Shown: piece by piece, positions 1 through 64,000 of the stretch
How the letters are laid out: each line of letters opens with the position of its first letter
Position numbering within the stretch: the stretch's first letter is position 1
Assembly: GCF_000240165.1 (NCBI RefSeq)
Contig: NC_017586.1
Span: 2,914,001 to 2,978,000, forward strand
Reading direction: 5' to 3'
Source of the DNA: Streptantibioticus cattleyicolor NRRL 8057 = DSM 46488
Lineage (GTDB): Bacteria > Actinomycetota > Actinomycetes > Streptomycetales > Streptomycetaceae
Length of the DNA: 64,000 bases
Made by a program: the position numbers and the translations under genes
Notes under the pieces: model-generated
Seen by the model: only the letters and a program-made list of their open reading frames with translations
What the model was told of the DNA's origin: nothing
The model's database searches: none

Positions 1-2
1 GC

Positions 3-626
3 AGCGCGAGCGCGATCATCGCCGCAGCGGCCGACGCCGTGATGCGCGCCGCCGTGGTCGTCGCCGAGGGCTCCGGCGGACGGCTCGACCCGCCCGCCCT
101 GTGCGTGCTCGACGAGGCGGCAAACGTCTGCAAGATCTCGGATCTCCCCGACCTGTACAGCCACTTGGGCAGCCGGGGCGTGATCCCGATGACGATTCTG
201 CAGTCCTACCGGCAGGGCCAGCGGTGCTGGGGCGAGGCCGGAATGGACGCGCTCTGGTCTGCCGCCACCGTCAAGATCGTCGGAAGCGGCATCGACGACG
301 CCGACTTCGCCGACCGACTCAGCAGGCAGGTCGGTGACCACGACGTCCAGACCACTTCGGTGTCGACCAGCGACGGCGGAAAGTCCAGCTCGGTCAGCAT
401 GCGCACCGAGCGGATCCTGCCGCCCGACGCGATCCGCGCGCTGCCCAAGGGCAAGGCACTGCTCCTGGCCACCGGCATCCGGGTTGCCATGCTTGACCTG
501 CGGCCCTGGTACAAGGAGCCCTCCGCCAAGGTGGTCGGCCCGGCCTCCGCCCGTGCGACGAAGGCCATCACCGAACGGGCCATCGCCAAGACCCATGACC
601 GCGACGACTTCGGACTGTCGGCGTGA
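3..626 (+). CDS. TraG/VirD4-like conjugative coupling ATPase, C-terminal part
   Basis: The frame is open from the window edge, so only the last ~208 residues are present. The sequence LCVLDEAANVCKI fits the Walker-B/DEAA region of TraG/VirD4-type coupling proteins, and SRGVIPMTILQSYRQG matches the following conserved block (TraM-recognition/TraG C-terminal domain). Such proteins are membrane-anchored hexameric ATPases that feed relaxase-DNA into a type IV secretion channel. The gene overlaps the next by 4 bp (GTGA), so it heads a coupled operon of plasmid/ICE genes. The N-terminus, including Walker A and membrane segments, lies upstream of the window. The family call is fairly secure; the exact subfamily is not. 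Confidence 0.8.
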   Translation, partial: SASAIIAAAADAVMRAAVVVAEGSGGRLDPPALCVLDEAANVCKISDLPDLYSHLGSRGVIPMTILQSYRQGQRCWGEAGMDALWSAATVKIVGSGIDDADFADRLSRQVGDHDVQTTSVSTSDGGKSSSVSMRTERILPPDAIRALPKGKALLLATGIRVAMLDLRPWYKEPSAKVVGPASARATKAITERAIAKTHDRDDFGLSA

Positions 627-844
627 GCGCGCACATGCGGCTCCTACCCTCGCCGGTCGTTTTGCGTGACGGCCGGTGGTGGTTGGTCAGCGGGGCCGGC
701 TCGATTCTCGTCACCGACCCCACGTTCACCAGCATGCTCGACGGCTTCGCCCAGGCGGTGATCGCTGCCGACCAGGCGGTCGCCGACCTTCATGCCCGGC
801 AGAGCGAACCTCCCGCTACCGGCCACGCAGGGGGTCAGCGATGA
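623..844 (+). CDS. Small hypothetical protein of the transfer operon
   Basis: A 73-residue protein whose GTG start overlaps the TraG-like stop, and whose own stop overlaps the next ATG by 4 bp. Translational coupling on both sides is the main reason to accept it. It has no signal peptide or membrane helix. The N-terminal half contains RDGRWWLVSGAGSILV followed by a helical stretch. I do not recognise a family; similar small ORFs often follow traG in actinomycete elements, which suggests an accessory transfer role. Confidence 0.6.
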   Translation: MSAHMRLLPSPVVLRDGRWWLVSGAGSILVTDPTFTSMLDGFAQAVIAADQAVADLHARQSEPPATGHAGGQR

Positions 845-2010
845 ACCCCCTGCTGGAGGCCGAGCAGGCGGTACTCGGCTCCGTCCTGCTCGACCCGGGA
901 CAACTCCCGCACCTGGAGTGGCTCGCACCGGATCACTTCTACCGGCCGGTCCACCAAGCGCTGTTCGCCGCGCTGCGTAAGCTCCGAAACGATGGCCACC
1001 CCGCGCTGAACGAAAAGACCGTACCGCTGTCATGGGTGACCGATGCGGTCGACGAGGCCGGCCTCCACGTCCGTGGGCTGACCGCGGCGTACGCCCACAC
1101 CCTGATCCAGTCCTGCCCGCGTCCCGCGCATGCTCCCGTGTACGGCCGCATGGTGCTGGAGGGCGCGATCCATCGCAGCGTCACGGAACACGCGATCCGT
1201 CTTCACCAGGCGGCTCGCGCCGACGCCCTGCAGGGCGAAGTCGAGGGAGCCCTGCACTACGCGGACGTCCTCGCCGGGGTGCTCAGTGAGCTTGCGCATC
1301 GGTGGGGAACCGAACCGCGCCCGGTCGCGCCGGCCACTCCGCCGGCCAGCGCCCCCATCGCCCCGCCGCAAGCTCGGGCGGGGCGGACCGCGGAGGACGA
1401 GCGGTTCCTTCTTGCCGTCCTTGCCGAGCGGCCGAAGGCCATGGACGAGGTGGTGGGCTGGCTGCGGCCGGGCGACTTCGCCGACCCGGCCCACGGGCAG
1501 CTCTACCGCTGCCTCGGCGCGCTGCACCACCGAGGCGAGCCCATCGATTGGGTCACCCTGCTCTGGGAGGCCCAGCGGCGCGGCCTGCTGGCCGACGGCA
1601 CGGTGTCCAGCGACCAGCTCACCGCGATCTGCGACGGTGTGGGTCCTGGCAGCGCCGAGTGGCTCGGCGAGCTGGTGATGCGCTCCTCCGTCACCCGCAC
1701 AGCGGCAACCTCTGCGCGTGCCATCCGTGCCCTGGCGGAGAACGAGGCACTGGCCCCCGGGCAGCTCATCAATCACGCCCTGCACGCCCTCGGCCCACTC
1801 GACGAAGTGCGTACGCGCTGGCAGGCCGCGAACGGCCTCCCCACTTCAACGCCGACCGCTCCGGCTCCTTCGTCGAACGGGCCTCCGCCCGCGCGGGTGC
1901 ACGCTGCCCTCGCCCGCAGCGCGCCGCGGCCAGTCTCACCCCCCTCGGCCCGGCCCAGCTCTGCGCCCCATCCGGCCGTCGCGCGACCGCCTTCTCGCGG
2001 CCATGGCTGA
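841..2010 (+). CDS. DnaB N-terminal-domain-like protein without helicase core
   Basis: A 389-residue protein. Residues ~2-120 (start NPLLEAEQAVLGSVLLD, then LAPDHFYRPVHQALFAAL) match the N-terminal protein-interaction domain of replicative helicase DnaB. A second, weaker copy follows at ~185-300 (ERFLLAVLAERPKAM, LRPGDFADPAHGQLYRCL). There is no RecA-like ATPase core or Walker A, so it cannot be a helicase by itself. The last ~80 residues are Pro/Ala/Ser-rich and probably disordered. The start at 841 was chosen because it overlaps the previous stop and begins the DnaB-N motif. It may recruit host primase or helicase-loading partners to the element; that role is inferred from the domain only. 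Confidence 0.7.
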   Translation: MNPLLEAEQAVLGSVLLDPGQLPHLEWLAPDHFYRPVHQALFAALRKLRNDGHPALNEKTVPLSWVTDAVDEAGLHVRGLTAAYAHTLIQSCPRPAHAPVYGRMVLEGAIHRSVTEHAIRLHQAARADALQGEVEGALHYADVLAGVLSELAHRWGTEPRPVAPATPPASAPIAPPQARAGRTAEDERFLLAVLAERPKAMDEVVGWLRPGDFADPAHGQLYRCLGALHHRGEPIDWVTLLWEAQRRGLLADGTVSSDQLTAICDGVGPGSAEWLGELVMRSSVTRTAATSARAIRALAENEALAPGQLINHALHALGPLDEVRTRWQAANGLPTSTPTAPAPSSNGPPPARVHAALARSAPRPVSPPSARPSSAPHPAVARPPSRGHG

Positions 2011-2885
2011 CCCCCAACCCGTCGCTCGTCCTCTCATCGGGATGCACCGTGAACACCACCCCATCTCGCACCGGCCGCCCGCAGCCGGTGCGGTGCCGGC
2101 GCGGCGGCAGCAGCTCCTGCTGACCGGAGCGCTCCGAGTCGGTGACATGCAGAACACCCTCGCGCGCCCTCCGCTGATCGGCTCGCTCTGGGGCTACGGA
2201 GGGCTGGACCTCGGAGTGCTGACCGCGCTCGGCGGCACGCTGGCCTGGCACGCAGAGGTCAATCCGGACGCCTCCCGCATCCTGGCCCGGCACTGGCCCG
2301 GGGTGCCGAACCTCGGCGACATCACGTCCGTGGACTGGTCCACCGTCCCCCGGGTGTGCGTCCTGACGGCGGGCTTCCCCTGTCAAAGACGTCTCGGTCG
2401 CCGGCCGACGGGCCGGACTCAACTCCCAGACCCGTTCCGGGCTGTGGCTGCACGTCGCCCGTGCGGTCGAGGCCCTCCGACCCTGTTTGGTGGTGATCGA
2501 GAATGTGCGCGGCCTCCTCACCTCGCCCGCCGGTTCCCCTGGCGACATGGAATCCTGCCCGTGGTGTCTGGGAGACACCCCAGGTCAGCCTCCTCTGCGG
2601 GCACTCGGTGCCGTACTCGGATCCCTGGCCGACCTCCGGTACGACGCAAGGTGGCTCGTGCTTCGGGCCTCCGATATCGGAGCACCGCATCGCCGCGAGC
2701 GGACCTTCCTCGCCGCCTGGCCTGCCGAGCACCCTGCTCAAGACGCCGACCAGCAACATCGCGAAGAACGGCGGCTCGCAACATCCCGCCAAGAGGAAGA
2801 GCGGGGGCCACGGCCCGAACCTGGCCGACGAGGTCGAGTGGCTCCTCCTGCCGACTCCCAAGGCGTCGGTGTGCAACAACCCTGA
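2003..2885 (+). pseudogene. C5 DNA methyltransferase, N-terminal fragment, frameshifted
   Basis: The start of a cytosine-5 DNA methyltransferase. Motif I is LIGSLWGYGGLDLGV, motif IV is TAGFPCQ, motif VI is VVIENVRG, and RASDIGAPHRRER follows as motif VIII. It is broken. After PCQ an extra A near 2385-2387 shifts the frame, since removing one base restores QDVSVAGRRAG. A second +1 shift lies near 2725-2740, before LLKTPTSN. Homology-like sequence stops around LLPTPKAS (~2870), where a recombinase element begins. The missing C-terminal half, including motif X, lies at 5796-6283. The start at 2003 overlaps the upstream gene by 8 bp; 2042 and 2147 are alternatives. It is almost certainly inactive. 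Confidence 0.8.
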
Positions 2886-3052
2886 TGTTCGCCTGGAGGT
2901 GGCCGTTCTCCCTGTGCTGTTGCGGGTTCTGGCCAGGGAGACCCTCACTCGTTGGTGTGGCTCTGAGGCAGATGAGGCCCCTTCGGGATTCCTGAACAGA
3001 TTGCATCTCCACGCGGGACTATTCGCCCGTCTTGAAGTGGGGGAGGTGCAGG

Positions 3053-4120
3053 GTGGCCCTGGCTGTTGTCCGCGACCTGCGGCAGGCCCGCGGCGTGCCG
3101 AGTCCGGAGGAGCTGGAGGACTTCGAGACCGACGTCCTGGCCGGGTTCGTTCTGGCCCGTGCGTCGGCCGGTCTGACCGATGGGACGATCCAGTGCGATG
3201 TCGGGCACCTGGAGAAGGTGCGGGACTGGTTCGGCAGGCCGCTATGGGAGATGGAACCTCCGGACGCCGATGTGTACTTCGGCAAGGTCCTCCGCGACGC
3301 GACCCCCTCCCTGCGGGCGGGCCGGGCCGGCGCCATCAGCGTGTTCTTCGACTTCCTGGAGCTGCGGCACCGGGCCGAGCTGCACCAGCTGACCGGACGG
3401 CTAGTCGAGTGCCCGCTCGACGAGATGAACCGTCCCCGCGCGACCGTCACGCCGCAGCTGCGGATCCCGCCGAACCACGACGAGATCGAGGTGCTCTTTG
3501 CCGGGTGGCGCGACGACCTCGCCAGCTGCCGCAAGTTCGCTCCGGCTGCCCGGAATTACGCTGTCGCCCGCCTGTCCGCCGACGTGGGCCTGCGGATCAA
3601 CGAGGCCCGGATGCTCGATCTGGACGATGTCCGCTGGGACCTGGGCCGGTTCGGAAAGCTGAACGTGCGCTTCGGCAAGGGCTCCCGCCGTTCCGGTCCC
3701 CGCCAGCGGATGGTGCCGCTGATCAACGGCGCGGATCGCAACCTGCGTTGGTACGTCGAAGAGGTCTGGGGCCACTTCGGTGCTGACCACACTCTCCCCG
3801 GAGCGGCGCTGTTCCCCTCCGAGCGGCGCTCGGTCTCCGGCCGGGCCAGCACCGAGGTGTTCCGCACCGCGCTGGCCGAGGCCACCGGCCGCCACCTCCC
3901 GGCCTGGGCCGGGAAGCTCACCCCGCATGTCCTGCGGCACTTCTGCGCCTCCCAGCTCTACCTGTCCGGGATGGACCTGATCGCGGTCCAAGAACTGCTC
4001 GGACACACCTGGATCGCCACGACGATGCGCTATATCCACGTGCACCGCACCCACATCGAAGACGCCTGGACGGCCGCCCACCAGCGCGCCGAGACCCGGT
4101 GGAAGGGACTGACCCGATGA
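3053..4120 (+). CDS. Tyrosine recombinase (first of trio)
   Basis: A 355-residue site-specific recombinase of the phage-integrase family. A SAM-like N-terminal domain covers residues ~15-115. The catalytic domain follows, with R181 (GLRINEAR), K209 (FGKGS), H292 and R295 (TPHVLRH), H318 (LLGHTW) and nucleophile Y327 (MRYIH), so the active set is complete. The GTG at 3053 has a good ribosome site (GGGGGAGG) just upstream; a TTG at 3032 is possible. It is translationally coupled to the next gene. It presumably cuts and joins the ends of the surrounding 2.9-kb element. Confidence 0.85.
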   Translation: MALAVVRDLRQARGVPSPEELEDFETDVLAGFVLARASAGLTDGTIQCDVGHLEKVRDWFGRPLWEMEPPDADVYFGKVLRDATPSLRAGRAGAISVFFDFLELRHRAELHQLTGRLVECPLDEMNRPRATVTPQLRIPPNHDEIEVLFAGWRDDLASCRKFAPAARNYAVARLSADVGLRINEARMLDLDDVRWDLGRFGKLNVRFGKGSRRSGPRQRMVPLINGADRNLRWYVEEVWGHFGADHTLPGAALFPSERRSVSGRASTEVFRTALAEATGRHLPAWAGKLTPHVLRHFCASQLYLSGMDLIAVQELLGHTWIATTMRYIHVHRTHIEDAWTAAHQRAETRWKGLTR

Positions 4121-4449
4121 AGTGGAATCTGCGACTGGCCGCGGCCCACCGAGGGATCTGGAAAGCGAGCGAGCTGCAACGGCTCCTCGCCGAGCACGGA
4201 CTCGTGATCAGCGCCGGAAAGATGTCCGGCCTGTGGTCGAGCACCCCGGCCAGCATCAAGCTGGCCGATCTCGAAGTGATCTGCGTGGCGTTGGACTGCG
4301 AGATCACCGAGATCATGACGCCCGAGCCGGAGAACGTCACCCGCACCACGCCGACCGAGACGCCGACCGTCGAGGCCGCAGGACAGACCGGGACTGCCCC
4401 GGCAGTCGTGCCGCGCTCCCGTGGCGGCCGGTCCCTGCCACCGCGATGA
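4117..4449 (+). CDS. Small Cro/C1-like HTH protein of the recombinase trio
   Basis: A 110-residue protein starting inside the previous stop (ATGA) and ending inside the next start. Residues ~5-68 (LAAAHRGIWKASELQRLLAE, then SAGKMSGLWSS and LADLEVICVALDC) fit a Cro/C1-type helix-turn-helix. The C-terminal ~40 residues are Thr/Pro/Ala-rich and probably disordered. In multi-recombinase elements a small DNA-binding third protein often acts as accessory or directionality factor. Either that or a repressor of the trio operon is plausible. Confidence 0.7.
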   Translation: MKWNLRLAAAHRGIWKASELQRLLAEHGLVISAGKMSGLWSSTPASIKLADLEVICVALDCEITEIMTPEPENVTRTTPTETPTVEAAGQTGTAPAVVPRSRGGRSLPPR

Positions 4450-5795
4450 ACTGCCCCGTCTGCACCGAGCCGGTCCCGCCTCACACCATCCCGGGACGGC
4501 AGCGCGTCTACTGCTCGAACAAATGCCGGAGCCGGGCCTTCAGACGCCGTCACCCTGTGCCTCCCCGGCCCCGCCCGGCCAAGTTGAAGTACCCCAAGCC
4601 CACGGGGGAAGGCTCGCTGGGCACCGCCCGGAAGTACGCCATCAGGCTCGGCGAGGAACGAGGCTGGACGGTCTACATGCACCGCCAGGTCCACAAGGCC
4701 CTGGGCCGCGTCCTGACCGGACTGCCAGACGGGCAGCGCGTCAGCCACACCACGCTACGCGAGACGCTGACGGGCACGAACCTGCCGATGCGCCGCACCG
4801 CCGAGGTCCTGGCCGCGCTGGACCTGCTGATCGAGGACCGGACGCCGGCCGCCCGAGAATGGATCGAGCGCCGTGTCGGCGAACTGCCCGACGGCTTCCA
4901 GCGGGACGTGCGGAACTGGCTGCTGTGGCTGCTCGACGGGGACGCCCGCACCCGGCCGCGGGCGCTGGGAACGCTGCACTCGTACTTCGGCGCCGTCCGC
5001 CCGGTCCTGGAGCGATGGGCCGAAACCCACTCCCAGCTGCGGGAGATCACCCACGGCGAAGTCACCCACGCGATCACCGGCCTGCGCGGGAGCAAGTACA
5101 CGATTCTCGTCACCGCCCTGCGGTCCCTCTTCCGCCACGCCAAGAGGCACGGACGCGTCTTCACCAACCCCATGCGGGGCATCCGCGTCGGACGCCGCCC
5201 GCCAGGCCCCGTCATGCCCATGTCCGACAACGAGATCGCCCACGCTCGGACGACCGCCGCAACACCAGAAGCCCGCCTCGCCATCGCTCTGGCCGCCGTT
5301 CACGCCGCCCGCGGCGAGACGATCCGGGCCCTGCAGCTGGAGGATGTGGACTTCCCCAGGAACCGCATCACTCTCGACGGGACCGTCCAGCCCATGGGCG
5401 CGCTCACCCGCGCCACCTTGCGAACGTGGCTCGCCGAGCGCCAGGCACGCTGGCCCCACACTCTCAACCGTCATGTCCTGGTCTCGCGGCAGACCGCGAA
5501 CGACACCGGTCCCATCAGCCCGTACTTCCTCAAACGACAGCTCACCGTGCACGGCGTCAGTCTCGATCGCGTCCGCGCGGATCGGGTACTCGGCGAAGCC
5601 CTCGCCACCGGAGCCGACCCGCTGCACCTGACGGCGATCTTCGACCTCTCCGAGACCACAGCCGTGAAATACGCAGCCCTCGCCCGGCAGCTCCTCCACG
5701 ATCTCCCCGGCCACGGGCAGAACCCAAGGACCGAACACGCCCCGACCCCCGCCAACAGCCCCGAGTTCCCGCCGAAGGAGCTTCGGAAATCATGA
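4446..5795 (+). CDS. Divergent tyrosine-recombinase-like protein with N-terminal zinc knuckle
   Basis: A 449-residue protein. The N-terminus has a Cys cluster (NCPVCTEP, then YCSNKCRSRAFRRR) like a small zinc ribbon. The C-terminal two thirds follow the integrase pattern: ARGETIRALQLEDVDF supplies the first Arg, and ATGADPLHLTAIFDLSETTAVKY has the spacing of the usual LGH...Y segment. The usual HxxR and second His are not evident; the aligned positions read DRVLGEA and IFD, although a Tyr is kept. It may be a structural partner of the first recombinase or act with an altered active site. The ATG at 4446 overlaps the previous stop. Confidence 0.65.
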   Translation: MNCPVCTEPVPPHTIPGRQRVYCSNKCRSRAFRRRHPVPPRPRPAKLKYPKPTGEGSLGTARKYAIRLGEERGWTVYMHRQVHKALGRVLTGLPDGQRVSHTTLRETLTGTNLPMRRTAEVLAALDLLIEDRTPAAREWIERRVGELPDGFQRDVRNWLLWLLDGDARTRPRALGTLHSYFGAVRPVLERWAETHSQLREITHGEVTHAITGLRGSKYTILVTALRSLFRHAKRHGRVFTNPMRGIRVGRRPPGPVMPMSDNEIAHARTTAATPEARLAIALAAVHAARGETIRALQLEDVDFPRNRITLDGTVQPMGALTRATLRTWLAERQARWPHTLNRHVLVSRQTANDTGPISPYFLKRQLTVHGVSLDRVRADRVLGEALATGADPLHLTAIFDLSETTAVKYAALARQLLHDLPGHGQNPRTEHAPTPANSPEFPPKELRKS

Positions 5796-6283
5796 ACCCA
5801 CGGATCTCACGGGACCAAGGGCTCGCCCAACCAGCGGCACGGCAACGGGGACATGACCTTGCCGAGTGCGGCGGCGTCGCTGCTGCCCACACCCCGGACC
5901 ACCGACACGGGCACCCCGGGACGCCGGCCAGGCAAGGGGTGGCGCCCTCCCCTGTCAGCAGTAGTTCTGCCGCTCTGGACGGATCCGAATCCGGAAGCCC
6001 CGGAGCAGACCGGCGATGGGGGGCGTACACAGCCGCCATCACCCGATGGGAGATGCTCACCCGCCCCGCGCCGCCGCCCACCGACGCGGCCGGACGGCTC
6101 CGTGCCGACTTCGTGGAGTGGATGCAAGGGCTGGAGCCCGGCTGGGTCACCGCCACTCCGGGACTCGGACGCCCGGCACAACTCACCGCGCTCGGCAACG
6201 GCGTTGTACCTCAACAGGCCAGCCGAGCAGTGGAGTTGCTGGCCCCTCCCTTTCCTCGTTGCCCGCGTTGCACCGCGGCGTAG
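5796..6283 (+). pseudogene. C5 DNA methyltransferase, C-terminal fragment
   Basis: Directly after the recombinase stop, a frame reads THGSHGTKGSPNQRHGNGD and then SLLPTPRTTD, the repetitive variable region typical of actinomycete C5 methyltransferases. A one-base deletion near 5985-5990 moves the frame. Beyond it come AAITRWE, PGWVTATPGL and ALGNGVVPQQASRAV, which is motif X at the C-terminus of these enzymes. No start codon or ribosome site fits an independent gene. Together with 2003-2885 it is one methyltransferase gene interrupted by the recombinase element and further decayed. Confidence 0.8.
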
Positions 6284-6376
6284 CGCCCCACTACCGGATT
6301 TTCCCGGCCGGACCAAATCGCGGATTCTCCGGATCCTCTTCCCTATGTCGCCGTCTCACAGATGGAGCACGCCCCC

Positions 6377-6976
6377 ATGTCCGACCCCCGCAAGACCGCC
6401 CCCGACCCCGAGCCGTTCCGCGTCCCTGACGGGGACCTCGACGACCTCGCCAGCGCACTCGCCAAGACGATGGCCGAGGTCAGGCAGCACGGTGTCATCC
6501 TCGACCGTCTGGGCTCCGAGCCCGCCTCCGCCGCACCCCAGCCGAACGACGACGTTCCGTCCGCGGAAGCAGCCGACTCCGCGCAGGAGGACGGCCCCAC
6601 CTCGGTGTTCATCCTCGCCTTGGGCGGCGAGGCGTACGCCGTCGAACTCGCCGCCCTCAGCGACTGGGTGAACTACCTCTTCCTCCCGGTGTACGGCCGA
6701 GAGATCAGCACCACTCGCCCGTGGTGCTCGCAATGGCATGAGCACCCCGAGGCCGTCGCCCGGCTGCACGCCCTCTGGCTCGCATGGCAGCAGCTCACCG
6801 ACGCCGAGGCTGGCCTGTCCGGTCCTTCGACGTGGCACCGCGACCACCTGGACCAGGCGCTGGCTCACCTACGTGCTCCCGACGGCCCTTTCGCCGCGTG
6901 CACGACGAGCCCGACCCGGCCCAACCACCGCGTGCTGGCCACTCCTGCCCCGGAGCAGTTGGGACTGGCGGCATGA
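6377..6976 (+). CDS. DUF4913-family protein
   Basis: A 199-residue soluble protein. The C-terminal ~120 residues carry the family signature: YAVELAALSDWVNYLFLPVY, RPWCSQWHEHPEAVARLHAL and STWHRDHLDQ. The function of the family is unknown; it occurs mainly on actinobacterial plasmids and integrative elements near transfer genes. The start at 6377 follows a GGAG at 8-bp spacing; an ATG five codons upstream is less likely. The stop overlaps the next ATG by 4 bp, so it heads a five-gene coupled run to 9324. Confidence 0.8.
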   Translation: MSDPRKTAPDPEPFRVPDGDLDDLASALAKTMAEVRQHGVILDRLGSEPASAAPQPNDDVPSAEAADSAQEDGPTSVFILALGGEAYAVELAALSDWVNYLFLPVYGREISTTRPWCSQWHEHPEAVARLHALWLAWQQLTDAEAGLSGPSTWHRDHLDQALAHLRAPDGPFAACTTSPTRPNHRVLATPAPEQLGLAA

Positions 6977-7740
6977 ACAGCGAACTCGACCTCCGCCTGG
7001 ACGACTTCGAGCCCGCCGACGCGGACTCCGAGTACGCGGAACAGCGGTTCCGGGCCGGTGACCTCACCGTCCTGGCCGAGCACCACACCGCCCCCAACGG
7101 CTCCCACAGCTTCGTCCTCGCCCACGACCGCTCGGTCACCTGGGGCGTGCCCGGCGAACCGCAGATCCTCGCGATCAAGGTCGCCCGAGACTTCAACCAG
7201 AGCACCTTCACGTTCGAGTCGGCCTATCACCCCACCGTGTCCTTCGCTCAGAACTGGTTGATCGAGCGCGGTTGCCCGCCCGAGCGGATTTCCCAGATCG
7301 GCGACGACTTCATGAAGCCCGCCGACGATCTCACCGCGCGGATCGAACAGAGGCTCCGCACGTCGGGCGACAGGTACACGGTCCTCGACAGCTACACCTC
7401 GGATTTCGAACCGTGCGAGACCTGGACGTTGACCCGCGACTCCGTCGCTGCTCAGGCGCCGATTCGCGTCTTCCTCGAAGAGGGAGACTTCGACGCACAC
7501 ACGTACACGGTGCGCGAGGGCGCCTTCTCCGACGAGGACGCCGCCCGGCGCTGGCTGGACGACCGGAGCAGCCCGCTTCCACAGCCGCCGAAACACCTCG
7601 GGGACGCCGCCGCCCTCCGGAGCCGCGCCGCCCTCACCCGGTCGACCGGCGCCTTCGCGGTACCGAAGGCCGACCTCGATACCCACAGCGCGCCGTCGGC
7701 AGGAACGTTCCAGCACCCGAGCCCTGCGAGGTCGATGTGA
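6973..7740 (+). CDS. Hypothetical protein of the plasmid/ICE operon
   Basis: A 255-residue protein coupled by ATGA to the DUF4913 gene and by GTGA to the next. It is acidic and soluble, with no membrane segment. The middle (LTVLAEHHTAPNGSHSFVLA, WLIERGCPPERI) looks like a compact alpha/beta domain, and the last ~60 residues are low complexity. I do not recognise a family. Its place in a coupled run with DUF4913 and DUF317-type genes marks it as a conserved accessory protein of actinomycete conjugative elements. Confidence 0.6.
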   Translation: MNSELDLRLDDFEPADADSEYAEQRFRAGDLTVLAEHHTAPNGSHSFVLAHDRSVTWGVPGEPQILAIKVARDFNQSTFTFESAYHPTVSFAQNWLIERGCPPERISQIGDDFMKPADDLTARIEQRLRTSGDRYTVLDSYTSDFEPCETWTLTRDSVAAQAPIRVFLEEGDFDAHTYTVREGAFSDEDAARRWLDDRSSPLPQPPKHLGDAAALRSRAALTRSTGAFAVPKADLDTHSAPSAGTFQHPSPARSM

Positions 7741-8213
7741 GCCGCGCCCGCTTCGCCTTCGCCGCACACCCGGACGCCATCGCGGATCTGCGGGAACTCC
7801 CCGATGAGATACGCGATCTGGCACTGCTGGAACTGCAGAACCTGGTCCACGGAAGCGACGACTGCCTTCCCTTGAAAGGCCGCCTCGCGGGCTTCCACAA
7901 GGTCTACGTCGACCCGTCCGTCTCGTACCGGATGGTGATCCAGTTCCGCCCGGCCCCGCCCACCTCGCACCACAAGCGCGAGATCTATCTCGTCGCCGCC
8001 GGTAGCCGGAAGGACTACGCGGTCTACCGCGCGGCCCACCTCCGCACCGGCCCCCGCCAGGACACCGAGACGCCCTCTGCCACCGAGGCGCGCGTGCAGG
8101 CCGCTCGATCCCGCTCTCCCCGTGCGGCAGACCAGCCGACGGCTGTCCCGGCAACTCCACCAGCAGCAGCCCAGCCCTCTGCCGCCGCTTCCCGAAAGGC
8201 TCCTCAGCGATGA
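7737..8213 (+). CDS. RelE/ParE-fold-like protein with disordered tail
   Basis: A 158-residue protein. Residues 1-95 have the layout of the RelE/ParE toxin fold: two helices (PDAIADLRELPDEIRDLALL), then strands GFHKVYVDP, SYRMVIQFR and EIYLVAAGSRKDYAVYRAA. The C-terminal ~60 residues are Ala/Pro/Ser-rich. No small antitoxin gene lies beside it; both neighbours are larger and of unknown type. It could be a tamed RNase-like factor of the element instead of a classical toxin. It overlaps both neighbours by 4 bp. Confidence 0.55.
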   Translation: MSRARFAFAAHPDAIADLRELPDEIRDLALLELQNLVHGSDDCLPLKGRLAGFHKVYVDPSVSYRMVIQFRPAPPTSHHKREIYLVAAGSRKDYAVYRAAHLRTGPRQDTETPSATEARVQAARSRSPRAADQPTAVPATPPAAAQPSAAASRKAPQR

Positions 8214-8878
8214 CCACCAACCGCGCCCCTCTGGCCAGGACCGAACTGGCCGGGCTCCTCTCCGATGCGGCGCAGAGCGTCTCCGAGATCCTCACAGCCG
8301 AGTACCCGACGGCCGCCAGCCGCTCCTATCTGCACCCCGTGCTGGGCGTGCTCTCGGCCGGGCCCCGGGTGGTCCGCGAGCTGAACGACCGCTTCGAAGG
8401 GTTCCTGGCCGCCGAGCCGGTCCCCGCGACGCCGGCTGGTCTGTTCACCCTGGCCTCCTACGCCTCCGCACTGGGCTGGCTGACCGAATCCCTCGCCGAA
8501 CTGACCACCTCAGTCGACCGGATCTGCACGCGCGTCGGGATGCCCACGGCGCCGCCGGACCCGGCCTTCACCACTCAGGCCGGCGGGGAGCAGGAAACCG
8601 AGTTCGACTTCGCCTTCAGCGCTCTGGAGATGGGGGCGATTCGTACCGCGGCCGAGGCCGCCGGTCTCACGCCGGGCGACTACATCGGGGTGCTCTCCGA
8701 GTCCCTGCTCGCCGCCTCCCGAATCACCGACGCCTGCATGGAGATCTCCAGCGGCCTCCTCGAAGACGCCGCCTACGTCCTCGGCGAGGCCACCGACCAG
8801 GTCTGGATCGGTGACGGCCCCGACAGCCTGCCCACGCTGGTCCGTTCGCTGCTTGCTCGGATGGAGGCCGCCGAATGA
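8210..8878 (+). CDS. Hypothetical helical protein
   Basis: A 222-residue, mostly helical, acidic protein coupled to both neighbours (ATGA overlaps). There is no transmembrane segment, signal peptide or recognisable catalytic motif. The N-terminal half (LLSDAAQSVSEILTAEYP, VVRELNDRFEGFL) and the C-terminal half (AIRTAAEAAGLTPGDYI) both look like helical bundles. I do not recognise it. Conserved placement in the operon suggests an element-specific function. Confidence 0.55.
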   Translation: MTTNRAPLARTELAGLLSDAAQSVSEILTAEYPTAASRSYLHPVLGVLSAGPRVVRELNDRFEGFLAAEPVPATPAGLFTLASYASALGWLTESLAELTTSVDRICTRVGMPTAPPDPAFTTQAGGEQETEFDFAFSALEMGAIRTAAEAAGLTPGDYIGVLSESLLAASRITDACMEISSGLLEDAAYVLGEATDQVWIGDGPDSLPTLVRSLLARMEAAE

Positions 8879-9324
8879 ACGACGAAAACGCCAGCGACCT
8901 GGGCAACGACCACGGCTTCGGCCGGGTAGACGATTGGGCCATCTCGGGTGATCGCCAGCTCAGGGCTCTCGAAGCCGTCGAGGCCGGCGAACTGCGATTC
9001 CACCGAAGCGCGGTCTATGGCGACATCTACCTCTCGGACGGTCGAGGCCAGCGGCCGAACCCGGAGGTCTGGCCCGAAACCGTCCAGCGGCTGGTCGCCG
9101 ACGGCCTGTTGGAACAGGACACCAGCGAGGGGCTGTACCGGCCCGGTCAGCTCCTCTCCCTCACGCCGCAGGGGGAGGCGGCCCTTCGAGACGCTCGTAC
9201 GGCCACGCCTCGCGTGTCCGCCGCCCTCAGCCGCAGCAACTCGACGGCGCTCTCCGGCACCGCCGTCGGTCCATCCGTCGCGCCCGCGACAAGCGCGACA
9301 CCCAAGCCTTCGCGTTCCCGCTGA
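8875..9324 (+). CDS. Putative winged-helix small protein
   Basis: A 149-residue protein overlapping the previous gene by 4 bp. Residues ~60-105 (ETVQRLVADGLLEQD, then LLSLTPQGEAALR) have the helix-wing pattern of winged-helix DNA-binding proteins. The remaining ~45 residues are Ser/Thr/Ala-rich. It is the last member of the coupled run that began at 6377. A regulatory role is inferred from the fold only. Confidence 0.55.
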   Translation: MNDENASDLGNDHGFGRVDDWAISGDRQLRALEAVEAGELRFHRSAVYGDIYLSDGRGQRPNPEVWPETVQRLVADGLLEQDTSEGLYRPGQLLSLTPQGEAALRDARTATPRVSAALSRSNSTALSGTAVGPSVAPATSATPKPSRSR

Positions 9325-9346
9325 TCCCCCAGAAAGGGCGTCACCC

Positions 9347-9889
9347 ATGTCCACCGCGATGTACACCCGCCGCCTGATCGAGCACCGGTACGGCCGCACG
9401 CTGGAGGAACTGCAGCGCGGCAACGCCAACGGTCACTCCGACGACCCTGTCCTGCCCATCTTGCTGAGGCGGCTCGACGGGCTTGCCCATACCGACGCCG
9501 AAGCCCGTTCTGCCCGCCGAAACCTCGACAGGGCCTGGCAGCGACGCCGTTCTGGCGAACACGTCCTCGACGACCTCGTGCTGCTGTACGCGACCGAAGT
9601 CATCGACCTCGAACGGCAGGAGCAGAGCGAGGCGGAAGCGGTCTGGGACCTGCTGGATGTCCGTCTCTTGCTGGACCGTCCTCCTGCGCAGCGACCCTCG
9701 CACCATCGAGCAGCCCGTACTCCTGGTGACGAGGAGCTGCTGGCCACCGCCCGAGAAGTCGCCGCCGGCCTGCATCGCCTCAACCGCGAGGCATTGGGTC
9801 GGGGACTGCGCGACCGCGGCATCCACGTCAGCAACCGGCGGCTCGGCGTGGTGCTCCAGAGGCTCCGGACTGAGAACCCTTCCCACTGA
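9347..9889 (+). CDS. Hypothetical protein
   Basis: A 180-residue protein starting 22 bp after the previous stop with an AGAAAGG ribosome site. It is rich in charged helices (EVIDLERQEQSEAEAVWDLL) and ends with a basic segment (RGLRDRGIHVSNRRLGVVLQ) that could be a helix-turn-helix. I recognise no family. It belongs to the same-direction block of plasmid/ICE genes, but its gap suggests independent translation. Confidence 0.5.
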   Translation: MSTAMYTRRLIEHRYGRTLEELQRGNANGHSDDPVLPILLRRLDGLAHTDAEARSARRNLDRAWQRRRSGEHVLDDLVLLYATEVIDLERQEQSEAEAVWDLLDVRLLLDRPPAQRPSHHRAARTPGDEELLATAREVAAGLHRLNREALGRGLRDRGIHVSNRRLGVVLQRLRTENPSH

Positions 9890-9945
9890 CGAGCAGCTCA
9901 CCACATATCTGGCAACCCCCATCCCCCTTAACGGAGTTCGTTTCC

Positions 9946-10791
9946 ATGTCCACCCCCATGCACCCCTCCGCCGCATCGATCGGTGCGGTCGATGCTCAGC
10001 GCGTCGAGGACGCGCTCTCTCTGATAGCACCGAAGTGGACCACTTGGTCGGCTCAGACGCTGGCGCAGCAGGGCCGCCCCATGCGTGTGCGTGACGTCGC
10101 TGCCAGGTTCCCCTTCGTCAGCGAGCAGCTCGTCGGCAAGCGGCTTGCCCAGATGCACGCCGACGGTCTGGTCACCCGAGTCGACAACCGCCACGGGGCT
10201 CCGTACCAGCTCAGTGCCCTCGGCGAATCGCTGTCCCGGGTGCACCGTGCCCTTGCGCACTGGTCCCAGACCAACCTGTCGCTCGGCGGCCCGGTGGCCG
10301 GTGCAGAGCGCGTCGAAGACGCCGTGCGACGTCTGCACCTGCGGCATTCGACCGCCGTCATCCAGGTCCTCGACTCGGGCGGCCCCATGCGGTTCGTCCA
10401 CATCGCCGAGGAGGCTGGCCTGGACAACGGCTTCACGCGGGTGCGACTCAACCGGCTTCAGGTCGATGGCCTGGTCACCCGTACCGGTCCGCGCCACGGC
10501 GACCCCTACGTCCTGACCGACGCCGGACGGGCCCTGGGCCCCGTATACGCGGCCGTCGAGCAGTGGAGCAACCCCGGTGCCCCGCGGAAGCACTCGACAC
10601 CACCGGCCCCCGTCACGGCGGCCACCCGGACCCACACCGGCGTCCCTCTGGGGGCGGACGGCATCCGAACCGCAGCGGCCCTACGCCGGAGCACCGCCGC
10701 GCCGAGCGCCCTGTTCAGCCACGCACCGCAGCCGCAACCGCGGGTGCCGGCGGCTGTCACCGCCCAGTCGGCCCCCTCTCGGGTCCGGTGA
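9946..10791 (+). CDS. Tandem HxlR-type winged-helix protein
   Basis: A 281-residue protein with two related winged-helix units at ~15-105 and ~120-205. Each has the HxlR-like order: RVEDALSLIAPKWTTW / RVEDAVRRLHLRHSTAVI, then helix-turn-helix (VGKRLAQMHADGLVTR / TRVRLNRLQVDGLVTR), then a wing ending in a Y-x-L-T/S segment. HxlR proteins usually carry one unit and dimerise, so this looks like an internal duplication giving a single-chain pseudo-dimer. The tail of ~75 residues is Pro/Ala/Thr-rich. It is probably a regulator of the element; targets are unknown. Confidence 0.7.
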   Translation: MSTPMHPSAASIGAVDAQRVEDALSLIAPKWTTWSAQTLAQQGRPMRVRDVAARFPFVSEQLVGKRLAQMHADGLVTRVDNRHGAPYQLSALGESLSRVHRALAHWSQTNLSLGGPVAGAERVEDAVRRLHLRHSTAVIQVLDSGGPMRFVHIAEEAGLDNGFTRVRLNRLQVDGLVTRTGPRHGDPYVLTDAGRALGPVYAAVEQWSNPGAPRKHSTPPAPVTAATRTHTGVPLGADGIRTAAALRRSTAAPSALFSHAPQPQPRVPAAVTAQSAPSRVR

Positions 10792-10912
10792 TCCAGGTGG
10801 CGCCCAGAGCCAGCGGTATCTCGCCATCGCCGCGGCGCCCGCGTGCACTCCAGCAACCTGTTCCGCTGCGCACGCGGGCGCGTTCCCCTCCTACGCGCTC
10901 GGAGCCTCGACC

Positions 10913-11857
10913 ATGAGCACCCAGCAGCCCTACGACCAGGATCCCTACCAAGAGGTACTGGTCACTCCCATGTACCTGGCCGGCTCCAACGGAACCGGAG
11001 ACGCCGGCTTCGCCCCCGTCGCGCACTGGCCGCACCACTACCTCGACGAGGGCCCCTGCCAGCTCCTTGTCACCTCGCCCGACCAGAGGATCCGTATCGG
11101 CTGGTTCGGCGACGACTTCGAGCTGTGGAAGATCACCGCAGCCGAGGACGCCGTCTCCGCGCCCCGGTGGACGGCAACTTTCAACCATGTCACCCCGGCC
11201 GAGATCGTCGCCGGTCTCACCACCGCTCTGGCCCACGACTACGCCGAAGCCGATGTCCACGAGGGCAACGGGCGCTTTCTGGTGAACCCGTCGCCGTACT
11301 GGGCCGACGCCGTCCAGCCACTGACCGATGCCGGCTGGACCCGCGACGGCGGGGCCGAACTCGGCACGGTCGAGATCATCGCACCTGACGGGCAAGCAGG
11401 CGTACTGATCGACAAACGCCTCTCCGGTCCGAATGCCGAAACCGTGGAACTGTGGGCGGGTCCGCCCGGCTGGGGCACACGCGCGGAAGCGGTCTTCACA
11501 GCCCGAACCCCGTCCCATCTGATTGCCGCGACGGCTGCGGCGATGGCAGATTCAGCCCCGGTAGTGCGCGAGCGCCACCAGCTCGATCGGGCGATGGAGC
11601 ACCTGGTCACGCTCACCCCCGTCGGCCCGCCGGCCCCCGAGGGCCCTCGAACTCCCACCCCACTCGACGTGCGCCGCACCGCTGTCACCCAGGCCGTCCA
11701 ACGCGCCACACGTTTCCCGCAGACAGCCGCCGACCTCCGGGTCATGGCCGCCCGCAGCCGCACGGCGGCTTCCGCACAGAACCGGTCGAGCAGTCCCGCA
11801 CCCGCGCTGGGGGCCAGGCCGCTGGCCAACTCTTCGGCCCCTCGCCGTAGCCGCTGA
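10913..11857 (+). CDS. DUF317-type protein, two repeats
   Basis: A 314-residue protein. Two DUF317-like units are visible. The first covers about residues 25-110: LLVTSPDQRIRIGWFGDDFELWKI. The second covers ~115-200: VEIIAPDGQAGVLIDKRL followed by VELWAGPPGWGTRAEAVFT and a helical end. The tail is disordered. DUF317 proteins are of unknown function and recur on Streptomyces plasmids and ICEs; a one-unit relative lies at 19444-19785. The start at 10913 was preferred over longer upstream frames because the conserved region begins just after it. Confidence 0.7.
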   Translation: MSTQQPYDQDPYQEVLVTPMYLAGSNGTGDAGFAPVAHWPHHYLDEGPCQLLVTSPDQRIRIGWFGDDFELWKITAAEDAVSAPRWTATFNHVTPAEIVAGLTTALAHDYAEADVHEGNGRFLVNPSPYWADAVQPLTDAGWTRDGGAELGTVEIIAPDGQAGVLIDKRLSGPNAETVELWAGPPGWGTRAEAVFTARTPSHLIAATAAAMADSAPVVRERHQLDRAMEHLVTLTPVGPPAPEGPRTPTPLDVRRTAVTQAVQRATRFPQTAADLRVMAARSRTAASAQNRSSSPAPALGARPLANSSAPRRSR

Positions 11858-11924
11858 TCCCCGGCCCGCCGTTCCGGGACATTCCCCTGCCGAAGCACCA
11901 TCTCCGAATGCCAGGAGTTCCGCC

Positions 11925-12413
11925 ATGCCCGACGCCACCGCACTCGACCAGGCCACGGCCGTGATCGAGAAAGCCTGGGGCCGCCCTATCGAAGCCCTGG
12001 AATCCCTCGCGGTCCGCCGCCCCAACGACGACCCGCTCCTGCGCTCAGCCATGCACATCCGCTCGGCCTTGGTCATCACCGACAACGCCGTGGCCGTGCA
12101 TCAGGACCGCCTGCACGCCCTTACCCGGCCCGGCCACGTGCCAGCCTTCTACGACCTGGAACGGATCACCAGCGCGGCGGCGGACCTTCGCGTTGCCCAA
12201 GCGGAGAGCCGTGCGTCCCTGCAGGCCATCAGCCACGTGATCGAAGCACGTGAAGCCGCCGCCACCGTGGACCGGCCGCCAGCCGTCCGGCTGGCCCAGG
12301 CCGCTGTTGCCCGCTCCGGGCACGCCCCGCGTCCCCTGGGCCAGTCGCCCGATCAGCCCGCTCCTTCGGCCGCTGTCGGCCCGCCCGTGGCCGGACTGGG
12401 GCCGCACCGCTGA
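11925..12413 (+). CDS. Hypothetical helical protein
   Basis: A 162-residue protein with an AGGAGTT ribosome site. It is largely alpha-helical with possible coiled-coil in ITSAAADLRVAQAESRASLQ. The last 40 residues are Pro/Ala-rich. I do not recognise a family. It is the last rightward gene before a leftward small gene and the Tn7-like insertion. Confidence 0.5.
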   Translation: MPDATALDQATAVIEKAWGRPIEALESLAVRRPNDDPLLRSAMHIRSALVITDNAVAVHQDRLHALTRPGHVPAFYDLERITSAAADLRVAQAESRASLQAISHVIEAREAAATVDRPPAVRLAQAAVARSGHAPRPLGQSPDQPAPSAAVGPPVAGLGPHR

Positions 12414-12417
12414 CCGG

Positions 12418-12684
12418 TCAGCTGGGGTCCTCGTCGCGGTGGGCATCCCCGATGCGGGAGCCCACCGCGCGGGCCAGCTCCTCCAGCGTCAACTCCACAC
12501 GACGCCCATCCGCGATCCGGTCCTCCACCACCGGCCCCTCGTCCCACTTCCTGTCAGACTGCGCCCCGACAGCCCACTGGCCATCGGCGACCATCGCGAT
12601 GTCACCCACCGTCCACGGCCGTCCGGCGGCGCGGATCTTTCGCTCCAGCCCGGCTCCGTCCCAGTGTCTGCTCGGCTCCGTCAT
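12418..12684 (-). CDS. Small hypothetical protein next to the Tn7-like insertion
   Basis: An 88-residue acidic protein on the reverse strand, convergent with the preceding gene (4-bp gap). A GGGGGAG ribosome site precedes the ATG. The sequence (WTVGDIAMVADGQWAVG) suggests a small beta-rich domain; no known family is recognised. The Tn7-like transposon inserted ~110 bp upstream of its start, into what was the divergent intergenic region shared with the gene at 19444. Confidence 0.5.
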   Translation of the reverse strand: MTEPSRHWDGAGLERKIRAAGRPWTVGDIAMVADGQWAVGAQSDRKWDEGPVVEDRIADGRRVELTLEELARAVGSRIGDAHRDEDPS

Positions 12685-12796
12685 CCCTGCTCCCCCTTCG
12701 GTCCCGCGCGGCCCGTTGCCGCAACCCCGTTACGACAACCGCATCCGCCGATCCATTCCCGGGCCGTCGGCCATCTTCTGACGGCCACCAGTTCGC

Positions 12797-12801
12797 CCAC
12801 G
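12797..12801. repeat. Target-site duplication, left copy (CCACG)
   Basis: CCACG immediately precedes the left end TGTGACT. The same five bases follow the right end at 19338-19342. A 5-bp duplication is the hallmark of Tn7/Tn5053-type transposition. Confidence 0.85.
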
Positions 12802-12895
12802 TGTGACTTCGACGGATAGTTTGCGACTCCGCCAGCCTGGGACCTGGGGTTCCGACTTGTAGTTTGCGAGCCGTTCCGAGCGTTACTTTGCGAGG
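12802..12895. repeat. Left end of Tn7-like element with three transposase-site repeats
   Basis: The terminal 30 bp (12802-12831) match the right end inverted. AGTTTGCGA-like units lie at 12818-12826, 12861-12869 and 12885-12893; the third overlaps the last codons and stop of tniQ. Multiple unequal repeats per end are typical of TnsB binding sites. Confidence 0.8.
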
Positions 12896-14856
12896 TGACG
12901 TCCGGCGATGGTGACCGTCAGTGACGAATCGGACTGCTGGCAGGTTGCAAGGAGGTCGGCGGCGTGGTCGGCCAGCAGCGGCAGGAGGACCGAGTAGGGC
13001 GAGCGGGGCTTGTCTCGTCTGAGCCGGTTGGCGAGGTGGATGGCCGGATCGGCTTTGGTGGTGCTGCGGCCCGGGGCTGCGATGGGCGGGCGGAAGCAGG
13101 GGGCGAGGCAGGGCTCGCTGCCTGTGACCTGTGACCAGATGAGTGCGGAGAGGGCCTCGTGCAGTTGGTCTGCCGGGGCTGACGGCTTTCGCTTGTTGGC
13201 CGCGACGAAGCGCTCGAGGAACTCGGCGAACGCGTCGTCTCCGAGGTGCCAGGACTCGTGTTGCCGGCGGCGACGCCGGTAGTCGACGTGGTCGGTCGCG
13301 GGGATGGCGGCGAGGTGGTCGGCGAGCCGGTAGAGGCTTTCGCGAAGTTCGTCCGTGCGTTCGTCAGAGCCGGTGGCGACCGGCTGCTGGGCCGGGGTGG
13401 TCAGGAAGTTGGTGCCGGGCGGGAAGCCGAGATATTCGGCTGCCTGTTGAGCGTTCATGTCTTCGGCGGCTTGGACGAGCAGGATCGCGGCCGTGCGCCG
13501 GAACCTGCGCGAGTGCGGCGGGAACGGGCAGTTGGCATCCGTCCAGAAGATCCGGAACCACTGGTCGGGTAGTTCCTGGGGGATGTTCTCGGGAGCGAAA
13601 CCGTGGCGGCGTTCGATCTTGAGAGCGAGGAGCGAGGGGATGACCTGGCGTCGCGACCAGGCTGTGGAGGGGATGCGCGGCCGGGGACGCCTGCGCAGGG
13701 ATTGCTGGACGACTGCGCGCCGGACGAGTGTGGCGTCCTTGTCCATGAGCTTCCAGGTGGCTCCCCAGCGCTTGTTGTCGCGTTCGGGGCATCGGGGGGC
13801 GAGCTGTGCGAGTTCCTGCCCGAGTTCCCCATCGGGCAGGCTCAGCAACCGGTCGGCGACGGACAGGACCGCGGCAGCGCCGATGGACGAGCGTGGCAGG
13901 TAGGTCCAGAAGACGCCGTCGTCGCGCGGTGCGCTCTGGGCGAGGAAGCCGGGCAGTCGCGTCTCCTGGGCGGCCAGGTGCTCGTCGACGGCGGCTTTCT
14001 GACCGGTGGGGACCAGGTCCGCCATCGCGGGCCAGGTCGCGAGGACGAGTGCGGTGATCGTCTGGAGGTCGGCGAAGGCCGCGAAGGCGTCCTCCGGTGC
14101 GGTGTCCTCGTCGAAGAGGCGGTCGAGGCGGGACTGCAGATCCGCGAGGTGCTGCGGCAGGGGCCGCGGCGGCGTGTCGGCGGGCTGGTCGAGTCGGTGC
14201 CCGCAGATCACGCCGGGCCGTTCGCGCTCGGCGTCGCTGCGGCAGGCGGCCGGGTGGAGATCTTCCAGCCCGGGGTTGCCGATCAGGAGGAGCGAGCCGG
14301 GCCAGCCCCCGCCCAGCGTGAGGCCGGACGGCCGGCGGCAGCCGGGGCACTCGTGTTCCAGAAACACGTTGTGTTGGACGCAGGCAAAGCTGGTGGCCAG
14401 TCGCCAGCGACGAAGCCAGGGACCGCCGTGCCGCCGCTGGACGGCCGAGCCGTCCCCGGCCAGGCAATGGGGGCAGTAGCGGCTGAACGAGGACAGGATC
14501 CAAGGCGGGGCGATCTGGCGGGGCTTGAGCAATACGCCGGCAGGACGGGGCAAGCCCAGCGCGTGGGCCACCGGCGGGAACCGGCTGGCCAGTGGATGCA
14601 GAGTCAGCTGGTCGACGGTCCCCGTGGTGGCCCCGATGATCCGGGCGAGCCGCTCACGCTTGACCGGGTCGATGAAGAACAGGCGGCCGCTCGGGGCGAG
14701 GGTCGCGGTGGTCTGGGCGCCGAGGAGGCCGAGCCGCCAGAGGATGTGTCCCGGGGGCAGGCGGAGGCGGTGGCCGAGGCGGAGCGCGAAGCCGGGCAGC
14801 GACTCGTCCGGCAGCGGGACCAAGCACCTGGCCATGCGGTGGTCGGGGACGGCCAT
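12883..14856 (-). CDS. tniQ: TniQ/TnsD-like target-selection protein
   Basis: A 657-residue protein. Its N-terminus (LVPLPDESLPGFALRLGHRL) is the TniQ signature. It is followed by zinc-binding clusters (RYCPHCLAG; then SFACVQHNVFLEHECPGC) at ~125-165, matching the TniQ zinc-finger region. The remaining ~450 residues are a long, poorly conserved C-terminal part, as in TnsD-like proteins that read a target DNA. In Tn7-like systems TniQ links target DNA to the TnsC filament. The gene follows tnsC with a 1-bp gap and its stop lies within the left transposon end. The length suggests sequence-directed targeting, but the site here is not a tRNA or glmS. Confidence 0.85.
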   Translation of the reverse strand: MAVPDHRMARCLVPLPDESLPGFALRLGHRLRLPPGHILWRLGLLGAQTTATLAPSGRLFFIDPVKRERLARIIGATTGTVDQLTLHPLASRFPPVAHALGLPRPAGVLLKPRQIAPPWILSSFSRYCPHCLAGDGSAVQRRHGGPWLRRWRLATSFACVQHNVFLEHECPGCRRPSGLTLGGGWPGSLLLIGNPGLEDLHPAACRSDAERERPGVICGHRLDQPADTPPRPLPQHLADLQSRLDRLFDEDTAPEDAFAAFADLQTITALVLATWPAMADLVPTGQKAAVDEHLAAQETRLPGFLAQSAPRDDGVFWTYLPRSSIGAAAVLSVADRLLSLPDGELGQELAQLAPRCPERDNKRWGATWKLMDKDATLVRRAVVQQSLRRRPRPRIPSTAWSRRQVIPSLLALKIERRHGFAPENIPQELPDQWFRIFWTDANCPFPPHSRRFRRTAAILLVQAAEDMNAQQAAEYLGFPPGTNFLTTPAQQPVATGSDERTDELRESLYRLADHLAAIPATDHVDYRRRRRQHESWHLGDDAFAEFLERFVAANKRKPSAPADQLHEALSALIWSQVTGSEPCLAPCFRPPIAAPGRSTTKADPAIHLANRLRRDKPRSPYSVLLPLLADHAADLLATCQQSDSSLTVTIAGRHLAK

Positions 14857-14857
14857 G

Positions 14858-16141
14858 TCAGCCGGCCGAGCCGGCCGCCGAGGCGGGGCCGTGGTCGTCG
14901 AAGACGGTGTTGCGGCCGCGGCGCCGGCGGGCGGGTGTCCGCCCAGCGGTGGCCGGCGGTGTGGGGTCGACCTCTTCGGGGGCCAGCTGCGGGTCGTCGC
15001 GGCGGATCACGATCTCGTCCAGCGTGCCTTCGTCCAGCATCTCGTGGCCGCTGTCCATGGCTTCCTGGCAGCCGTCCTCGATGAGACGGCTCAGGAGTCC
15101 GACGATGCCGTTCGTGCGGCGCATCAGATACTCCGGCATCGTGCCCGTGGTCAGCATGCCCGGCTTGGCGTTCAGCAGCCGCAGGTGGGCCTCGATGCCG
15201 TGCAGGTGCTGCAGGAACGTGTTGATCTGTTCGCTGGTGGTGTAGCGGAAGCGGTCCATTTCGACCAGCTCGAAGCGGTGCTCGGTCTGGGTGGGCTCCA
15301 GGCCGTTGACGCGGGTGGACTCCAGCGGGGGCAGCACCCACTGCTGCTGACGCGCGTTCCACTTCGCCTCGCGCAGCAGCCCGGTGCCGGGGATGTTCAC
15401 CCCGGTGAGGATCAAGGTGACGCCCAGGCTCATGAGCGCGCGGATCAGGTCGAGGACGTCCTGGTCGTCAGCGCGGTGCATTCGCAGCCGGCTGATGTCG
15501 TCCAGCACCAGCGCGCGGACCCCGTGGTCCCGCAACGTGTCGGCGACCAGCTGGACCAGGCGGGGCAGTGTCGCCGAGGCGCGCGTGTCGGCGCGGAAGA
15601 ACCGCAGGATGGCCTGGCAGGTGCTTTTCGGGGTGGCGGTGACGGGGGTTGAGACATAGACGACCGGCGCGTGCAGGTCGGCGGTGCCGGGGACGGCGGC
15701 GGGGTTGAGGAAGTCGTGCAGCTGCAGCCAGGAGTCCTCGAATGCCGCGCAGACCGCGCTGACCGTGGCGGTCTTGCCGTAGTGGCCGAAGCCGCTGACC
15801 ATCACCCCGGCCAGTGTCGGGTCGTCCATCTTGAGCGCGTTGCCGTGCAGTCGGCGCTTGATCAGCCGGGTCACCTTCGCTGCCATCGGGGTCTGCTGGA
15901 GCGGTAGGTTCACGTTCGTCAGCCGGCGGAACATGTCGTAGTCGAAGCGGCGGTCGACGGGCAGGACCGCCCACTGCTTCGGGGTCAGGTGCGGCGGGGG
16001 CAGCAACTGGCCGCGGGTGAGCCGGTAGTGCTGCCAGCCCTCGAAGGTGTCGCGGTGCAGCGTGGGCCGCAGCACGAGTTCGGCGAGCCGTTCCCGCGAC
16101 GGCCACTGGTCCTTCGGATCGCCTGATCCGGATGCCGTCAC
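14858..16141 (-). CDS. tnsC: TnsC/TniB-like AAA+ transposition regulator
   Basis: A 427-residue protein. Walker A is SGFGHYGKTATVS at ~116-128 and Walker B is LVLDDISRL at ~195. An Arg-rich C-terminus follows the AAA+ core. TnsC/TniB ATPases polymerise on target DNA and pass the target choice from TniQ to the transposase. The GTG at 16141 overlaps the tnsB stop (GTGA) and starts VTASGSGDPKDQW; the longer open frame to 16327 is probably not used. It lies between tnsB and tniQ as in Tn5053 and Tn7. Confidence 0.85.
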   Translation of the reverse strand: MTASGSGDPKDQWPSRERLAELVLRPTLHRDTFEGWQHYRLTRGQLLPPPHLTPKQWAVLPVDRRFDYDMFRRLTNVNLPLQQTPMAAKVTRLIKRRLHGNALKMDDPTLAGVMVSGFGHYGKTATVSAVCAAFEDSWLQLHDFLNPAAVPGTADLHAPVVYVSTPVTATPKSTCQAILRFFRADTRASATLPRLVQLVADTLRDHGVRALVLDDISRLRMHRADDQDVLDLIRALMSLGVTLILTGVNIPGTGLLREAKWNARQQQWVLPPLESTRVNGLEPTQTEHRFELVEMDRFRYTTSEQINTFLQHLHGIEAHLRLLNAKPGMLTTGTMPEYLMRRTNGIVGLLSRLIEDGCQEAMDSGHEMLDEGTLDEIVIRRDDPQLAPEEVDPTPPATAGRTPARRRRGRNTVFDDHGPASAAGSAG

Positions 16142-18381
16142 GTGTTCTCCAGGGGTTCGTCGTCGGCCTGGCCGACCGGGGCATGGGCGGGAAGGAGGAA
16201 TAGGTTGCCGCGCAAGGACTCCTCCAGCAGCGGCGGAGCCGTCAGCGCGGCAGGCTCCGCGCTCTCTCGCCGCCGGCGGCGGTCGGCGTCGACCGCCGCA
16301 CGGACGGTGTGAGCGTGCCGCTCCCACGGCTGCGGCATCGCCGCAGGCGCCGGGACGGCATCAGGCTGCGGCCGGTCTGCGGCCGCCGCCTGGGCCCGCG
16401 CATGCTCGCGCGAGCGGGCGGCCCGGTCCTTCTTCCCGGCCTGGCTCGGCCAGGCCGCGACCGGGGTGACCGAGCCCAGCAGCTTCAGCAGGACCGGCAG
16501 CAGCTCGGCGTCCGAGCGCGGGGCCAGCCCGGCCCGCCGGACCTCCGCGAGCAGGTCAGCCGCAGTCTTGTCCGAGAACGCCGGGACCTCGCCCTCGGGC
16601 GGCAGCCCATTCCACCGCAGCGTGTGCCAGACCTGGTGATCGTCGGGGTCCTGGAAGAACACGGTGCGTCGGTCGCGCCGGTCGCTGGAGACGGCCCACT
16701 TGCCCGCGTGCCGGCCGCCGCGCTGCGACGGCAGCAGATAGCGCGGCTCGTCGAGAACCGGAGCGTGATACCAAAGGCCAAGGATCTTCACCCCGCGACG
16801 CGGGTGGATCTTGACGTGGTGCCGGCGAAGCAGCCGGTAGTAGAGCTCCGGCTCGGGGATCCGCAACGAGAAACCACCCTGCTGCATCGCCGCGGCGAAC
16901 AGCGAGTTCGGGCTGTGCCGCTCGCCCGGCCCCCAGGCCGGGGAGTACTCGCCCAACTCCCTGACCTGCCAGACCTGGACGATCCAGGTGGCGATCAGGT
17001 GTTCCATCTGGGAGAACGTCAGCACCGCGTCCGCCTCCGGGTCGTTTCCGCGGTCCGCGACGTCCGTTCCGGTGAACCCGAGAAGGTGCTCGAACAGCAG
17101 CGTCTTGAATGCGGAGAACGCGCGCTCGACGGCGAACTTGTCGGTCGGACGCAGAGCCCGGGCGGGCAGAACGTTGCAGCCCAACTCGCGCTCAGATGCC
17201 ACCAGTTCGTGGCTCTTGTAGGGGCCTCCGTGGTCGGTGGTGACCGTCTCGGGGGTGAAGAACGGCAGGGCGGCGACCTCGTGACCGGCGAACTCGGCCA
17301 CGATCTCGGCGGGGACGCCGGGATAGGGCCAGGCCATCTCCTCGCCCCAGCCCAGGCGCATCGGCAGCGGCAGCATCACGTCCCGCAGGAGCATGGCGAC
17401 GTCGACCGACTGATCCGCCTGCGGGGTGAGCCGGAACGCGGGGGCCGAGTGTGTGAACAGGTCCAGGCCGAGCGTCAGCGTCGCGCTCACCGGCTCCCCG
17501 AACACCGACTCGCGCAGCTTGACCGGCAGCGGAGTGGAGTCCAGCGCCAGAACCTGACCCGGCCGGTGGACCACCACCCTGCCCCGGACGCCCGCCTCCT
17601 CGGCCGCCGCGGCCGACCGCAGGTAACGCTGCCGGCCGCCCTGCGGCCCGAACCACTCCCGCCAGACCGCGGCCAGCGTGTCCCAGCCGGGGACCTTTTC
17701 GATCGGGAAGTCGGGAAACCGCTCCGCGACGTACTGGTGCAGCAGACGGTGCTTCGCGCTCATGCTGATCCGCGAACGGCCCTGGCACTCCTTGTGGACT
17801 GCGAAGACCGCCTCGCGGATCTCCGGGGTGATGCTGCGGCGCGGACCGCGCCGCCGGGTCCACCGGCCGTCCGCGCAGGCCGCCAGCAGGTCCTGCGGCG
17901 CGACCGTGGACAGTCCCTGGAGCGTGCGTAGTCCCAGCCCGGCAAGTCCCAGCATCGCCGCCTCGCCGGCGGGCAGGGCCTTCAACTCGGCGACCTTCGC
18001 CCGCCGTCGCTCGGTCAGCGTCGTCGTTGCGGGATCGTAGGCGGGCCGCGGCTCGCCGGGCCGGGCCAAGGCCGCGGTCCCCTCTCGGAACCCGGTCACC
18101 GCCTCCCGGACGTGCTCGGCCCGCAGCCGGGCCCGCCGCAGCTGGTCCTCCGTCAGATCCGCCGGGCCCGCGGGCTGGACGCCCGCGGCCGGTGCGGGCG
18201 CGGGCCGTCCCGGCCGGGCATCGCGATGGTTGACCAGCCAGGCGAACGAGCGGACCTCCGTCCGGCCCTCCTCGCAGGCCAGCGTCAGCCGCCCGAACTG
18301 CGGCTCGATCCCGGTGACCGTCCACTCGACGCCGTTCAGCACCACCCGCGCGCCCGCCGCCAGGTCGAACGACCGCATCAC
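16138..18381 (-). CDS. tnsB: TnsB/TniA-like DDE transposase
   Basis: A 747-residue protein of the retroviral-integrase-like (rve) transposase superfamily with a Mu-type C-terminal domain. The predicted catalytic triad is D281 (VLALDSTPLP), D383 (TVTTDHGGPY) and E419 (FAVERAFSAF). Helix-turn-helix-like segments (~120-250) precede the core and would bind the end repeats. It performs 3'-end cleavage and strand transfer. It overlaps tnsA upstream and tnsC downstream, so the three are translated together. Confidence 0.88.
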   Translation of the reverse strand: MMRSFDLAAGARVVLNGVEWTVTGIEPQFGRLTLACEEGRTEVRSFAWLVNHRDARPGRPAPAPAAGVQPAGPADLTEDQLRRARLRAEHVREAVTGFREGTAALARPGEPRPAYDPATTTLTERRRAKVAELKALPAGEAAMLGLAGLGLRTLQGLSTVAPQDLLAACADGRWTRRRGPRRSITPEIREAVFAVHKECQGRSRISMSAKHRLLHQYVAERFPDFPIEKVPGWDTLAAVWREWFGPQGGRQRYLRSAAAAEEAGVRGRVVVHRPGQVLALDSTPLPVKLRESVFGEPVSATLTLGLDLFTHSAPAFRLTPQADQSVDVAMLLRDVMLPLPMRLGWGEEMAWPYPGVPAEIVAEFAGHEVAALPFFTPETVTTDHGGPYKSHELVASERELGCNVLPARALRPTDKFAVERAFSAFKTLLFEHLLGFTGTDVADRGNDPEADAVLTFSQMEHLIATWIVQVWQVRELGEYSPAWGPGERHSPNSLFAAAMQQGGFSLRIPEPELYYRLLRRHHVKIHPRRGVKILGLWYHAPVLDEPRYLLPSQRGGRHAGKWAVSSDRRDRRTVFFQDPDDHQVWHTLRWNGLPPEGEVPAFSDKTAADLLAEVRRAGLAPRSDAELLPVLLKLLGSVTPVAAWPSQAGKKDRAARSREHARAQAAAADRPQPDAVPAPAAMPQPWERHAHTVRAAVDADRRRRRESAEPAALTAPPLLEESLRGNLFLLPAHAPVGQADDEPLENT

Positions 18382-19223
18382 AGGCCGCCGACGCGAGTGG
18401 GCCAGACCAGCGAAGTGTCGCCGAGCGGCCGGCCCAGATCGACACCCAGGCGCCGGTGCCAGAGCAGATGCGTCGCGTGCGCGCGGGCGACAACCGGCAG
18501 CCTGGTCGCCGCCACCAGCTCACCGAACCGCATCGGCGCCGATGCCAGCAACTCTCCCTCCAGACCGAGCCGGTCCGGCAACGGACGACGCTGCGACGAC
18601 AGATGGTCCAGGCCGGTCAGCACGTGCTCCCGCCAGCCGGCCACCACCGAATAGCCCCAGCCGCAGGCCGCCGCTGCCTCCCGGGCCGCGGCGAACTTCA
18701 GCCGGTCCTCCGGCTTGATCAGCCGCTCCGGGCGGACGTCGAAGAGCCAGATCCTCCCGTCCGGCATCACCGCCAGGAAGTCCGGAACATGGCGCGACCG
18801 TCCTCCCTGGTGTTCGAAGTCCAGCTCGAACGGCTGGGGCAGGACCTCCAGGACGCCGACGAAGTCCAGCGCGAGCAGCAGGCGCTGTTCCTCCAGCGAC
18901 TCGAAGCCGTGGTGTCGCCCCGTGGAGACCATGAACTGCAGGCCCGGCCGGTGTCCCTGGCGAGAGCGCCACGTGAACTTCCGCACCGGCCGCGACGCCG
19001 ACACCGGAGCCGAGGCCATGTTCCCCAACGGCCACGAGATCTCCGTCCCGCCGACCAGCCACGTACCGACCCAGCGACGCAGCCAGCCATCGGCCAGCCG
19101 AAGACGATCCCGCTCGGCGGCATCACCTGCGTACGCCACCAGCAGATCGTCCACGCCGCACACATCGGACCCGATCAAGGTCCCAGCCGAAGAACCCACC
19201 CGTACACAGCACCACGGCCACAC
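18378..19223 (-). CDS. tnsA: TnsA-like endonuclease subunit
   Basis: The TnsA-like core is GFESLEEQRLLLALDF (catalytic Glu), then RHVPDFLAVMPDGRIWLFDVRPERLI. This holds the Asp (PDF) and a DVR where Tn7 TnsA has QVK-type residues. TnsA nicks the 5' ends so that the element leaves by cut-and-paste; elements lacking it (Tn5053) form cointegrates. The frame is open from 19223, but the conserved part begins near MASAPVSASRPVRKF, so an internal start at 19019 (213 residues) is quite possible. The Lys-to-Arg change at the last catalytic position is unusual relative to Tn7. It overlaps tnsB by 4 bp. Confidence 0.75.
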   Translation of the reverse strand: MWPWCCVRVGSSAGTLIGSDVCGVDDLLVAYAGDAAERDRLRLADGWLRRWVGTWLVGGTEISWPLGNMASAPVSASRPVRKFTWRSRQGHRPGLQFMVSTGRHHGFESLEEQRLLLALDFVGVLEVLPQPFELDFEHQGGRSRHVPDFLAVMPDGRIWLFDVRPERLIKPEDRLKFAAAREAAAACGWGYSVVAGWREHVLTGLDHLSSQRRPLPDRLGLEGELLASAPMRFGELVAATRLPVVARAHATHLLWHRRLGVDLGRPLGDTSLVWPTRVGGL

Positions 19224-19290
19224 ACTTCAGCGCTGCCAGAGACCGCACATGACCACTACGCAACGTGACCCGACCGGGCCCCCGACCGGC

Positions 19291-19337
19291 GCTCGCAAAC
19301 TACAGCTCGGATTCGCAATCTATCGATCGGAGTCACA
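19291..19337. repeat. Right end of Tn7-like element
   Basis: The outer 30 bp (19308-19337) are the inverted copy of the left terminus and end AGTCACA. Inverted AGTTTGCGA-type units lie at 19293-19301 (exact) and 19313-19321 (AGATTGCGA). Two sites here against three on the left give the element a polarity, as in Tn7. Confidence 0.8.
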
Positions 19338-19342
19338 CCACG
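19338..19342. repeat. Target-site duplication, right copy (CCACG)
   Basis: Identical to 12797-12801; it abuts the AGTCACA end directly. Confidence 0.85.
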
Positions 19343-19443
19343 GCAGACGTCTCTCCCCGGGAAACGACTACGCACTTCGGCACACCGCATGCCAACGTAC
19401 GGGTGTTGGGAAAACCGCAGGTCAACGAAGGGATCGTCCAACC

Positions 19444-19785
19444 GTGAACGCCTCCGCCACCCTCTTGCCCGTCGTCGTCCACCCGGCCGTGGAAGACCGT
19501 CACTGGCTCTCCGCCGACCACAGCGCGGGCCCGGTGCTCGACCTCCTCGACGCCCTCGGTTGGGCGATCGTCGACACCCCGGAGGCCAACGTCCACGCTA
19601 CGAGCCCGGACGGTCGCGTCTACGTCGGCTGGCTCCCCGAGGACACCGCCGCCTGGAAGCGCGGCGTCGTCTGGCAGGTCCGGGTCCAGCCCACCGAAGG
19701 CGACCCGTGGGTTCAGGAGTTCGGCCTCCTCACTCCTTCCGAGGCCGTTGCCGGATTCATCGCCGCCCTCGTCGCCCACCGCTAA
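19444..19785 (+). CDS. DUF317-type protein, single domain
   Basis: A 113-residue protein with one clear DUF317 unit: HWLSADHSAGPVLDLLDALG, ATSPDGRVYVGWLPED and a closing helix TPSEAVAGFIAALVA. Function is unknown. It is a shorter relative of the two-unit protein at 10913-11857, and both sit in the same element. The Tn7-like transposon inserted ~100 bp upstream and may have separated it from its original promoter. A GTG start. Confidence 0.75.
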   Translation: MNASATLLPVVVHPAVEDRHWLSADHSAGPVLDLLDALGWAIVDTPEANVHATSPDGRVYVGWLPEDTAAWKRGVVWQVRVQPTEGDPWVQEFGLLTPSEAVAGFIAALVAHR

Positions 19786-19825
19786 CCGCACAAACCGCTT
19801 GCCGCCCGTAACCGAGGAACCCACC

Positions 19826-20098
19826 ATGTCGTTTCGCGCTCCGCTCACCAACCATCACGCCGACGGCACCGACTGCCCGGCGGACCACAAGCACACCAGC
19901 TCCGGTAAGCCGCTCCATCCCGACTGCCCCGGTCGCGCATACACGCAGGCCATCTGCTCGTGCGGCGGCTGGGAGATGAAGCAGTCCGGCAAGGGCTACG
20001 TCAACGAGAGCCGCAAGCGGCACCTCGCCCAACACAGGCACGTCAGCCCCGCCGCGTCGCCCGTACTGCGCGACGTACTCCCCTTCAACATGCGCTGA
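19826..20098 (+). CDS. Small His/Cys-rich hypothetical protein
   Basis: A 90-residue protein after a GAGGAAC ribosome site. It contains TDCPADHKH, HPDCPGRAY and ICSCGGWEM plus a His-rich C-terminus (RHLAQHRHV), suggesting one small zinc-binding fold. Similar short Cys/His proteins are frequent on Streptomyces plasmids; their roles are unknown. It lies in a run of small rightward genes up to 21379. Confidence 0.6.
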   Translation: MSFRAPLTNHHADGTDCPADHKHTSSGKPLHPDCPGRAYTQAICSCGGWEMKQSGKGYVNESRKRHLAQHRHVSPAASPVLRDVLPFNMR

Positions 20099-20145
20099 CG
20101 TTCCACCGCCCCTTCCCCGCACCGTCCTGCTCCCCGGAGGTTCCC

Positions 20146-20358
20146 GTGCCCCACTACCTGACCGTCGGCCACCTGCTCCGCCAGCTCCAGGCTCTTGACC
20201 CCAACCTGCCGATCCGCCTCGCCATCAACCCCGACTTCCCCTTCACCCACTACCTGGGGGCAGAGGTCATCGTCCGGGATGGCAAGGCGTTCATCGCCGA
20301 CGACGGCCAGGAGGGCTACCTCCCGCCAGCGGTCAGCGACGCCCTCGCCTGGGCCTGA
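20146..20358 (+). CDS. Small hypothetical protein
   Basis: A 70-residue protein with a GGAGG ribosome site 5 bp before its GTG. The sequence (TVGHLLRQLQALDPNLPIRL, then FIADDGQEGYLPP) resembles many short phage and plasmid proteins that begin TVGELIEALKKLDPD and are of unknown function. It is acidic and soluble, with no membrane segment. Confidence 0.6.
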   Translation: MPHYLTVGHLLRQLQALDPNLPIRLAINPDFPFTHYLGAEVIVRDGKAFIADDGQEGYLPPAVSDALAWA

Positions 20359-20440
20359 CCCGTCCCACGAACACGCCCCGGAGGACCCCATCTCGTCACG
20401 ATCACACCTCCTTCCACTACACGGCCTCGCCGTACGCCCC

Positions 20441-20770
20441 ATGCCGAGCGACGTTCGCGGCGCGGTGGTCGAGCGCGTCTCCGCCCTGCCCGACGGACCG
20501 CTCGACGTCACCTGGCTTGCCGCTGGAACCCCGAGACTCCCCCTTGGTCGCATTCGCCTTTCCTGGGAGCAAGCCTCCCTCGCAGGCTGGGACGTCACCG
20601 CCCACCTGGGCCTGGCCACCACCGAGGTGCATCTCGCCTCCTGGCCTGCCGCCCCGGATGACTGGCCGCGCCTGGTCCGTCCGACCATCCACGAGGTGCT
20701 CGGCCTGTGCGCCGCCCTGGCGGTCGCGACCGCCGCCCTCGACCTCTCGAATCGCCTCGCCCAGGTCTGA
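20441..20770 (+). CDS. Small hypothetical protein
   Basis: A 109-residue protein of unrecognised family ending just before a strong hairpin terminator. The C-terminal helix (EVLGLCAALAVATAALDL) is hydrophobic but probably too short and mixed for a firm membrane call. The start is uncertain: ATG at 20441 lacks a clear ribosome site, and the GGAGG ~60 bp upstream has no ATG/GTG behind it. Confidence 0.4.
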   Translation: MPSDVRGAVVERVSALPDGPLDVTWLAAGTPRLPLGRIRLSWEQASLAGWDVTAHLGLATTEVHLASWPAAPDDWPRLVRPTIHEVLGLCAALAVATAALDLSNRLAQV

Positions 20771-20782
20771 GCGAAACCGCAG

Positions 20783-20819
20783 AAGGCCGCCCCGCGCCCA
20801 TCAGGCAACGGGCGGCCTT
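20783..20819 (+). terminator. Hairpin terminator
   Basis: AAGGCCGCCC at 20783-20792 pairs perfectly with GGGCGGCCTT at 20810-20819 across a 17-nt loop, 12 bp after the preceding stop. It ends the run of small rightward genes. Confidence 0.7.
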
Positions 20820-20876
20820 GCCGTACGTCCAGCCGCGCGTTGCGTACGCTCATCCCCGACGAAGGAGGAGGACACG

Positions 20877-21113
20877 ATGGCCGACGACCAGCAGCTCTGG
20901 GGGTATCAGGAGGTTGCCGCCCACCTGGGCATCAGCGTCCCCGCCGCCCGCAGCCGAAGGAGCCGGGGCAGCCTGCCCGCGCCCGACGACACCACCGTGC
21001 CGGACCGGCCCCGTTGGAGGCCAGCCACGTTCCAGAGTTGGAAACCGGTCGGCCGAGGATTCCGCAGCGACTTGCACAGCATCCCCGCGCACGGGATCAA
21101 GCCGTCCAGCTGA
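20877..21113 (+). CDS. Small MerR/Xis-like helix-turn-helix protein
   Basis: A 78-residue protein behind a strong GGAGGAGGA ribosome site. WGYQEVAAHLGISVPAARSR is a winged helix-turn-helix of the excisionase/MerR type used to read short DNA sites. The basic C-terminal part (RPRWRPATFQSWKPVGRG) fits the wing. It may be a recombination-directionality or copy-control factor, or a small regulator. Confidence 0.65.
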   Translation: MADDQQLWGYQEVAAHLGISVPAARSRRSRGSLPAPDDTTVPDRPRWRPATFQSWKPVGRGFRSDLHSIPAHGIKPSS

Positions 21114-21139
21114 CCGGTGCTCGTGCCCGCCCGTAGGCT
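21110..21139 (+). promoter_or_regulatory. Putative promoter giving a leaderless transcript
   Basis: A CTGACC -35-like box at 21110-21115 and TAGGCT -10 at 21134-21139 with 18-bp spacing lie 6 bp before the ATG at 21146. No ribosome site is present, which fits a leaderless mRNA, common in Streptomyces. Confidence 0.4.
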
Positions 21140-21145
21140 GCGGCC

Positions 21146-21379
21146 ATGACGTCCGATTCGCCGATGCCGTCCCCGCCGTTCCCTTCGCCCGACAACGCTG
21201 CGCTCCGGGTAGTCGTCGGCAACGCCATCGCATCAGTCCGCAACGGTGAAGCCTCGGTGGAGGAGGCGATCCTCCACGCCGCCGTCCACGGCTGGTACGA
21301 GGGTCATATCCAGGGCGAGGATGAGTGCCCCGGCTGCGACTTCCGGGGTGGGCTGCCCAAGAACAGCAACCGCGGCTGA
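21146..21379 (+). CDS. Small hypothetical protein with CxxC
   Basis: A 77-residue protein, apparently leaderless. The middle (VVGNAIASVRNGEASVEEAI, AVHGWYEGHIQGEDECPGCD) contains helices and a single CPGC. The family is not recognised. It ends 11 bp before a perfect 40-bp palindrome that probably terminates it and the convergent gene. Confidence 0.5.
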   Translation: MTSDSPMPSPPFPSPDNAALRVVVGNAIASVRNGEASVEEAILHAAVHGWYEGHIQGEDECPGCDFRGGLPKNSNRG

Positions 21380-21390
21380 CCGTCCTGCAC

Positions 21391-21430
21391 GCCGAGGAGC
21401 GCCACCGACATGTCGGTGGCGCTCCTCGGC
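21391..21430. terminator. Perfect 40-bp palindrome, bidirectional terminator
   Basis: A 20-bp arm (21391-21410) is followed directly by its exact complement (21411-21430), with ACATGT at the centre. It lies between convergent genes ending at 21379 and 21449. In RNA it gives a very stable hairpin in either direction. Confidence 0.75.
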
Positions 21431-21448
21431 GTTTGGTACTTCGCTCGT

Positions 21449-21880
21449 CTAGTCCAGGTAGGTGCCGGCGAAGGCCCCATCGAAGCCGAGCGCGGCGAGG
21501 CCCTGCTCGACGCTGGGGTACGTCGTCCCGTCCGGGGTGGCGATCAGGGCGTCGAAGTCGGCCCGGCTGATCTCGGGTTCGAGCCACTGGTTGCTGCACC
21601 GGCACACGATCCAGACGTTGCGGCTGTGGTTGATGAGCAGCCAGTCGCGCCGGGCGCGGCAGGCCGTGCACATGACCGGGATTCCGCGGAGGGCCAGCTC
21701 GCGCGGGTGGCTGAGGCAGCGTGTCGCGCCGGGGCCGCTGGGCGGCTGCGTCTCGTACGCGAGTTGCAGCAGGGGATCGGTGTCGGCGGGGATGACGGGC
21801 ACGACGGGTGTCGGCTCTGCGGGTCGGTCGGTGGTTCTGAGCATGAGCGTCATCTCCCGGTCGGGTCGTTCTGTTTGCAT
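21449..21880 (-). CDS. Hypothetical zinc-ribbon-like protein
   Basis: A 143-residue protein. The region from ~55 to ~95 holds CLSH, then MCTACRARRDW and IVCRCSNQW, a likely zinc ribbon. A short helical domain (RADFDALIATPDGTTYPSVE) follows. It lies downstream of the relaxase on the same strand and ends at the shared palindrome. Its own function is unknown. Confidence 0.55.
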   Translation of the reverse strand: MQTERPDREMTLMLRTTDRPAEPTPVVPVIPADTDPLLQLAYETQPPSGPGATRCLSHPRELALRGIPVMCTACRARRDWLLINHSRNVWIVCRCSNQWLEPEISRADFDALIATPDGTTYPSVEQGLAALGFDGAFAGTYLD

Positions 21881-21958
21881 CCGTAACAGCCGGTAGAACC
21901 GGTTGTCCAGGGGTTTACCGAGTCCGGCAGGCCGGTTGGCCGGCCTGCCGGACGCTGG

Positions 21959-23731
21959 TCAGCGGCGTGGTGTGCGGTTGCGCGGGTTGGTGGCGGTGGG
22001 CGGGGCTGCGGCCGTGGGTGCCGTCCGGTTGCTGCTGCGGTTGGTCGAGGTCTTGGGCTGGCTGGTGCCGGCCTGCGGGCGGCGGGGTGCTTCGCCGGGG
22101 TGAGCGGGGAGCTGGGCGAGACGGCGTAGCCGCCAGACCAGGACGTCGTTCACGTCCTCGGCGGTGTCGAGTTCGCGCAAGTCGATGGCTTGCTGCAGGA
22201 GGGACTTGGGGTCGTGGCCTGCTTTCTCGGCCTGGGCGAGGGTGGCGGTGAGGGCATCGGTCTTCATTGACGCGTTGTCTGCTCGTAGGCCAGCTTCGGG
22301 CAGGGCGTCACGGATGGTGGCCTCGTGAGTTCGGCGTTCGGCTTCGGGCAGGGCACGGCCTTGGTCGCGCAGTGCCTGCATCGGTGTGGCGGCGGCCTGA
22401 CGGTAGGCGGCTCGAAGATGCTCGGCGGCCTGTCGGGAGGCATGGGCCTGCTGGGCATGGCCGCGGGCGGAGTGCCAGCGGGCGGCGGCCAGGGCGACCA
22501 GGACCAGGGTGGAGACGAGCATGGCGGTGGTGCCGCCGTCTTCCCCCCGGCCGAGAGCGCTGCCGGCCTGGACGATGCCCCGGGCCGCCGCGCGCACCGC
22601 GCGGGTATCGGCGCGTTCTGCCCGGACGTGGCTGCGGGTGGCTCGCTCGAAGGCACGGGCGGCGGCGCCCAGCTCGGCGCGAGTCGCAGCCGGGGAGGTC
22701 TGGGCGATCGCGTCCAGGAGTTCGCCGACCGCCGGGAGCTGGGCGACGGCCTCGTCACCGTCCCCGTCCAGCGCGGCAGCGGCGCGCTCGGCCACGCCGG
22801 TGGCGGTGCGCCGTGCTCGGGCGGGCCGTGACCAGTCGGTTCGGCTGCCGCCGTCGGCAGTCAGCGGTTCTTCGTCGCTCTTTCCGTCGGCCAGTCGGCG
22901 ACGGATCTTCGGGAGGGAGAGGTCTGGAGCGAGGGTCGAGCCCGAGAACCAGATGGGTTCGCCTGCGGCGTTGCGGTCTCCGGGCAGAGCGACCTTGTAG
23001 CCTCGCAGGTCCCCGGAGGGCAGGGCTACGGTCTGGACGCGCAGCCCCGCCTCGCGCAGGCGCGCGAAGAACTCGTTCTCGTCGGCGGCCCCGGCAACGG
23101 CCTGGCGGACCGCGTCGCGGAGGGTTTCCCGGGAGGGCTCTGGGCGGCCGGTGCGCTCGGCCTTGAATCGCTCGGCGCTGGTGGGTGTCTTCGCCCCTGT
23201 ACCGTCGCCGGGCTTGAGCCTGCGGAGCCCCATCTCCGGCTCGATCCGCCGGCACTCGGCCTGGGCCTTCTTGAAGTCGTAGTTCATCCGGGGGCGGCGA
23301 AGGTCACCGCGGACCATGGTGGCCACGATGTGGATGTGGTCGTCGGCGTGTCGGACGGCGACCCAGCGGCAGCCGTCCGGGTCGCCTTCGGGGGCGAGGT
23401 TGACGGCGTGGACCAGGCGGCGGGCAACAGTGTTCCACTCGGCGTCGGTCAGAATCCGGTCACCGGGGTCGGTGCGGACCGAACAGTGCCAGACGTGCTC
23501 GGCCGGTGCCTTGGCGCCGGCCTGCTTGACCCGCAGGTCCAAAGCGGCGGCGAGGCGGGCGAGGGTGGCCTTGGGGTCGGGGTCGGGGCTGGTGTCGCGT
23601 CCGGGGTCGGGGGCGAAGCCGTCCCAGCTCCCGACGAGGTGGGCGTCGATGTGTTCGTCGCGTTTGCCGGGGCCGTACAGGTAGACGAGGAGGCCGTGGG
23701 TCCGTGAACCGCGTCGGATCTTGGGCACCAT
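21959..23731 (-). CDS. Relaxase / mobilisation nuclease
   Basis: A 590-residue protein. The N-terminal ~230 residues are a MobA/VirD2-type relaxase. The three-histidine motif is H128, H132 and H134 (RHADDHIHIVATMVR), with a preceding HCSVR strand at ~82. The Tyr used to attack oriT is probably Y18 or Y19-region (LLVYLYG). The C-terminal half is helical and Ala/Arg-rich with an AARGHAQQAHASRQAAEHL segment, and the tail is basic. It nicks oriT and pilots single-stranded DNA to the coupling protein. It abuts mobC by 1 bp. Confidence 0.85.
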   Translation of the reverse strand: MVPKIRRGSRTHGLLVYLYGPGKRDEHIDAHLVGSWDGFAPDPGRDTSPDPDPKATLARLAAALDLRVKQAGAKAPAEHVWHCSVRTDPGDRILTDAEWNTVARRLVHAVNLAPEGDPDGCRWVAVRHADDHIHIVATMVRGDLRRPRMNYDFKKAQAECRRIEPEMGLRRLKPGDGTGAKTPTSAERFKAERTGRPEPSRETLRDAVRQAVAGAADENEFFARLREAGLRVQTVALPSGDLRGYKVALPGDRNAAGEPIWFSGSTLAPDLSLPKIRRRLADGKSDEEPLTADGGSRTDWSRPARARRTATGVAERAAAALDGDGDEAVAQLPAVGELLDAIAQTSPAATRAELGAAARAFERATRSHVRAERADTRAVRAAARGIVQAGSALGRGEDGGTTAMLVSTLVLVALAAARWHSARGHAQQAHASRQAAEHLRAAYRQAAATPMQALRDQGRALPEAERRTHEATIRDALPEAGLRADNASMKTDALTATLAQAEKAGHDPKSLLQQAIDLRELDTAEDVNDVLVWRLRRLAQLPAHPGEAPRRPQAGTSQPKTSTNRSSNRTAPTAAAPPTATNPRNRTPRR

Positions 23732-24396
23732 CAGAGTCGCTTCTTCACGAGGGCGTCGGCCGTGTCATCGATACGGGCGAGGAGTCGGGTCAGGATCGCG
23801 AGTGCGTGATCGAGTTCACCGGCGCGGGGCTGCCCTCCGGCGTTGTAGATGTAGGCGATCTGATTGATGTTGTTGCCGACCCGGGCCAGGGCAGTGCGCA
23901 GGGCGGCCAGCTCGTCGATGGCGGTGTCGAGCTGTTCGTTGGTGTGCAAGGCGGTGGAACCGCGAGCGGCGGCGAGGCCGGCGGCGGCGAGGAAGCGGGC
24001 GACGGTGACGCCGCGCTGCGCAGCAGCGGCGACGATCTCGGCTTTCTCGGTGTCGGAGAGGCGCGTGGTCGTCTTGCGGGTGCGCTCGCTCGGGTTGCGG
24101 CTGCGGCGGCGCGGTTTGCGGTCGGGAAAGGCGGGCGTGCTCGGGCTCGGCTGCTCGCGGTGGTCGTTGCGGTCTGCTTCTCCCCCTGCGACCGGCGCCC
24201 CCTGGTGCCGGGAGTCCGGCTGGTCCCCGTTCGCCCTCGCTCGGGGACCAGCCGGACTTCCCCCGCCCTCCTGGGCGGGGGCAAGTGCGTATGACGGGCC
24301 GTAGGACCGTCGTACGCGACAACTTGCTCCGCCAGGAGCCGTCGTGGGGTCACGCTGCTGTCCGGCCGTACTGATCGCCGGGTCGTTGGCGGTCAC
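23731..24396 (-). CDS. MobC-like relaxosome protein
   Basis: A 221-residue protein. The C-terminal ~110 residues match MobC-type accessory proteins: TRLSDTEKAEIVAAAAQRG (ribbon-helix-helix-like) and RVGNNINQIAYIYNAGG, the conserved GNNxNQ motif. MobC opens oriT for the relaxase. The GTG at 24396 overlaps the stop of the upstream small gene. If used, it makes the candidate oriT hairpins part of the coding region, so a shorter protein starting after ~residue 70 is also possible. It lies directly upstream of the relaxase. Confidence 0.8.
   Translation of the reverse strand: MTANDPAISTAGQQRDPTTAPGGASCRVRRSYGPSYALAPAQEGGGSPAGPRARANGDQPDSRHQGAPVAGGEADRNDHREQPSPSTPAFPDRKPRRRSRNPSERTRKTTTRLSDTEKAEIVAAAAQRGVTVARFLAAAGLAAARGSTALHTNEQLDTAIDELAALRTALARVGNNINQIAYIYNAGGQPRAGELDHALAILTRLLARIDDTADALVKKRL
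24215..24317 (+). other. oriT: Candidate origin of transfer (oriT)
   Basis: Three stem-loops lie in a row at the 5' part of mobC. The first has 15-bp perfect arms at 24215-24229 and 24242-24256. The second is CCCCCGCCC / GGGCGGGGG at 24260-24268 and 24273-24281. The third has 14-bp arms with two mismatches at 24287-24300 and 24304-24317. The second is followed directly by CAAGTGCG. In RSF1010/R1162-type (MOBQ) origins an inverted repeat is followed directly by TAAGTGCG, which is cut just after the last G. The position, beside mobC and relaxase, supports oriT. Confidence 0.55.
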
Positions 24397-24617
24397 CTGC
24401 GCGTCTCCGGATTTTCCTGCTGGATTTCGCGGACGAGTTCCTCGATCCAGTCCATGGCCAGGACCGGGTGGTGCAAGGTCCAGGGGCGACTGTGCCGTTC
24501 TCGTTGCACGGTCCAGGTGTTGTCGGGGCCGGATTGGGCGTGGTGGAGGTGGCCGCGCTGCTGCAGGACGGTCAGCCAGGAATCGACCTCGGCAGGTGTG
24601 GCCGGGCGGGTGCGCAT
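24393..24617 (-). CDS. Small hypothetical protein upstream of mobC
   Basis: A 74-residue protein with a 4-bp GTGA overlap to mobC. TPAEVDSWLTVLQQRGHLHHA and MDWIEELVREIQQEN suggest a compact helical domain. It is probably co-translated with the mobilisation genes. No family recognised. Confidence 0.55.
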   Translation of the reverse strand: MRTRPATPAEVDSWLTVLQQRGHLHHAQSGPDNTWTVQRERHSRPWTLHHPVLAMDWIEELVREIQQENPETRR

Positions 24618-24670
24618 GAGGTGCTCTCCGCTTCGCTTCGGAAGGAGGGGGGTGCGTGTCCGGGGGGCGG

Positions 24671-25115
24671 GTGACCGGCCAGGGGGCCCGGCTCGGTCAC
24701 CCGCTTCGTGCTGTCCGGTCAGTTCCGGGCGGTGGTGACCGGCTGACCGTGCTGTTCGCGGAGCTGGGCCATCAGGGCGGTCAGTGTGTCGCTGGAGAGC
24801 GGGATCTTCTGACCCCGGATCGCCTGGGCGACCACCTTGCGGGTCAGCTTGTCCTCGGCCCTGACCGCCGACCGGGCGATCTTGAGGAGTTCCTCGGTGT
24901 CCGGGTCAGACCGCCGGTCACTGGTTGTCCGGGTGTCCTGGTCAGTGACCGGGGGCGGAGTGACCGGCCGGTCGGTGACCGGCGCGTGGCTGTTCGGGTG
25001 GCCGGTGACCGGCTCGGTGCCGGCCGGGCGGTCAGTGGCCGGCGGCGCGGTGTCCGACTGTCCGGGCTGGTCAGCGGCCTCCTGGGGCTGCTTGTGGTGA
25101 CCGGTGACCGGGGTG
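24671..25115. repeat. Dense GTGACCGG / CCGGTCAC motif cluster
   Basis: At least nine copies of the octamer GTGACCGG or its complement occur in ~450 bp, with further near-copies (GTGACCGA, GTGACCGT) to ~25320. Two lie outside the coding region (24671 and near 24733) and others fall in different codon phases, so they are not only an amino-acid repeat. Clustered 8-mers are how Streptomyces TraB-type translocases recognise plasmid DNA; that role is inferred here. Confidence 0.45.
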
Positions 25116-25783
25116 CTGCTGTCCGCCAGGGCACTGTCCCCGGTCAGTGACCGAGGACTCGTGGTCTGCTTGTCCAGGGACAATCGCGGCTGGTCGGTCA
25201 GGGCACTGACCGGCTGACCGGTGGCGACTTGACCCGCCTGCGGCTGCTGACCGACCCGGTCAGTCCGGGTGACCGTGATGCCCTCGGGCCGGTCAGCCTG
25301 GCCGGGGTGACCGACCTGACCGAGGTCTTCGCGGTCACTGCCCTTGGCCGGGCCCCGGGCGATGAGGATGTAGAGGTGCACCGCGCCGGCCAGAGCGAGC
25401 GGGGCGATGGTGGACAGCACCGCGACCACCATGTCCCCGAGCCGGAGTCCGGTGGTCGAGGCCGCTTCCTCGTTGAGCCGCACCGCGTGGAGGGCATTGG
25501 CCCAGATGCTGGCGGCGGTGGCCGTGCCGAAGAGCGCCCAGACGTAGAGCCGGGCGCGCAGGGGTGCGTCGCGCAGGACCAGGAGCGCCCGTATGCCGTA
25601 GGCGATGAACCCGTCGATCACCAGGGGGAAGAGGTAGGTCAGGAGACCGCGGACGTGGATGGCGACGGCCATCTGCTGGAGGGCGTCGTACGACAACGCG
25701 CATCCCGCCCCGCCGAGGGCGATGACGACCGCGCGGTCCCAGCCGGTGATGTGTGCCGTCTTCGGCGCGCTGGCGGTACTCAT
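24719..25783 (-). CDS. SpdB2/DUF2637-like membrane protein
   Basis: A 354-residue protein. The N-terminal ~160 residues contain four hydrophobic helices (AVVIALGGAGCALSYDALQQ; LLTYLFPLVIDGFIAYGI; LYVWALFGTATAASIWAN; VVAVLSTIAPLALAGAVHLY) as in the DUF2637/SpdB family of Streptomyces plasmid spread proteins. A long Pro/Thr/Asp/Gln-rich linker (~165-290) follows, and the last ~60 residues look like a helix-turn-helix (VVAQAIRGQKIPLSSDTLTAL). Spread proteins aid movement of plasmid DNA between mycelial compartments. It overlaps the WhiB-like gene by 4 bp. Confidence 0.75.
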   Translation of the reverse strand: MSTASAPKTAHITGWDRAVVIALGGAGCALSYDALQQMAVAIHVRGLLTYLFPLVIDGFIAYGIRALLVLRDAPLRARLYVWALFGTATAASIWANALHAVRLNEEAASTTGLRLGDMVVAVLSTIAPLALAGAVHLYILIARGPAKGSDREDLGQVGHPGQADRPEGITVTRTDRVGQQPQAGQVATGQPVSALTDQPRLSLDKQTTSPRSLTGDSALADSSTPVTGHHKQPQEAADQPGQSDTAPPATDRPAGTEPVTGHPNSHAPVTDRPVTPPPVTDQDTRTTSDRRSDPDTEELLKIARSAVRAEDKLTRKVVAQAIRGQKIPLSSDTLTALMAQLREQHGQPVTTARN

Positions 25784-26346
25784 GCCGCCGTCCCGAAGTC
25801 GTCACGGCCCAGGCGCTCGCCGTGGGTCTCGACCGACGAAGTGGTCTGCTTGCTCTGCTCCAGGTCTCGGTTGCGCAGGGCGCGGCGGGTCTCGCGGTAC
25901 AGCTTCTGGGCGTGTTCCTCGGTGATCTTCAGGAGCCAGGCCAGGCGCTGCTCGGTCACCCCGTGGCGGTAGGCGGCGAGGACGACCGCGCGGCGCTCGG
26001 CCTTGGTGAGGTGGACGTCGCGCCCGGCGATGGTGGCGTTGACGCGGCTGTAGTCGAGGCGGTGGGCGAGCTTCTCGTGCAGCGGTCCGCGCTCCTCCTC
26101 GGTCATGCCGCCCCGGATGCCGTCGGTGTCGCCGCCTTCCAGAGCGGCGTCCAGGCAGGTGCGGCGGACCGGGCACTGGCTGCACAGCGACTTCGCGGCG
26201 GTGATCTTGTCGGTCTCGTCGGGCTCCGGGAAGAAGATTTCGGGGTCCACCGGGTTGTACTCGGTGCTCTGGCAGACGGCCTGGTCCTGCCAGGAGTGGT
26301 CGCCAAGCGAACGGTGGCGGGCAGGGCTGATCGTCGTGGTGGTCAT
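25780..26346 (-). CDS. WhiB-like regulator with extra C-terminal HTH
   Basis: A 188-residue protein. The WhiB-type iron-sulfur domain has C25, C55, C58 and C64 (AVCQST, CSQCPVRRTC), followed by the turn DGIRGGMTEEER, where typical Wbl proteins have G[VI]WGG. Beyond residue ~95, TKAERRAVVLAAYRHGVTEQ...RLAWLLKITEEH forms a helix-turn-helix like sigma region 4, so this is a Wbl fused to a second DNA-binding unit. It probably controls transfer or replication genes in response to redox or NO. It overlaps spdB-like by 4 bp. Confidence 0.85.
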   Translation of the reverse strand: MTTTTISPARHRSLGDHSWQDQAVCQSTEYNPVDPEIFFPEPDETDKITAAKSLCSQCPVRRTCLDAALEGGDTDGIRGGMTEEERGPLHEKLAHRLDYSRVNATIAGRDVHLTKAERRAVVLAAYRHGVTEQRLAWLLKITEEHAQKLYRETRRALRNRDLEQSKQTTSSVETHGERLGRDDFGTAA

Positions 26347-26463
26347 GCGGGTTGCTCCGATCGCTCTCCGCGCGCAGGGGCGTCGGCGGAGGGGTGCGCT
26401 GGGTCGGGAAGTGCATGGGGCGGCGCGCTGAGGGCGCGGCCCGGCGTGGCGGCCTGCGGAGGG

Positions 26464-27162
26464 TCAGGCTGCGGCGCGGTGGCGTCTGCGGTCGACCGGC
26501 TCGAACTCGACCCGGGTGGTCATCTGCGCGAGCCTGCTGGTGACGCGGTCGCCGAGGTAGGCCCGGAGGTCCTTGATCGCCAGGTTCGTGGTGACCAGGG
26601 TCGGGAGCATGTGGTTGTACCGACGGTTGATCAGCCGGTACGTCACTTCCTCGACCCACTCGGACGCCTTGGCCGCCCCGAGGTCGTCGATGATCAGCAG
26701 CGGGCAGCGGCTTACGGCCGCCAGCTCGCGCTCGCTGTCGACCCCGGGCCGGGGCCGCAGGTCGGCGTACAGGTCGGCGGCGGTGGTCGCGCGCCAGCGG
26801 ACCCCGAGGCCCATCTGGACGAGCAGCCGGATCGCGCCGTACGCCTGGTGCGTCTTGCCCGCGCCGACGACCCCGGCCATCAGCAGGCTGGGTCCGGTGG
26901 TGACCTGCCGCCGGGCTCCCTTGCTGGGGGCGACGGCCGCCCCGGCGACGTCGCGGGCCCAGGCCAGGACCTGCGGGTGGTCGGCCACCGCGCCCTGGTA
27001 GCGCGGGGGCATCCCGGCCGACAGGGCGTCCAGCGGCGAGAAGGGCTCGGGCTCGTCGACCAGTTCACTGACGGCGGCCGGGTCGATGTTGCGAGCGGCC
27101 AGGATCCGGGCCATCCGGTCCAGGGTGCCTTCGCCGAGGGTCTGCGGTTCGCGGTTACGCAT
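26464..27162 (-). CDS. DnaC/IstB-like ATPase, putative helicase loader
   Basis: A 232-residue AAA+ protein. Walker A is AGVVGAGKTHQAYG and Walker B is LLIIDDLGAAK, followed by NRRYNHMLPTLVTTNL (sensor 1 region) as in DnaC-like helicase loaders of phages and plasmids. The ATG at 27162 overlaps the stop of the initiator-like gene by 3-4 bp; a longer frame to 27210 is unlikely. Paired with the DnaD-like protein it would load the host DnaB helicase at the element's origin. Confidence 0.85.
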   Translation of the reverse strand: MRNREPQTLGEGTLDRMARILAARNIDPAAVSELVDEPEPFSPLDALSAGMPPRYQGAVADHPQVLAWARDVAGAAVAPSKGARRQVTTGPSLLMAGVVGAGKTHQAYGAIRLLVQMGLGVRWRATTAADLYADLRPRPGVDSERELAAVSRCPLLIIDDLGAAKASEWVEEVTYRLINRRYNHMLPTLVTTNLAIKDLRAYLGDRVTSRLAQMTTRVEFEPVDRRRHRAAA

Positions 27163-28184
27163 CACAGCTCCTCGGCGTAGGCGGCAGCAGCGTTGGCCGG
27201 GTTGGTCCACGCCTGGTGAGCGGGCACGTTAGGCCGGATTCCCGGCCGCGCCAAACCGCCGGGGCGTGCGTTCATGGCCTCGTTGACCATGCTGGTCAGC
27301 ACGCTCGGGTGCTTGGGGTTGGCTGCGAAGTTCTGCAGCCCGGCTCGGATGTGCTCCGGGGCGATGCCCTCGCCCAGGAGCTTCTTGGTGATCCGCCCGA
27401 GGTGCCCGATCACGTCGCTGGGCGGACGCTCGTCGCAGGCAGCGATGTACTCGCCGACGAGCTGGTTGGCCGAGACGGTGGCTGCGGGCGCTGTGCGCCC
27501 CGTAGGGAAAGAAGATCCAGGATCCAAGATCCTAGATCCAGGCGCCGAGCCCTCTCCGAGGCTTCGGGGAAGGTTCGGGGAGTCTTCGGCGAATGCGTTC
27601 TGACCTGCGCTTTTCGTGTCTGTGTGGCAAGGGGTGCCGGCCATGCCGTCGAAGGCTTCCTGCTGGGCGGCGGGAGCCTGGTCTGCCTGGCCGCGAAGCG
27701 TCGCGTCGGGCTGCGCGGGCAGGTCGAGGGCTCGGGGAGCGTTCGGCGAAGCCTCGGCGAGCCTTCGGGGAGGGGTCGGCGGCGACTCCTCGGCCCGCTT
27801 GGTGCAGACCCCCTTGCAGGGGCCGCAGCGGTCTGCGCCGTGGTGCTGGGAGCAGGAGGGCAGGCGGGACTGGCTCGCCTTGTCGATCTTCTGGTGCTCT
27901 GACCAGGTCACGATGTGGAGGTAGCGGCGGCCGTCGCAGCCGCTGTACCGGCAGATCAACCCGGCGTTCGCCAGCTGCTGGAGGTCGTCCTCGACGTGGA
28001 CCGAGGTGTGCTCGGCTCGCAGGGGCCAGAGCAGCCCGGCGATGATCGCGGCGTTGTCGCGGTGGCGACCATGGTCGTCGGACTGGGTGAGCAGCCCGAA
28101 GAACGTCCGCTCCGCCTCGACGGTCACTTCGGCGAGCGACTCGGAGAAGAATGCCTCCGGCTTGATGGTTCGTATCCGCGCCAT
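27162..28184 (-). CDS. DnaD-like replication initiator
   Basis: A 340-residue protein. The N-terminus (MARIRTIKPEAFFSESLAEV, then RTFFGLLTQSDDHGRHRDN) is the winged-helix start seen in phage and plasmid replisome organisers. It is followed by a Cys/His-rich stretch (CSQHHGADRCGPCKGVC), a long low-complexity linker and a C-terminal helical part (VIGHLGRITKKLLGEGIAP). The gene is followed by the DnaC-like loader. The linker region of the DNA carries tandem 7-bp and 11-bp repeats, which fits an origin embedded in the initiator gene, as in lambda O. Confidence 0.75.
   Translation of the reverse strand: MARIRTIKPEAFFSESLAEVTVEAERTFFGLLTQSDDHGRHRDNAAIIAGLLWPLRAEHTSVHVEDDLQQLANAGLICRYSGCDGRRYLHIVTWSEHQKIDKASQSRLPSCSQHHGADRCGPCKGVCTKRAEESPPTPPRRLAEASPNAPRALDLPAQPDATLRGQADQAPAAQQEAFDGMAGTPCHTDTKSAGQNAFAEDSPNLPRSLGEGSAPGSRILDPGSSFPTGRTAPAATVSANQLVGEYIAACDERPPSDVIGHLGRITKKLLGEGIAPEHIRAGLQNFAANPKHPSVLTSMVNEAMNARPGGLARPGIRPNVPAHQAWTNPANAAAAYAEEL
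27513..27594. repeat. Iteron-like repeats A: four 7-mers and three 11-mers
   Basis: Four tandem heptamers, AGATCCA GGATCCA AGATCCT AGATCCA (27513-27540), are followed after 21 bp by three tandem 11-mers (CTTCGGGGAAG, GTTCGGGGAGT, CTTCGGCGAAT; 27562-27594). Neither 7 nor 11 is a multiple of three, so the repeats change codon phase and must be a DNA-level feature. They are probably initiator-binding sites. Confidence 0.6.
27730..27773. repeat. Iteron-like repeats B: four tandem 11-mers
   Basis: GCTCGGGGAGC, GTTCGGCGAAG, CCTCGGCGAGC and CTTCGGGGAGG follow each other without gaps. They share the consensus of the 11-mers at 27562-27594. An 11-bp period is one turn of DNA, so bound protein would line up on one face. 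Confidence 0.6.
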
Positions 28185-28185
28185 G

Positions 28186-28512
28186 TCAGCAGCCCCGACC
28201 GGCGGCGACCAGGTCGCTGGGGGTGAGCGTCGCGTCGGTCAGGTCGAAGGTGTGCGGCCGTGTCCAGTCCGCCTCGGGCCAGACCCGCAGGATCCAGCGT
28301 GCTGCGATCCTGGAGGTCGTCCGGCCCAGTTCCATGGTCTCCCCGGCCTCGTTCTTGACGATGGCGTGCGGGTGGGGCCACGACTGCTTCGGGTCGTTGA
28401 GGCTGACCCGGATAGTGGCCGCGCCCGGGATCATGTCGGCGAGCTGGTCGGCGAGCCGGTGGTGGCGGTCCGTGTCCGGGCAGGCCGGGGTTCCGCTCGG
28501 CATGGCGAGCAT
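28186..28512 (-). CDS. Small hypothetical protein at the head of the replication operon
   Basis: A 108-residue protein ending 1 bp before the initiator's ATG. The start at 28512 follows GGAG at 6-bp spacing. Sequence such as AATIRVSLNDPKQSWPHPHA and AGETMELGRTTSRIAARW suggests a beta-rich domain. No family recognised. Being first in the replication/mobilisation operon, it may be a copy-control or accessory factor. Confidence 0.5.
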   Translation of the reverse strand: MLAMPSGTPACPDTDRHHRLADQLADMIPGAATIRVSLNDPKQSWPHPHAIVKNEAGETMELGRTTSRIAARWILRVWPEADWTRPHTFDLTDATLTPSDLVAAGRGC

Positions 28513-28945
28513 GCGATACTCCGTTGTTCGTAGGAGTGCGGTGCGGCGGTTCTCGTGCAAAAAGCCCCGTCGCCCCGCGAGATGTGAATCGGCGCCCCTC
28601 GGGGTGCCGGCCCGGCGCTTGGGAGTTGGTAGCTCCCGGGCGCCGGTCTCCTTCGCCCCTGCGGGCGTCATGGCGCGTGTGCGTGCATCGCCCCTCCCCT
28701 CCTGGCCTCTCCCCGGCTGGTGATCCGTTTGCGCGGGGACCAGAACCATATGGCGACCCCTGGCACAAGTCCAGCGTCCTCGCACCTGCTCCGACCAGGG
28801 GTGGAACACTGCACTGGATAGACTTGGGGATCAACGTACACCGCAATGGCGGCCCCGAGTCAACTGCAATGGAGATGCGTGAGGCGGTAGCGAGCATGAT
28901 CGCCACTGGAGTGGATAGGATGGCGGTGATGACGAAGGGTTGGGG
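28513..28945. promoter_or_regulatory. Divergent control region with strong hairpins
   Basis: No supported gene. A large stem-loop has arms at 28612-28625 and 28633-28646 (12 of 14 paired) and a smaller one lies at 28591-28608. Two direct repeats, ACCGCAATGGCGG (28840-28852) and ACTGCAATGGAGA (28863-28875), lie nearer the rightward XRE gene and could be its operators. The region serves both the leftward replication operon and the rightward regulator. Confidence 0.4.
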
Positions 28946-29392
28946 ATGACCGAGAAGAACGAGCGCACCTTCGCGGAGCTGCTCGACTACCTGTTCCGGG
29001 AAGTGCACCCGAAGGGGCGCGGCCCGTACACGTACTCGGAGGTGTCACAGGGCATCCGCGACACGTCCGGCGTGACCATCTCCGCAAGCGCCATCCAGCA
29101 GCTCCGCACCGGGACCAACACGAACCCGAAGATGCAGACCATCCGGGCACTAGCCGGGTTCTTCGGAGTGAACCCGGGCTACTTCTTCGACGAGGCGGAG
29201 GCCGAGCGGCAGCGCGCGGAAATCCAGCTAGTAGCCGCCATGCGGGACCAGGACGTGCGCCGGGTCGCCTTGCGCGCCAACGGGCTCAGCACGTCGAGCC
29301 TGCACATGCTGAACACTGTGATCGACCAGGCCCGCCGGCTGGAGGGAATGCCGGAGGAGCCTGACGAGTCCGCGCTGCTTGACGACGAATAG
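28946..29392 (+). CDS. XRE-family repressor-like protein
   Basis: A 148-residue protein. The N-terminal ~80 residues form a Cro/C1-type domain (YSEVSQGIRDTSGVTISASA, QQLRTGTNTNPKMQTIRALA, FFGVNPGYFFDE), a layout like Streptomyces and mycobacterial EspR-type regulators. The C-terminal part is helical and may mediate dimerisation. It is divergent from the replication/mobilisation operon, the usual place of a plasmid copy or transfer repressor. ATG 28946 is preferred over TTG 28940. Confidence 0.75.
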   Translation: MTEKNERTFAELLDYLFREVHPKGRGPYTYSEVSQGIRDTSGVTISASAIQQLRTGTNTNPKMQTIRALAGFFGVNPGYFFDEAEAERQRAEIQLVAAMRDQDVRRVALRANGLSTSSLHMLNTVIDQARRLEGMPEEPDESALLDDE

Positions 29393-29435
29393 GTTCGATC
29401 CCGCCCGAATCGCGGCGCGCCGCCCCCTGCCCCGA

Positions 29436-30281
29436 TCAGGCGGTGTCCCCCTCTCGGTGTTGCTCCATCAGCACGACCACCCGCAAGAGGTCGCTGCGCA
29501 TGGGCCGTAAGGCAACGATGCGGACAGCGACCTCCCGGCCACGGTGGTACGGGAGCCTGAGTCGACGCAGGTCGCCATGGGAGTGTTCGACCATCTCCCC
29601 TCGATCCCACATTTCCCGCGCGACCGGACATCCGGCGAGGACGTCACGCTCCAGTTGGCGCAGGGCCTCGTTTTTCGGGTGGTGGGCCCGCTCATAACGA
29701 ATCTGCCCCAGAAAGGGGCGGACCCAGTCCTGCTCCCAGTTCACCAGCTGCTCACGGGCCTCCGACTCCAGGAAAGCCCACCTCATCTGGTTGGCCTGGT
29801 AGGCGGCCCACGGGAACCAGTTCAACAGCGGCCCGTTGTAGGCGATCACGTTCCACGCGAGATCCGTCGCGAAAGCGGGGGCGGGGGCCTGATTGTCCAG
29901 GAACTGCTGGAGCAGTACCTCGTCGATCTCCGCCACTGCTTCCGCTTCCGGAACCGAAGCAAGTGCCGGCGGGCGGCCAACTGCCCTTAAGTACAAGGCG
30001 CGGCGCTCCGCAGGGCTCAGTCTTAGCGCCAACGAAATTCGATCGAGGAAGTCGGCGGAATACTCGGCTTCCTCGCCGCGCTCCAGCGCGCCGTACCAAC
30101 GCGCGCTCATTCCTGTCAGGCGAGCAACGTCACCCTGCGTCAGGCCGGGACTCCGGCGTCTCCGGACCGGCAAGCCCGGGATCGACCGCGGATCCATGCG
30201 GCTCCGCCACGATCGCAGCAGCTCAGGCAGGGACTCACCCTGCGGCTCATCGGCCCCGTGCTGCCCGCCCCGAGACTCCAT
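29436..30281 (-). CDS. XRE-family regulator with MmyB-like ligand domain
   Basis: A 281-residue protein. The N-terminal helix-turn-helix is SPGLTQGDVARLTGMSARWYGALERGE in two parts (~45-72). A ~170-residue MmyB-type domain (FATDLAWNVIAYNGPLLNWF...) follows, thought to bind fatty-acid-like or small hydrophobic ligands. In Streptomyces these regulators are numerous and often sit next to oxidoreductase or P450 genes, which fits the P450 operon on the other side of the 354-bp intergenic region. Autoregulation is likely but unproven. Confidence 0.8.
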   Translation of the reverse strand: MESRGGQHGADEPQGESLPELLRSWRSRMDPRSIPGLPVRRRRSPGLTQGDVARLTGMSARWYGALERGEEAEYSADFLDRISLALRLSPAERRALYLRAVGRPPALASVPEAEAVAEIDEVLLQQFLDNQAPAPAFATDLAWNVIAYNGPLLNWFPWAAYQANQMRWAFLESEAREQLVNWEQDWVRPFLGQIRYERAHHPKNEALRQLERDVLAGCPVAREMWDRGEMVEHSHGDLRRLRLPYHRGREVAVRIVALRPMRSDLLRVVVLMEQHREGDTA

Positions 30282-30635
30282 GACCTGAGATTAGATCCCC
30301 CTGATCAGGTGACATGCGCCACAACACGCCCTGAATCACCATCAATCGATCATGAAATCAGTCATTCAGCGTAGTCGGCCATAACGGATAGTCGATCGTT
30401 CAACCACCCATCCTGCGCGTCATATCGCCCCGGGCCCTTAGCGATACGCTCTATAGAACAAGATCGAATATGGCTCTATCTGACGCGCCCCCGCCCCCCA
30501 CCTCCCAGATCCAGTCACTTTCCGTAATCGGAACTCCCACTTCCGGGAAGCGAGAGTTCCCCCTTCCTCTTGGCATCCTCATGGCTGCCGCTCAAAAGCA
30601 AGTTGGTGCACAGCCGAGGCTGAGGGGGTATCTCC
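30282..30635. promoter_or_regulatory. AT-richer divergent intergenic region
   Basis: No credible gene (a short frame at 30470 lacks a ribosome site and continues into the next gene out of frame). The stretch is clearly less GC-rich than its neighbours. It contains TGATCA and ATCGATCAT-type palindromes near 30310-30350, a TATAGA -10-like box at 30452-30457, and a hairpin GGAACTC/GAGTTCC (30530-30536, 30554-30560). It probably holds operators of the MmyB-like regulator and the promoter of the peptidase operon. Confidence 0.4.
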
Positions 30636-31181
30636 ATGCCCATGCCAGAAGTCGACGAGACGCGACTGCGTGAATCGTGTGAGAGGCAGGTTGATCTCCT
30701 TCACCTGCCTCATCGCTTTAGCACGCGCGAATTGCGTGAGGCGATAGCCGACCTTCGCGGGAAGCCGATCATCCTGAAGCCGCTCAGCACGATCGGCGCC
30801 ATCGATGCTCCCTGCGGCGTAAGAATCGAAACTCCGATGGCCGACCTCCTCTTTTACGAGGAAGGCACGTCTGTCCATCACCAGCGGCACATCCTCACGC
30901 ACGAGCTGTGCCACGTGTACTGCGACCACCCTGGAAGCCTGGAGGTCGACGCGGAAACGGCCCGCGCCCTCGGGGTGAATCCCACGCTGGTGATGCGCAT
31001 GTCGGGACGAACAAGCTACTCGACGGCCGATGAACGCGAAGCGGAGATGATGGCGACGGTTATCCGCCAGCGCATCTACCGCGAGCGCGAATCCCCTTCC
31101 CGTCAGCCGGAAAAGGGGTCGGATAGCTGGGACGCACTCTTCGCCCAGCCCATCAGGAAAGGTCCGTTCCGCTCACGATGA
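30636..31181 (+). CDS. ImmA/IrrE-family metallopeptidase
   Basis: A 181-residue protein with HELCH at 89-93 (zinc and catalytic Glu) and a later Glu-rich helix (DEREAEMMATVIRQ) supplying the third ligand, typical of ImmA/IrrE (Peptidase_M78). These enzymes cleave XRE repressors or anti-repressors. Two XRE proteins are encoded just upstream, so one may be its substrate. The ATG of the next gene overlaps its stop, and the pair recurs in Streptomyces. Confidence 0.85.
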   Translation: MPMPEVDETRLRESCERQVDLLHLPHRFSTRELREAIADLRGKPIILKPLSTIGAIDAPCGVRIETPMADLLFYEEGTSVHHQRHILTHELCHVYCDHPGSLEVDAETARALGVNPTLVMRMSGRTSYSTADEREAEMMATVIRQRIYRERESPSRQPEKGSDSWDALFAQPIRKGPFRSR

Positions 31182-32362
31182 ATGCCGTCTTCCTTGGCAT
31201 GGCCTGCCTGCTCGCGGCGGCTGCCGGCTACTGGGTCCTCGGTCGAGGGACGCCCCGCCCCACCGGCGCATGGGCCATGGGCGCACTCCTCGGCTCGTTC
31301 GCCGTGGCCTTCGCCTCCTACGCGCCACTGTTCGAGCACGCCGTCGAAGCAGTCGTGCCGCACGTCGCCCGGCTGCTGAGCAACTGCGCTTCGCTAGCCG
31401 CCGCCACTGCGGTCCTGGCCGTCTCCTTCCAGCTCAACCTCAAACCTGCGGAAGCACAGCGGCGAATCCGCCTGCGTCTCGCCCTCTTCGCCGCGTCCGC
31501 CCTCGGCATGACCGTCCTGTTCACGGTCGAGGAGATGACACACCGCTCACCACAGGTGTACGCGCTCTATCTACTCCTGTTCATCGCCTACCTCGGCTTC
31601 GCCATCGTCGACTTCCTGCTCCAGGCCCTGCGTCAGTCGAAGTCCACTCGTCGAAGCAGCGTCCGCATCGGTCTGCGGATGGCTGCAGCAGGCTGTGCCT
31701 TCGGGCTGATCTATGCCCTGTACAAGCTGACGGAACTCGTTTCCATGGGCCTGGGCTTTCAACTCGAACCTAACCACTCGGAGTGCTCGTCGTTGGTCGC
31801 CGCGCCATGCGTCTTCAGCGTCACCTCTCCGGCCCTCGCCGTCCTGCTGATCTGTCTCGGCCTCACACTGCCGGCTGTGGTCTACCCCATCAGTCAGAGC
31901 CGCCGCCGACGCTGGGAGGTGGCGTCCTTCGAGGCACTCGGGCCTCTCTGGCAGGACCTGTCAGCCGCGATGCCGGAGATCGTGCTGTCGCCCGCGGACT
32001 ACACCGAGGAGGCTTCGAACGACTCGGACTTCTTGCTCCAGCGGCGGGTCATCGAGATCAGCGACGCCATCCTTGCCCTTCGGCCGTACCGGTCGCGTCG
32101 AGTGCAGGAACTGGCCCAGGGAGCGTTCGATACTGGAACGGAAGAAGGAGCTGCAGCGGTCGAGGCGGCTGTCGTGAAAGCAGCGCTGGCCGCCTCGAAG
32201 GCAGGCCGATTCGCTGACGAGGTTGCTCTGCCGTCGGCGGAGGCCGCCTCGCGCAAGGACCTCCGTGCGGACACGGAGTGGCTTCTCCTGGTGGCTGATG
32301 CCTATGCCAACCGTGTTGGGCGTGTCACCGACGACGACCAGCCCGAGCCGATTGGAGCCTGA
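31178..32362 (+). CDS. MAB_1171c-like multi-pass membrane protein
   Basis: A 394-residue protein. About seven hydrophobic helices lie in the first ~240 residues (MNAVFLGMACLLAAAAGYWV; LRLALFAASALGMTVLF; YALYLLLFIAYLGFAIVDFL; LAVLLICLGLTLPAVVYPI). A cytosolic C-terminal helical domain follows, starting RRRWEVASFEALGPLW. This layout matches the MAB_1171c family, usually encoded with an ImmA/IrrE peptidase and an XRE regulator in actinomycetes. Substrate unknown. Confidence 0.7.
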   Translation: MNAVFLGMACLLAAAAGYWVLGRGTPRPTGAWAMGALLGSFAVAFASYAPLFEHAVEAVVPHVARLLSNCASLAAATAVLAVSFQLNLKPAEAQRRIRLRLALFAASALGMTVLFTVEEMTHRSPQVYALYLLLFIAYLGFAIVDFLLQALRQSKSTRRSSVRIGLRMAAAGCAFGLIYALYKLTELVSMGLGFQLEPNHSECSSLVAAPCVFSVTSPALAVLLICLGLTLPAVVYPISQSRRRRWEVASFEALGPLWQDLSAAMPEIVLSPADYTEEASNDSDFLLQRRVIEISDAILALRPYRSRRVQELAQGAFDTGTEEGAAAVEAAVVKAALAASKAGRFADEVALPSAEAASRKDLRADTEWLLLVADAYANRVGRVTDDDQPEPIGA

Positions 32363-32366
32363 TGGC

Positions 32367-33545
32367 ATGAGCGACCCGACGACAGACCCGGCCTTCCTGC
32401 GGGATCCGTACCCGACCTACGCCGCCCTGCGCTCGAAGTGCCCGGTGCAGCAGGTGCCGTCCGGCTTGGGCGGGCACAGCAGTTACCTGGTCACAGGATT
32501 CGAGGAGGCCCGGGAAGCTCTCGCAGACCCGCGGCTCTCGAAAGATACCGCAGCGTTCTTCGCGGGCAAGGAGTCGCGGCGTCGTCTCCACCCGGCTGTC
32601 GCGCACAACATGCTGGCCACCGATCCGCCGGAGCACACCCGCCTGCGCAGGTTGGTGACGGGCTCGTTCACCACTCGCGCGGTGGAAGAGCTTCGGCCGT
32701 TCATCGCCAGGACCACCGATGCACTGCTGGACCAGTGGCCGGCCGAAGGCTCGGTCGACCTCGTCGCGGAGTTGGCGGTGCCGCTCCCCGTCATCGTGAT
32801 CTGCGAGCTGCTCGGTATCCCGGAGCCGGACCGCGCGGAGGTCCGACGGTGGTCCGGCGAGCTGTTTGCCTCCGGGGCACCTGCCGTCATCGACGCTGCC
32901 TCCCACTCCTTGGCGGACTACATGACGGGGTTGATCGCCAACAAGCGCTCTCGGCCGGGGCAGGCGCTGCTCGACAGCCTCATTGCGGCCCGCGACGGGG
33001 ACGACCGGCTCTCCGAGGAGGAGCTGGTGTCCCTGGGCGTGCTGCTCCTGGTCGCCGGCCACGAGACGACGACCAACTTCCTCGGGAATGCCGTCCTGGC
33101 CCTGCTCCAGCACCCCTCGGAGCTTCAGCGTCTCCGCCAGTACCCCGCCGAGATCACTTCGTCGCTCGACGAGTTGCTTCGGTACGACTCGCCCATCAGC
33201 ACCGCGACGTTCCGGTTCACCACCGAAGCCGTCACCCTCGGCGGCATCGAGATCCCCGCAGGCAAGCCGGTGCTGGTCGCTGTCGGTGCGGCCAACCGCG
33301 ATCCGGCGCGCTGGCCGAATCCGGACGAGCTGGATCTCGACCGCGTCGCTGCCGGTCACCTGAGCTTCGGACACGGGATCCACCGGTGTGTCGGAGCGCC
33401 CCTTGCCAAGGCCGAGGCGGACATCGCGCTCCGGAAGCTGCTCACCCGGTTCCCCGACATGCAGCTCGCGGTGCCGGCCGAACAGCTCACCTGGCGGAGG
33501 ACGCGCCTGGTACGTGGCCTGGCGGCGTTGCCGGTTCTTACCTAG
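32367..33545 (+). CDS. Cytochrome P450
   Basis: A 392-residue soluble P450 of the actinomycete CYP105/107-like size. Motifs: I-helix AGHETTTNFLG, K-helix ELLRY (ExxR), and heme loop FGHGIHRCVGAPLA with the Cys thiolate ligand. It needs ferredoxin partners, none of which is encoded next to it. It is 4 bp from the membrane-protein gene, so the ImmA-MAB_1171c-P450 set is probably one operon. Substrate unknown; fatty acids or natural products are typical. Confidence 0.9.
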   Translation: MSDPTTDPAFLRDPYPTYAALRSKCPVQQVPSGLGGHSSYLVTGFEEAREALADPRLSKDTAAFFAGKESRRRLHPAVAHNMLATDPPEHTRLRRLVTGSFTTRAVEELRPFIARTTDALLDQWPAEGSVDLVAELAVPLPVIVICELLGIPEPDRAEVRRWSGELFASGAPAVIDAASHSLADYMTGLIANKRSRPGQALLDSLIAARDGDDRLSEEELVSLGVLLLVAGHETTTNFLGNAVLALLQHPSELQRLRQYPAEITSSLDELLRYDSPISTATFRFTTEAVTLGGIEIPAGKPVLVAVGAANRDPARWPNPDELDLDRVAAGHLSFGHGIHRCVGAPLAKAEADIALRKLLTRFPDMQLAVPAEQLTWRRTRLVRGLAALPVLT

Positions 33546-33624
33546 CAGGCGAGCCCGCAGGACGGCGATATGTGGCCGCGCTCCGTGCCCACCGCCCGTT
33601 CGGCCGGAGCGACCAGTCCGGGCG

Positions 33625-34761
33625 TTACACCTCCATCTGCTCGTCGGTCCCTTCCGGCCGCGAGTGGAGGTGTCCGACGCTGTTCCGGATCACCTCGTCG
33701 CTGATCCGCAGGGCCTTCGCCAGCCGTGCGGCCCGGGTTTCGGGAAAGCTGCCGCTTTGCAGCGCACACGCGCGGACGAGTTGGCGGGTTGCTTGGACTT
33801 GGTGGGAGGTGACGAGGGCCGTGAACCGGGGGTCAGCCAGGCACTCGCGGGCAGCGTAGCCGTCGGTCGCCGTGATGGTCCGGCGGTGCAGTTCTTCGGC
33901 CATGTGGTGCGCTGCGTCATTCTGATCTTGGTCGAGAAGATCCAAGATCGTGAGACCGAGTCGTATGTCGAAGACGGTGGTGCCCTGCTCGGGCTGGCGC
34001 TCGACGTAGCCGTCCACGAGTGCATCAAGGAGGTGGCCGACCGGGTGGAGGAGGGCCCGGTTGCACATCACGTTGAGGCAGCCAGTGACGGCGTTCTCCC
34101 AGGGTTCGCCGGGTGTTGTCTCGTCGACGAGCGCGACGGCGTCGGCGGGGTTGCGGCTGAGCGTGGCGAGGACGGCGACCTGGCGGCCGTCGAGCATCCG
34201 CTGCCCGACGCCTCGATGTTCGAGGATGTGGGCCAGGGCTTCCGCCCAGCGGCCGGCCATGGTGAGGGTGCGGGTGCCGTCGGCCAGGATGACGCGCCAC
34301 AGCCAAGCGCGCACCTCGTGGCGGTCGGTGTCGTCGGCGGTGAGGTCGGCTGGCAGGTGGATGCCCTCGAACTGAGCGGTGGTGCCGGTGTTGACGGCCT
34401 CGTAGAGGCTGAGCAGGCGGCCTCGGCCGTCGTCCGCATGGCCCGCGCGGATCTGGAGCCGGGCGAGATTCACTACGGGTTCGAGGGCGCGGATCGCGGT
34501 CATGCCGGGCAGTGGAGCAGCGTGCAGGTAGGCGGCAGCGTGCTGGTGGCACATCTTCCGAGCCAGGTCGGGCAGGCCGAGATCGGAGGCGAGGAGGGCG
34601 GCCTGGTTGTAGACCGCGGAGGCCAGGCCCTGGTCCGCCTTGACGGCTGCGGCGTCGGCGAGTTCGACCAAGGCGTGCACGCGCCGGGGAAGGGGGAGGC
34701 ACGCAGGCCGGAATCGGGAGATCAGCGGGAAGCGCTGGGCTATGGGTCCGTTCGGGTCCAT
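33625..34761 (-). CDS. Hypothetical TPR-like protein next to the lanthipeptide genes
   Basis: A 378-residue, helical, soluble protein. Repeating helix pairs (AVYNQAALLASDLGLPDLAR, PVVNLARLQIRAGHADDGR, GRWAEALAHILEHR) suggest TPR-like solenoid repeats. No catalytic motif and no HTH are visible. It lies downstream of the methyltransferase gene but beyond a strong hairpin, so it may have its own promoter. A regulatory or scaffold role is possible. Confidence 0.5.
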   Translation of the reverse strand: MDPNGPIAQRFPLISRFRPACLPLPRRVHALVELADAAAVKADQGLASAVYNQAALLASDLGLPDLARKMCHQHAAAYLHAAPLPGMTAIRALEPVVNLARLQIRAGHADDGRGRLLSLYEAVNTGTTAQFEGIHLPADLTADDTDRHEVRAWLWRVILADGTRTLTMAGRWAEALAHILEHRGVGQRMLDGRQVAVLATLSRNPADAVALVDETTPGEPWENAVTGCLNVMCNRALLHPVGHLLDALVDGYVERQPEQGTTVFDIRLGLTILDLLDQDQNDAAHHMAEELHRRTITATDGYAARECLADPRFTALVTSHQVQATRQLVRACALQSGSFPETRAARLAKALRISDEVIRNSVGHLHSRPEGTDEQMEV

Positions 34762-34803
34762 GGGTCCCCCTGGGATGAAGACGAGAAGTAGGTTGGGCCG
34801 CCC

Positions 34804-34835
34804 GTGGTGTCCGCCGGTCGGTCGGCGGACACCAC
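34804..34835 (-). terminator. Hairpin terminator of the lanthipeptide operon
   Basis: GTGGTGTCCGCCG (34804-34816) and CGGCGGACACCAC (34823-34835) pair perfectly over a 6-nt loop, 12 bp beyond the methyltransferase stop. Confidence 0.7.
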
Positions 34836-34847
34836 GCGGTCGACGGG

Positions 34848-36932
34848 CTACTGCCAGGCGACGAGGATGCGGTTCAACGGGGTGTCGAGGACGAAAGTGC
34901 CGGGCCGCTGCTCGACCGCGGGTCCGTCGAGCGGCAGGGCCTCGAAGGTGGCCTCCCGGCCGCGATACTCGCGGTCCCAGGTGCGGATGGCGTCGGCGAC
35001 CTTCGCGGCCAGCTGGTCGCTACCGGGGCCGTGGCCGATGACGCCGAACTCCCAGAGCTTGCCGCCCTCGGGGGTCTTCTGCTCGGAAGGCCGGCGGGCG
35101 AGGTAGGTGACGGTGCTCTCCTCGACGGCGGCCGTGGCCGAGGGGTATGGGTCCTCGGTGAGCACCGTGCCCTTGGCGGACTGGGGGAAGAGCATCCGGA
35201 CCAGGCCGGAGGGCACCGCGCAGGAGACGAACAGCTCCATCCACTCCGGCGACTCTCCTGCGCGGACCGTCATCTCGGTCCACTGCTCGACGCGCGGCTG
35301 GTCGAGGACACCCGCGAGGGCGTCTGCATCGATGAGTTGTCCGGAAGGGGCCTGGAGCCGCACGGTGCCGTCCGCGCTGAGCGGGACAACGCGGCGGTCA
35401 TCGTCGGCGATGCCCCGCCTCAGCGGCATGAAGGTGTTCATCTCCGAGCCGAGCGACAGCCACCGGCCGTCGTGCTTCTCGTAGATGATGGAGCGCGAGA
35501 CGCTGCCCTTGAGCCGCTGCGGGGTGACGAGCCGCCCGCCGGGGGAGAGCTGGTCGAGCCAGGCGTGGGGGATGCCGTGCGCGCCGACGGTGGCGACGAT
35601 CCGGTCGTACGGGGCGCCTTCGGCGTGGCCGAGGGCGCCGTCGCGGGTCAGGGCCTCGACGTTGGTGACGCCGGCGGCGGCGAGGTGGGCGCGGGCGCCC
35701 TCGACCAGGTCGTCATCGACGTCGATGGTGGTGACGTGTCCGGTGGGGCCGACGAGGTGGCCGAGCAGGGCGGCGTTGTAGCCAGTGCCGGCGCCGAGTT
35801 CGAGGATGCGTTCGCCGGGCTGGGCGTCGAGCTGGTCCAGCATGAGGGCGACGATGCCTGGTTGGGAGGCGCAGGAGATGGACGTGCCCTCGCTGTCGTA
35901 CTTGATGTTGACCGGCGCGTTGGCGTAGGCATCGGTCAGCGAGGCGTCGGGGACGAACAGGTGCCTGGGCACGGCGCGCAGAGCGGCTTCGACCGCGGGA
36001 GTGCGGGCGTGGCCGTTGGCCTTGATCTGGTCCACCAGGGCGTTGCGGAGCTGTTCGGCGTCGGCCTCGGCGGAGGTGAGTGTGTCGGTTTTCACCGCGC
36101 TGACGCTATCGGCCGCGGAGCCTGGCGCTGGTGCTGACGCGGTGTTTTCACTCGATCCCATGACTGCCTCTCGTGCGATGTGGGACAGGGCGTGCTGGTC
36201 TTCGGATGGCAGACCGGCACGGTTGGCGTGGAAGATCACGTGATGCGCGATGACGGCCCGCAGCCCGCGGGTCAGATCGCCCTGGGCGGCGAGGTAGGCC
36301 AGCGTGGTTCCGGCGCGCTCGAAGGCGGCGATCCACTCGGCGTGGCCGTCGAACGGCCCGCCCTCGCGGCACAGGCTGCGGGCCTCCGTGGTCATCAGGG
36401 TCCGCATCGCCGAGATCAGCGTGGCGGAGCGCTCGGGTGCAGGGGCGTCGGTGCCGGGACGCAGCGCGGCGACCTTCGCCCACACGTCGCCCTGCTCGAA
36501 CCAGTCGAGGTTCGCGGCGCGCATCAGGCTGCTCATCAGCAGGACGGCGGTCTCGCGGCGCCCCAGATGCCCGGCGCAAACTGGGTAGTTGAGGAGATGA
36601 CGGCTGTCCTCGTGGAAGAGGGCGTGCGCGGCCGTCATGGCGTTCGCGCCGCCGAACGCCTCGGTCTCCGCCTCGTAGATCGCGAGCGTGCAGGACAGCG
36701 CGATGCCGTCGGCCACCAGTTCGTCCAGCAGGGCCACCATGGTCGGCGACGGCCGGTCGGCCACGTACCGCAGGGGCCAGGGCTGCTTGTTCATGAACCA
36801 CCAGCCGCTGAGCTGCCCGTCGGCCTCGGCAGCGAGCAGCGCTGGGGCGAGGCGTTCGGTGATGGCGCGACGCGCGGTGTCCCGGTCGGGGAAGGTGATG
36901 TTGTGCTGCTGCCAGCGCTCGGGGGGCATCAA
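34848..36932 (-). CDS. FxLD-system methyltransferase (isoaspartyl-type) with SpaB_C-like N-terminus
   Basis: A 694-residue two-part protein. Residues ~5-260 (WQQHNITFPDRDTARRAI, GWWFMNKQPWPLRYV) resemble the SpaB_C/thiopeptide-type bacteriocin domain. Residues ~295-690 are a protein-L-isoaspartate O-methyltransferase-like enzyme: PRHLFVPD, then motif I ILELGAGTGYNAALL at ~375, and VTTIDVDDDLVEGAR. In lanthipeptide clusters such enzymes methylate an Asp of the modified precursor, leading to succinimide/isoAsp. It is the last gene of the lan operon, 20 bp after lanC. Confidence 0.85.
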   Translation of the reverse strand: MMPPERWQQHNITFPDRDTARRAITERLAPALLAAEADGQLSGWWFMNKQPWPLRYVADRPSPTMVALLDELVADGIALSCTLAIYEAETEAFGGANAMTAAHALFHEDSRHLLNYPVCAGHLGRRETAVLLMSSLMRAANLDWFEQGDVWAKVAALRPGTDAPAPERSATLISAMRTLMTTEARSLCREGGPFDGHAEWIAAFERAGTTLAYLAAQGDLTRGLRAVIAHHVIFHANRAGLPSEDQHALSHIAREAVMGSSENTASAPAPGSAADSVSAVKTDTLTSAEADAEQLRNALVDQIKANGHARTPAVEAALRAVPRHLFVPDASLTDAYANAPVNIKYDSEGTSISCASQPGIVALMLDQLDAQPGERILELGAGTGYNAALLGHLVGPTGHVTTIDVDDDLVEGARAHLAAAGVTNVEALTRDGALGHAEGAPYDRIVATVGAHGIPHAWLDQLSPGGRLVTPQRLKGSVSRSIIYEKHDGRWLSLGSEMNTFMPLRRGIADDDRRVVPLSADGTVRLQAPSGQLIDADALAGVLDQPRVEQWTEMTVRAGESPEWMELFVSCAVPSGLVRMLFPQSAKGTVLTEDPYPSATAAVEESTVTYLARRPSEQKTPEGGKLWEFGVIGHGPGSDQLAAKVADAIRTWDREYRGREATFEALPLDGPAVEQRPGTFVLDTPLNRILVAWQ

Positions 36933-36952
36933 GAGGTCCTTCGTTCGGAGGT

Positions 36953-38224
36953 TCAGGCGATGAGCAGGCAGGCGTCCCAGGCGGTGTGGGGCGGTTCCGC
37001 ACTGTCCGCGGCGAGTAGCCCCAGCGCGGTTCCGGCGGCGCCGTCGAGCAGGCCGGCGCCCGCCTCGCCTTCCAGGAGCCGGGTGGCGGCGTCGTGCGGG
37101 GAGACGCCGGGCGGGAATAGCACGGCGAGAAGGGAGGTGACGGTGGCGCGGAGCTGGTCGGCGGTAGCCGGGGCGGCGTCGGCGGCGATACGGGCGGTGA
37201 GGTGGGCGAGGCCGGCGAAGCCGTGGCAGAGGCCGCTGTCCGGGATGGCTCGAAGCTGCGCAGGGTCAGTGAGCGCGTCCAGCAGGGCGGCCTCGGCGTC
37301 GGCCTGGAGGTCAGTGTCGCCGAGGGCGATCGCGGCGAGCTGCTGGGCACGGGCCAGGCCCGCGGTGCCGTAGCACCATGACGGTCGCCGTGGCGCGGAG
37401 GGCGTCAGCCGTTCGGCGCGCAGTTCGTCGTGGGTGATCCAGTACGGCCAGGTCGTGCCGCGCCCGGTGGTCGTCTTCCATTGCTCCAGCCAGGCCAGGA
37501 TGGTGCGCATCGCCCGGTGGTGGCTGGCGACGATGGTGCCGCGGCGGGCGGCGAGCGCGAGCAGCGCGAGGACCGCGCCGACGCCGTGGGCCATGCCGTG
37601 GTTGGCGTGGCCGCCGGGGAAGCGGCTGTCCGGCCGGCCGGACGGCCCGGTGGGCGCCCACCATCCCGGCAGCTGCTCGCCGTCGCGGGTGACCGGCTCG
37701 GTCAGGCGCACGCAGTAGTCGAGTACGGCCCGCGTCGCCGGGCCGGTCGAGTCGCGGCGCAGGAGGTAGGCGCCGTAGCCGGTCAGGCCCCGGATGGCGT
37801 CGAACTCGGCGAGCGCAGGGAGCTGCCCGGCGTCGATGCGCCGGTGCGCGGCGTCCAGCCGCCGCCGGGCGTCCGCGGTCACCTGCCGGTCCAGCAGGCC
37901 GAGGCCGTGCCGGTAGGAGCCGGGGAGGTGGTCGGCCGCGCAGGCCAGGGCGTGGGCGAGCGCTGGGGCTCCGTAGAAGGGGTGGCTGTCGGGGCCGCTG
38001 GTGAAGGGCTGGTGGGTGGCGGCGGCGAGCCAGTCGTGGGCGCGCTGCCAGGGGGTGTGCCCGGCGGCGGCGCGCTCGATGTGCAGCAAGGCGATACCGG
38101 TCGGGCCGAAGGCGAGGTGCTGCCGGTTGGCGTCGGCGGTGGCCGCCGCCGGAGCGCCGTCGGGGTGGGCGAGGCGGTCGGCGACGGCGGCGGCCACAAC
38201 GGAGTGCGCGGAGGGGTCGTTCAC
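36953..38224 (-). CDS. lanC: LanC-like lanthionine cyclase
   Basis: A 423-residue protein with the LanC zinc site: C284 (SWCYGTAG), C333 and H334 (GLCHGFAG), plus the upstream HGMAHG loop (~209-214). It adds Cys thiols to dehydrated Ser/Thr of the precursor, forming thioether rings. The GTG at 38224 overlaps the lanB stop (GTGA); the longer open frame upstream lies inside lanB. It works in the cytoplasm with LanB on the FxLD precursor. Confidence 0.88.
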   Translation of the reverse strand: MNDPSAHSVVAAAVADRLAHPDGAPAAATADANRQHLAFGPTGIALLHIERAAAGHTPWQRAHDWLAAATHQPFTSGPDSHPFYGAPALAHALACAADHLPGSYRHGLGLLDRQVTADARRRLDAAHRRIDAGQLPALAEFDAIRGLTGYGAYLLRRDSTGPATRAVLDYCVRLTEPVTRDGEQLPGWWAPTGPSGRPDSRFPGGHANHGMAHGVGAVLALLALAARRGTIVASHHRAMRTILAWLEQWKTTTGRGTTWPYWITHDELRAERLTPSAPRRPSWCYGTAGLARAQQLAAIALGDTDLQADAEAALLDALTDPAQLRAIPDSGLCHGFAGLAHLTARIAADAAPATADQLRATVTSLLAVLFPPGVSPHDAATRLLEGEAGAGLLDGAAGTALGLLAADSAEPPHTAWDACLLIA

Positions 38225-41200
38225 AGCCGCCTCCTGGTGCGGGCGGTGAAGGCGAGGGCTGCTGCGCGGGCGAGGTAGAGGGAGACCTCTTCCTCGGGGA
38301 AGTTCACCGCGACGTGCCGCACGAAGTGGACGTGCAGCAGGGAGGTCAGCACGTCGTCCACGGCGATGCCGTCGGTGTGCGGTCCCGGCAGGTGCCGCCG
38401 GTACGCGGCGAGCGCGGCGGCACGCTCGGCCCAGGCGTCCACGATCGACGTGCCGCCCGGCGCCGACCGCAGGGCCGCCCAGTCGCCGCTCGGGTCTGCC
38501 AGCGTGACGCTCTCGGCGAACTGCGGGCGGGGGACCGGCGCGGGCGCGGTCGGCGGGATGTGGTCGATCAGCCAACGCGCCCCGGCGTGCGGGCTGCCGA
38601 GGAATGCGGAGGCGATGGCGAGGAAGTGCGCGGCCACCAACGTGCGCTGCGTCGGGCGGATCGCCTGGGCGAGCTGCGCCACCACGGCCCGGGAGTCGGC
38701 GCGGAACACCGCCTCGGCCGCGTCCCACGCCGGCCCGGACCCCCACCGGCCCATCTCACGGTAGGAGGTGGGATACCGGAGGTCTGTCAGGAGCCCGGTG
38801 GAGCGCAGTTCGTCGGCCCACACGCTGACCGTGTGGGCGGTGTCGGCGAAGTCGTCCGGGTCCGGCAGTGCGACGCGCAGGCGAAGGTGCTGGTCAGGAT
38901 CGCGGAAGCGGATAAACCACCACGGCGGTGAGCCGAGCCGTCGCATCAGGTCGGGCACGTGCCGGGTGAGCAGGTCCTCTTGGCGCCGCCGGTCGCCGTA
39001 CAGGGCGGCCAGCAGCACCGAGGAGGCCGCCGGCGTCTCGATCTGGGTCGAGGACAGTGTGCGGGCAGTGGTCGGTGTGGGCAGCGCGGGCCAGGCCGTG
39101 GGCCGGATCGCTTTGAGGGGGACCACGATCTCGTGGGCCCGGCCCCCGCTCCAGTCGTCGGCTCCCGGCGGGGCCGCTTCGGTCAGCACCACCGCGCGGG
39201 CGCGGTCGAGGTGCTGACGCAGCAGGCTCCGGTGGCCGGCCTGGTCGAGGTCGAGCGGCAGCCGCCGGTCGTCTTGGACCAGGTGCACGTGCTGGGGCAG
39301 TCGCCTGCGCTCCCGCCAGCCGGCCAGCGCGGTGTCCCACTCCCCGCCGGGGCGGTGGCGGCTGGGAAGTTCGCCCGCCTCCAGCCGCCAGCGGGCCGGG
39401 GCCAGCACGATGCGGCCGTACCGCAGGCGCGGGAGGAACGGCATCGCTGCGGCTGCTCCCCAGTCGAACACGGTGACCTGGGCGTTCTGGGCCCGGGACA
39501 CCTCGGTGATCAGTCGGGCCAGAGGCGGGGTGTGCTCGGTGAGGTTCAGCGCGTGCATCCCGACGGCCTCGACGCGGTGACCGCGGCCGGGCGCCGCCAG
39601 GTACATCCGGCGGCCGTCGCAGGCCACCGCCAGATCCGCCGGCGTGAGGACGGCAGCATCGGGGGCACGGTGCTCTTGCAGGCTGACCACGAGCGGCAGC
39701 ACGCGCGGGGTTCGGGTGACGTGGGCAGTGTCGGGCAGCAGCGGGGGGAAGGAGAGCTGGGCCGCGACGGTACCCAGGTCGGCGCTGGGCAGGTCGGCCA
39801 ACTCCGCTTGTAGAGCGTCGCGTTGCGCGGGCGCGAGGACGCTGAGGAACCGGCCGGTGGACACCCCGGCTCCGCGGGATACGCTCCTGATCTCCACGGT
39901 GAACTGCCCATGGTTCGCTTCACCAAGACTGGCCGCGTGCAGCCGCACGCCGATCTCCAGGTGGGGAGGCACTCGTGGCTCCTGCGGGCCCACGTCCAGG
40001 GCGGCCACCATCTCGTCGGTCAGCACGACCTCGTCGTGGCCGTCGAGCGCCGCAGCCTGGGCGAGCCGCACCAGTACATCGTCGCGGGGCGACAGGCGCC
40101 GACGGCGTGCGCCCGCCGGGGTGCCCGGGTATCCCGCCGGGTACCCGACGCCGCTGTCCGCGACGACCTCCAGCAGCGGCACCATCGTGCCGATGCCGAA
40201 TCGCTCGTAGAAACGCTGGTGGTACTCGTTCCATGCCCGGGTGCCGTACGGGCGGGCGCTAAGCCGGGTGAGAATCGCTGCGGCGCGCTCCACCTCGCGG
40301 GCGACCGAATTCGGGAGCACCAAGTCGGCGCTGAGGCTGAGGTCGAGGGCGAGGGGATGCCGGCGAAGGCCCGGCACCAGTTCGCGCATCCGCGCGGTCA
40401 CGGCGTTCCTGCCCTCGGGAGTGGCGCACTCGTCCAGCCCGGCGTGGACGGTACGCAGTTCTCGGACTGCGTGTGCGAGGGGGGTGAGGGAACCGGCCTG
40501 GACCGCATCGAGCTGCGCGACGAGATGACCGAGCGCATCGGTCTCGGTGAACGGCGCGTGGAGATTCGTGATCAGAACACGTCGCTGCACCAGGCCCGCC
40601 AGGAGTCTGTGGACCCGCTCAGGCGCCACGGACGGGAACTCGGCCATCAGCTTCTCGGCCAACTCCTCGACCAGGACCGGGGCACCAGCCGCTCGCAGGA
40701 CGAGCCGCACGGGTGCCGACAGGTCGACGGACGCCTCGACGGCTCGGCGCCGACCGGCCGGGCCGTCGTTCTGGTACGGGACGATGAGGCTGCCGTCGCG
40801 CTCGAAGGCCGTGTTGTTGACGACTACCGACAGAAGCGGCAGCAGTTCCCCACTCCTCTCCAACTGCTCGATCAGCTTGGACAGCCACTCCGAGCCGGCG
40901 CGGGCCACGATCGCGTGGTCGTCGCCCCAGACGGCGCAGGGATCGTCACCGAAGGCGGCAGCGGCCACCCCGGCGAACAAGCCGAACGGCGTGGGCCTGT
41001 GCAACGCGCGCAGGAGGTAGCGGGCCACCGACAGTCCGACTCGGCGAACATCACCTGGAGCGGGGTCAACGGCCGTGCGCAGGGCCTCGGCCTCATCTGC
41101 GAGGGCTGGGCTGGCGTGACGCAGCGCCTCCGCGACGCTCGGGTCTCGCCAGACACTGCGAATCCAAGCAAGGCGCTCGGCGGTGACCTTTGGCAGTTCC

Positions 41201-41316
41201 TCGGCCTTGAAGGAGCGGTCATCGAAGTCCGGCCAGGGAAGCTGGGTCACGGTCGGCCGAGCGACGGCACGCACCAGGGCGGTCACGCCTGCCTGAAACA
41301 CAGGGGGTGTAGCCAC
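38221..41316 (-). CDS. lanB: Class I lanthipeptide dehydratase LanB
   Basis: A 1,031-residue full-length dehydratase. The N-terminal ~700 residues are the glutamylation domain (RYLLRALHRPTPFGLFAGVA near 95-115 is the strongly conserved Lant_dehydr_N segment). The C-terminal ~280 residues are the elimination domain of the SpaB_C type (SPPWWFIRFRDPDQHLRLRV). It uses glutamyl-tRNA to activate Ser/Thr and then eliminates glutamate. The GTG start has a GGAGG ribosome site. A hairpin lies between the precursor gene and lanB. Confidence 0.9.
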   Translation of the reverse strand: MATPPVFQAGVTALVRAVARPTVTQLPWPDFDDRSFKAEELPKVTAERLAWIRSVWRDPSVAEALRHASPALADEAEALRTAVDPAPGDVRRVGLSVARYLLRALHRPTPFGLFAGVAAAAFGDDPCAVWGDDHAIVARAGSEWLSKLIEQLERSGELLPLLSVVVNNTAFERDGSLIVPYQNDGPAGRRRAVEASVDLSAPVRLVLRAAGAPVLVEELAEKLMAEFPSVAPERVHRLLAGLVQRRVLITNLHAPFTETDALGHLVAQLDAVQAGSLTPLAHAVRELRTVHAGLDECATPEGRNAVTARMRELVPGLRRHPLALDLSLSADLVLPNSVAREVERAAAILTRLSARPYGTRAWNEYHQRFYERFGIGTMVPLLEVVADSGVGYPAGYPGTPAGARRRRLSPRDDVLVRLAQAAALDGHDEVVLTDEMVAALDVGPQEPRVPPHLEIGVRLHAASLGEANHGQFTVEIRSVSRGAGVSTGRFLSVLAPAQRDALQAELADLPSADLGTVAAQLSFPPLLPDTAHVTRTPRVLPLVVSLQEHRAPDAAVLTPADLAVACDGRRMYLAAPGRGHRVEAVGMHALNLTEHTPPLARLITEVSRAQNAQVTVFDWGAAAAMPFLPRLRYGRIVLAPARWRLEAGELPSRHRPGGEWDTALAGWRERRRLPQHVHLVQDDRRLPLDLDQAGHRSLLRQHLDRARAVVLTEAAPPGADDWSGGRAHEIVVPLKAIRPTAWPALPTPTTARTLSSTQIETPAASSVLLAALYGDRRRQEDLLTRHVPDLMRRLGSPPWWFIRFRDPDQHLRLRVALPDPDDFADTAHTVSVWADELRSTGLLTDLRYPTSYREMGRWGSGPAWDAAEAVFRADSRAVVAQLAQAIRPTQRTLVAAHFLAIASAFLGSPHAGARWLIDHIPPTAPAPVPRPQFAESVTLADPSGDWAALRSAPGGTSIVDAWAERAAALAAYRRHLPGPHTDGIAVDDVLTSLLHVHFVRHVAVNFPEEEVSLYLARAAALAFTARTRRRL

Positions 41317-41350
41317 GAGTACCTCCTTGCACCGGAGTGAGGGGGCGGCC

Positions 41351-41381
41351 GGTGCCGCCGCGCGGGAAGCCCGGCGGCACC
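41351..41381 (-). terminator. Attenuator-like hairpin between lanA and lanB
   Basis: GGTGCCGCC (41351-41359) pairs with GGCGGCACC (41373-41381). Such hairpins after a precursor gene allow partial read-through, giving much more precursor than enzyme. Confidence 0.55.
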
Positions 41382-41409
41382 TACCCCCGTCAGGGCCAGA
41401 CGGCCAGGG

Positions 41410-41589
41410 TCAGGCGACGTTGGTGGTGCAGGCGCCGCAGGTGCTGCCGCAGTTGTCGTCGGTCAGGCTTGTCAGCCCGGCCGCGTCGGAGACCTCCAGC
41501 AGGGAAACGTTCAGGTCGAACCCGTCCGACTGGCTCGTCGCCGTCGGCTCCTGGACCTGGGTGGTGCTCTGGGTAACGGGTCGCGTCAT
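41410..41589 (-). CDS. lanA: FxLD-type lanthipeptide precursor
   Basis: A 59-residue precursor. The leader contains FDLNVSLLE, the FxLD-type recognition box (Asn at the fourth place instead of Asp). The core is near the end: DDNCGSTCGACTTNVA, with three Cys and several Ser/Thr available for up to three thioether rings and an Asp pair that could be the methyltransferase target. The ATG at 41589 has a CTGGAG ribosome site; an upstream in-frame start at 41643 is less likely. It is followed by lanB, lanC and the methyltransferase. No exporter or leader peptidase is nearby. Confidence 0.85.
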   Translation of the reverse strand: MTRPVTQSTTQVQEPTATSQSDGFDLNVSLLEVSDAAGLTSLTDDNCGSTCGACTTNVA

Positions 41590-41734
41590 GACAACTCCAG
41601 GTGATTCGTTCGATGTTGCGGACAGGTGGTACTGCCAGCTCACTGACCGCCGGAGCGTAGCGACGGAGCTATGCCGCGGGCTCAGGTTCTGGCCATCCCG
41701 GCGCGATGGCCGAGCCGGGAAGCTTTGGGTGGAG

Positions 41735-41778
41735 CGCCGCCCGCCGGTCCGATCCCAAGTCAGGACCGGCGGGCGGCG
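41735..41778 (-). terminator. Strong 16-bp-stem terminator upstream of lanA
   Basis: CGCCGCCCGCCGGTCC (41735-41750) pairs perfectly with 41763-41778 over a 12-nt loop, 3 bp past the preceding stop. It ends the leftward 43.9-41.8 kb operon and insulates the lanA promoter. Confidence 0.75.
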
Positions 41779-41781
41779 GAT

Positions 41782-42450
41782 CTAGGCGGCGGGCACGAGA
41801 TCCGCGAGGTTGACGACCTGGTACTCCGTCAGCTCCCGCACCAGCTGGGACGCCAGGAACCAGCGAAGGCGCGAGTCGCCGTACGGGAGGGGGTCGTCGG
41901 AGCCGGGGAGGGCTCGCACACCGGTAGGTGCCCAGGTGTACGGCGTACCGATCACGCCGTGGAGGTGAAAGCGAGTGGCGAGCAGGGCGACGTGCCCGTT
42001 CCGGACCAGATGCCTGCACCGTTGGGCTGCCTCATGCGCGTGCTCGACGCAGACGGGCGGCTGCGCCGTCCGGATCGGCTGGCCGAGGCCAGGGCCAGCG
42101 GTCTCCAGGAACAGCACCCCGGGCCGGCCGGGGCGCTGGACGGTGGTGACGCCCTTGGCTGACTGGACGCACACCTGGCAGCGGAGGAAAAGCATGGTCT
42201 CGCGCTGCCGGGCCGGGTGGACGAGCTTCCACTGGGGGGCGCCTTCGGGAAGCTGGTCGAGGCCCCGGTTCTGCGAGACTCGGCCCCACAGCACATTCCG
42301 TGTGTCTCGGTCGCCGGGCCCCTCGTCCAGGTACGCGAGCTGGAGTCGGCCATCCTCGCCCCTGCGGGAGCACAGGAGCAGGGCACTGCACGCCTCCTCC
42401 CCTACCCGGGAGGTGATGTACGGAACGCTCCGGCGGGCGACAGTGGTCAT
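41782..42450 (-). CDS. Hypothetical CxxC protein
   Basis: A 222-residue protein starting at the ATG that overlaps the DUF5999 stop. MLFLRCQVCVQSAKG carries a CxxC, and later segments are rich in His and Cys (PPVCVEHAHEAAQRCRHLVR), suggesting metal binding. Such proteins accompany DUF5999 in Streptomyces regulatory clusters; function unknown. A longer in-frame start at 42555 is unlikely. Confidence 0.6.
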   Translation of the reverse strand: MTTVARRSVPYITSRVGEEACSALLLCSRRGEDGRLQLAYLDEGPGDRDTRNVLWGRVSQNRGLDQLPEGAPQWKLVHPARQRETMLFLRCQVCVQSAKGVTTVQRPGRPGVLFLETAGPGLGQPIRTAQPPVCVEHAHEAAQRCRHLVRNGHVALLATRFHLHGVIGTPYTWAPTGVRALPGSDDPLPYGDSRLRWFLASQLVRELTEYQVVNLADLVPAA

Positions 42451-42641
42451 GAGCCGAGTCCGGCCAGGGCGCGTCGCGGGGAGACGACCTCGCCGCTCGG
42501 CAGCAGCTCGCCTGTGTCCTCGAAGAGCAGGACGCCGTTGCAGAGCAATGTCCACCCTTGCTCTGGGTGGCTGACCAGGACCTGCGCGGCCTCGCGATCA
42601 GAAGCCTCTGCGCTGGGGCACGGGGGGTAGTGCTTACACAT
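42447..42641 (-). CDS. DUF5999-family small protein
   Basis: A 64-residue protein beginning MCKHYPPCPSAEASDREAA, with HPEQGWTLLCNGVLLFEDTG. This is the typical DUF5999 sequence of Streptomyces. Function unknown; the three Cys may bind metal. It is coupled to the next gene by an ATGA overlap. Confidence 0.8.
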   Translation of the reverse strand: MCKHYPPCPSAEASDREAAQVLVSHPEQGWTLLCNGVLLFEDTGELLPSGEVVSPRRALAGLGS

Positions 42642-42666
42642 CGTAAGTCTCCGGACGTCGGGCTGG

Positions 42667-43071
42667 TCAGGGTGATGTTCCGGGGGTGCCGCTGGAGGGC
42701 CCGGCCCGCGTCAGGGCAAGCAACCGGCTGGCGGAGTAGAGCAGGATGCGCAGCCGCCGCCGTGCCGGATAGTTCCGGCTGGTATGCGTACCGCCGATGA
42801 GATCGTGCGCATGCTCGACAACGGTTCTGGCCGTCGCATTCGATCTGGAGACACCAAGACGGGCCTGGCAGTGCGGCAGGAGGTTGGTGATGACCGCCTC
42901 CACCCTCGGCACGTTCAAGCCGACCAGGTCCTCGGCATCCGGGCGGCTCAGGGATGCGCGAGCGTCGAGGATGACCTGGCGGGCGTCCTCGCGAAGGATC
43001 GCAAGCTCATCACCGGGCTCATCAGCCCACAACGCGGCGGTGATGGCCTCCAGCAACGTCATCCGGGTCAC
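42667..43071 (-). CDS. Hypothetical protein
   Basis: A 134-residue helical protein coupled by a 4-bp overlap to the upstream 81-residue gene. DEPGDELAILREDARQVILDA and GLNVPRVEAVITNLLPH are its main helices. It belongs to a Streptomyces gene set that starts with an ATP-binding anti-sigma-like protein (43317-43889). No known family; a regulatory partner role is inferred from context. Confidence 0.55.
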   Translation of the reverse strand: MTRMTLLEAITAALWADEPGDELAILREDARQVILDARASLSRPDAEDLVGLNVPRVEAVITNLLPHCQARLGVSRSNATARTVVEHAHDLIGGTHTSRNYPARRRLRILLYSASRLLALTRAGPSSGTPGTSP

Positions 43072-43313
43072 GACGCAGCCTCCTCGTGGCCGCTCGCCGG
43101 ACCTCCAGTTCCGCTGAGCCGTTGTCCGTACCAGCGGTAGTCCTCGGTGTTCTTGCCGTCCCCGACGTCCGATCGGTGTCGAGGGGACGCGGCCAGCTCA
43201 GCCTGCTCGGCGGGGCTCAGCATGCGGACCCCGGCGAAGAGACGCTCCTCCCAAGAGCTGAGGACCCTGGTGGTCGGCTGGGAGGCCGTCGGGTGCTCGG
43301 TTGCGTCGCCCAC
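43068..43313 (-). CDS. Small hypothetical protein
   Basis: An 81-residue hydrophilic protein overlapping its downstream neighbour by 4 bp and lying 3 bp after the ATP-binding protein gene. RVLSSWEERLFAGVRMLSP is the likely helical core. No family recognised; probably part of the same regulatory operon. Confidence 0.5.
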   Translation of the reverse strand: MGDATEHPTASQPTTRVLSSWEERLFAGVRMLSPAEQAELAASPRHRSDVGDGKNTEDYRWYGQRLSGTGGPASGHEEAAS

Positions 43314-43316
43314 GGC

Positions 43317-43889
43317 TCACAACCCGCGGACGCCGACGAGAACGCGGCCTATGACGTTGGGGTCGATCGGCGGCGCCTTCGACTCCTCGGGGCCGCCCTT
43401 GCCCCGGCGTCCCGGATTGCCGGCTCCGCCCTCGGGGCCGTCCTTCTCGGGGACGACGGGCACTTCCGCCCACACGACCTTTCCGGGCATCTGGTGTGCC
43501 GGATAGCACCCCCACCGTCGGCTCATCGCAGCGACGATGAAAACTCCCCGTCCTCCGGTCGCTTCGACACCGACCTGCTTCACGACGGGCGGCCTGGAGT
43601 CCCGGTCCCAGACCGATACCCGGATGAAGCCGTTGACGATCTCCAGCGCGATCTCGAAGGTCTGCGCCGCGCGCCATTGCGCGTAGGAGGAACCCTGCTG
43701 GACTCCCTCCTTCGGGTGCCGGACAGCGTTGGTGGCCAGTTCCGAAACCAGGAGCTTGACGGTCTCGATGCTGTCCGGGTGCGCACCCCAGCGGGAGAGG
43801 ACGTCGGTGGTGTGAAGCCTGGCCAGTCCGACGGCGTTGGGAGTGTCGGCCAGCAGGAGCCTGGCTCGCGGGGGTGGTGCCTGGGACAC
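43317..43889 (-). CDS. ATP-binding protein of the anti-sigma/HATPase_c family
   Basis: A 190-residue protein. Residues 1-130 are a histidine-kinase-like ATPase domain of the SpoIIAB/RsbW type: LLVSELATNAVRHPK is the N-box, IRVSVWDRDSRPP the G1 strand and TGGRGVFIVAAMSRRWG the G2 box. Streptomyces has many such proteins that bind sigma factors or their antagonists. The GTG at 43889 has GGGAGG upstream; longer frames are unlikely. The C-terminal ~50 residues are low complexity. Confidence 0.8.
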   Translation of the reverse strand: MSQAPPPRARLLLADTPNAVGLARLHTTDVLSRWGAHPDSIETVKLLVSELATNAVRHPKEGVQQGSSYAQWRAAQTFEIALEIVNGFIRVSVWDRDSRPPVVKQVGVEATGGRGVFIVAAMSRRWGCYPAHQMPGKVVWAEVPVVPEKDGPEGGAGNPGRRGKGGPEESKAPPIDPNVIGRVLVGVRGL

Positions 43890-44178
43890 GGTATGCCTCC
43901 CGAGTGGGGAGAGGAGCGCAGGGTGCGGTCTCTGGCTCTCGCTCGATTCGTGTTGGGCCGCCCGAACCCCGACTCGACGGTCCAGAGGTCGGGACGGCGG
44001 AATGCCAGGGTCGTGCCGTACCCGAGCGTGGGTCGCCGTGGCCGGCTGGTCGTCGGCTGCACGGTTGTTCCCGGTCGGGCACGACCACAAGAGAACCGCT
44101 GCCGCGAAGGGATATGAAGGATGCAGGAAGGATGGCTTCAGACACGCGAGTTGGCATGGTTGGCCGGAGGTTGTACGC

Positions 44179-44991
44179 ATGGCAGGCAGCACGGAGCAGA
44201 GGAACCAACCCGACCTGCGGGCAGGCAGATTCGCCGGTCGCCGCATCGTGGTGACGGGCGGCTCCAGAGGGCTGGGAGAGGCGGTGGTTCGCCTGCTGCT
44301 GGCCGAGGGCGCCCATGTCGCCACCTGTGCGCGGAAGGCCGAGTCCTTGGACGGACTACGACGTTCCCTCGGTGTCGCCGATGAGTTGTTCACCCGGCCG
44401 CTCGACGTCGCCGTGCCGGAGCTGCTGGAGGAGTTCGTGGATTCGGCCGCTGGGGCCTTCGGTGGCCTCGATGGCGTTGTCGCCTGCGCGGGAGGTGCCC
44501 GGGGCGGGGGCATCACCGAGGCCACGGCCGAGGACTGGGCGACGACGTGGGCCTTGAATGCCGGCCACTTCGCTCGGCTCACCGCCTGCGCTACCTCTCA
44601 CCTGCGGGCGGCGGGCGGCGGGTCGATCGTGGTCGTGTCCTCGATCTCCGGGTGGAAGCCTGGTCCCCAGGCGCAGTACGGGGCGAGCAAGGCCGCGCAG
44701 CTCCACATGGTGTCCTCGCTGGCGCGCGAGCTGGGGCCGCACGGGATCCGCGTGAACGCTGTCAGCCCGGGATCCATGCTGATCCCGGGGAAGCGGTGGG
44801 ATCGCATGCGGCAGGAGGACCCCGTCGCCTATGAGCGATTTACTGCGGAATTCCCGGGGCGCGAACTGGTGCGTCCCGAGGAAATCGCGGACGTGATCGC
44901 CTTCTTGCTCTCCGACCAGGCTCGTGGTGTGACCGGGGTCAACCTCCCGGTGGACCGGGGGCAGAACGCGCCGACACCGCAGGGCTACTGA
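44179..44991 (+). CDS. SDR-family oxidoreductase
   Basis: A 270-residue short-chain dehydrogenase. The nucleotide site is VVTGGSRGLGEAVV (~18-31). The catalytic set is Ser in VVSSISGWKPG, Tyr and Lys in YGASKAAQ; the NAG-like motif appears as ACAGGA. The ATG at 44179 has GGAGG at 8 bp. It is divergent from the ATP-binding protein operon. Typical substrates are small alcohols, keto acids or polyketide-like compounds; the true one is unknown. An IS110 element lies directly downstream. Confidence 0.88.
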   Translation: MAGSTEQRNQPDLRAGRFAGRRIVVTGGSRGLGEAVVRLLLAEGAHVATCARKAESLDGLRRSLGVADELFTRPLDVAVPELLEEFVDSAAGAFGGLDGVVACAGGARGGGITEATAEDWATTWALNAGHFARLTACATSHLRAAGGGSIVVVSSISGWKPGPQAQYGASKAAQLHMVSSLARELGPHGIRVNAVSPGSMLIPGKRWDRMRQEDPVAYERFTAEFPGRELVRPEEIADVIAFLLSDQARGVTGVNLPVDRGQNAPTPQGY

Positions 44992-45236
44992 TGTCGGGGT
45001 CAGGCGGCTCTACCGTCTTGATCGGGTTGATCGAGCCATTCGTAGGGTTGGGTCGCCCAGGGGTGCTGGGTGTGGCTATCAGGCGGCTGCCGTCTCGTGG
45101 CTTTCCTCGCTTCGCCGCCCGGCACCCCACGACGACTCGGCCGCCGATTAGGAAGTGCGAACAAGTCGCTGAGTAGAGCAATGCCGGCGAGGTCGTCCGT
45201 GGCACGAACAGAACGAACACGCACGTCAGGAGCACG
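44992..45236 (+). ncRNA. Candidate bridge-RNA region of the IS110 element
   Basis: A 245-bp gap before the IS110 transposase contains a long imperfect stem, GGGGTGCTGGG (45060-45070) with CCCGGCACCCC (45118-45128), and inner short hairpins. IS110-family elements encode a structured bridge RNA in their non-coding end that selects target and donor DNA. Exact ends of the element and RNA are not defined here, so this is a prediction from family knowledge and one visible stem. Confidence 0.4.
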
Positions 45237-46433
45237 ATGAGCCGGATATGGGCGGGGATCGACAGCGGCAAGGGCCACCATCACGGCCTCGCACTGGACG
45301 CAGACGGCAAGACCCTGTTGTCGCGGCGGGTCGCCAACGACGAGCCCGAGCTGCTGAAGCTGATCGGCGACGTCCTGGACCTGGCCGACGGCCGTCAGGT
45401 CACCTGGGCCATCGACATGACCGGCGGGGAACCCGCGCTGCTGCTGGCCCTGCTGGTCAGCCACGGCCAGGAGATCCTCTACATCCCCGGCCGACTGGTG
45501 AACCGGGCCTCCGATGGCTACCGCGGAGAGGGCAAGACCGACGCCCGCGACGCCTACGTGATCGCCGACCAGGCCAGGATGCGCCGCGACCTGCGGCCCG
45601 TCCGCCCCGGCGACGAAGCCGCCATCGAACTGCGGCTGCTGACCGGCCGCCGCGGCGACCTCGTCGAGGACCGCACCCGCTCGGTGAACCGCCTGCGCGG
45701 CACGCTGCTGGGCATGTTCCCTGCCCTGGAACGGGCCCTGGACCTGACCAACACCGGCCCGCTCAAGCTGCTGACGGGCTACCAGACCCCGGCCGCGATC
45801 CGCCGCGCCGGCGTCACGCGGCTGACCAAATGGCTGGCCAACCGCAAGGTCCGAAACGCCAGAGCCCTCGCCGAAGCAGTCGTCGAGGCAGCCGAGCGCC
45901 AGCACACGGCCGTCCCCGGGGAGAAGACCATCGCGCGGCTGGTCCACACCCTGGCCGAGGAGGTGATGGCCCTCAACGAGCAGATCTCCGAGATGGACAA
46001 GCTCATCGAGGGCCGGTTTCGCGAGCACGAACTCGCTGACATAGTGCAGAGCGTCCCGGGCATCGGCACCGTGCTCGGTGCGGAGTTCCTTGCCGCCGTC
46101 GGCGGCAGTCTGGACGGTTTCGACTCCCCGGACGCCCTGGCGGCCTTCGCCGGCGTCGCTCCCGCACCCCGCGACTCGGGCAAGGTCAGCGGCAACCTCC
46201 ACCGGCCTGCCGTCTATCACCGAAGACTTCAGCGCGTCTTCTACACCTCCGCGCTCGTCAGCGTCCGGTACGACCCGAACTCGAGGGCGTTTTACGACCG
46301 CAAACGCGCCGAGGGGAAGAAGCATGTCCAAGCTGTGCTCGCCCTCGCCCGCCGACGCGTCAACGTTCTGTGGGCCCTGATCCGTGACCGACGGTGCTAT
46401 CAAGTCGCACCTCCAGTGACTACGGCTGCTTGA
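45237..46433 (+). CDS. IS110-family transposase
   Basis: A 398-residue transposase. The N-terminal DEDD (RuvC-like) part shows WAGIDSGKGHH, WAIDMTGGEP and GKTDARDAYVIADQ. The C-terminal Tnp2 part shows PGIGTVLGAEFLAAVG and APRDSGKVSG with the Ser used in strand exchange. IS110 elements move by an RNA-guided mechanism through a circular intermediate and leave no obvious inverted repeats. Its stop is 8 bp from the convergent TPR regulator, so the right end is very short. Confidence 0.92.
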   Translation: MSRIWAGIDSGKGHHHGLALDADGKTLLSRRVANDEPELLKLIGDVLDLADGRQVTWAIDMTGGEPALLLALLVSHGQEILYIPGRLVNRASDGYRGEGKTDARDAYVIADQARMRRDLRPVRPGDEAAIELRLLTGRRGDLVEDRTRSVNRLRGTLLGMFPALERALDLTNTGPLKLLTGYQTPAAIRRAGVTRLTKWLANRKVRNARALAEAVVEAAERQHTAVPGEKTIARLVHTLAEEVMALNEQISEMDKLIEGRFREHELADIVQSVPGIGTVLGAEFLAAVGGSLDGFDSPDALAAFAGVAPAPRDSGKVSGNLHRPAVYHRRLQRVFYTSALVSVRYDPNSRAFYDRKRAEGKKHVQAVLALARRRVNVLWALIRDRRCYQVAPPVTTAA

Positions 46434-46441
46434 CAACAGCA

Positions 46442-47833
46442 TTAGGAAGCGGAGACGCCGAGTATCGGGCGGGCCTTGCGCTCGAAGTCGCGGACGATCG
46501 CCTCGTTGCGGCGGGGGGTGAGGCGGGTGCGGAAGTCGCGCAGGGCCTGCACGGACCGTTCGCTGTGCACTCCGCTCAGCAGGTCCAGGGCGCTGCTGGC
46601 CGTGCCGACCGCCTCGTCCAGGCGCTCCTGCTGGAGCAGTGCCGTCGCCAGCACCGAGCTGCTGATCGCCTGACGGCGGCGTCTGTCGGTGTTCGCCTTG
46701 ACGGAGGCTGCCGCGAGACGTTCGGCTTCGGCCGGCTCGCCGAGGTCGCGGTGGACGAGGGCGGCCTCCGCCTCCAGGTAATGGTGGTCGAGGAACCGAA
46801 CCCACGAAGACTCCTCGGCAGGACCGCGGCTTCGCTCCAGAGCGGCGCCGGCTGCGACGAGCGAGGCCGTTGCCTGCCGCGAGTCGCCCAGCATGGCGTA
46901 TCCGCGGGCCGCCATGGCGTGCAGGCGCATAAGTCCGAGCGGGCTGCCGGAGGACTTGGCGGTCGCGATGCCGGCGCGGGCTAGCGCAACGCCTTCCGCC
47001 GGGTTGCCGAGGCTGGTCGCGAGGTGGGACATGCCAGCGAGGATCTGCCCACCGAGGACTCGGTCGCCGCCTTCGGCGCACAGGCGGAGCGCTTGGATCA
47101 TGTACCGCTCAGCGAGGCCGTAGTCGGCCGTGTCGTACGAGCACCAGCCCGCCGTGGCAGCCAGTTTCGCGGCGTAGACGTAGAGGGTGCGCCGCTGGTT
47201 CGCAGGCAGACCCCGCTGCTGGAGCATGGGGGTGAGCTGTGTGCTGAGGTAGCCGACGATGCTCGGACGGACGTTCCCACCGCCGAAGCGGTTATCCATC
47301 AGATCGAACATGTCGATCATGGCTTCGACCTGCTCGACGGGGCCGCCTCCAGCCACAGCAGCCAGGTGGGGGGCCTGCTCGTCTTCGAGGAGCCACAGAA
47401 GCCACTGTCTCTGCGGGTCCATGAGGGCGCTCGCGACGAACGGGACAGCCCCGAGCAGGCTGCGTCGCGAGATGTCCGTGGAGCCCAGCTCCGCGAGCGT
47501 GTGCAGCGTTTCACCCACGTCTTCACGGTACGTCAACGCGCGGGCGACCACGGGCCTCTGGGCCTGCTGCGGAAATCCGAGGTCAGTGGGGGATACGGGA
47601 CGGCCTAAGAAGCTGCCGATCGCCTCGGCGATGAACTGCGGGGACTCCCCCTTGGGCGTCATCCCCTGTACCCAGCGGGTGACCGACGCCTTGTCGTACC
47701 GAGTGATCTTGCCTTGGCGAGCGCCGAGTTCGTTCACTCGCCGCGCCAAAGCCGCGTTCGAGCATCCCGCTTCTTTGATGAGGGCCGCGAGGGCAATGTT
47801 GCCCTCTCCTGCCCCCGTCGCGCCGCCACCCAT
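46442..47833 (-). CDS. XRE/TPR-type regulator divergent from the nucleotide-chemistry operon
   Basis: A 463-residue protein. The N-terminal ~75 residues form a helix-turn-helix (CSNAALARRVNELGARQGK, KASVTRWVQGMTPKGES). The rest is a TPR-like helical solenoid (e.g. AERYMIQALRLCAEGGDRVL, EAERLAAASVKANTDRRR). Such ~450-residue regulators are abundant in Streptomyces and may sense small ligands or peptides. It is divergent from the operon at 48041 across 207 bp and probably controls it. An IS110 element abuts its 3' end. Confidence 0.75.
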   Translation of the reverse strand: MGGGATGAGEGNIALAALIKEAGCSNAALARRVNELGARQGKITRYDKASVTRWVQGMTPKGESPQFIAEAIGSFLGRPVSPTDLGFPQQAQRPVVARALTYREDVGETLHTLAELGSTDISRRSLLGAVPFVASALMDPQRQWLLWLLEDEQAPHLAAVAGGGPVEQVEAMIDMFDLMDNRFGGGNVRPSIVGYLSTQLTPMLQQRGLPANQRRTLYVYAAKLAATAGWCSYDTADYGLAERYMIQALRLCAEGGDRVLGGQILAGMSHLATSLGNPAEGVALARAGIATAKSSGSPLGLMRLHAMAARGYAMLGDSRQATASLVAAGAALERSRGPAEESSWVRFLDHHYLEAEAALVHRDLGEPAEAERLAAASVKANTDRRRRQAISSSVLATALLQQERLDEAVGTASSALDLLSGVHSERSVQALRDFRTRLTPRRNEAIVRDFERKARPILGVSAS

Positions 47834-48040
47834 GCGTAGATGATGCCCTGTCGATCACCCTGTGTCCCAGTCTTTGAACGCTAAGGCAGGGAAGACCAAC
47901 CCCCGTACAACCGAACAACCCCCGTGCCCCCTCCTCCCACCGCGGCCGGGCGATGAGACTGGGAGCGCTGCGGGCTGTCGGCCTTCCAGCACGGACGCTG
48001 TTGGAGCGCCACCGACGCCCTCGGCTCCGGAGGGAGAAAC

Positions 48041-49561
48041 ATGCAGCCTGTAGTCATCCTGGACTGCTTCACCGTCGAGCCCAGCGGACTCGGCGTGCCG
48101 CCGTACCTGTCGACCTACGTGCGCGCCGCTTGGTCCGCGCTGCGCCGGGCCCGCCCCGAGGCGGAGGTCCGGTACTTGACCATCGATGATGTGAGGTGGT
48201 GTCTGGCCGGCGGCAAGCCGGCCGTCGAGCCGCCCCAGAGCGATCCGCTCACGTACTCGGCAACCGCCAACCGGGACAACGCCATTCAGCTTCTGCGCGA
48301 CGCGGAGGTCGTCGTCGTGGTGGCGGGCGACGCGGTCCCGTCGGTTCATCTCCACGCGGTGAACGGGTCGTTGCAGGAGATCGCCCGCGCACTCGCCTGT
48401 GCACGGGGACGCCGCTTCCTCCTGGGCCCGCTGTCCACGTACGCCGTGGCGGCACCTGCGGAGTACGCCGGGCTGTTCGACGCGGTCCACACCCACACCG
48501 TCACCTCGGGCGACCTGCTGCTGGGCAGTCGCCGCCCGGCGGACTACCAGCAGATGCGGCGCGACCGGGACTCGTTCACCGGCCTGGTCGAGCAGATGCT
48601 GTGGCGGCCGATCGCCGAGCTGGAGCTGTACCGCGGCTGCACGCGCCGCAAGTTCTGCGACTTCTGCAACGAACCGGCCAAGTCGCCGCTGGTCGCCTTC
48701 CGCGAGGTGGACGACGTCGTCGCCGAAGTGGAACAGCTCTACGCGGCCGGGGTCCGCAACTTCCGCCTCGGGCAGCAGACCTGCTTCTTCTCCTACCGCA
48801 ACCGGGACGAGGAGGCGATCCGCGCCCTGCTGAGCGGCATCCGCCAGCGCTGTCCCGACCTGGAAGTGCTGCACATCGACAACGCCGATCCCCTCGCCGT
48901 CGCCTCCCCCGTGGGGCGGCGCATCGCCAAGCTGGTCGCGGACTACTGCACCGAGGGCAACTGCGCGCCCATGGGCATCGAGTCCTTCGATCCCGCCGTC
49001 ATCGAACGGAACACCCTGACCTGCACGCCCGAGATCCTCATGCGGGCGGTCGAACATGTCAACGAGGCGGGGGCCGCTCGGGGTCCGGGCGGGCTGCCGA
49101 TGCTTCTGCCGGGCCTGAACCTGATCTACGGCCTGCCCGGGGAGACCCACCGCACCCACGCGGCCAACCTTCAGGGTCTGGCCGCGATCCTCGACGCCGG
49201 CCTGCTGTGCCACCGCACCAACGTCCGCCTGGCGCGGGCTTTCCCGGGAACTCCGTTGGCCGCCCTCGGCGCGCTGGAGCCGCTGCCGTCCGCGGAGCAC
49301 TTCGCCACGTGGAAGGCGGATATCGACCACACCTGGGACCAGCCCATGAAGGAACGGGTCTACCCCACGGGCCTGCGAGTGCCAGGGCTCCACTCCTACT
49401 TCATCGGACAGGGCGGCACCTGGTGGCGACGGCTCGGGTCGTACTCCATCCAGGTCGTCGAGCGCGGGGCGGCTGTTCCGCTCGGGACCACCGCCGACCT
49501 CGTGGTCACCGGACACGCTCCACGGATGATCTACGGAGAGCGCCTTGCACCCGCTGCCTGA
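48041..49561 (+). CDS. Radical SAM enzyme with B12-binding-like N-terminus
   Basis: A 506-residue protein. Residues ~1-160 resemble a Rossmann-like cobalamin-binding-type domain (AEVVVVVAGDAVPS). The radical SAM cluster is C200, C206 and C209 (YRGCTRRKFCDFC), a C-x5-C-x2-C spacing rather than the usual x3. Then come RNFRLGQQTCFFSY, MGIESFDPAV and LNLIYGLPGETHRTH, typical of the TIM-barrel. It could methylate or rearrange a small substrate. GGAGGGA precedes the start. It is first in a seven-gene operon and overlaps the next by 17 bp. Confidence 0.75.
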   Translation: MQPVVILDCFTVEPSGLGVPPYLSTYVRAAWSALRRARPEAEVRYLTIDDVRWCLAGGKPAVEPPQSDPLTYSATANRDNAIQLLRDAEVVVVVAGDAVPSVHLHAVNGSLQEIARALACARGRRFLLGPLSTYAVAAPAEYAGLFDAVHTHTVTSGDLLLGSRRPADYQQMRRDRDSFTGLVEQMLWRPIAELELYRGCTRRKFCDFCNEPAKSPLVAFREVDDVVAEVEQLYAAGVRNFRLGQQTCFFSYRNRDEEAIRALLSGIRQRCPDLEVLHIDNADPLAVASPVGRRIAKLVADYCTEGNCAPMGIESFDPAVIERNTLTCTPEILMRAVEHVNEAGAARGPGGLPMLLPGLNLIYGLPGETHRTHAANLQGLAAILDAGLLCHRTNVRLARAFPGTPLAALGALEPLPSAEHFATWKADIDHTWDQPMKERVYPTGLRVPGLHSYFIGQGGTWWRRLGSYSIQVVERGAAVPLGTTADLVVTGHAPRMIYGERLAPAA

Positions 49562-50255
49562 CGGATCGCTCGCGACCCTGGCGGCTCTGGACGCAGCAGC
49601 CCATCGGACCGTCCGGGCCGGGCTGCTGCTGCCCTGGGCGAATGTGGCAGTCGAGACCGAGCTGCCGCGTCTCGGGCTGCGCAACACCGTTTTCCACCAC
49701 GCCCGGCTGGTCCCCGCCTCCAGGGCGACCGCCATCGACGAATCGTTCTGGCACGGGCTGCGGGCGGCATCGGCGGACGCACTCGATTCGCTGTCTCACG
49801 TCGAGCTGGACGCAGTGCTCCTCGCGTGCACGTCGGCCGGGTTCACCGGCGGGCCACCCCTGCCCGTCGGCATGACCACGGCGTTCGACGCGATGCTCGC
49901 TGCGCTGGCCGCCTCGGACGTGACGCGGGTGGTGCTCGCCACGCCCTATCCCACCGAGGTCACCGAGGCTGAGGCCGGGGCGCTCGCGGAGGCCGGCATC
50001 GACGTCCTGGCGCACGCGAGCCTTGGTCAGGACGACGGGTATCCGCAGGTCACCACCGACCAGGTGCTGGCGCTGGTGGACGGGCTTCCCCAGCACGCCC
50101 TCGACGCGGCGCACGCTGTGGTGCTGTCCTGTACCGGGTGGCACACCCTTCAGGCGGTGACCGAGCTGGAGCAGCGCCTGCGTACACCGGTCTTCTCCTC
50201 CAACCTCGCCATGGCCCTCTTCGCCGCCCGCCTCAGCTCAGGAGTCACGGCATGA
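49545..50255 (+). CDS. Asp/Glu racemase / maleate isomerase-like enzyme
   Basis: A 236-residue protein. It has the two-Cys layout of the Asp/Glu racemase superfamily: LLACTSAGF at ~92 and VLSCTGWHT at ~194. The N-terminal AGLLLPWANVAVETELPRLG matches the maleate isomerase/arylmalonate decarboxylase branch. These enzymes use the Cys pair for proton transfer or C-C bond chemistry on dicarboxylates. A TTG start at 49545 follows GGAGAG. It is coupled to the radical SAM gene and the next gene, so it probably acts on the same pathway. Confidence 0.75.
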   Translation: MHPLPDGSLATLAALDAAAHRTVRAGLLLPWANVAVETELPRLGLRNTVFHHARLVPASRATAIDESFWHGLRAASADALDSLSHVELDAVLLACTSAGFTGGPPLPVGMTTAFDAMLAALAASDVTRVVLATPYPTEVTEAEAGALAEAGIDVLAHASLGQDDGYPQVTTDQVLALVDGLPQHALDAAHAVVLSCTGWHTLQAVTELEQRLRTPVFSSNLAMALFAARLSSGVTA

Positions 50256-51097
50256 CCGCTGTCCGCCGCACGCCGGTGAAACCGCAGGACATCCAGCGGG
50301 TGCACCAGCTCGTCGCCCGCGTCGCCGCCCTGCCGGACGTCCAGGCCGAAGTCGAGGCCAACCACGACAACAACCGGTGGTGGCCCGCGACGATCACCGA
50401 CCCGCGGGTGCGGATGCTCGCCGCCGGATGGTCCACCCGGGTCTCCTACCGCATGGTCGGCACCTACGCGAAGGTGATCCGGGCAGCGGACGCCCAGGGG
50501 TTCGACGCGCTGGTCGCCTCAACCGAGGGCGAACTCACCGAGCTGGTACGCCCACTGGGCCTGGCCCAGACCAGGATCGACTACCTGCGCTCACTCGCCG
50601 AGCTGCTGCAGGGCTGGAGCAAGGAGGGCGTCGACCCGCTCTCGCCATCGGCCGACGGCGACGAGCTGATCGGCGACTTCGCCCAGCGCGTGCGCGGGGC
50701 CTCGTACAAGGTGGCCCAGTGCGCGCTGCTCACCGCTCGCGGGTACCACTGCGGCATCATCCCCGTGGACTCCGGCATGGTCAGCAAGCTCGCCCCGGCG
50801 CTGGGCATCGACTTGCCGCCCGGACCGGCGGCCCACGAACGGATGCGTCACGTCCTGGAGGCCGCCGTCCACGCTCGGGCAGGCGACTTCCGCGCTCTGG
50901 CGGACGAGCACGGCCACCAGGTCACCATCCCGCAGGACGCGGAGCCGACCTGGTGGGTGCACCTCACCTTGATCTACTTCAAGCGGCTGTACCTCAACAG
51001 GCCCTCACCGCAGCTCTGCGGGCGCAGGCCGTTGTGCGCCAAGGCCGTCGGCTGCACTCACCGCGATCGATCCCACCAGCCCGGGGGTAAGAGGTGA
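50252..51097 (+). CDS. Endonuclease III-like HhH protein
   Basis: A 281-residue protein. RVRGASYKVAQCALLTAR fits the HhH hairpin with the catalytic-type Lys, and PVDSGMVSKLAPALGI supplies the Asp, as in endonuclease III/MutY glycosylases. The C-terminal Cys stretch (QLCGRRPLCAKAVGCTH) has only three Cys with C-x5-C-x5-C spacing, unlike the four-Cys cluster loop of EndoIII. It could remove a modified base or make it available. It overlaps both neighbours by 4 bp. The family call is by motif only. Confidence 0.6.
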   Translation: MTAVRRTPVKPQDIQRVHQLVARVAALPDVQAEVEANHDNNRWWPATITDPRVRMLAAGWSTRVSYRMVGTYAKVIRAADAQGFDALVASTEGELTELVRPLGLAQTRIDYLRSLAELLQGWSKEGVDPLSPSADGDELIGDFAQRVRGASYKVAQCALLTARGYHCGIIPVDSGMVSKLAPALGIDLPPGPAAHERMRHVLEAAVHARAGDFRALADEHGHQVTIPQDAEPTWWVHLTLIYFKRLYLNRPSPQLCGRRPLCAKAVGCTHRDRSHQPGGKR

Positions 51098-51912
51098 CGC
51101 GCCTCGACGTGATCGGCAACGTCAGCCGGGACGTGACCCGATACCCGGACCACCGCGGCAGTACCCGCCTCGGCGGCGCCGCCCTGTTCGTAGCACTCGC
51201 GGCGGCCAGGGCCGGCCGCCCGGCCGCACCGGTCTGCGTCCTCGGCGAGGACCTGGCCCACGTACCGCGGGCCCCCGCGCTCGACGGGATCGACTGGTCG
51301 GCCCGCGTTGATGCCGACGGCCCCTCCACCCGCTTCGACCTCCGGTACGACCTGCAAGGCGAACTCGTCGACGTCCGTACCGACTACGGCGTTGCCGAAC
51401 GGCTGACCGAGCACGCTCTCGCGCACATGGACCGGCACCCGGGCAGCCAGTACCACGTCTGCTGCCGCCGACCCCTCGATACGGCAGCCGTACTCGACCG
51501 ACTCGTTCACCACGGCGCCACCTTCAGCGTCGACTTCTTCCTCCCGAGCGCGCACGACATGATCCAGACCGCCACTCCCTGGCTCAACAGGGCGAACACG
51601 GTGTTCGTCAACGCGGCCGAGTACCGCCTCCTCCAAGCCATCACCGATACGGCGGCCCTGCCGGAAGTCGTCGTGACCGACGGCCCCCGCCCGGCCCGGG
51701 TATGGGCCTTCGGACAGCAGGCCGCCTCGGTGCTACCTCCGTCCCGGCCGCCACGCGAGGTGTCGGGGGCCGGCGACACCTTGGCCGGCACCTTCCTCGC
51801 CCACCGGTCCCGGGGCGCCACACTCGCCCAGGCCCTCACCGAAGCAGCCGAGGCGGCAGCCCACTTCGTGGCGGCACCCTCCCTTCCCATCCCGGCGCAA
51901 CGCAGCGCCTGA
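51094..51912 (+). CDS. PfkB-family kinase
   Basis: A 272-residue sugar/nucleoside kinase-like protein. The N-terminus (LDVIGNVSRDVTRYP, GGAALFVALAAAR) and the C-terminal signature VSGAGDTLAGTFLAH (anion hole plus catalytic Asp) mark the PfkB (ribokinase) family. It is shorter than usual, like nucleoside-type members. In this operon it could phosphorylate a nucleoside made by the next enzyme. GTG start overlapping the previous stop. Confidence 0.8.
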   Translation: MTRLDVIGNVSRDVTRYPDHRGSTRLGGAALFVALAAARAGRPAAPVCVLGEDLAHVPRAPALDGIDWSARVDADGPSTRFDLRYDLQGELVDVRTDYGVAERLTEHALAHMDRHPGSQYHVCCRRPLDTAAVLDRLVHHGATFSVDFFLPSAHDMIQTATPWLNRANTVFVNAAEYRLLQAITDTAALPEVVVTDGPRPARVWAFGQQAASVLPPSRPPREVSGAGDTLAGTFLAHRSRGATLAQALTEAAEAAAHFVAAPSLPIPAQRSA

Positions 51913-51936
51913 CCACCGACTTGGGGGCTCCTGCCG

Positions 51937-52884
51937 GTGTCCATCTACGTAGCTCACCGACTCTTCGCCGCTCACGACCGCGCCCTCGCCGCCGCACTCG
52001 CCGAGCGGCTCGCCGCGAAGGTCGGCACCGAGCGCGTCTTCCTGCCCTTCTGCGACACCGACGAGGAGGACCTGGTCGCCGAGGTCAAGGGCCGCCGTCT
52101 GTTCGAGCTGGACCGAGAACGCCTCGGCCGCCTCGACGCGATGATCGCCCTCCTACACGGGCCGAGCCTTGACGACGGCGTGTGTATGGAGATCGGCTAC
52201 GCCGCCGCCAGCGGCATCCCGGTGCTCCTGCTCACCACCGACTTCCAGACCTACTCCCTCACCGAGGACGGCGCTCTCCTCGACTTCCCCGACCCCTTGA
52301 TCCAAGCGGTGGCCAACCGCATCATCCGGGTGCCCCGCCTCGGGCCGCCGTCCTCCTCTCAGCAGCAGGGTGCGACGCACTACGCCGAGTTCCTCTCCCG
52401 GAACCTGTCCCAGGTCCGCGCCGCGCTCGACACGGCGGTCGAGGCCGCGCTGGAGCTGCCGGCACCCGGCCCCCGATCGACGCCCCACAGCGAGAACAGC
52501 CTCGTCTACGTCGAGGCATCGCCGTACACCGCATCAGGTCACGACCACCTCGCCCGTGCCTGCCGGGACGCCGGCCACCAGGTGGCGCTGCCCCGACGGT
52601 TCACTGCCACCGACCCGATCGCCGACGCCCTGCACGACCTGACCACGGCGTGCGGTGCCTCGCGGCTCCTGGCGGACGTCTCCGGCCCGGAGACCCCTCC
52701 CGGTACCGCCCTCCTGATCGGTGCCGCCCTCGCCTCCGGCGTACGGATCGGCGCGTTCCATCCACGCCCCACGTACACCCACGCCTCCGGCCGCGAGCCG
52801 AACTGGCGCAACCTCATGATCCAGTACGCCGTCCACGCTCACCTCGACGGCATGGAGGCGGTGCAGGCATGGCTGGCGACGTGA
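51937..52884 (+). CDS. Nucleoside 2-deoxyribosyltransferase-like, two domains
   Basis: A 315-residue protein. The first half (YVAHRLFAAHDRALAAALAE, RLDAMIALLHGPSLDDGVCM, EIGYAAASGIPVLLL) matches nucleoside 2-deoxyribosyltransferases, which swap bases on deoxyribose. A second similar half follows (VYVEASPYTASGHDHLARAC, GTALLIGAALASGVRIGAFH), probably an internal duplication. It lies 24 bp after the PfkB gene and overlaps the next by 16 bp. It points to a free base or modified base being attached to deoxyribose. Confidence 0.75.
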   Translation: MSIYVAHRLFAAHDRALAAALAERLAAKVGTERVFLPFCDTDEEDLVAEVKGRRLFELDRERLGRLDAMIALLHGPSLDDGVCMEIGYAAASGIPVLLLTTDFQTYSLTEDGALLDFPDPLIQAVANRIIRVPRLGPPSSSQQQGATHYAEFLSRNLSQVRAALDTAVEAALELPAPGPRSTPHSENSLVYVEASPYTASGHDHLARACRDAGHQVALPRRFTATDPIADALHDLTTACGASRLLADVSGPETPPGTALLIGAALASGVRIGAFHPRPTYTHASGREPNWRNLMIQYAVHAHLDGMEAVQAWLAT

Positions 52885-53381
52885 ACCTCAACGAGATGGC
52901 CACTGCCCACGAGACCCTCGTGCTCGAAGGCCCGGACGGAGTGGGCAAGAGCACGCTCGCGCAGCGCTTATCAGCGCAGCACGGCTTCCGAGTGATCCAC
53001 TCCCCCAGGACACCGGATCACCTCGACCTGGCCACCCGATACCGCGAGATCCTCGGCGGCGCCGGCCGCATCCTCTTCGACCGCTGCTTCGTCAGTGAAC
53101 TGGTCTACGGACCCCTGCATCGCGGAAGGTCCCGCATCACCTGGAGCGAGGCGCTCGACCTGGCCGAGAGCGTGATCGAACGCAAAGGGCTGTTCGTCCA
53201 CCTGACCGCACCCGCGCCCCTCATCCGCCAACGGCTCCTCGACCGCGACGGGGAAGCAGCGAGCCTCGACGAAGTCGCCGCCCTCGTCACCGGCTACCAG
53301 CGGGTGTTCACCACGCTCGCGGACTACACCAAGGTGCTCGCCCTCGACACGACAGCCCTCGAACTCCCGTCAGCCGGGTGA
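52869..53381 (+). CDS. Thymidylate-kinase-like P-loop kinase
   Basis: A 170-residue protein. The P-loop is LEGPDGVGKSTLAQRL (~17-32), followed by RILFDRCFVSELVYG (DRY/DRS-like motif of dTMP kinases) and RQRLLDRDGEA (lid). It is shorter than typical dTMP kinase (~210). Its likely job is phosphorylating a deoxynucleoside monophosphate, possibly the modified one made upstream. The start at 52869 has GGAGG upstream; 52896 is an alternative. Confidence 0.75.
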   Translation: MAGDVNLNEMATAHETLVLEGPDGVGKSTLAQRLSAQHGFRVIHSPRTPDHLDLATRYREILGGAGRILFDRCFVSELVYGPLHRGRSRITWSEALDLAESVIERKGLFVHLTAPAPLIRQRLLDRDGEAASLDEVAALVTGYQRVFTTLADYTKVLALDTTALELPSAG

Positions 53382-53462
53382 ACGACGCCACGGAGCTGGC
53401 ACACCGGGCACGCGGTTCCCGCTAGGCTGCGGCAGCACCCGCTGTATCGCTCCGGAGGGGTC

Positions 53463-53768
53463 GTGGACATCTCATCCGCCCAGAAGCTCGCCTGGGAGAA
53501 CAAGCTCGTGAAGGGCTTCAACACCACGGACGTGTCCCTGGAGTTCGGTCTTCTCACGGCCGAGGTCGGTGAAGCCTTCACCGCCTGGCGCAAGGGCCTT
53601 CCCGACCTCGGAGAAGAGCTGGCCGACGTCTTTCTCTACCTGGCCGCCCTAGCGGAGATGAACGGGCTGGACCTCGACTCGGAGGTCGCCCGGAAGATCG
53701 AGAAGAACGGGCGGCGTACGTACGAGCGCAACGAACACGGAGCGCAGATCAGAACGAGTGGCGACTGA
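53463..53768 (+). CDS. MazG-like nucleotide pyrophosphohydrolase
   Basis: A 101-residue protein with the MazG/all-alpha NTP-PPase pattern: LLTAEVGEAFTAWRKG (ExxE) and LGEELADVFLYLAAL (ExxxD). These Mg-dependent enzymes hydrolyse (d)NTPs, often removing competing or damaged nucleotides. It follows the kinase by 81 bp with its own GGAGGGG ribosome site, and a strong terminator follows. It may deplete a normal dNTP in favour of a modified one. Confidence 0.8.
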   Translation: MDISSAQKLAWENKLVKGFNTTDVSLEFGLLTAEVGEAFTAWRKGLPDLGEELADVFLYLAALAEMNGLDLDSEVARKIEKNGRRTYERNEHGAQIRTSGD

Positions 53769-53787
53769 GCGTCGCCTCCCGACTCAC

Positions 53788-53823
53788 GAGGGCGGCCCCT
53801 GGCTGAGGCCAGGTGCCGCCCTC
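53788..53823 (+). terminator. Terminator of the nucleotide operon
   Basis: GAGGGCGGC (53788-53796) pairs with GCCGCCCTC (53815-53823), with an inner CCTGGC/GCCAGG stem, followed by GTTTTCC. It is a typical intrinsic terminator. Confidence 0.8.
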
Positions 53824-53851
53824 GTTTTCCTGACGTCCGCCGTGATCGTCA

Positions 53852-54145
53852 TCAGGCTGCCAGCGTGTGGCCCTCGGCTCTGGCGTCCGGTGCGCCACCC
53901 TCCGCACCATCCACCTGCGGGCGCTCCAGGCCGAGCAACTTCAGAAGTTCGGCTGTCGGGACGCGGTAGGCGTTGCCGAGCCGCAGAACCCTGACCGGGT
54001 ACTCCCCTTGCTTGGCGAGCCCGTAGCCCGTGGATCGGCCGATCATGAGCGCCTTGTTGGCAGTGTCGAGATCGATCACCGCTGGGAGGGCCAGCAACTC
54101 CTCGCCGGTCAATCCGCGCCCGCCGGGGGAAGAAGGTGCTGCCAT
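53852..54145 (-). CDS. xis: Excisionase-like HTH protein
   Basis: A 97-residue protein. AVIDLDTANKALMIGRSTGY and LAKQGEYPVRVLRLGNAYRV form a winged helix-turn-helix of the MerR/excisionase (HTH_17) type. It sits beside the XRE-integrase pair, the usual place of a recombination directionality factor in Streptomyces ICEs. GGAGGG precedes the ATG at 54145; a longer frame exists to 54196. It probably binds the attachment site to promote excision. Confidence 0.75.
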   Translation of the reverse strand: MAAPSSPGGRGLTGEELLALPAVIDLDTANKALMIGRSTGYGLAKQGEYPVRVLRLGNAYRVPTAELLKLLGLERPQVDGAEGGAPDARAEGHTLAA

Positions 54146-54200
54146 GTTGCCCTCCAAAGCTTCAAAGGTGTTTCTGTGCCGCCATACGTGTATCACGGAG

Positions 54201-54230
54201 TTGCGGCAGCACTTTTTGGCGATCTAAAGT
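54201..54230 (+). promoter_or_regulatory. Putative promoter for a leaderless XRE gene
   Basis: TTGCGG (54201-54206) and TAAAGT (54225-54230) have 18-bp spacing. The -10 ends 6 bp before the ATG at 54237 and no ribosome site is present. Confidence 0.45.
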
Positions 54231-54236
54231 GGCGCC

Positions 54237-54896
54237 ATGACACATGACGGATGGGCGGCGGCGTTCACCGCCCGAGTGGCCCAAGCGATCAGGGAGGCCC
54301 GCAAGGCGGCCGGCCTCACCATGGGCGAGGTGGCCCAGGGCTGCGCTGACCGCGGCCTCGCGGAGATCACCGAGCACTCGTTGAAGAACCTGGAACTGGG
54401 TCGGAAGTCGAGCCTCACCATCGCCGACCTCGTCGTGCTGGCGGACGTCCTTAACGTCCCGCCCGTGCTGCTGCTGTTTCCGCTCGGTACAGCCCCCACG
54501 GTGGAGGCCCTGCCGGGGCGGACCATCTCGACGTGGGACGCGCTCGCCTGGTTCACGGGGGAGGCAGCACTGGACGAGCCCGCTGCTGAGGGCACCGCAC
54601 GGGACGTCCTCGACCGGTTCCGGCAGCACGGCGACCTCGTGGCCGCCGCCACGACCTCCTACGCCTTGGCCCGGGAGCGGCGGCGGATGGCCAGCACCAC
54701 GCTCGACCGGGCCCGCAGAGCCACGCTGCTCCAGCGCGCCGAGGGCTACGAGGAACATGCCTTCGAGGACGCGCAGGAGCTGCGCACCTACCGGGAGCGG
54801 ATGCGCCAGCGTGGGCTCACTCCTCCCGCCCTTCCCGACGAACTCGCCTTCGTCGACCAGCCCGGTACCCTCGACCCCGCAAAGGAGAGCGAGTGA
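54237..54896 (+). CDS. XRE-family regulator upstream of the integrase
   Basis: A 219-residue protein. The N-terminal helix-turn-helix is REARKAAGLTMGEVAQGCADR...SLKNLELGRKSSLTIADL. The C-terminal ~120 residues are helical and contain RRRMASTTLDRARRATLLQR. It overlaps the integrase start by 4 bp, so expression of both is linked; it probably represses or tunes integrase. Likely leaderless. Confidence 0.75.
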   Translation: MTHDGWAAAFTARVAQAIREARKAAGLTMGEVAQGCADRGLAEITEHSLKNLELGRKSSLTIADLVVLADVLNVPPVLLLFPLGTAPTVEALPGRTISTWDALAWFTGEAALDEPAAEGTARDVLDRFRQHGDLVAAATTSYALARERRRMASTTLDRARRATLLQRAEGYEEHAFEDAQELRTYRERMRQRGLTPPALPDELAFVDQPGTLDPAKESE

Positions 54897-56509
54897 AGAA
54901 CGGCACCATAACCCGGCGGTGCCGCTGCACCGACCCCGAGACCGGCAAGGACCTCGGGGCATCCTGCCCGAAGCTCCAGTCGCGACGCCACGGGACCTAC
55001 GGGGTCTTCCAGGAGCTGGATCCCGCTCAGGATGGTCGCCGCCGTCGCTTCCGGCGCGGCGGCTTCGAGACCTCTGCCAAGGCCAAGGAGGAGCTGGACA
55101 AGGTCCGCGCCCTCATGGCCATCCCCGAGGAGGACGACGCCTGGGGCAGGACGCAGATCAGCGACCTGCTGGAGAACTGCGTCAAGGACAAGTCCCCGCT
55201 GCCGGACTACGACGAGACTCGCCGCAGGTTCCAGACTGGGCAGGCGCTGAACTCGAAGGTCACCGTCGGCGAATGGCTGGACGCCTGGCTGGCCGGGCGC
55301 AAGCGTCTACGCAGGGGCGGTGCGGCGCGCTACGAGTGCGATATTCGCATCCACCTCAAGCCCCACCTCGGGCACCTTCGCCTTGACAAGCTCCGGGTCC
55401 ACCACATCGACACGATGTTCGACGCCATCAACGAGCGGAACATCGAGATCCAGGAGCAGAACGCCCAGCGACGGGCGGTCGCCAACGAGCTGAAAGCCAC
55501 TCCGAACAAGGGGGCAGAGAACCGTGCGCGGCGGAAGTGGCTCCGCGCGCAGCTCGAGGCGATGCCCCCATTCCGCCGGATCACCGGCCTCAACACCCAG
55601 CCGCACATCCGCGACACGCTCCGGGCCGCGCTGAACGTCGCCATCGCCCAGCAGGTGATGCCCGCCTTCAACCCGGCTGCCCACGTGGAGCTACTGCCCG
55701 GGACCAAGCCGAAGGCTCTGATCTGGACCGACGAGCGCATCGCCCGCTGGGAGGAGACTGGCGAGAAGCCCTCGCCGGTCATGGTCTGGACGCCTGAACA
55801 GGCTGGCACCTTCCTCGACTTCGTCGCGCAGGATCGCCTCTACATGCTCTGGCGCATCATCGCCTTCCGGGGCACGCGACGTGGCGAAGCCTGTGGCGTC
55901 CGTTGGGAGGACCACTCCGCCAAGGCCCGTTCGCTGGCCATCGCCACACAGCTCGTCCAAGACGGCTGGGACGTCCACGAGGGTGCTCCGAAGACCGACA
56001 GCGGCTTCCGCCTGATCGCCTTGGACGACGAGACCAACAACGGCCTTCTCGCGCACAAGGCACGCCAGCAGCGGGAGCGCGAGGAGTGGGGCGAGGGCTG
56101 GCAGGACACCGGCCGCATCTTCACCCAGGAGGACGGCTCCCTTCTCCACCCCGGCAAGGTCAGCGACCTGTTCGAGCGCCTCACCGAGGCCGCTGGCCTG
56201 CCCCCCATCCGGCTCCACGACCTTCGTCACGTCGCCGCCACGCTGATGCTCGCCGCCGGGGTCGATATCAAGGTCGTCTCCGAGACCCTCGGTCACTCCG
56301 ACACCCGTATCACGCGGGACATCTACCAGTCCGTCCTCGACGACCTCGCCCGCGACGCCGCCGAGAAGGTCGTGCAGCTCGTGCCGCACGCCCGCAGGCC
56401 GCTGGCGGCTGTCCCCGACGACGAACCCAAGTCGAAGACGGCTCCCAGGCGGCCGAGGATGGTGCCGCCGCGCAAGGGCGACGCTTCGCCGCAGGATCGT
56501 TCCGCCTGA
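54893..56509 (+). CDS. int: Tyrosine integrase of the ICE
   Basis: A 538-residue phage-type integrase. The N-terminus has a Cys-rich zinc-ribbon-like part (RRCRCTDP, ASCPKLQ). A SAM-like core-binding domain (VTVGEWLDAWLAGRKRLRRG) follows, then the catalytic domain with Arg in GTRRGEACGVRW, LHDLRHVAAT (HxxR), LGHSDTRITRDIY (His and nucleophile Tyr). Two extra arm segments make it longer than lambda Int, as is common in Streptomyces. Its 3' end is ~160 bp from trxA; no tRNA lies next to it. Confidence 0.9.
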   Translation: MKNGTITRRCRCTDPETGKDLGASCPKLQSRRHGTYGVFQELDPAQDGRRRRFRRGGFETSAKAKEELDKVRALMAIPEEDDAWGRTQISDLLENCVKDKSPLPDYDETRRRFQTGQALNSKVTVGEWLDAWLAGRKRLRRGGAARYECDIRIHLKPHLGHLRLDKLRVHHIDTMFDAINERNIEIQEQNAQRRAVANELKATPNKGAENRARRKWLRAQLEAMPPFRRITGLNTQPHIRDTLRAALNVAIAQQVMPAFNPAAHVELLPGTKPKALIWTDERIARWEETGEKPSPVMVWTPEQAGTFLDFVAQDRLYMLWRIIAFRGTRRGEACGVRWEDHSAKARSLAIATQLVQDGWDVHEGAPKTDSGFRLIALDDETNNGLLAHKARQQREREEWGEGWQDTGRIFTQEDGSLLHPGKVSDLFERLTEAAGLPPIRLHDLRHVAATLMLAAGVDIKVVSETLGHSDTRITRDIYQSVLDDLARDAAEKVVQLVPHARRPLAAVPDDEPKSKTAPRRPRMVPPRKGDASPQDRSA

Positions 56510-56527
56510 GCGGCAGACAGAAGAGGA

Positions 56528-56556
56528 GCCCCGGTCAGAGGGAAGCTGACCGGGGC
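56528..56556 (+). terminator. Integrase terminator hairpin
   Basis: GCCCCGGTCAG (56528-56538) pairs perfectly with CTGACCGGGGC (56546-56556) over 7 nt, shortly after the integrase stop. Confidence 0.7.
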
Positions 56557-56668
56557 GCCGGCCTTTGCGCAAGGACCGATGCTCGCGCCGAGCAGTGGTC
56601 GGTACCTCTCCTGATTCTGACCGCTACCTCCGGCGCTGGGCCCCCTGGCGCCCGCCGGGCACAGGCCG
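56557..56668. other. Possible attachment-site region between integrase and trxA
   Basis: A 112-bp gap between the integrase terminator and the trxA stop. It holds no gene. In many ICEs one attachment site lies directly beyond the integrase gene. No tRNA 3' end is seen, so the site may be non-tRNA, for instance within or next to trxA. The core cannot be identified from one end only. Confidence 0.3.
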
Positions 56669-56992
56669 TCAGGCGAGGTGGTCGGCGAGTTCTCGTTCCA
56701 GGGCGGCCTTGGGCTTGGCGCCCACGATGGTCTGGACGACCTCGCCGCCCTTGTAGACGTTCATCGTCGGAATGGACATCACGCCGTACTGGGCGGCGAT
56801 GGCCGGGTTCTCGTCGATGTTGAGCTTGACGATCTCGATCTTGTCGCCGTGCTCGGTCGCGATCGCCTCCAGCGAGGGGGCGAGCTGGCGGCACGGGCCG
56901 CACCACGCGGCCCAGAAGTCGACCAGGACCGGCTTGTCGCTGGCGAGGACGTCCTGGGCGAAGGAGTCCTCGGTGACGTTCTTGAGAGCCAT
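56669..56992 (-). CDS. trxA: Thioredoxin
   Basis: A 107-residue thioredoxin with active site WCGPC (WAAWCGPCRQLAPS) and the cis-Pro loop SIPTMNVY. It reduces disulfides, here probably of ArsC after arsenate reduction. It is 22 bp downstream of the reductase gene, so arsC, trxB and trxA form one leftward operon. Confidence 0.95.
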   Translation of the reverse strand: MALKNVTEDSFAQDVLASDKPVLVDFWAAWCGPCRQLAPSLEAIATEHGDKIEIVKLNIDENPAIAAQYGVMSIPTMNVYKGGEVVQTIVGAKPKAALERELADHLA

Positions 56993-57014
56993 GGTGTGCT
57001 TGCTCCTACGAGGT

Positions 57015-58001
57015 TCAGACGGCGGCCGCGACCGGCTCGCCCTCGGCCTGGCCGGCAGGGACGTCGCTCAGCGCGGCGAGGTGCCGCTCGGCGTCCAGGG
57101 CGGCCTGGCAGCCGCTGGCCGCAGCGGTGATGGCCTGGCGGTAGGTGTGGTCGACGACGTCGCCGGCGGCGAAGACGCCGGGGATGTTCGTGCGGGTGGA
57201 GGGTGAGTCGACCTTGAGGTAGCCGTCCTCATCCAGATCCAGCTGGCCCTTGAACAACTCGGTGCGCGGGTCGTGGCCGATCGCGATGAACAGGCCGGTC
57301 ACGTCCAGGTCGCGGGTGTCGCCGGAGATGACGTCACGGAGCACGACTCCGGCGAGCATGCCGCCTGTCTCCTTGATCTGCGCTATCTCGCTGTCGAAGG
57401 CGAAGGAGATCTTGTCGTCTGCGAAGGCGCGGTTCTGCATGACCTGGGATGCGCGCAGGGTGGAGCGGCGGTGGACGACGGTGACCGAGCGGGCGAAGCG
57501 GGTGAGGAAGGTGGCCTCTTCCATGGCGGTGTCGCCGCCGCCGACCACGACGATGTCACGGTCGCGGAAGAAGAAGCCGTCGCAGGTCGCGCACCAGGAG
57601 ACGCCCCGGCCGGACAGCGCGTCCTCGTTCGGCAGGCCGAGCTTGCGGTAGCCGGAGCCGGTGGCCACGATCACGGCCTTGGCACGGTGGACCGTGCCTG
57701 CGGTGTCGGTGACTTCCTTGATCTCGCCGGCGAGGTCGACGGAGACGATGTCGTCCTCGACGATCTCGGCGCCGAAGCGTTCGGCCTGGGCCCGCATGTT
57801 GGTCATGAGGTCTGGGCCGTCGATGCCGTCGGGGAAGCCGGGGAAGTTCTCGACCTCGGTCGTCGTGGTCAGTGAGCCGCCGACGAAGATGGCGCCGCCG
57901 AAGACGAGCGGCTTCAGTTCGGCGCGGGCGGTGTAGAGGGCGGCGGTGTATCCGGCGGGACCGGAGCCGATGACGATGACCTCGCGTACCTCGCCGCTCA
58001 T
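57015..58001 (-). CDS. trxB: Thioredoxin reductase (ArsT-like)
   Basis: A 328-residue flavoprotein. FAD site VIGSGPAGYTAAL near the N-terminus, redox pair SWCATCDGFFF (CxxC) and NADPH site VVGGGDTAMEEA in the middle. It recharges thioredoxin with NADPH. It overlaps arsC by 4 bp; a thioredoxin reductase (arsT) is part of the known Streptomyces ars cluster of pHZ227, so this copy probably serves arsenate reduction. Confidence 0.95.
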   Translation of the reverse strand: MSGEVREVIVIGSGPAGYTAALYTARAELKPLVFGGAIFVGGSLTTTTEVENFPGFPDGIDGPDLMTNMRAQAERFGAEIVEDDIVSVDLAGEIKEVTDTAGTVHRAKAVIVATGSGYRKLGLPNEDALSGRGVSWCATCDGFFFRDRDIVVVGGGDTAMEEATFLTRFARSVTVVHRRSTLRASQVMQNRAFADDKISFAFDSEIAQIKETGGMLAGVVLRDVISGDTRDLDVTGLFIAIGHDPRTELFKGQLDLDEDGYLKVDSPSTRTNIPGVFAAGDVVDHTYRQAITAAASGCQAALDAERHLAALSDVPAGQAEGEPVAAAV

Positions 58002-58411
58002 GCGGTCTTCTCCGGGGCGATCTCCTCGATCAGGCCCTCGACCAGCGTCTTGATCTCGTCGCGGATCGGGCGGACGGCCTCGACGCCCTGACCGGCCGGG
58101 TCGTCCAGCTGCCAGTCCAGGTACCGCTTGCCGGGGAAGACGGGGCAGGTGTCGCCGCAGCCCATGGTGATGCAGACGTCCGACTCCTTCACAGCGTCCA
58201 CGGTCAGCATCTTGGGGGCCTCGGCGGAGATGTCGATGCCGACCTCCCGCATGGCCTCGACAGCGGCCGGGTTCACCTCGGCGCCGGGGTTGGAGCCCGC
58301 CGAGCGGACCTCGACACGGTCACCGGCCAGGTGGGTCAGCCACGCGGCGGCCATCTGCGAGCGGCCGGCGTTGTGGACACAGACGAACAGCACGGAGGGC
58401 TTCTCGGCCAT
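57998..58411 (-). CDS. arsC: Thioredoxin-coupled arsenate reductase
   Basis: A 137-residue low-molecular-weight-phosphatase-fold reductase. The P-loop is CVHNAGRSQMA (C11, R17), and further Cys lie in ITMGCGDTCPVF for the Cys relay of the Trx-dependent class. It reduces arsenate to arsenite for export by Acr3. It is divergent from arsR1-acr3 across a 90-bp control region. Confidence 0.93.
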   Translation of the reverse strand: MAEKPSVLFVCVHNAGRSQMAAAWLTHLAGDRVEVRSAGSNPGAEVNPAAVEAMREVGIDISAEAPKMLTVDAVKESDVCITMGCGDTCPVFPGKRYLDWQLDDPAGQGVEAVRPIRDEIKTLVEGLIEEIAPEKTA

Positions 58412-58451
58412 CGGGGTCTCTCTTGTCTCATCGTGAAATCAGGCACAGGTG

Positions 58452-58487
58452 ACATCAGCACCCGGTGGTGTCACCCACCACTGATGT
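58452..58487. promoter_or_regulatory. Putative ArsR operator between arsC and arsR1
   Basis: Inverted repeat ACATCAG (58452-58458) / CTGATGT (58481-58487) in the 90-bp divergent gap. ArsR repressors bind such repeats and release on arsenite binding, which would control both arms of the island. Confidence 0.5.
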
Positions 58488-58501
58488 GAGAGTATCAGTC
58501 C

Positions 58502-58810
58502 ATGATGACGTCAGTCGACACTGACCTGATCCGGGTTCTGGCCGACCCGCTCAGGCTCCAGATCGTGACCCTGCTCGCCAAAGAGACGCTGTGCACCACC
58601 CACCTGGTGGAGGAGACCGGCGCCCGCCAGACCAACCTCTCCAACCACCTCAGAGTGCTGCGCGAAGCCGGGATCGTCGAGACGGAGCCATGCGGCCGGT
58701 ACACCTACTACAAGGTGCGCCCGGACGTCATCGCCCAGCTCGCCGGTCAGTTCGCCGACCTGGCCGAGTCCGCTCGCAATGCCGCCGACAACAAGAGGGC
58801 CTGCCCGTGA
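58502..58810 (+). CDS. arsR: ArsR-family repressor
   Basis: A 102-residue winged-helix repressor: RVLADPLRLQIVTLLAKE, TTHLVEETGARQTNLSNHLR and AGIVETEPCGRYTYYKV. Cys in KETLCTTHL, EPCGRY and the C-terminal RACP could form an arsenite site unlike the CxC of E. coli ArsR. It is coupled by a GTGA overlap to acr3. Confidence 0.9.
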   Translation: MMTSVDTDLIRVLADPLRLQIVTLLAKETLCTTHLVEETGARQTNLSNHLRVLREAGIVETEPCGRYTYYKVRPDVIAQLAGQFADLAESARNAADNKRACP

Positions 58811-59916
58811 CCCGCACCGAAGCAGCCGCGACCGCTGAGGAGACCTCGGTCGTCGCGAAGCTGTCGACGCTCGACCGATTCCTCGCCGTCTGGATCCTCG
58901 CCGCCATGGCCGTCGGCCTGGGGCTCGGCCGGCTCATCCCCGGCCTGAACGACGCCCTGGCCAAGGTCGAGATCGGCGGCATCTCCCTGCCGATCGCCAT
59001 CGGCCTGCTGATCATGATGTACCCGGTCCTGGCCAAGGTCCGCTACGACAAGCTCGACGCCGTCACCGGCGACAAGAAGCTGATGGTCTCCTCGCTGGTC
59101 ATCAACTGGCTCGTCGGGCCCGCGGTGATGTTCGCCCTGGCGTGGATCTTCCTGCCGGACCTTCCCGAGTACCGCACTGGCCTGATCATCGTCGGACTCG
59201 CGCGCTGCATCGCCATGGTCATCATCTGGAACGACCTCGCCTGCGGCGACCGCGAAGCAGCCGCCGTCCTGGTCGCCCTGAACTCCGTCTTCCAGGTCCT
59301 CGCCTTCGGCCTGCTGGGCTGGTTCTACCTCGACCTGCTGCCCAACTGGCTCGGCCTCGGCAACGGCCAGCACCTGAACATCTCCATGTGGAAGATCGCC
59401 CTGAACGTCGTCATCTTCCTCGGCATCCCGCTGCTCGCCGGATTCCTCACCCGCCGCATCGGAGAGAAGAAGCTCGGCCGGGAGAAGTACGAAACGGGCT
59501 TCCTGCCGAAGATCGGCCCCTGGGCGCTGTACGGCCTGCTGTTCACGATCGTCATCCTCTTCGCTCTCCAGGGGAAGACCATCACCTCACAGCCGCTGGA
59601 CGTGGCCCGGATCGCGCTGCCGCTGCTGGTCTACTTCGCAGTGATGTGGTTCGGCGTCTTCGGCCTGGGCAAGGTCATCGGCCTGGCCTACGACCGCACC
59701 GCCACGCTCGCCTTCACCGCCGCCGGCAACAACTTCGAGCTGGCCATCGCAGTCGCCATCGCCACCTTCGGCGTCACCTCCGGCCAGGCCCTGTCTGGTG
59801 TCGTCGGCCCGCTCATCGAGGTGCCGGTGCTGGTCGCGCTGGTCTACGTGTCGCTGGCCTGGCGGCGGAAGTTCAGCGCCGCCCAGCAGCTGACCCCGGT
59901 CACCCAGGAGGGCTGA
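58807..59916 (+). CDS. acr3: Acr3-family arsenite efflux permease
   Basis: A 369-residue membrane protein with about ten hydrophobic helices. The conserved segment GLARCIAMVIIWNDLACGD contains the Cys essential for arsenite transport, and AFTAAGNNFELAIAVAIA is the other family signature. It exports arsenite through the cytoplasmic membrane using the proton gradient. It overlaps arsR upstream and the Cys-rich small gene downstream. Confidence 0.95.
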   Translation: MTRTEAAATAEETSVVAKLSTLDRFLAVWILAAMAVGLGLGRLIPGLNDALAKVEIGGISLPIAIGLLIMMYPVLAKVRYDKLDAVTGDKKLMVSSLVINWLVGPAVMFALAWIFLPDLPEYRTGLIIVGLARCIAMVIIWNDLACGDREAAAVLVALNSVFQVLAFGLLGWFYLDLLPNWLGLGNGQHLNISMWKIALNVVIFLGIPLLAGFLTRRIGEKKLGREKYETGFLPKIGPWALYGLLFTIVILFALQGKTITSQPLDVARIALPLLVYFAVMWFGVFGLGKVIGLAYDRTATLAFTAAGNNFELAIAVAIATFGVTSGQALSGVVGPLIEVPVLVALVYVSLAWRRKFSAAQQLTPVTQEG

Positions 59917-60167
59917 TGCACTGTCTGGACTGCTCCGACCTCGGGGCGCAGGTCGCCGCCATCGGCGTCTGCGCCCAGTGCGGAGCCGCCGTCTGCCCCG
60001 TCCACTCCGAGATCTCCCAGCAGTTCCTGACCTGCACCAAGCCGGTCTCCCGCCCGGTGGCCACCGAGCCACCGGTGCGGCGGCTGCTGTGCGGCACATG
60101 CGCCGCCGCCCACCGCGCCCATGCGGCGTGCTGCCCGCAGACCGCCAACGCCATCCGCACCTCGTGA
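59916..60167 (+). CDS. Cys-rich small protein (DUF2180-like)
   Basis: An 83-residue protein with nine Cys in CxxC-type pairs (MHCLDCSDLG, GVCAQCGAAVC, LLCGTCAAAH, ACCPQTAN), probably a double zinc finger; it resembles DUF2180. It overlaps acr3 by 1 bp and the monooxygenase by 4 bp, so it is a fixed part of the arsenic operon. It could bind As(III) or zinc; no function is proven. Confidence 0.6.
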   Translation: MHCLDCSDLGAQVAAIGVCAQCGAAVCPVHSEISQQFLTCTKPVSRPVATEPPVRRLLCGTCAAAHRAHAACCPQTANAIRTS

Positions 60168-61228
60168 CGGGTGACCGGCACACCCAGGTGGTGATCGTCG
60201 GCGGTGGCCAGTCCGGGCTCGCCGCCGGCTACCACCTGCGCCGCCTCGGCGTGGACTTCGTCATCCTCGACGCCCAGTCCACGCCGGGCGGCGCCTGGCA
60301 GCACACCTGGGACTCACTGCACCTGTTCTCGCCGGCCGCCTTCTCCTCCCTCCCCGGGCGGCTCATGCCGCCGCAGCCAGGCGAGGAGTACCCGGACGCC
60401 GGACACGTGGTGACGTACCTGCGCGACTACGAGAAGCGGTACGAACTGCCCGTGGAGAGGCTCGTGCGCGTCCTCGGCGTGCACCGGGACGGCGAACTCC
60501 TGCGCGTGGAGACGGACTCGGGCAGCTGGCATGCCCGTGCCGTGATCAGTGCCACCGGCACCTGGTGGCGGCCCTTCCTCCCTGCCGTCCCCGGGCGACG
60601 GCACTTCGGCGGAGAGCAGTTCCACACCGTCGAATACCGGCGCCCGCAGGACTTCGCGGGCCGCCGCGTCATCGTGGTCGGCGGCGGCAACTCCGGTGCC
60701 CAGATCGCCGCGGATCTCGCGTACGACGCCGAGTTGACCTGGGCCACCCTGCGTCCGCCGCGCTTCTTGGCCGACGACATCGACGGCCGTGCCCTGTTCG
60801 ACGCGGCCACCGCCCGCCGCCGTGCCGTGGATGAGGGCCGTACCGACACGGGAGGCGTGGCCTCGCTCGGCGACATCGTCGCCGTCCCGCCCGTACGGGA
60901 AGCCCGTGACCGCGGGCTGCTCAAGGCCGCCCCCATGTTCGCCCGCCTCATCCCCGGCGGCGTCGAATGGGCGGACGGCACCCGCGCCGAGGCCGACGCG
61001 ATCATCTGGTGCACCGGGTTCCGCCCGGTCCTGTCCCACCTCGCGCCGCTCCAACTCCGGGGCCGGCGCGGCCACATCGCCACCACCGGCACACGTGCCG
61101 TGGACGAACCGCGGCTGCACCTGCTCGGCTACGGCGACTGGACCGGCCCCGCCTCGGCCACCCTGATCGGTGTCGGACGCCCAGCACGGGACGCCGCGCG
61201 ACAGATCGCGTCCCTGCTTTCTCCTTGA
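60164..61228 (+). CDS. arsO: ArsO-like flavin monooxygenase
   Basis: A 354-residue flavoprotein. FAD motif VIVGGGQSGLAAGYHLRR at the start, NADPH motif VIVVGGGNSGAQIAADL in the middle and a C-terminal ATG-like segment (IIWCTGFRP). This is the ArsO/YhiN-type monooxygenase found in Streptomyces ars clusters; it is thought to act on arsenic compounds, perhaps trivalent organoarsenicals. GTG start overlapping the previous stop; last gene of the rightward operon. Confidence 0.8.
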   Translation: MTGDRHTQVVIVGGGQSGLAAGYHLRRLGVDFVILDAQSTPGGAWQHTWDSLHLFSPAAFSSLPGRLMPPQPGEEYPDAGHVVTYLRDYEKRYELPVERLVRVLGVHRDGELLRVETDSGSWHARAVISATGTWWRPFLPAVPGRRHFGGEQFHTVEYRRPQDFAGRRVIVVGGGNSGAQIAADLAYDAELTWATLRPPRFLADDIDGRALFDAATARRRAVDEGRTDTGGVASLGDIVAVPPVREARDRGLLKAAPMFARLIPGGVEWADGTRAEADAIIWCTGFRPVLSHLAPLQLRGRRGHIATTGTRAVDEPRLHLLGYGDWTGPASATLIGVGRPARDAARQIASLLSP

Positions 61229-61337
61229 CCGCGGGGGCGGCGGGCCCCGAAGTTCAGCCTCGATGATCGAGCAAACTCGGGCCGGGTCAGTGCAGGCCCG
61301 GCCGTCGGCGGCCCGGCGGTAGGCGAGGCGACCGGCC

Positions 61338-61853
61338 TCAGCTGATGTGCGGGCTGCGGCGTTCGACGAGCACGACGTCGCGCCACACGCCGTTGTGGCG
61401 GCCGATACGCTCCCGGGTGCCGATGACGCGGAAGCCCGCCCGCTGGTGCAGGGCGAGGCTGGCGGTGTTCTCCGGGAAGATCCCGGACTGGATGGTCCAG
61501 ATCCCAGCCGCCTCGGTGGAATCGATGAGCGCCTTGAGCAGCATGGCGGCGATCCCGCGGCCCCGGGCGTCGGGGTGGACGTAGACGGAGTGCTCGACCA
61601 CGCCGGCGTACGCGCACCGGTCGGAAACCTTGGTGGCGGCGACCCAGCCGAGCACCACCCGGTCCGCGTCCAGAGCGACGAAACGGTGCTCGGGCAGCTT
61701 GGCCGCGCTGAACGCCGCCCAGGTCGGCGCCTTCGTCTCGTACGTCGCGTTGCCCTCATCGATGCCCGCCTGGTAGATCGCCAGGACCTGCTCGGCGTGC
61801 TCGGCCGTGAGCGGCACCATCACCGCACTCGACGCGCTGATGCGTTCCGACAT
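61338..61853 (-). CDS. arsN: ArsN-like N-acetyltransferase (arsinothricin/phosphinothricin type)
   Basis: A 171-residue GNAT protein. VYVHPDARGRGIAAMLL is the acetyl-CoA motif; TYETKAPTWAAF, WTIQSGIFPENTASLALH and GRHNGVWRDVVLVERRS are typical of the phosphinothricin/arsinothricin acetyltransferase branch. It would inactivate the arsenic antibiotic arsinothricin by N-acetylation. It lies behind the second arsR, 22 bp apart, within an arsenic island, which favours ArsN over Pat. Confidence 0.85.
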   Translation of the reverse strand: MSERISASSAVMVPLTAEHAEQVLAIYQAGIDEGNATYETKAPTWAAFSAAKLPEHRFVALDADRVVLGWVAATKVSDRCAYAGVVEHSVYVHPDARGRGIAAMLLKALIDSTEAAGIWTIQSGIFPENTASLALHQRAGFRVIGTRERIGRHNGVWRDVVLVERRSPHIS

Positions 61854-61875
61854 GCTCCCCTCTTCCCGCCGTCGG

Positions 61876-62253
61876 TCAGACAGTGGTCGACGCGTTGGTC
61901 AGCAACTGGCCCATGGCGGCGAGCACGGACGGCTCGACCCGGTAGTACACCCAGGTGCCGCGCCGCTCGGAGGTCAGCAGCCCGGCTTCCTTGAGCTTCT
62001 TCAGGTGGTGGGAGACGGTCGGCTGGGAGACGCCGACGTCGGAGATGTCACACACGCACGCCTCGCCCCCCTCGTGCGAGGCCACGGCGGAGAACAGCCG
62101 CAGCCGCACCGGGTCGCCGAGCGCCTTGAACATCCGCGCGGCCTTCTCGGCCTCCCCGGCAGTCATCGGGCGCTCCGTCAACGGCGGGCAGCACGGCACC
62201 ACAGCCTGGCCGTCATGAGGCTCGACTAGCGGCAGCACCTTGGCATTCGACAT
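61876..62253 (-). CDS. arsR: Second ArsR-family repressor
   Basis: A 125-residue winged-helix protein. Metal site EACVCDISDV (CxC on the helix, as in classical ArsR) and DNA-binding SQPTVSHHLKKLKEAGL. An N-terminal CC (VVPCCPP) may add ligands. Its start codon lies inside a 34-bp operator, so it is probably autoregulated. It heads the arsN operon. Confidence 0.9.
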   Translation of the reverse strand: MSNAKVLPLVEPHDGQAVVPCCPPLTERPMTAGEAEKAARMFKALGDPVRLRLFSAVASHEGGEACVCDISDVGVSQPTVSHHLKKLKEAGLLTSERRGTWVYYRVEPSVLAAMGQLLTNASTTV

Positions 62254-62278
62254 ACGTCTATGTTGACACGCTTCGAAT
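62245..62278. promoter_or_regulatory. Putative ArsR2 operator overlapping its start codon
   Basis: ATTCGA (62245-62250) and TCGAAT (62273-62278) flank GTCTATGTTGACACGC. A near-identical arrangement occurs at 63429-63464. The arsR2 start codon is at 62251-62253 inside it. Confidence 0.6.
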
Positions 62279-62341
62279 CAGCGGGCGAGGGGTGGCACCG
62301 CTCACATCTGCGGGCCACCCCTGCCGGTCAGCGGCCGGGCG

Positions 62342-63421
62342 TCACAGTCCGGCTGCGGCCGGGGCCTTGCGGACGTACACGCTCAGCGCGTCGATCACGT
62401 ACTCGGCATCCCGGCCGACACCTCGCAGCGTGTTGGAGGCGAAGGACCGCTGGAACTCCAGGCCGAGGTAGACCAGTCCCGGATGGGTGGTGGAGATGCC
62501 GCCGCTGTGCAGCGGCATGCCGTGTTCGTCGAGGGCGCCGAGCTTGGCCAGGTAGCCGAGGTGGGGCCGGTATCCGGTCGCGAGCAGCACCACGTCGATC
62601 GTCTGGCGGCTCCCGTCTGCCCACACGGCCGCGTCGCCGTCGAGTGCGGTGAACATGGGGCGCCGCTCCAGCTGTCCGCTCTCCAGGGCCGCGCGGTAGC
62701 GGCCGGCGTCGAGGACGAGGGTGCCGCCGACGAAGTGGACCAGCCACTCGGGCGGCAGATGGTCGAAGCCTGTGCTCGTCAGCCAGTGGTGCAGGTCCCT
62801 GCCGTCACGGATCTGCGGCAGGAACCGCAGCGGGGCGCGGGTGGCCAGGGTCACCGTGGCCACGGCCGCGAGCTCGTGGCCGACCTGGACGGCGGAGTTG
62901 CCGCCGCCCACCACCACAACCCGCCTGCCCGCGTACGGTGCGGGGCTGCGGTAGTCGGCGACGTGCAGCAGCTCGCCGGTGAAGCCCTGCTGGCCGGGCA
63001 GGTCCGGCAGCAGTGGATTGCCGAAGGCGCCGCTCGCCGCGACGATCCCGGCCGCACCCAGGCGGCGGCCGTCGGCGGTGTGCAGCACGAAGCCGGCACC
63101 CTCGGCCTCCACCGTCTCGACGCGGGTATGGGTGCGGATCTCGGCGTCCAGGCGCTCCGCGTAGCGAGTGAGGTAGTCGACGACCTCATCGCGGTGCGGG
63201 TAGCGGTCCCCGTCGCCGCCGAAGGACAGGCCCGGCAGCGCGCTGAAGCGGGCGGGCGAGAACAGCGTGAGGCTGTCGTAGTAGTGGGGCCACGAGCCGG
63301 CCGCCCGCCCGGACGCCTCAAGAATCACCGGCGCAAGGCCCCGCTGACGCAAGCCATGCGCGGCGGCCAGCCCGGACTGCCCTCCCCCGATCACCGCGAC
63401 ATCGACGTACTCCATGACCAA
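62342..63421 (-). CDS. ArsO-like flavin monooxygenase, second copy
   Basis: A 359-residue flavoprotein with FAD motif VAVIGGGQSGLAAAHGLR, NADPH motif VVVVGGGNSAVQVGHEL and C-terminal LLATGYRPHLGYL. It is similar in layout to the ArsO at 60164-61228 but clearly different in sequence. It is divergent from a third flavoprotein, with the shared ArsR-type operator between them, so arsenite probably induces both. Confidence 0.8.
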   Translation of the reverse strand: MVMEYVDVAVIGGGQSGLAAAHGLRQRGLAPVILEASGRAAGSWPHYYDSLTLFSPARFSALPGLSFGGDGDRYPHRDEVVDYLTRYAERLDAEIRTHTRVETVEAEGAGFVLHTADGRRLGAAGIVAASGAFGNPLLPDLPGQQGFTGELLHVADYRSPAPYAGRRVVVVGGGNSAVQVGHELAAVATVTLATRAPLRFLPQIRDGRDLHHWLTSTGFDHLPPEWLVHFVGGTLVLDAGRYRAALESGQLERRPMFTALDGDAAVWADGSRQTIDVVLLATGYRPHLGYLAKLGALDEHGMPLHSGGISTTHPGLVYLGLEFQRSFASNTLRGVGRDAEYVIDALSVYVRKAPAAAGL

Positions 63422-63428
63422 ACCCCCA

Positions 63429-63464
63429 GATTCGACAGATGTCTATGTTGACGCTTATCGAATC
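63429..63464. promoter_or_regulatory. Putative ArsR2 operator in a divergent promoter
   Basis: GATTCGA (63429-63435) and TCGAATC (63458-63464) flank TGTCTATGTTGACGCT, nearly the same centre as at 62245-62278. It lies between the flavin monooxygenase gene and the flavoprotein gene at 63521. Confidence 0.6.
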
Positions 63465-63520
63465 AGGTGTAATGCTGGCGGCGCAAGCTATCGACGCACG
63501 TCGAAACAAGAGGAGTCGCC

Positions 63521-64000
63521 GTGAACGCGCCCACCACCAGCGAGCTGCCCGTCGTCGTCATCGGAGCCGGACCCGCCGGGCTCTCGGCTGCCGCCCATCT
63601 GGCCGAGCGTGGCATCGAGCCGCTGGTCCTGGAGGCAGGCGACCGAGCCGGCGCGGCGGTCCGCGAGTGGAGCCACGTGCGCCTGTTCTCCACCTGGGGC
63701 GAAGTCGTCGACCCGGCCGCCGAGAAGCTCCTCGCCCCCACCGGCTGGGTGCATCCCGACCCGGCGACGTACCCGTCCGGCGGTGACTGGGCCGAGCTGT
63801 ACCTGCAGCCGCTCGCCGACGTCCTCGGCGACCGCGTCCGCACCGGCGCCACCGTCACCGGCGTCTCGCGGGCCGGCCGCGACCGGATCGTCGACGCCGA
63901 CCGCGAGACTCAGCCTTTCGTCGTGCACGTCACCCACACCGACGGCCGCGAGGAGCGGATCTTCGCCCGCGCGGTGATCGATGCCTCCGGCACGTGGACC
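63521..64000 (+). CDS. FAD-dependent oxidoreductase, N-terminal part
   Basis: The frame is open from a GTG at 63521 (AGAGGAG ribosome site) to the window end, giving 160 residues without a stop. VVVIGAGPAGLSAAAHLAER is the FAD-binding motif, followed by HVRLFSTWGEVVDPAAEKLL and, near the end, AVIDASGTW. It is the N-terminal part of a flavoprotein related to the ArsO-type enzymes. It shares a divergent promoter with the monooxygenase gene and is presumably controlled by ArsR2. Confidence 0.75.
   Translation, partial: MNAPTTSELPVVVIGAGPAGLSAAAHLAERGIEPLVLEAGDRAGAAVREWSHVRLFSTWGEVVDPAAEKLLAPTGWVHPDPATYPSGGDWAELYLQPLADVLGDRVRTGATVTGVSRAGRDRIVDADRETQPFVVHVTHTDGREERIFARAVIDASGTWT

Follow-up and report, generated by a model that had tools for sequence, protein, structure and literature searches.

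Within the window, by which we mean the whole stretch of 64,000 nucleotides analysed, positions 12802-19337 are occupied by a transposon of 6,536 bp that contains only tnsA, tnsB, tnsC, and tniQ. Its four open frames are all encoded on the minus strand, tnsB and tnsC overlapping and one base separating tnsC from tniQ. The tnsA frame (18378-19223) codes for at most 281 amino acids of a putative PD-(D/E)xK-type nuclease in which DVR replaces DVK, and tnsB (16138-18381) for a predicted DDE transposase of 747 amino acids with D281, D383, and E419. For tnsC (14858-16141), a protein of 427 amino acids results if translation starts at the GTG at 16141, which overlaps the stop of tnsB; a GTG further upstream in the frame, at 16327, is another candidate start. 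The tniQ gene (12883-14856) encodes 657 amino acids (PF06527, E 2.3e-23). Because 81 and 114 bp, i.e., 195 bp in total, are all that lies outside the four frames, the element is without room for cargo or CRISPR-Cas, in agreement with a preliminary description made from the sequence alone.

That description had delimited the element as 12797-19342, which takes in both copies of the exact CCACG target-site duplication (12797-12801 and 19338-19342). The terminal 30 bases (12802-12831 on the plus strand, 19308-19337 on the minus strand) agree as inverted repeats at 25 of 30 positions. In a search of the two 300-bp border stretches that demanded an exact 5-bp duplication, no inverted pair scored higher, and the maximum in 200 block-wise (10-base) shuffles of these stretches was 18. 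Repeats with a core of the type TAGTTTGCGA begin at positions 15, 58, and 82 of the left end (12816-12826, 12859-12869, and 12883-12893, plus strand, the third overlapping the tniQ stop) and at positions 15 and 35 of the right end (19313-19323 and 19293-19303, minus strand), and are candidate TnsB sites. The inverted ends, the three left and two right repeats, and the duplication were all re-found as first described. Repeat arrays at both ends, here formed by the candidate TnsB sites, are characters of Tn7-like transposons, as are a 5-bp target duplication, present in the window and at family ends and consistent with empty sites, and the combination of a TnsB-type DDE transposase, a TnsC ATPase, and TniQ that the four genes are predicted to encode.

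The borders are proved by empty sites. A comparison of this kind had been proposed as a test of the borders and was passed on three plasmid records: p1 and p2 of Streptomyces angustmyceticus and p1 of Streptomyces sp. BHT-5-2 carry the uninterrupted site with one CCACG, and align without a break with the rejoined window flanks at 87-88% identity over ~600 bases. As the stretches from S. angustmyceticus p1 and p2 align identically, the empty sites represent two lineages, not three. On S. angustmyceticus p1 (L011), the empty site at 10264-10268 has a leftward gene (9889-10152) on one side and a rightward gene (10371-10550) on the other, near a relaxase and a MobC gene, and the window region carries matching MobA/VirD2, NikA/MobC, DUF317, and DUF2637 genes. 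The first description of an insertion in an intergenic region of another mobile element is supported, the surrounding DNA being of plasmid type. No glmS gene is adjacent to the insertion site in the annotated empty-site record, and a tRNA search of the 64-kb window found none. Movement had been thought to be recent, and here the age is bounded only loosely, the nearest copy found having TnsA and TnsB 91-94% identical and the empty-site flanks having diverged by 12-13%.

A Pfam search at 0.001 gave no match for TnsB. However, a profile built from a 12-row alignment, which left out L021, matches TnsB of type V-K CAST (E 3.2e-16) and of Tn6677 (E 3.1e-6); D281, D383, and E419 are invariant in this alignment, and 11 of 12 members match rve (E up to 0.1). 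TnsC resembles TniB/AAA+ ATPases (PF05621 and PF13401, AAA_22) and possesses Walker motifs. TniQ consists of a TniQ domain with conserved Cys/His residues followed by a long and variable C-terminal part; its profile matches solved TniQ and TnsD weakly (E 0.011 and 0.034), and an AlphaFold2 model from a 5-row alignment has a mean pLDDT of 40.5. TnsA matches NF033179 (TnsA_like_Actin, E 1.6e-39), the family of operons annotated as "TnsA-like heteromeric transposase" on Streptomyces plasmids, and PF08722 with 25.1 bits, under the cut-off of 26.5. Nine annotated plasmid loci show the gene order of the window, i.e., tnsA, transposase, AAA/TniB, and TniQ. Their annotation is confined to protein genes; the borders and duplications were determined in the present analysis.

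In TnsA of Tn7, the Lys of the nuclease motif is catalytic. At this PD-(D/E)xK Lys position, all 19 family TnsA proteins that are in frame there have Arg (DVR/DIR), the frameshifted TnsA of L028 lying outside the 19, whereas both distant relatives, L035 (another Tn7-like locus of the window's genome) and L051 (a Rhodococcus plasmid), have Lys (DVK). The Arg signature may mean that the TnsA nuclease works differently. If TnsA were impaired by it, the element would copy itself via cointegrates, which host recombination or a resolvase acting in trans would then resolve. Such a route would fit the split between DVR/DIR and DVK, the lack of a resolvase gene in the window element, the identical duplicate copies in one genome described below (G075), and the branches predicted to copy that Benler et al. 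(2021; PMC8649781), in the accessible text, place in two clades. We nevertheless consider it rather doubtful, as TnsA has been kept with 44-91% identity to that of the window in 14 relatives, which argues for function, Arg may replace Lys functionally, and cut-and-paste also yields duplicate copies.

The element belongs to an actinobacterial Tn7-like family present on Streptomycetaceae plasmids and chromosomes. Scanning a genome collection with TnsB yielded four loci, and in a plasmid collection 149 records matched at E up to 1e-20, 10 of them covering at least 80% of the query. Frequencies rest on samples of 21, 51, and 70 genomes: at E up to 1e-60, 4 of 21 had TnsB, and at E up to 1e-100, 6 of 51, both figures including the window's own genome. 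In one genus, 6 of 70 genomes had TniQ (E up to 1e-50); to judge by coordinates, one of these is apparently the record of Kitasatospora xanthocidica with locus L007. This locus is the nearest copy found (TnsB 93-94% and TniQ C-terminal part 88-89% identical). A scan of viral contigs with the window TnsB gave no match, and a phage search gave three prophage records at 27-28% identity.

One end-search rule was applied to 24 family loci: it asked for inverted ends flanked by a perfect duplication of 5 bp and reached as far as 4 kb before tnsA and 9 kb past tniQ. It delimited 12 insertions (11 distinct elements, the window included), whose 5-bp duplications all differ. Inverted-end matches out of 30 are 25 for the window, 23 for L007, 25 for L010, 23 for L016, 26 for L020, 27 for L021, 19 for L022, 27 for L027, 22 for L033, 24 for L046 and L047, and 23 for L048. 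Among 550 mismatched pairings used as null, 1 reached 23, 4 reached 22, and 95 reached 19, so that L022 and, less so, L033 are insecure by end score alone. Both have further support in their position and in repeats near 15, 70, and 93; with another scoring over a narrower range, they attain 33 and 32, respectively, where the highest of 272 mismatched pairings was 32. At the remaining 12 of the 24 loci, several of which are broken or near contig ends, no end pair above 19 was found under the rule; at two of them, L028 and L032, the ends are good but the duplication is not perfect or is missing. L016 and L022, the latter with weaker ends, are cargo-free by annotation. The window element is minimal, as it was initially called, in the sense of TnsABC-TniQ without cargo, but it is not unique in this.

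Decay has affected several relatives: L007 has core deletions and a tniQ that has lost its start, L028 a frameshift in tnsA, and L021 a defect in tnsB; L021 is probably dead, its TnsB lacking the second Asp stretch. These cases, and the presence of a single full copy in its own genome, where three other matches are short and partial, might suggest that the window element is itself a dead remnant, no longer mobile. We regard this as very improbable, since its four frames are open, both ends and the duplication are intact, and the catalytic residues are present except for the TnsA Arg.

Site choice by TniQ or TnsD is typical, though not universal, among Tn7-like elements, and the window element has no selector candidate other than TniQ. 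Here, sites differ even for one TniQ. Genome G075, from the genus of K. xanthocidica, contains two copies that are 100% identical over 8,122 bp and hence share one TniQ. Their identity ends exactly at the inverted ends, their duplications are AAGGA and GAGTC, and their flanks are unrelated. By itself, this pair rules out that its TniQ uses one fixed attachment site. We infer that the TniQ of the window is likewise without one; the G075-type TniQ is 37% identical to it, and G075 provided the only same-TniQ pair found for a two-site test. The statement that TniQ must direct targeting by itself is weakened by this relative.

Nor did the insertion sites share a sequence, which had been suggested as a check, in motif tests on 2 to 11 sites (L010 left out) that a short or degenerate motif could escape. 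For 11 aligned sites, the consensus entropy is no better than in shuffles, the best value being 0.99 bits, compared with a null median of 0.87 and a 5% value of 0.68. Shared k-mers in same-TniQ and near-TniQ pairs, window versus L007 among them, are not above shuffles at 10, 15, or 20 bases, and in an offset test that compared the window with three relatives 9 to 85 of 100 shuffles equalled or exceeded the observed value. The 11 sites show no preference for hairpins (p = 0.36). Taken singly, three sites have low folding scores: L047 with z -2.7, the window site with z -2.0, and L027 with z -1.7. The window site is intergenic with a below-average folding score, an observation that counts against a loose-targeting view. 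A position of the L007 copy just past the stop of a gene was also considered and dropped, the long frame in question being without a Pfam match.

Targeting by a site-specific, TnsD-like TniQ, with the window site or one nearby as attachment site and the others as secondary sites or sites of other TniQ types, is the alternative to be weighed here. Its length of 657 amino acids, its strong divergence, and the apparent tniQ replacement described below would fit selectors for different sites, and loose targeting is weakened because TniQ C-terminal parts are long, with weak HTH matches in a few of 14 members, as in site-specific TnsD. However, one TniQ occurs at two unrelated sites in G075, the window copy and L007 sit in unrelated DNA although their TniQ C-terminal parts are 88-89% identical, and other insertions lie inside genes, L033 interrupting a comEC-like gene (PF03772, 6.9e-43) and L020 an Eco57I-type methylase gene. 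A site-specific TniQ therefore seems unlikely to us.

There are also signs that tniQ is an exchanged module. Among 20 loci, conservation of the C-terminal part of TniQ falls below that of TnsB in all 190 pairs and below that of the N-terminal part of TniQ in 188 of 190. In L014 and L015, TnsB is 90% and TnsA 84% identical, whereas TniQ is 45% (N-terminal part) and 27% (C-terminal part) identical; DNA similarity of 86% ends at position 12529 of L014, 28 bp before the end of tnsC. Judged from these sequences, this looks like a replacement of tniQ. Modular selectors for Tn7-like elements have already been proposed, as far as the available part of the article goes, by Faure et al. (2023; PMC10293859).

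Compared with type V-K CAST, whose TnsB is the best solved-structure match for the catalytic region of the window TnsB, the element is without CRISPR-Cas, with tnsA, and with a long TniQ; a Cas effector and an array, the mark of CRISPR-associated transposons, are absent from its 195 bp outside the four genes. Tn7 proper has TnsE, a glmS-directed TnsD, and Lys in the TnsA nuclease motif, whereas the window element has four genes only, a site not beside glmS in the annotated empty-site record, and Arg in TnsA. Elements of the Tn5053/Tn402 type are without TnsA and have a resolvase gene, whereas the window element has tnsA and no fifth gene. Among Tn7-like transposons, the clade 2 of Benler et al. 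(2021; PMC8649781) is dominated by Actinobacteria, and according to these authors none of its members has been experimentally characterized. It shares with the window element tnsB, tnsC, and tniQ/tnsD, end-repeat arrays, and the host phylum, and the element is probably a member of it. The same authors give cargo for 96% of their 6,549 elements and lengths with medians from 14 to 29 kb, in contrast to the cargo-free 6.5 kb here.

Rhodococcus erythropolis NI86/21 carries Tn7706 (PMC12915292), an element of 19.4 kb and 19 genes which, as described, is similar in tnsA, tnsB, tniB, tniQ, and inverted ends, and has several copies in different places; TnsBs of Rhodococcus plasmids are 29-35% identical to that of the window among the matches listed. 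The tnsB-tnsC genes found beside type I-E CRISPR loci without transposon ends in Streptomycetaceae, as outlined in the accessible part of a 2025 review (PMC12231136), represent a different arrangement. The TnsA family name occurs in one genome paper, with a single mention in its searchable text (PMC7188733). Literature searches on TniQ with Kitasatospora and on the Tn7 TnsA catalytic arginine with cointegrate found none, and no titles on these Streptomyces elements were among the matches listed, most subscription journals lying outside coverage.

We estimate at roughly 80% the probability that the element is an autonomous, cargo-free, four-gene Tn7-like transposon with a many-site TniQ whose gene is exchanged between elements; ends, gene set, 5-bp duplication, empty sites, and identical two-site copies in a relative are direct observations. 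By analogy to Tn7 biochemistry, from which the roles of all four proteins are inferred, TnsB would bind the repeat arrays of both ends and join the ends to the target with a 5-bp stagger, TnsA would serve as partner end nuclease, and the AAA+ protein TnsC would bridge to TniQ, which would mark the target. TniQ of the family might accept many sites because its DNA specificity is loose, or because it reads the state of the DNA or some other protein, and elements might exchange their tniQ genes. Only tentatively do we extend this to a family in which a long non-homing TniQ serves many sites, including genes, elements that are otherwise near-identical swap tniQ, and the TnsA Arg is fixed.

The element is a compact addition to a known class, and what is most interesting lies at family level, namely the apparently loose targeting in spite of a long TniQ, the exchange of tniQ, and the TnsA Arg. 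For what is probably a clade without experimental characterization according to Benler et al. (PMC8649781), it supplies precisely known ends, empty sites, and four genes in compact form, and insertion tools are of use in its hosts. The identical two-site pair and the apparent tniQ swap raise the testable question of what a long, non-homing TniQ recognises. If the extended reading is true, the family would represent a loosely targeted, RNA-free Tn7-like machine of four proteins only.

In several members of the family formed by the window element and its actinobacterial Tn7-like relatives, one end consists of two abutting repeats (candidate TnsB sites at positions 15 and 35, counted from the element end) and the other of spaced repeats at 15, about 70 and about 93. 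The gene side on which the abutting-repeat end lies, as opposed to the spaced-repeat end, is not constant among family members. In the related locus L010, two right-type ends, which are alike, are situated ahead of tnsA at about 4260 and 5862. A perfect duplication occurs at the outer right-type end only, and more repeats of the same type are found immediately beyond the left end.

Although the tnsA-tnsB-tnsC DNA of two Streptomyces plasmid elements (L014 and L015) is 86% identical, their tniQ genes are strongly different; the search for inverted ends plus a perfect 5-bp duplication detected ends for neither element. At another locus (L009), one tnsABC set has two TniQ-like stretches nearby, at about 4611-5639 and 8852-9970. 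In the Kitasatospora xanthocidica copy (L007, 13981-17979), tnsC and tniQ are each partly deleted, and genes for an ABC transporter and a sensor kinase lie between the left end and tniQ.

On two further Streptomyces plasmids (L025 and L037), tns genes adjoin arsenic-resistance operons. A similar operon is encoded at about 57000-64000 of the window, about 38 kb off the window element, and an FxLD-type lanthipeptide cluster common to several Streptomyces plasmids at about 33700-41700.

The source genome also harbors a distant second Tn7-like set (L035, G000:C2:3318000-3331000) consisting of TnsA, TnsB, TnsC, and TniQ, with 28-32% identity. Its TnsA retains the nuclease-motif Lys that is Arg in the family, and convincing ends were not found when searched for as in family members. 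Elsewhere in this genome (L029, G000:C2:205000-213000), a TnsA relic from a relative persists at about 2843-3432, its coding sequence being split between two frames.
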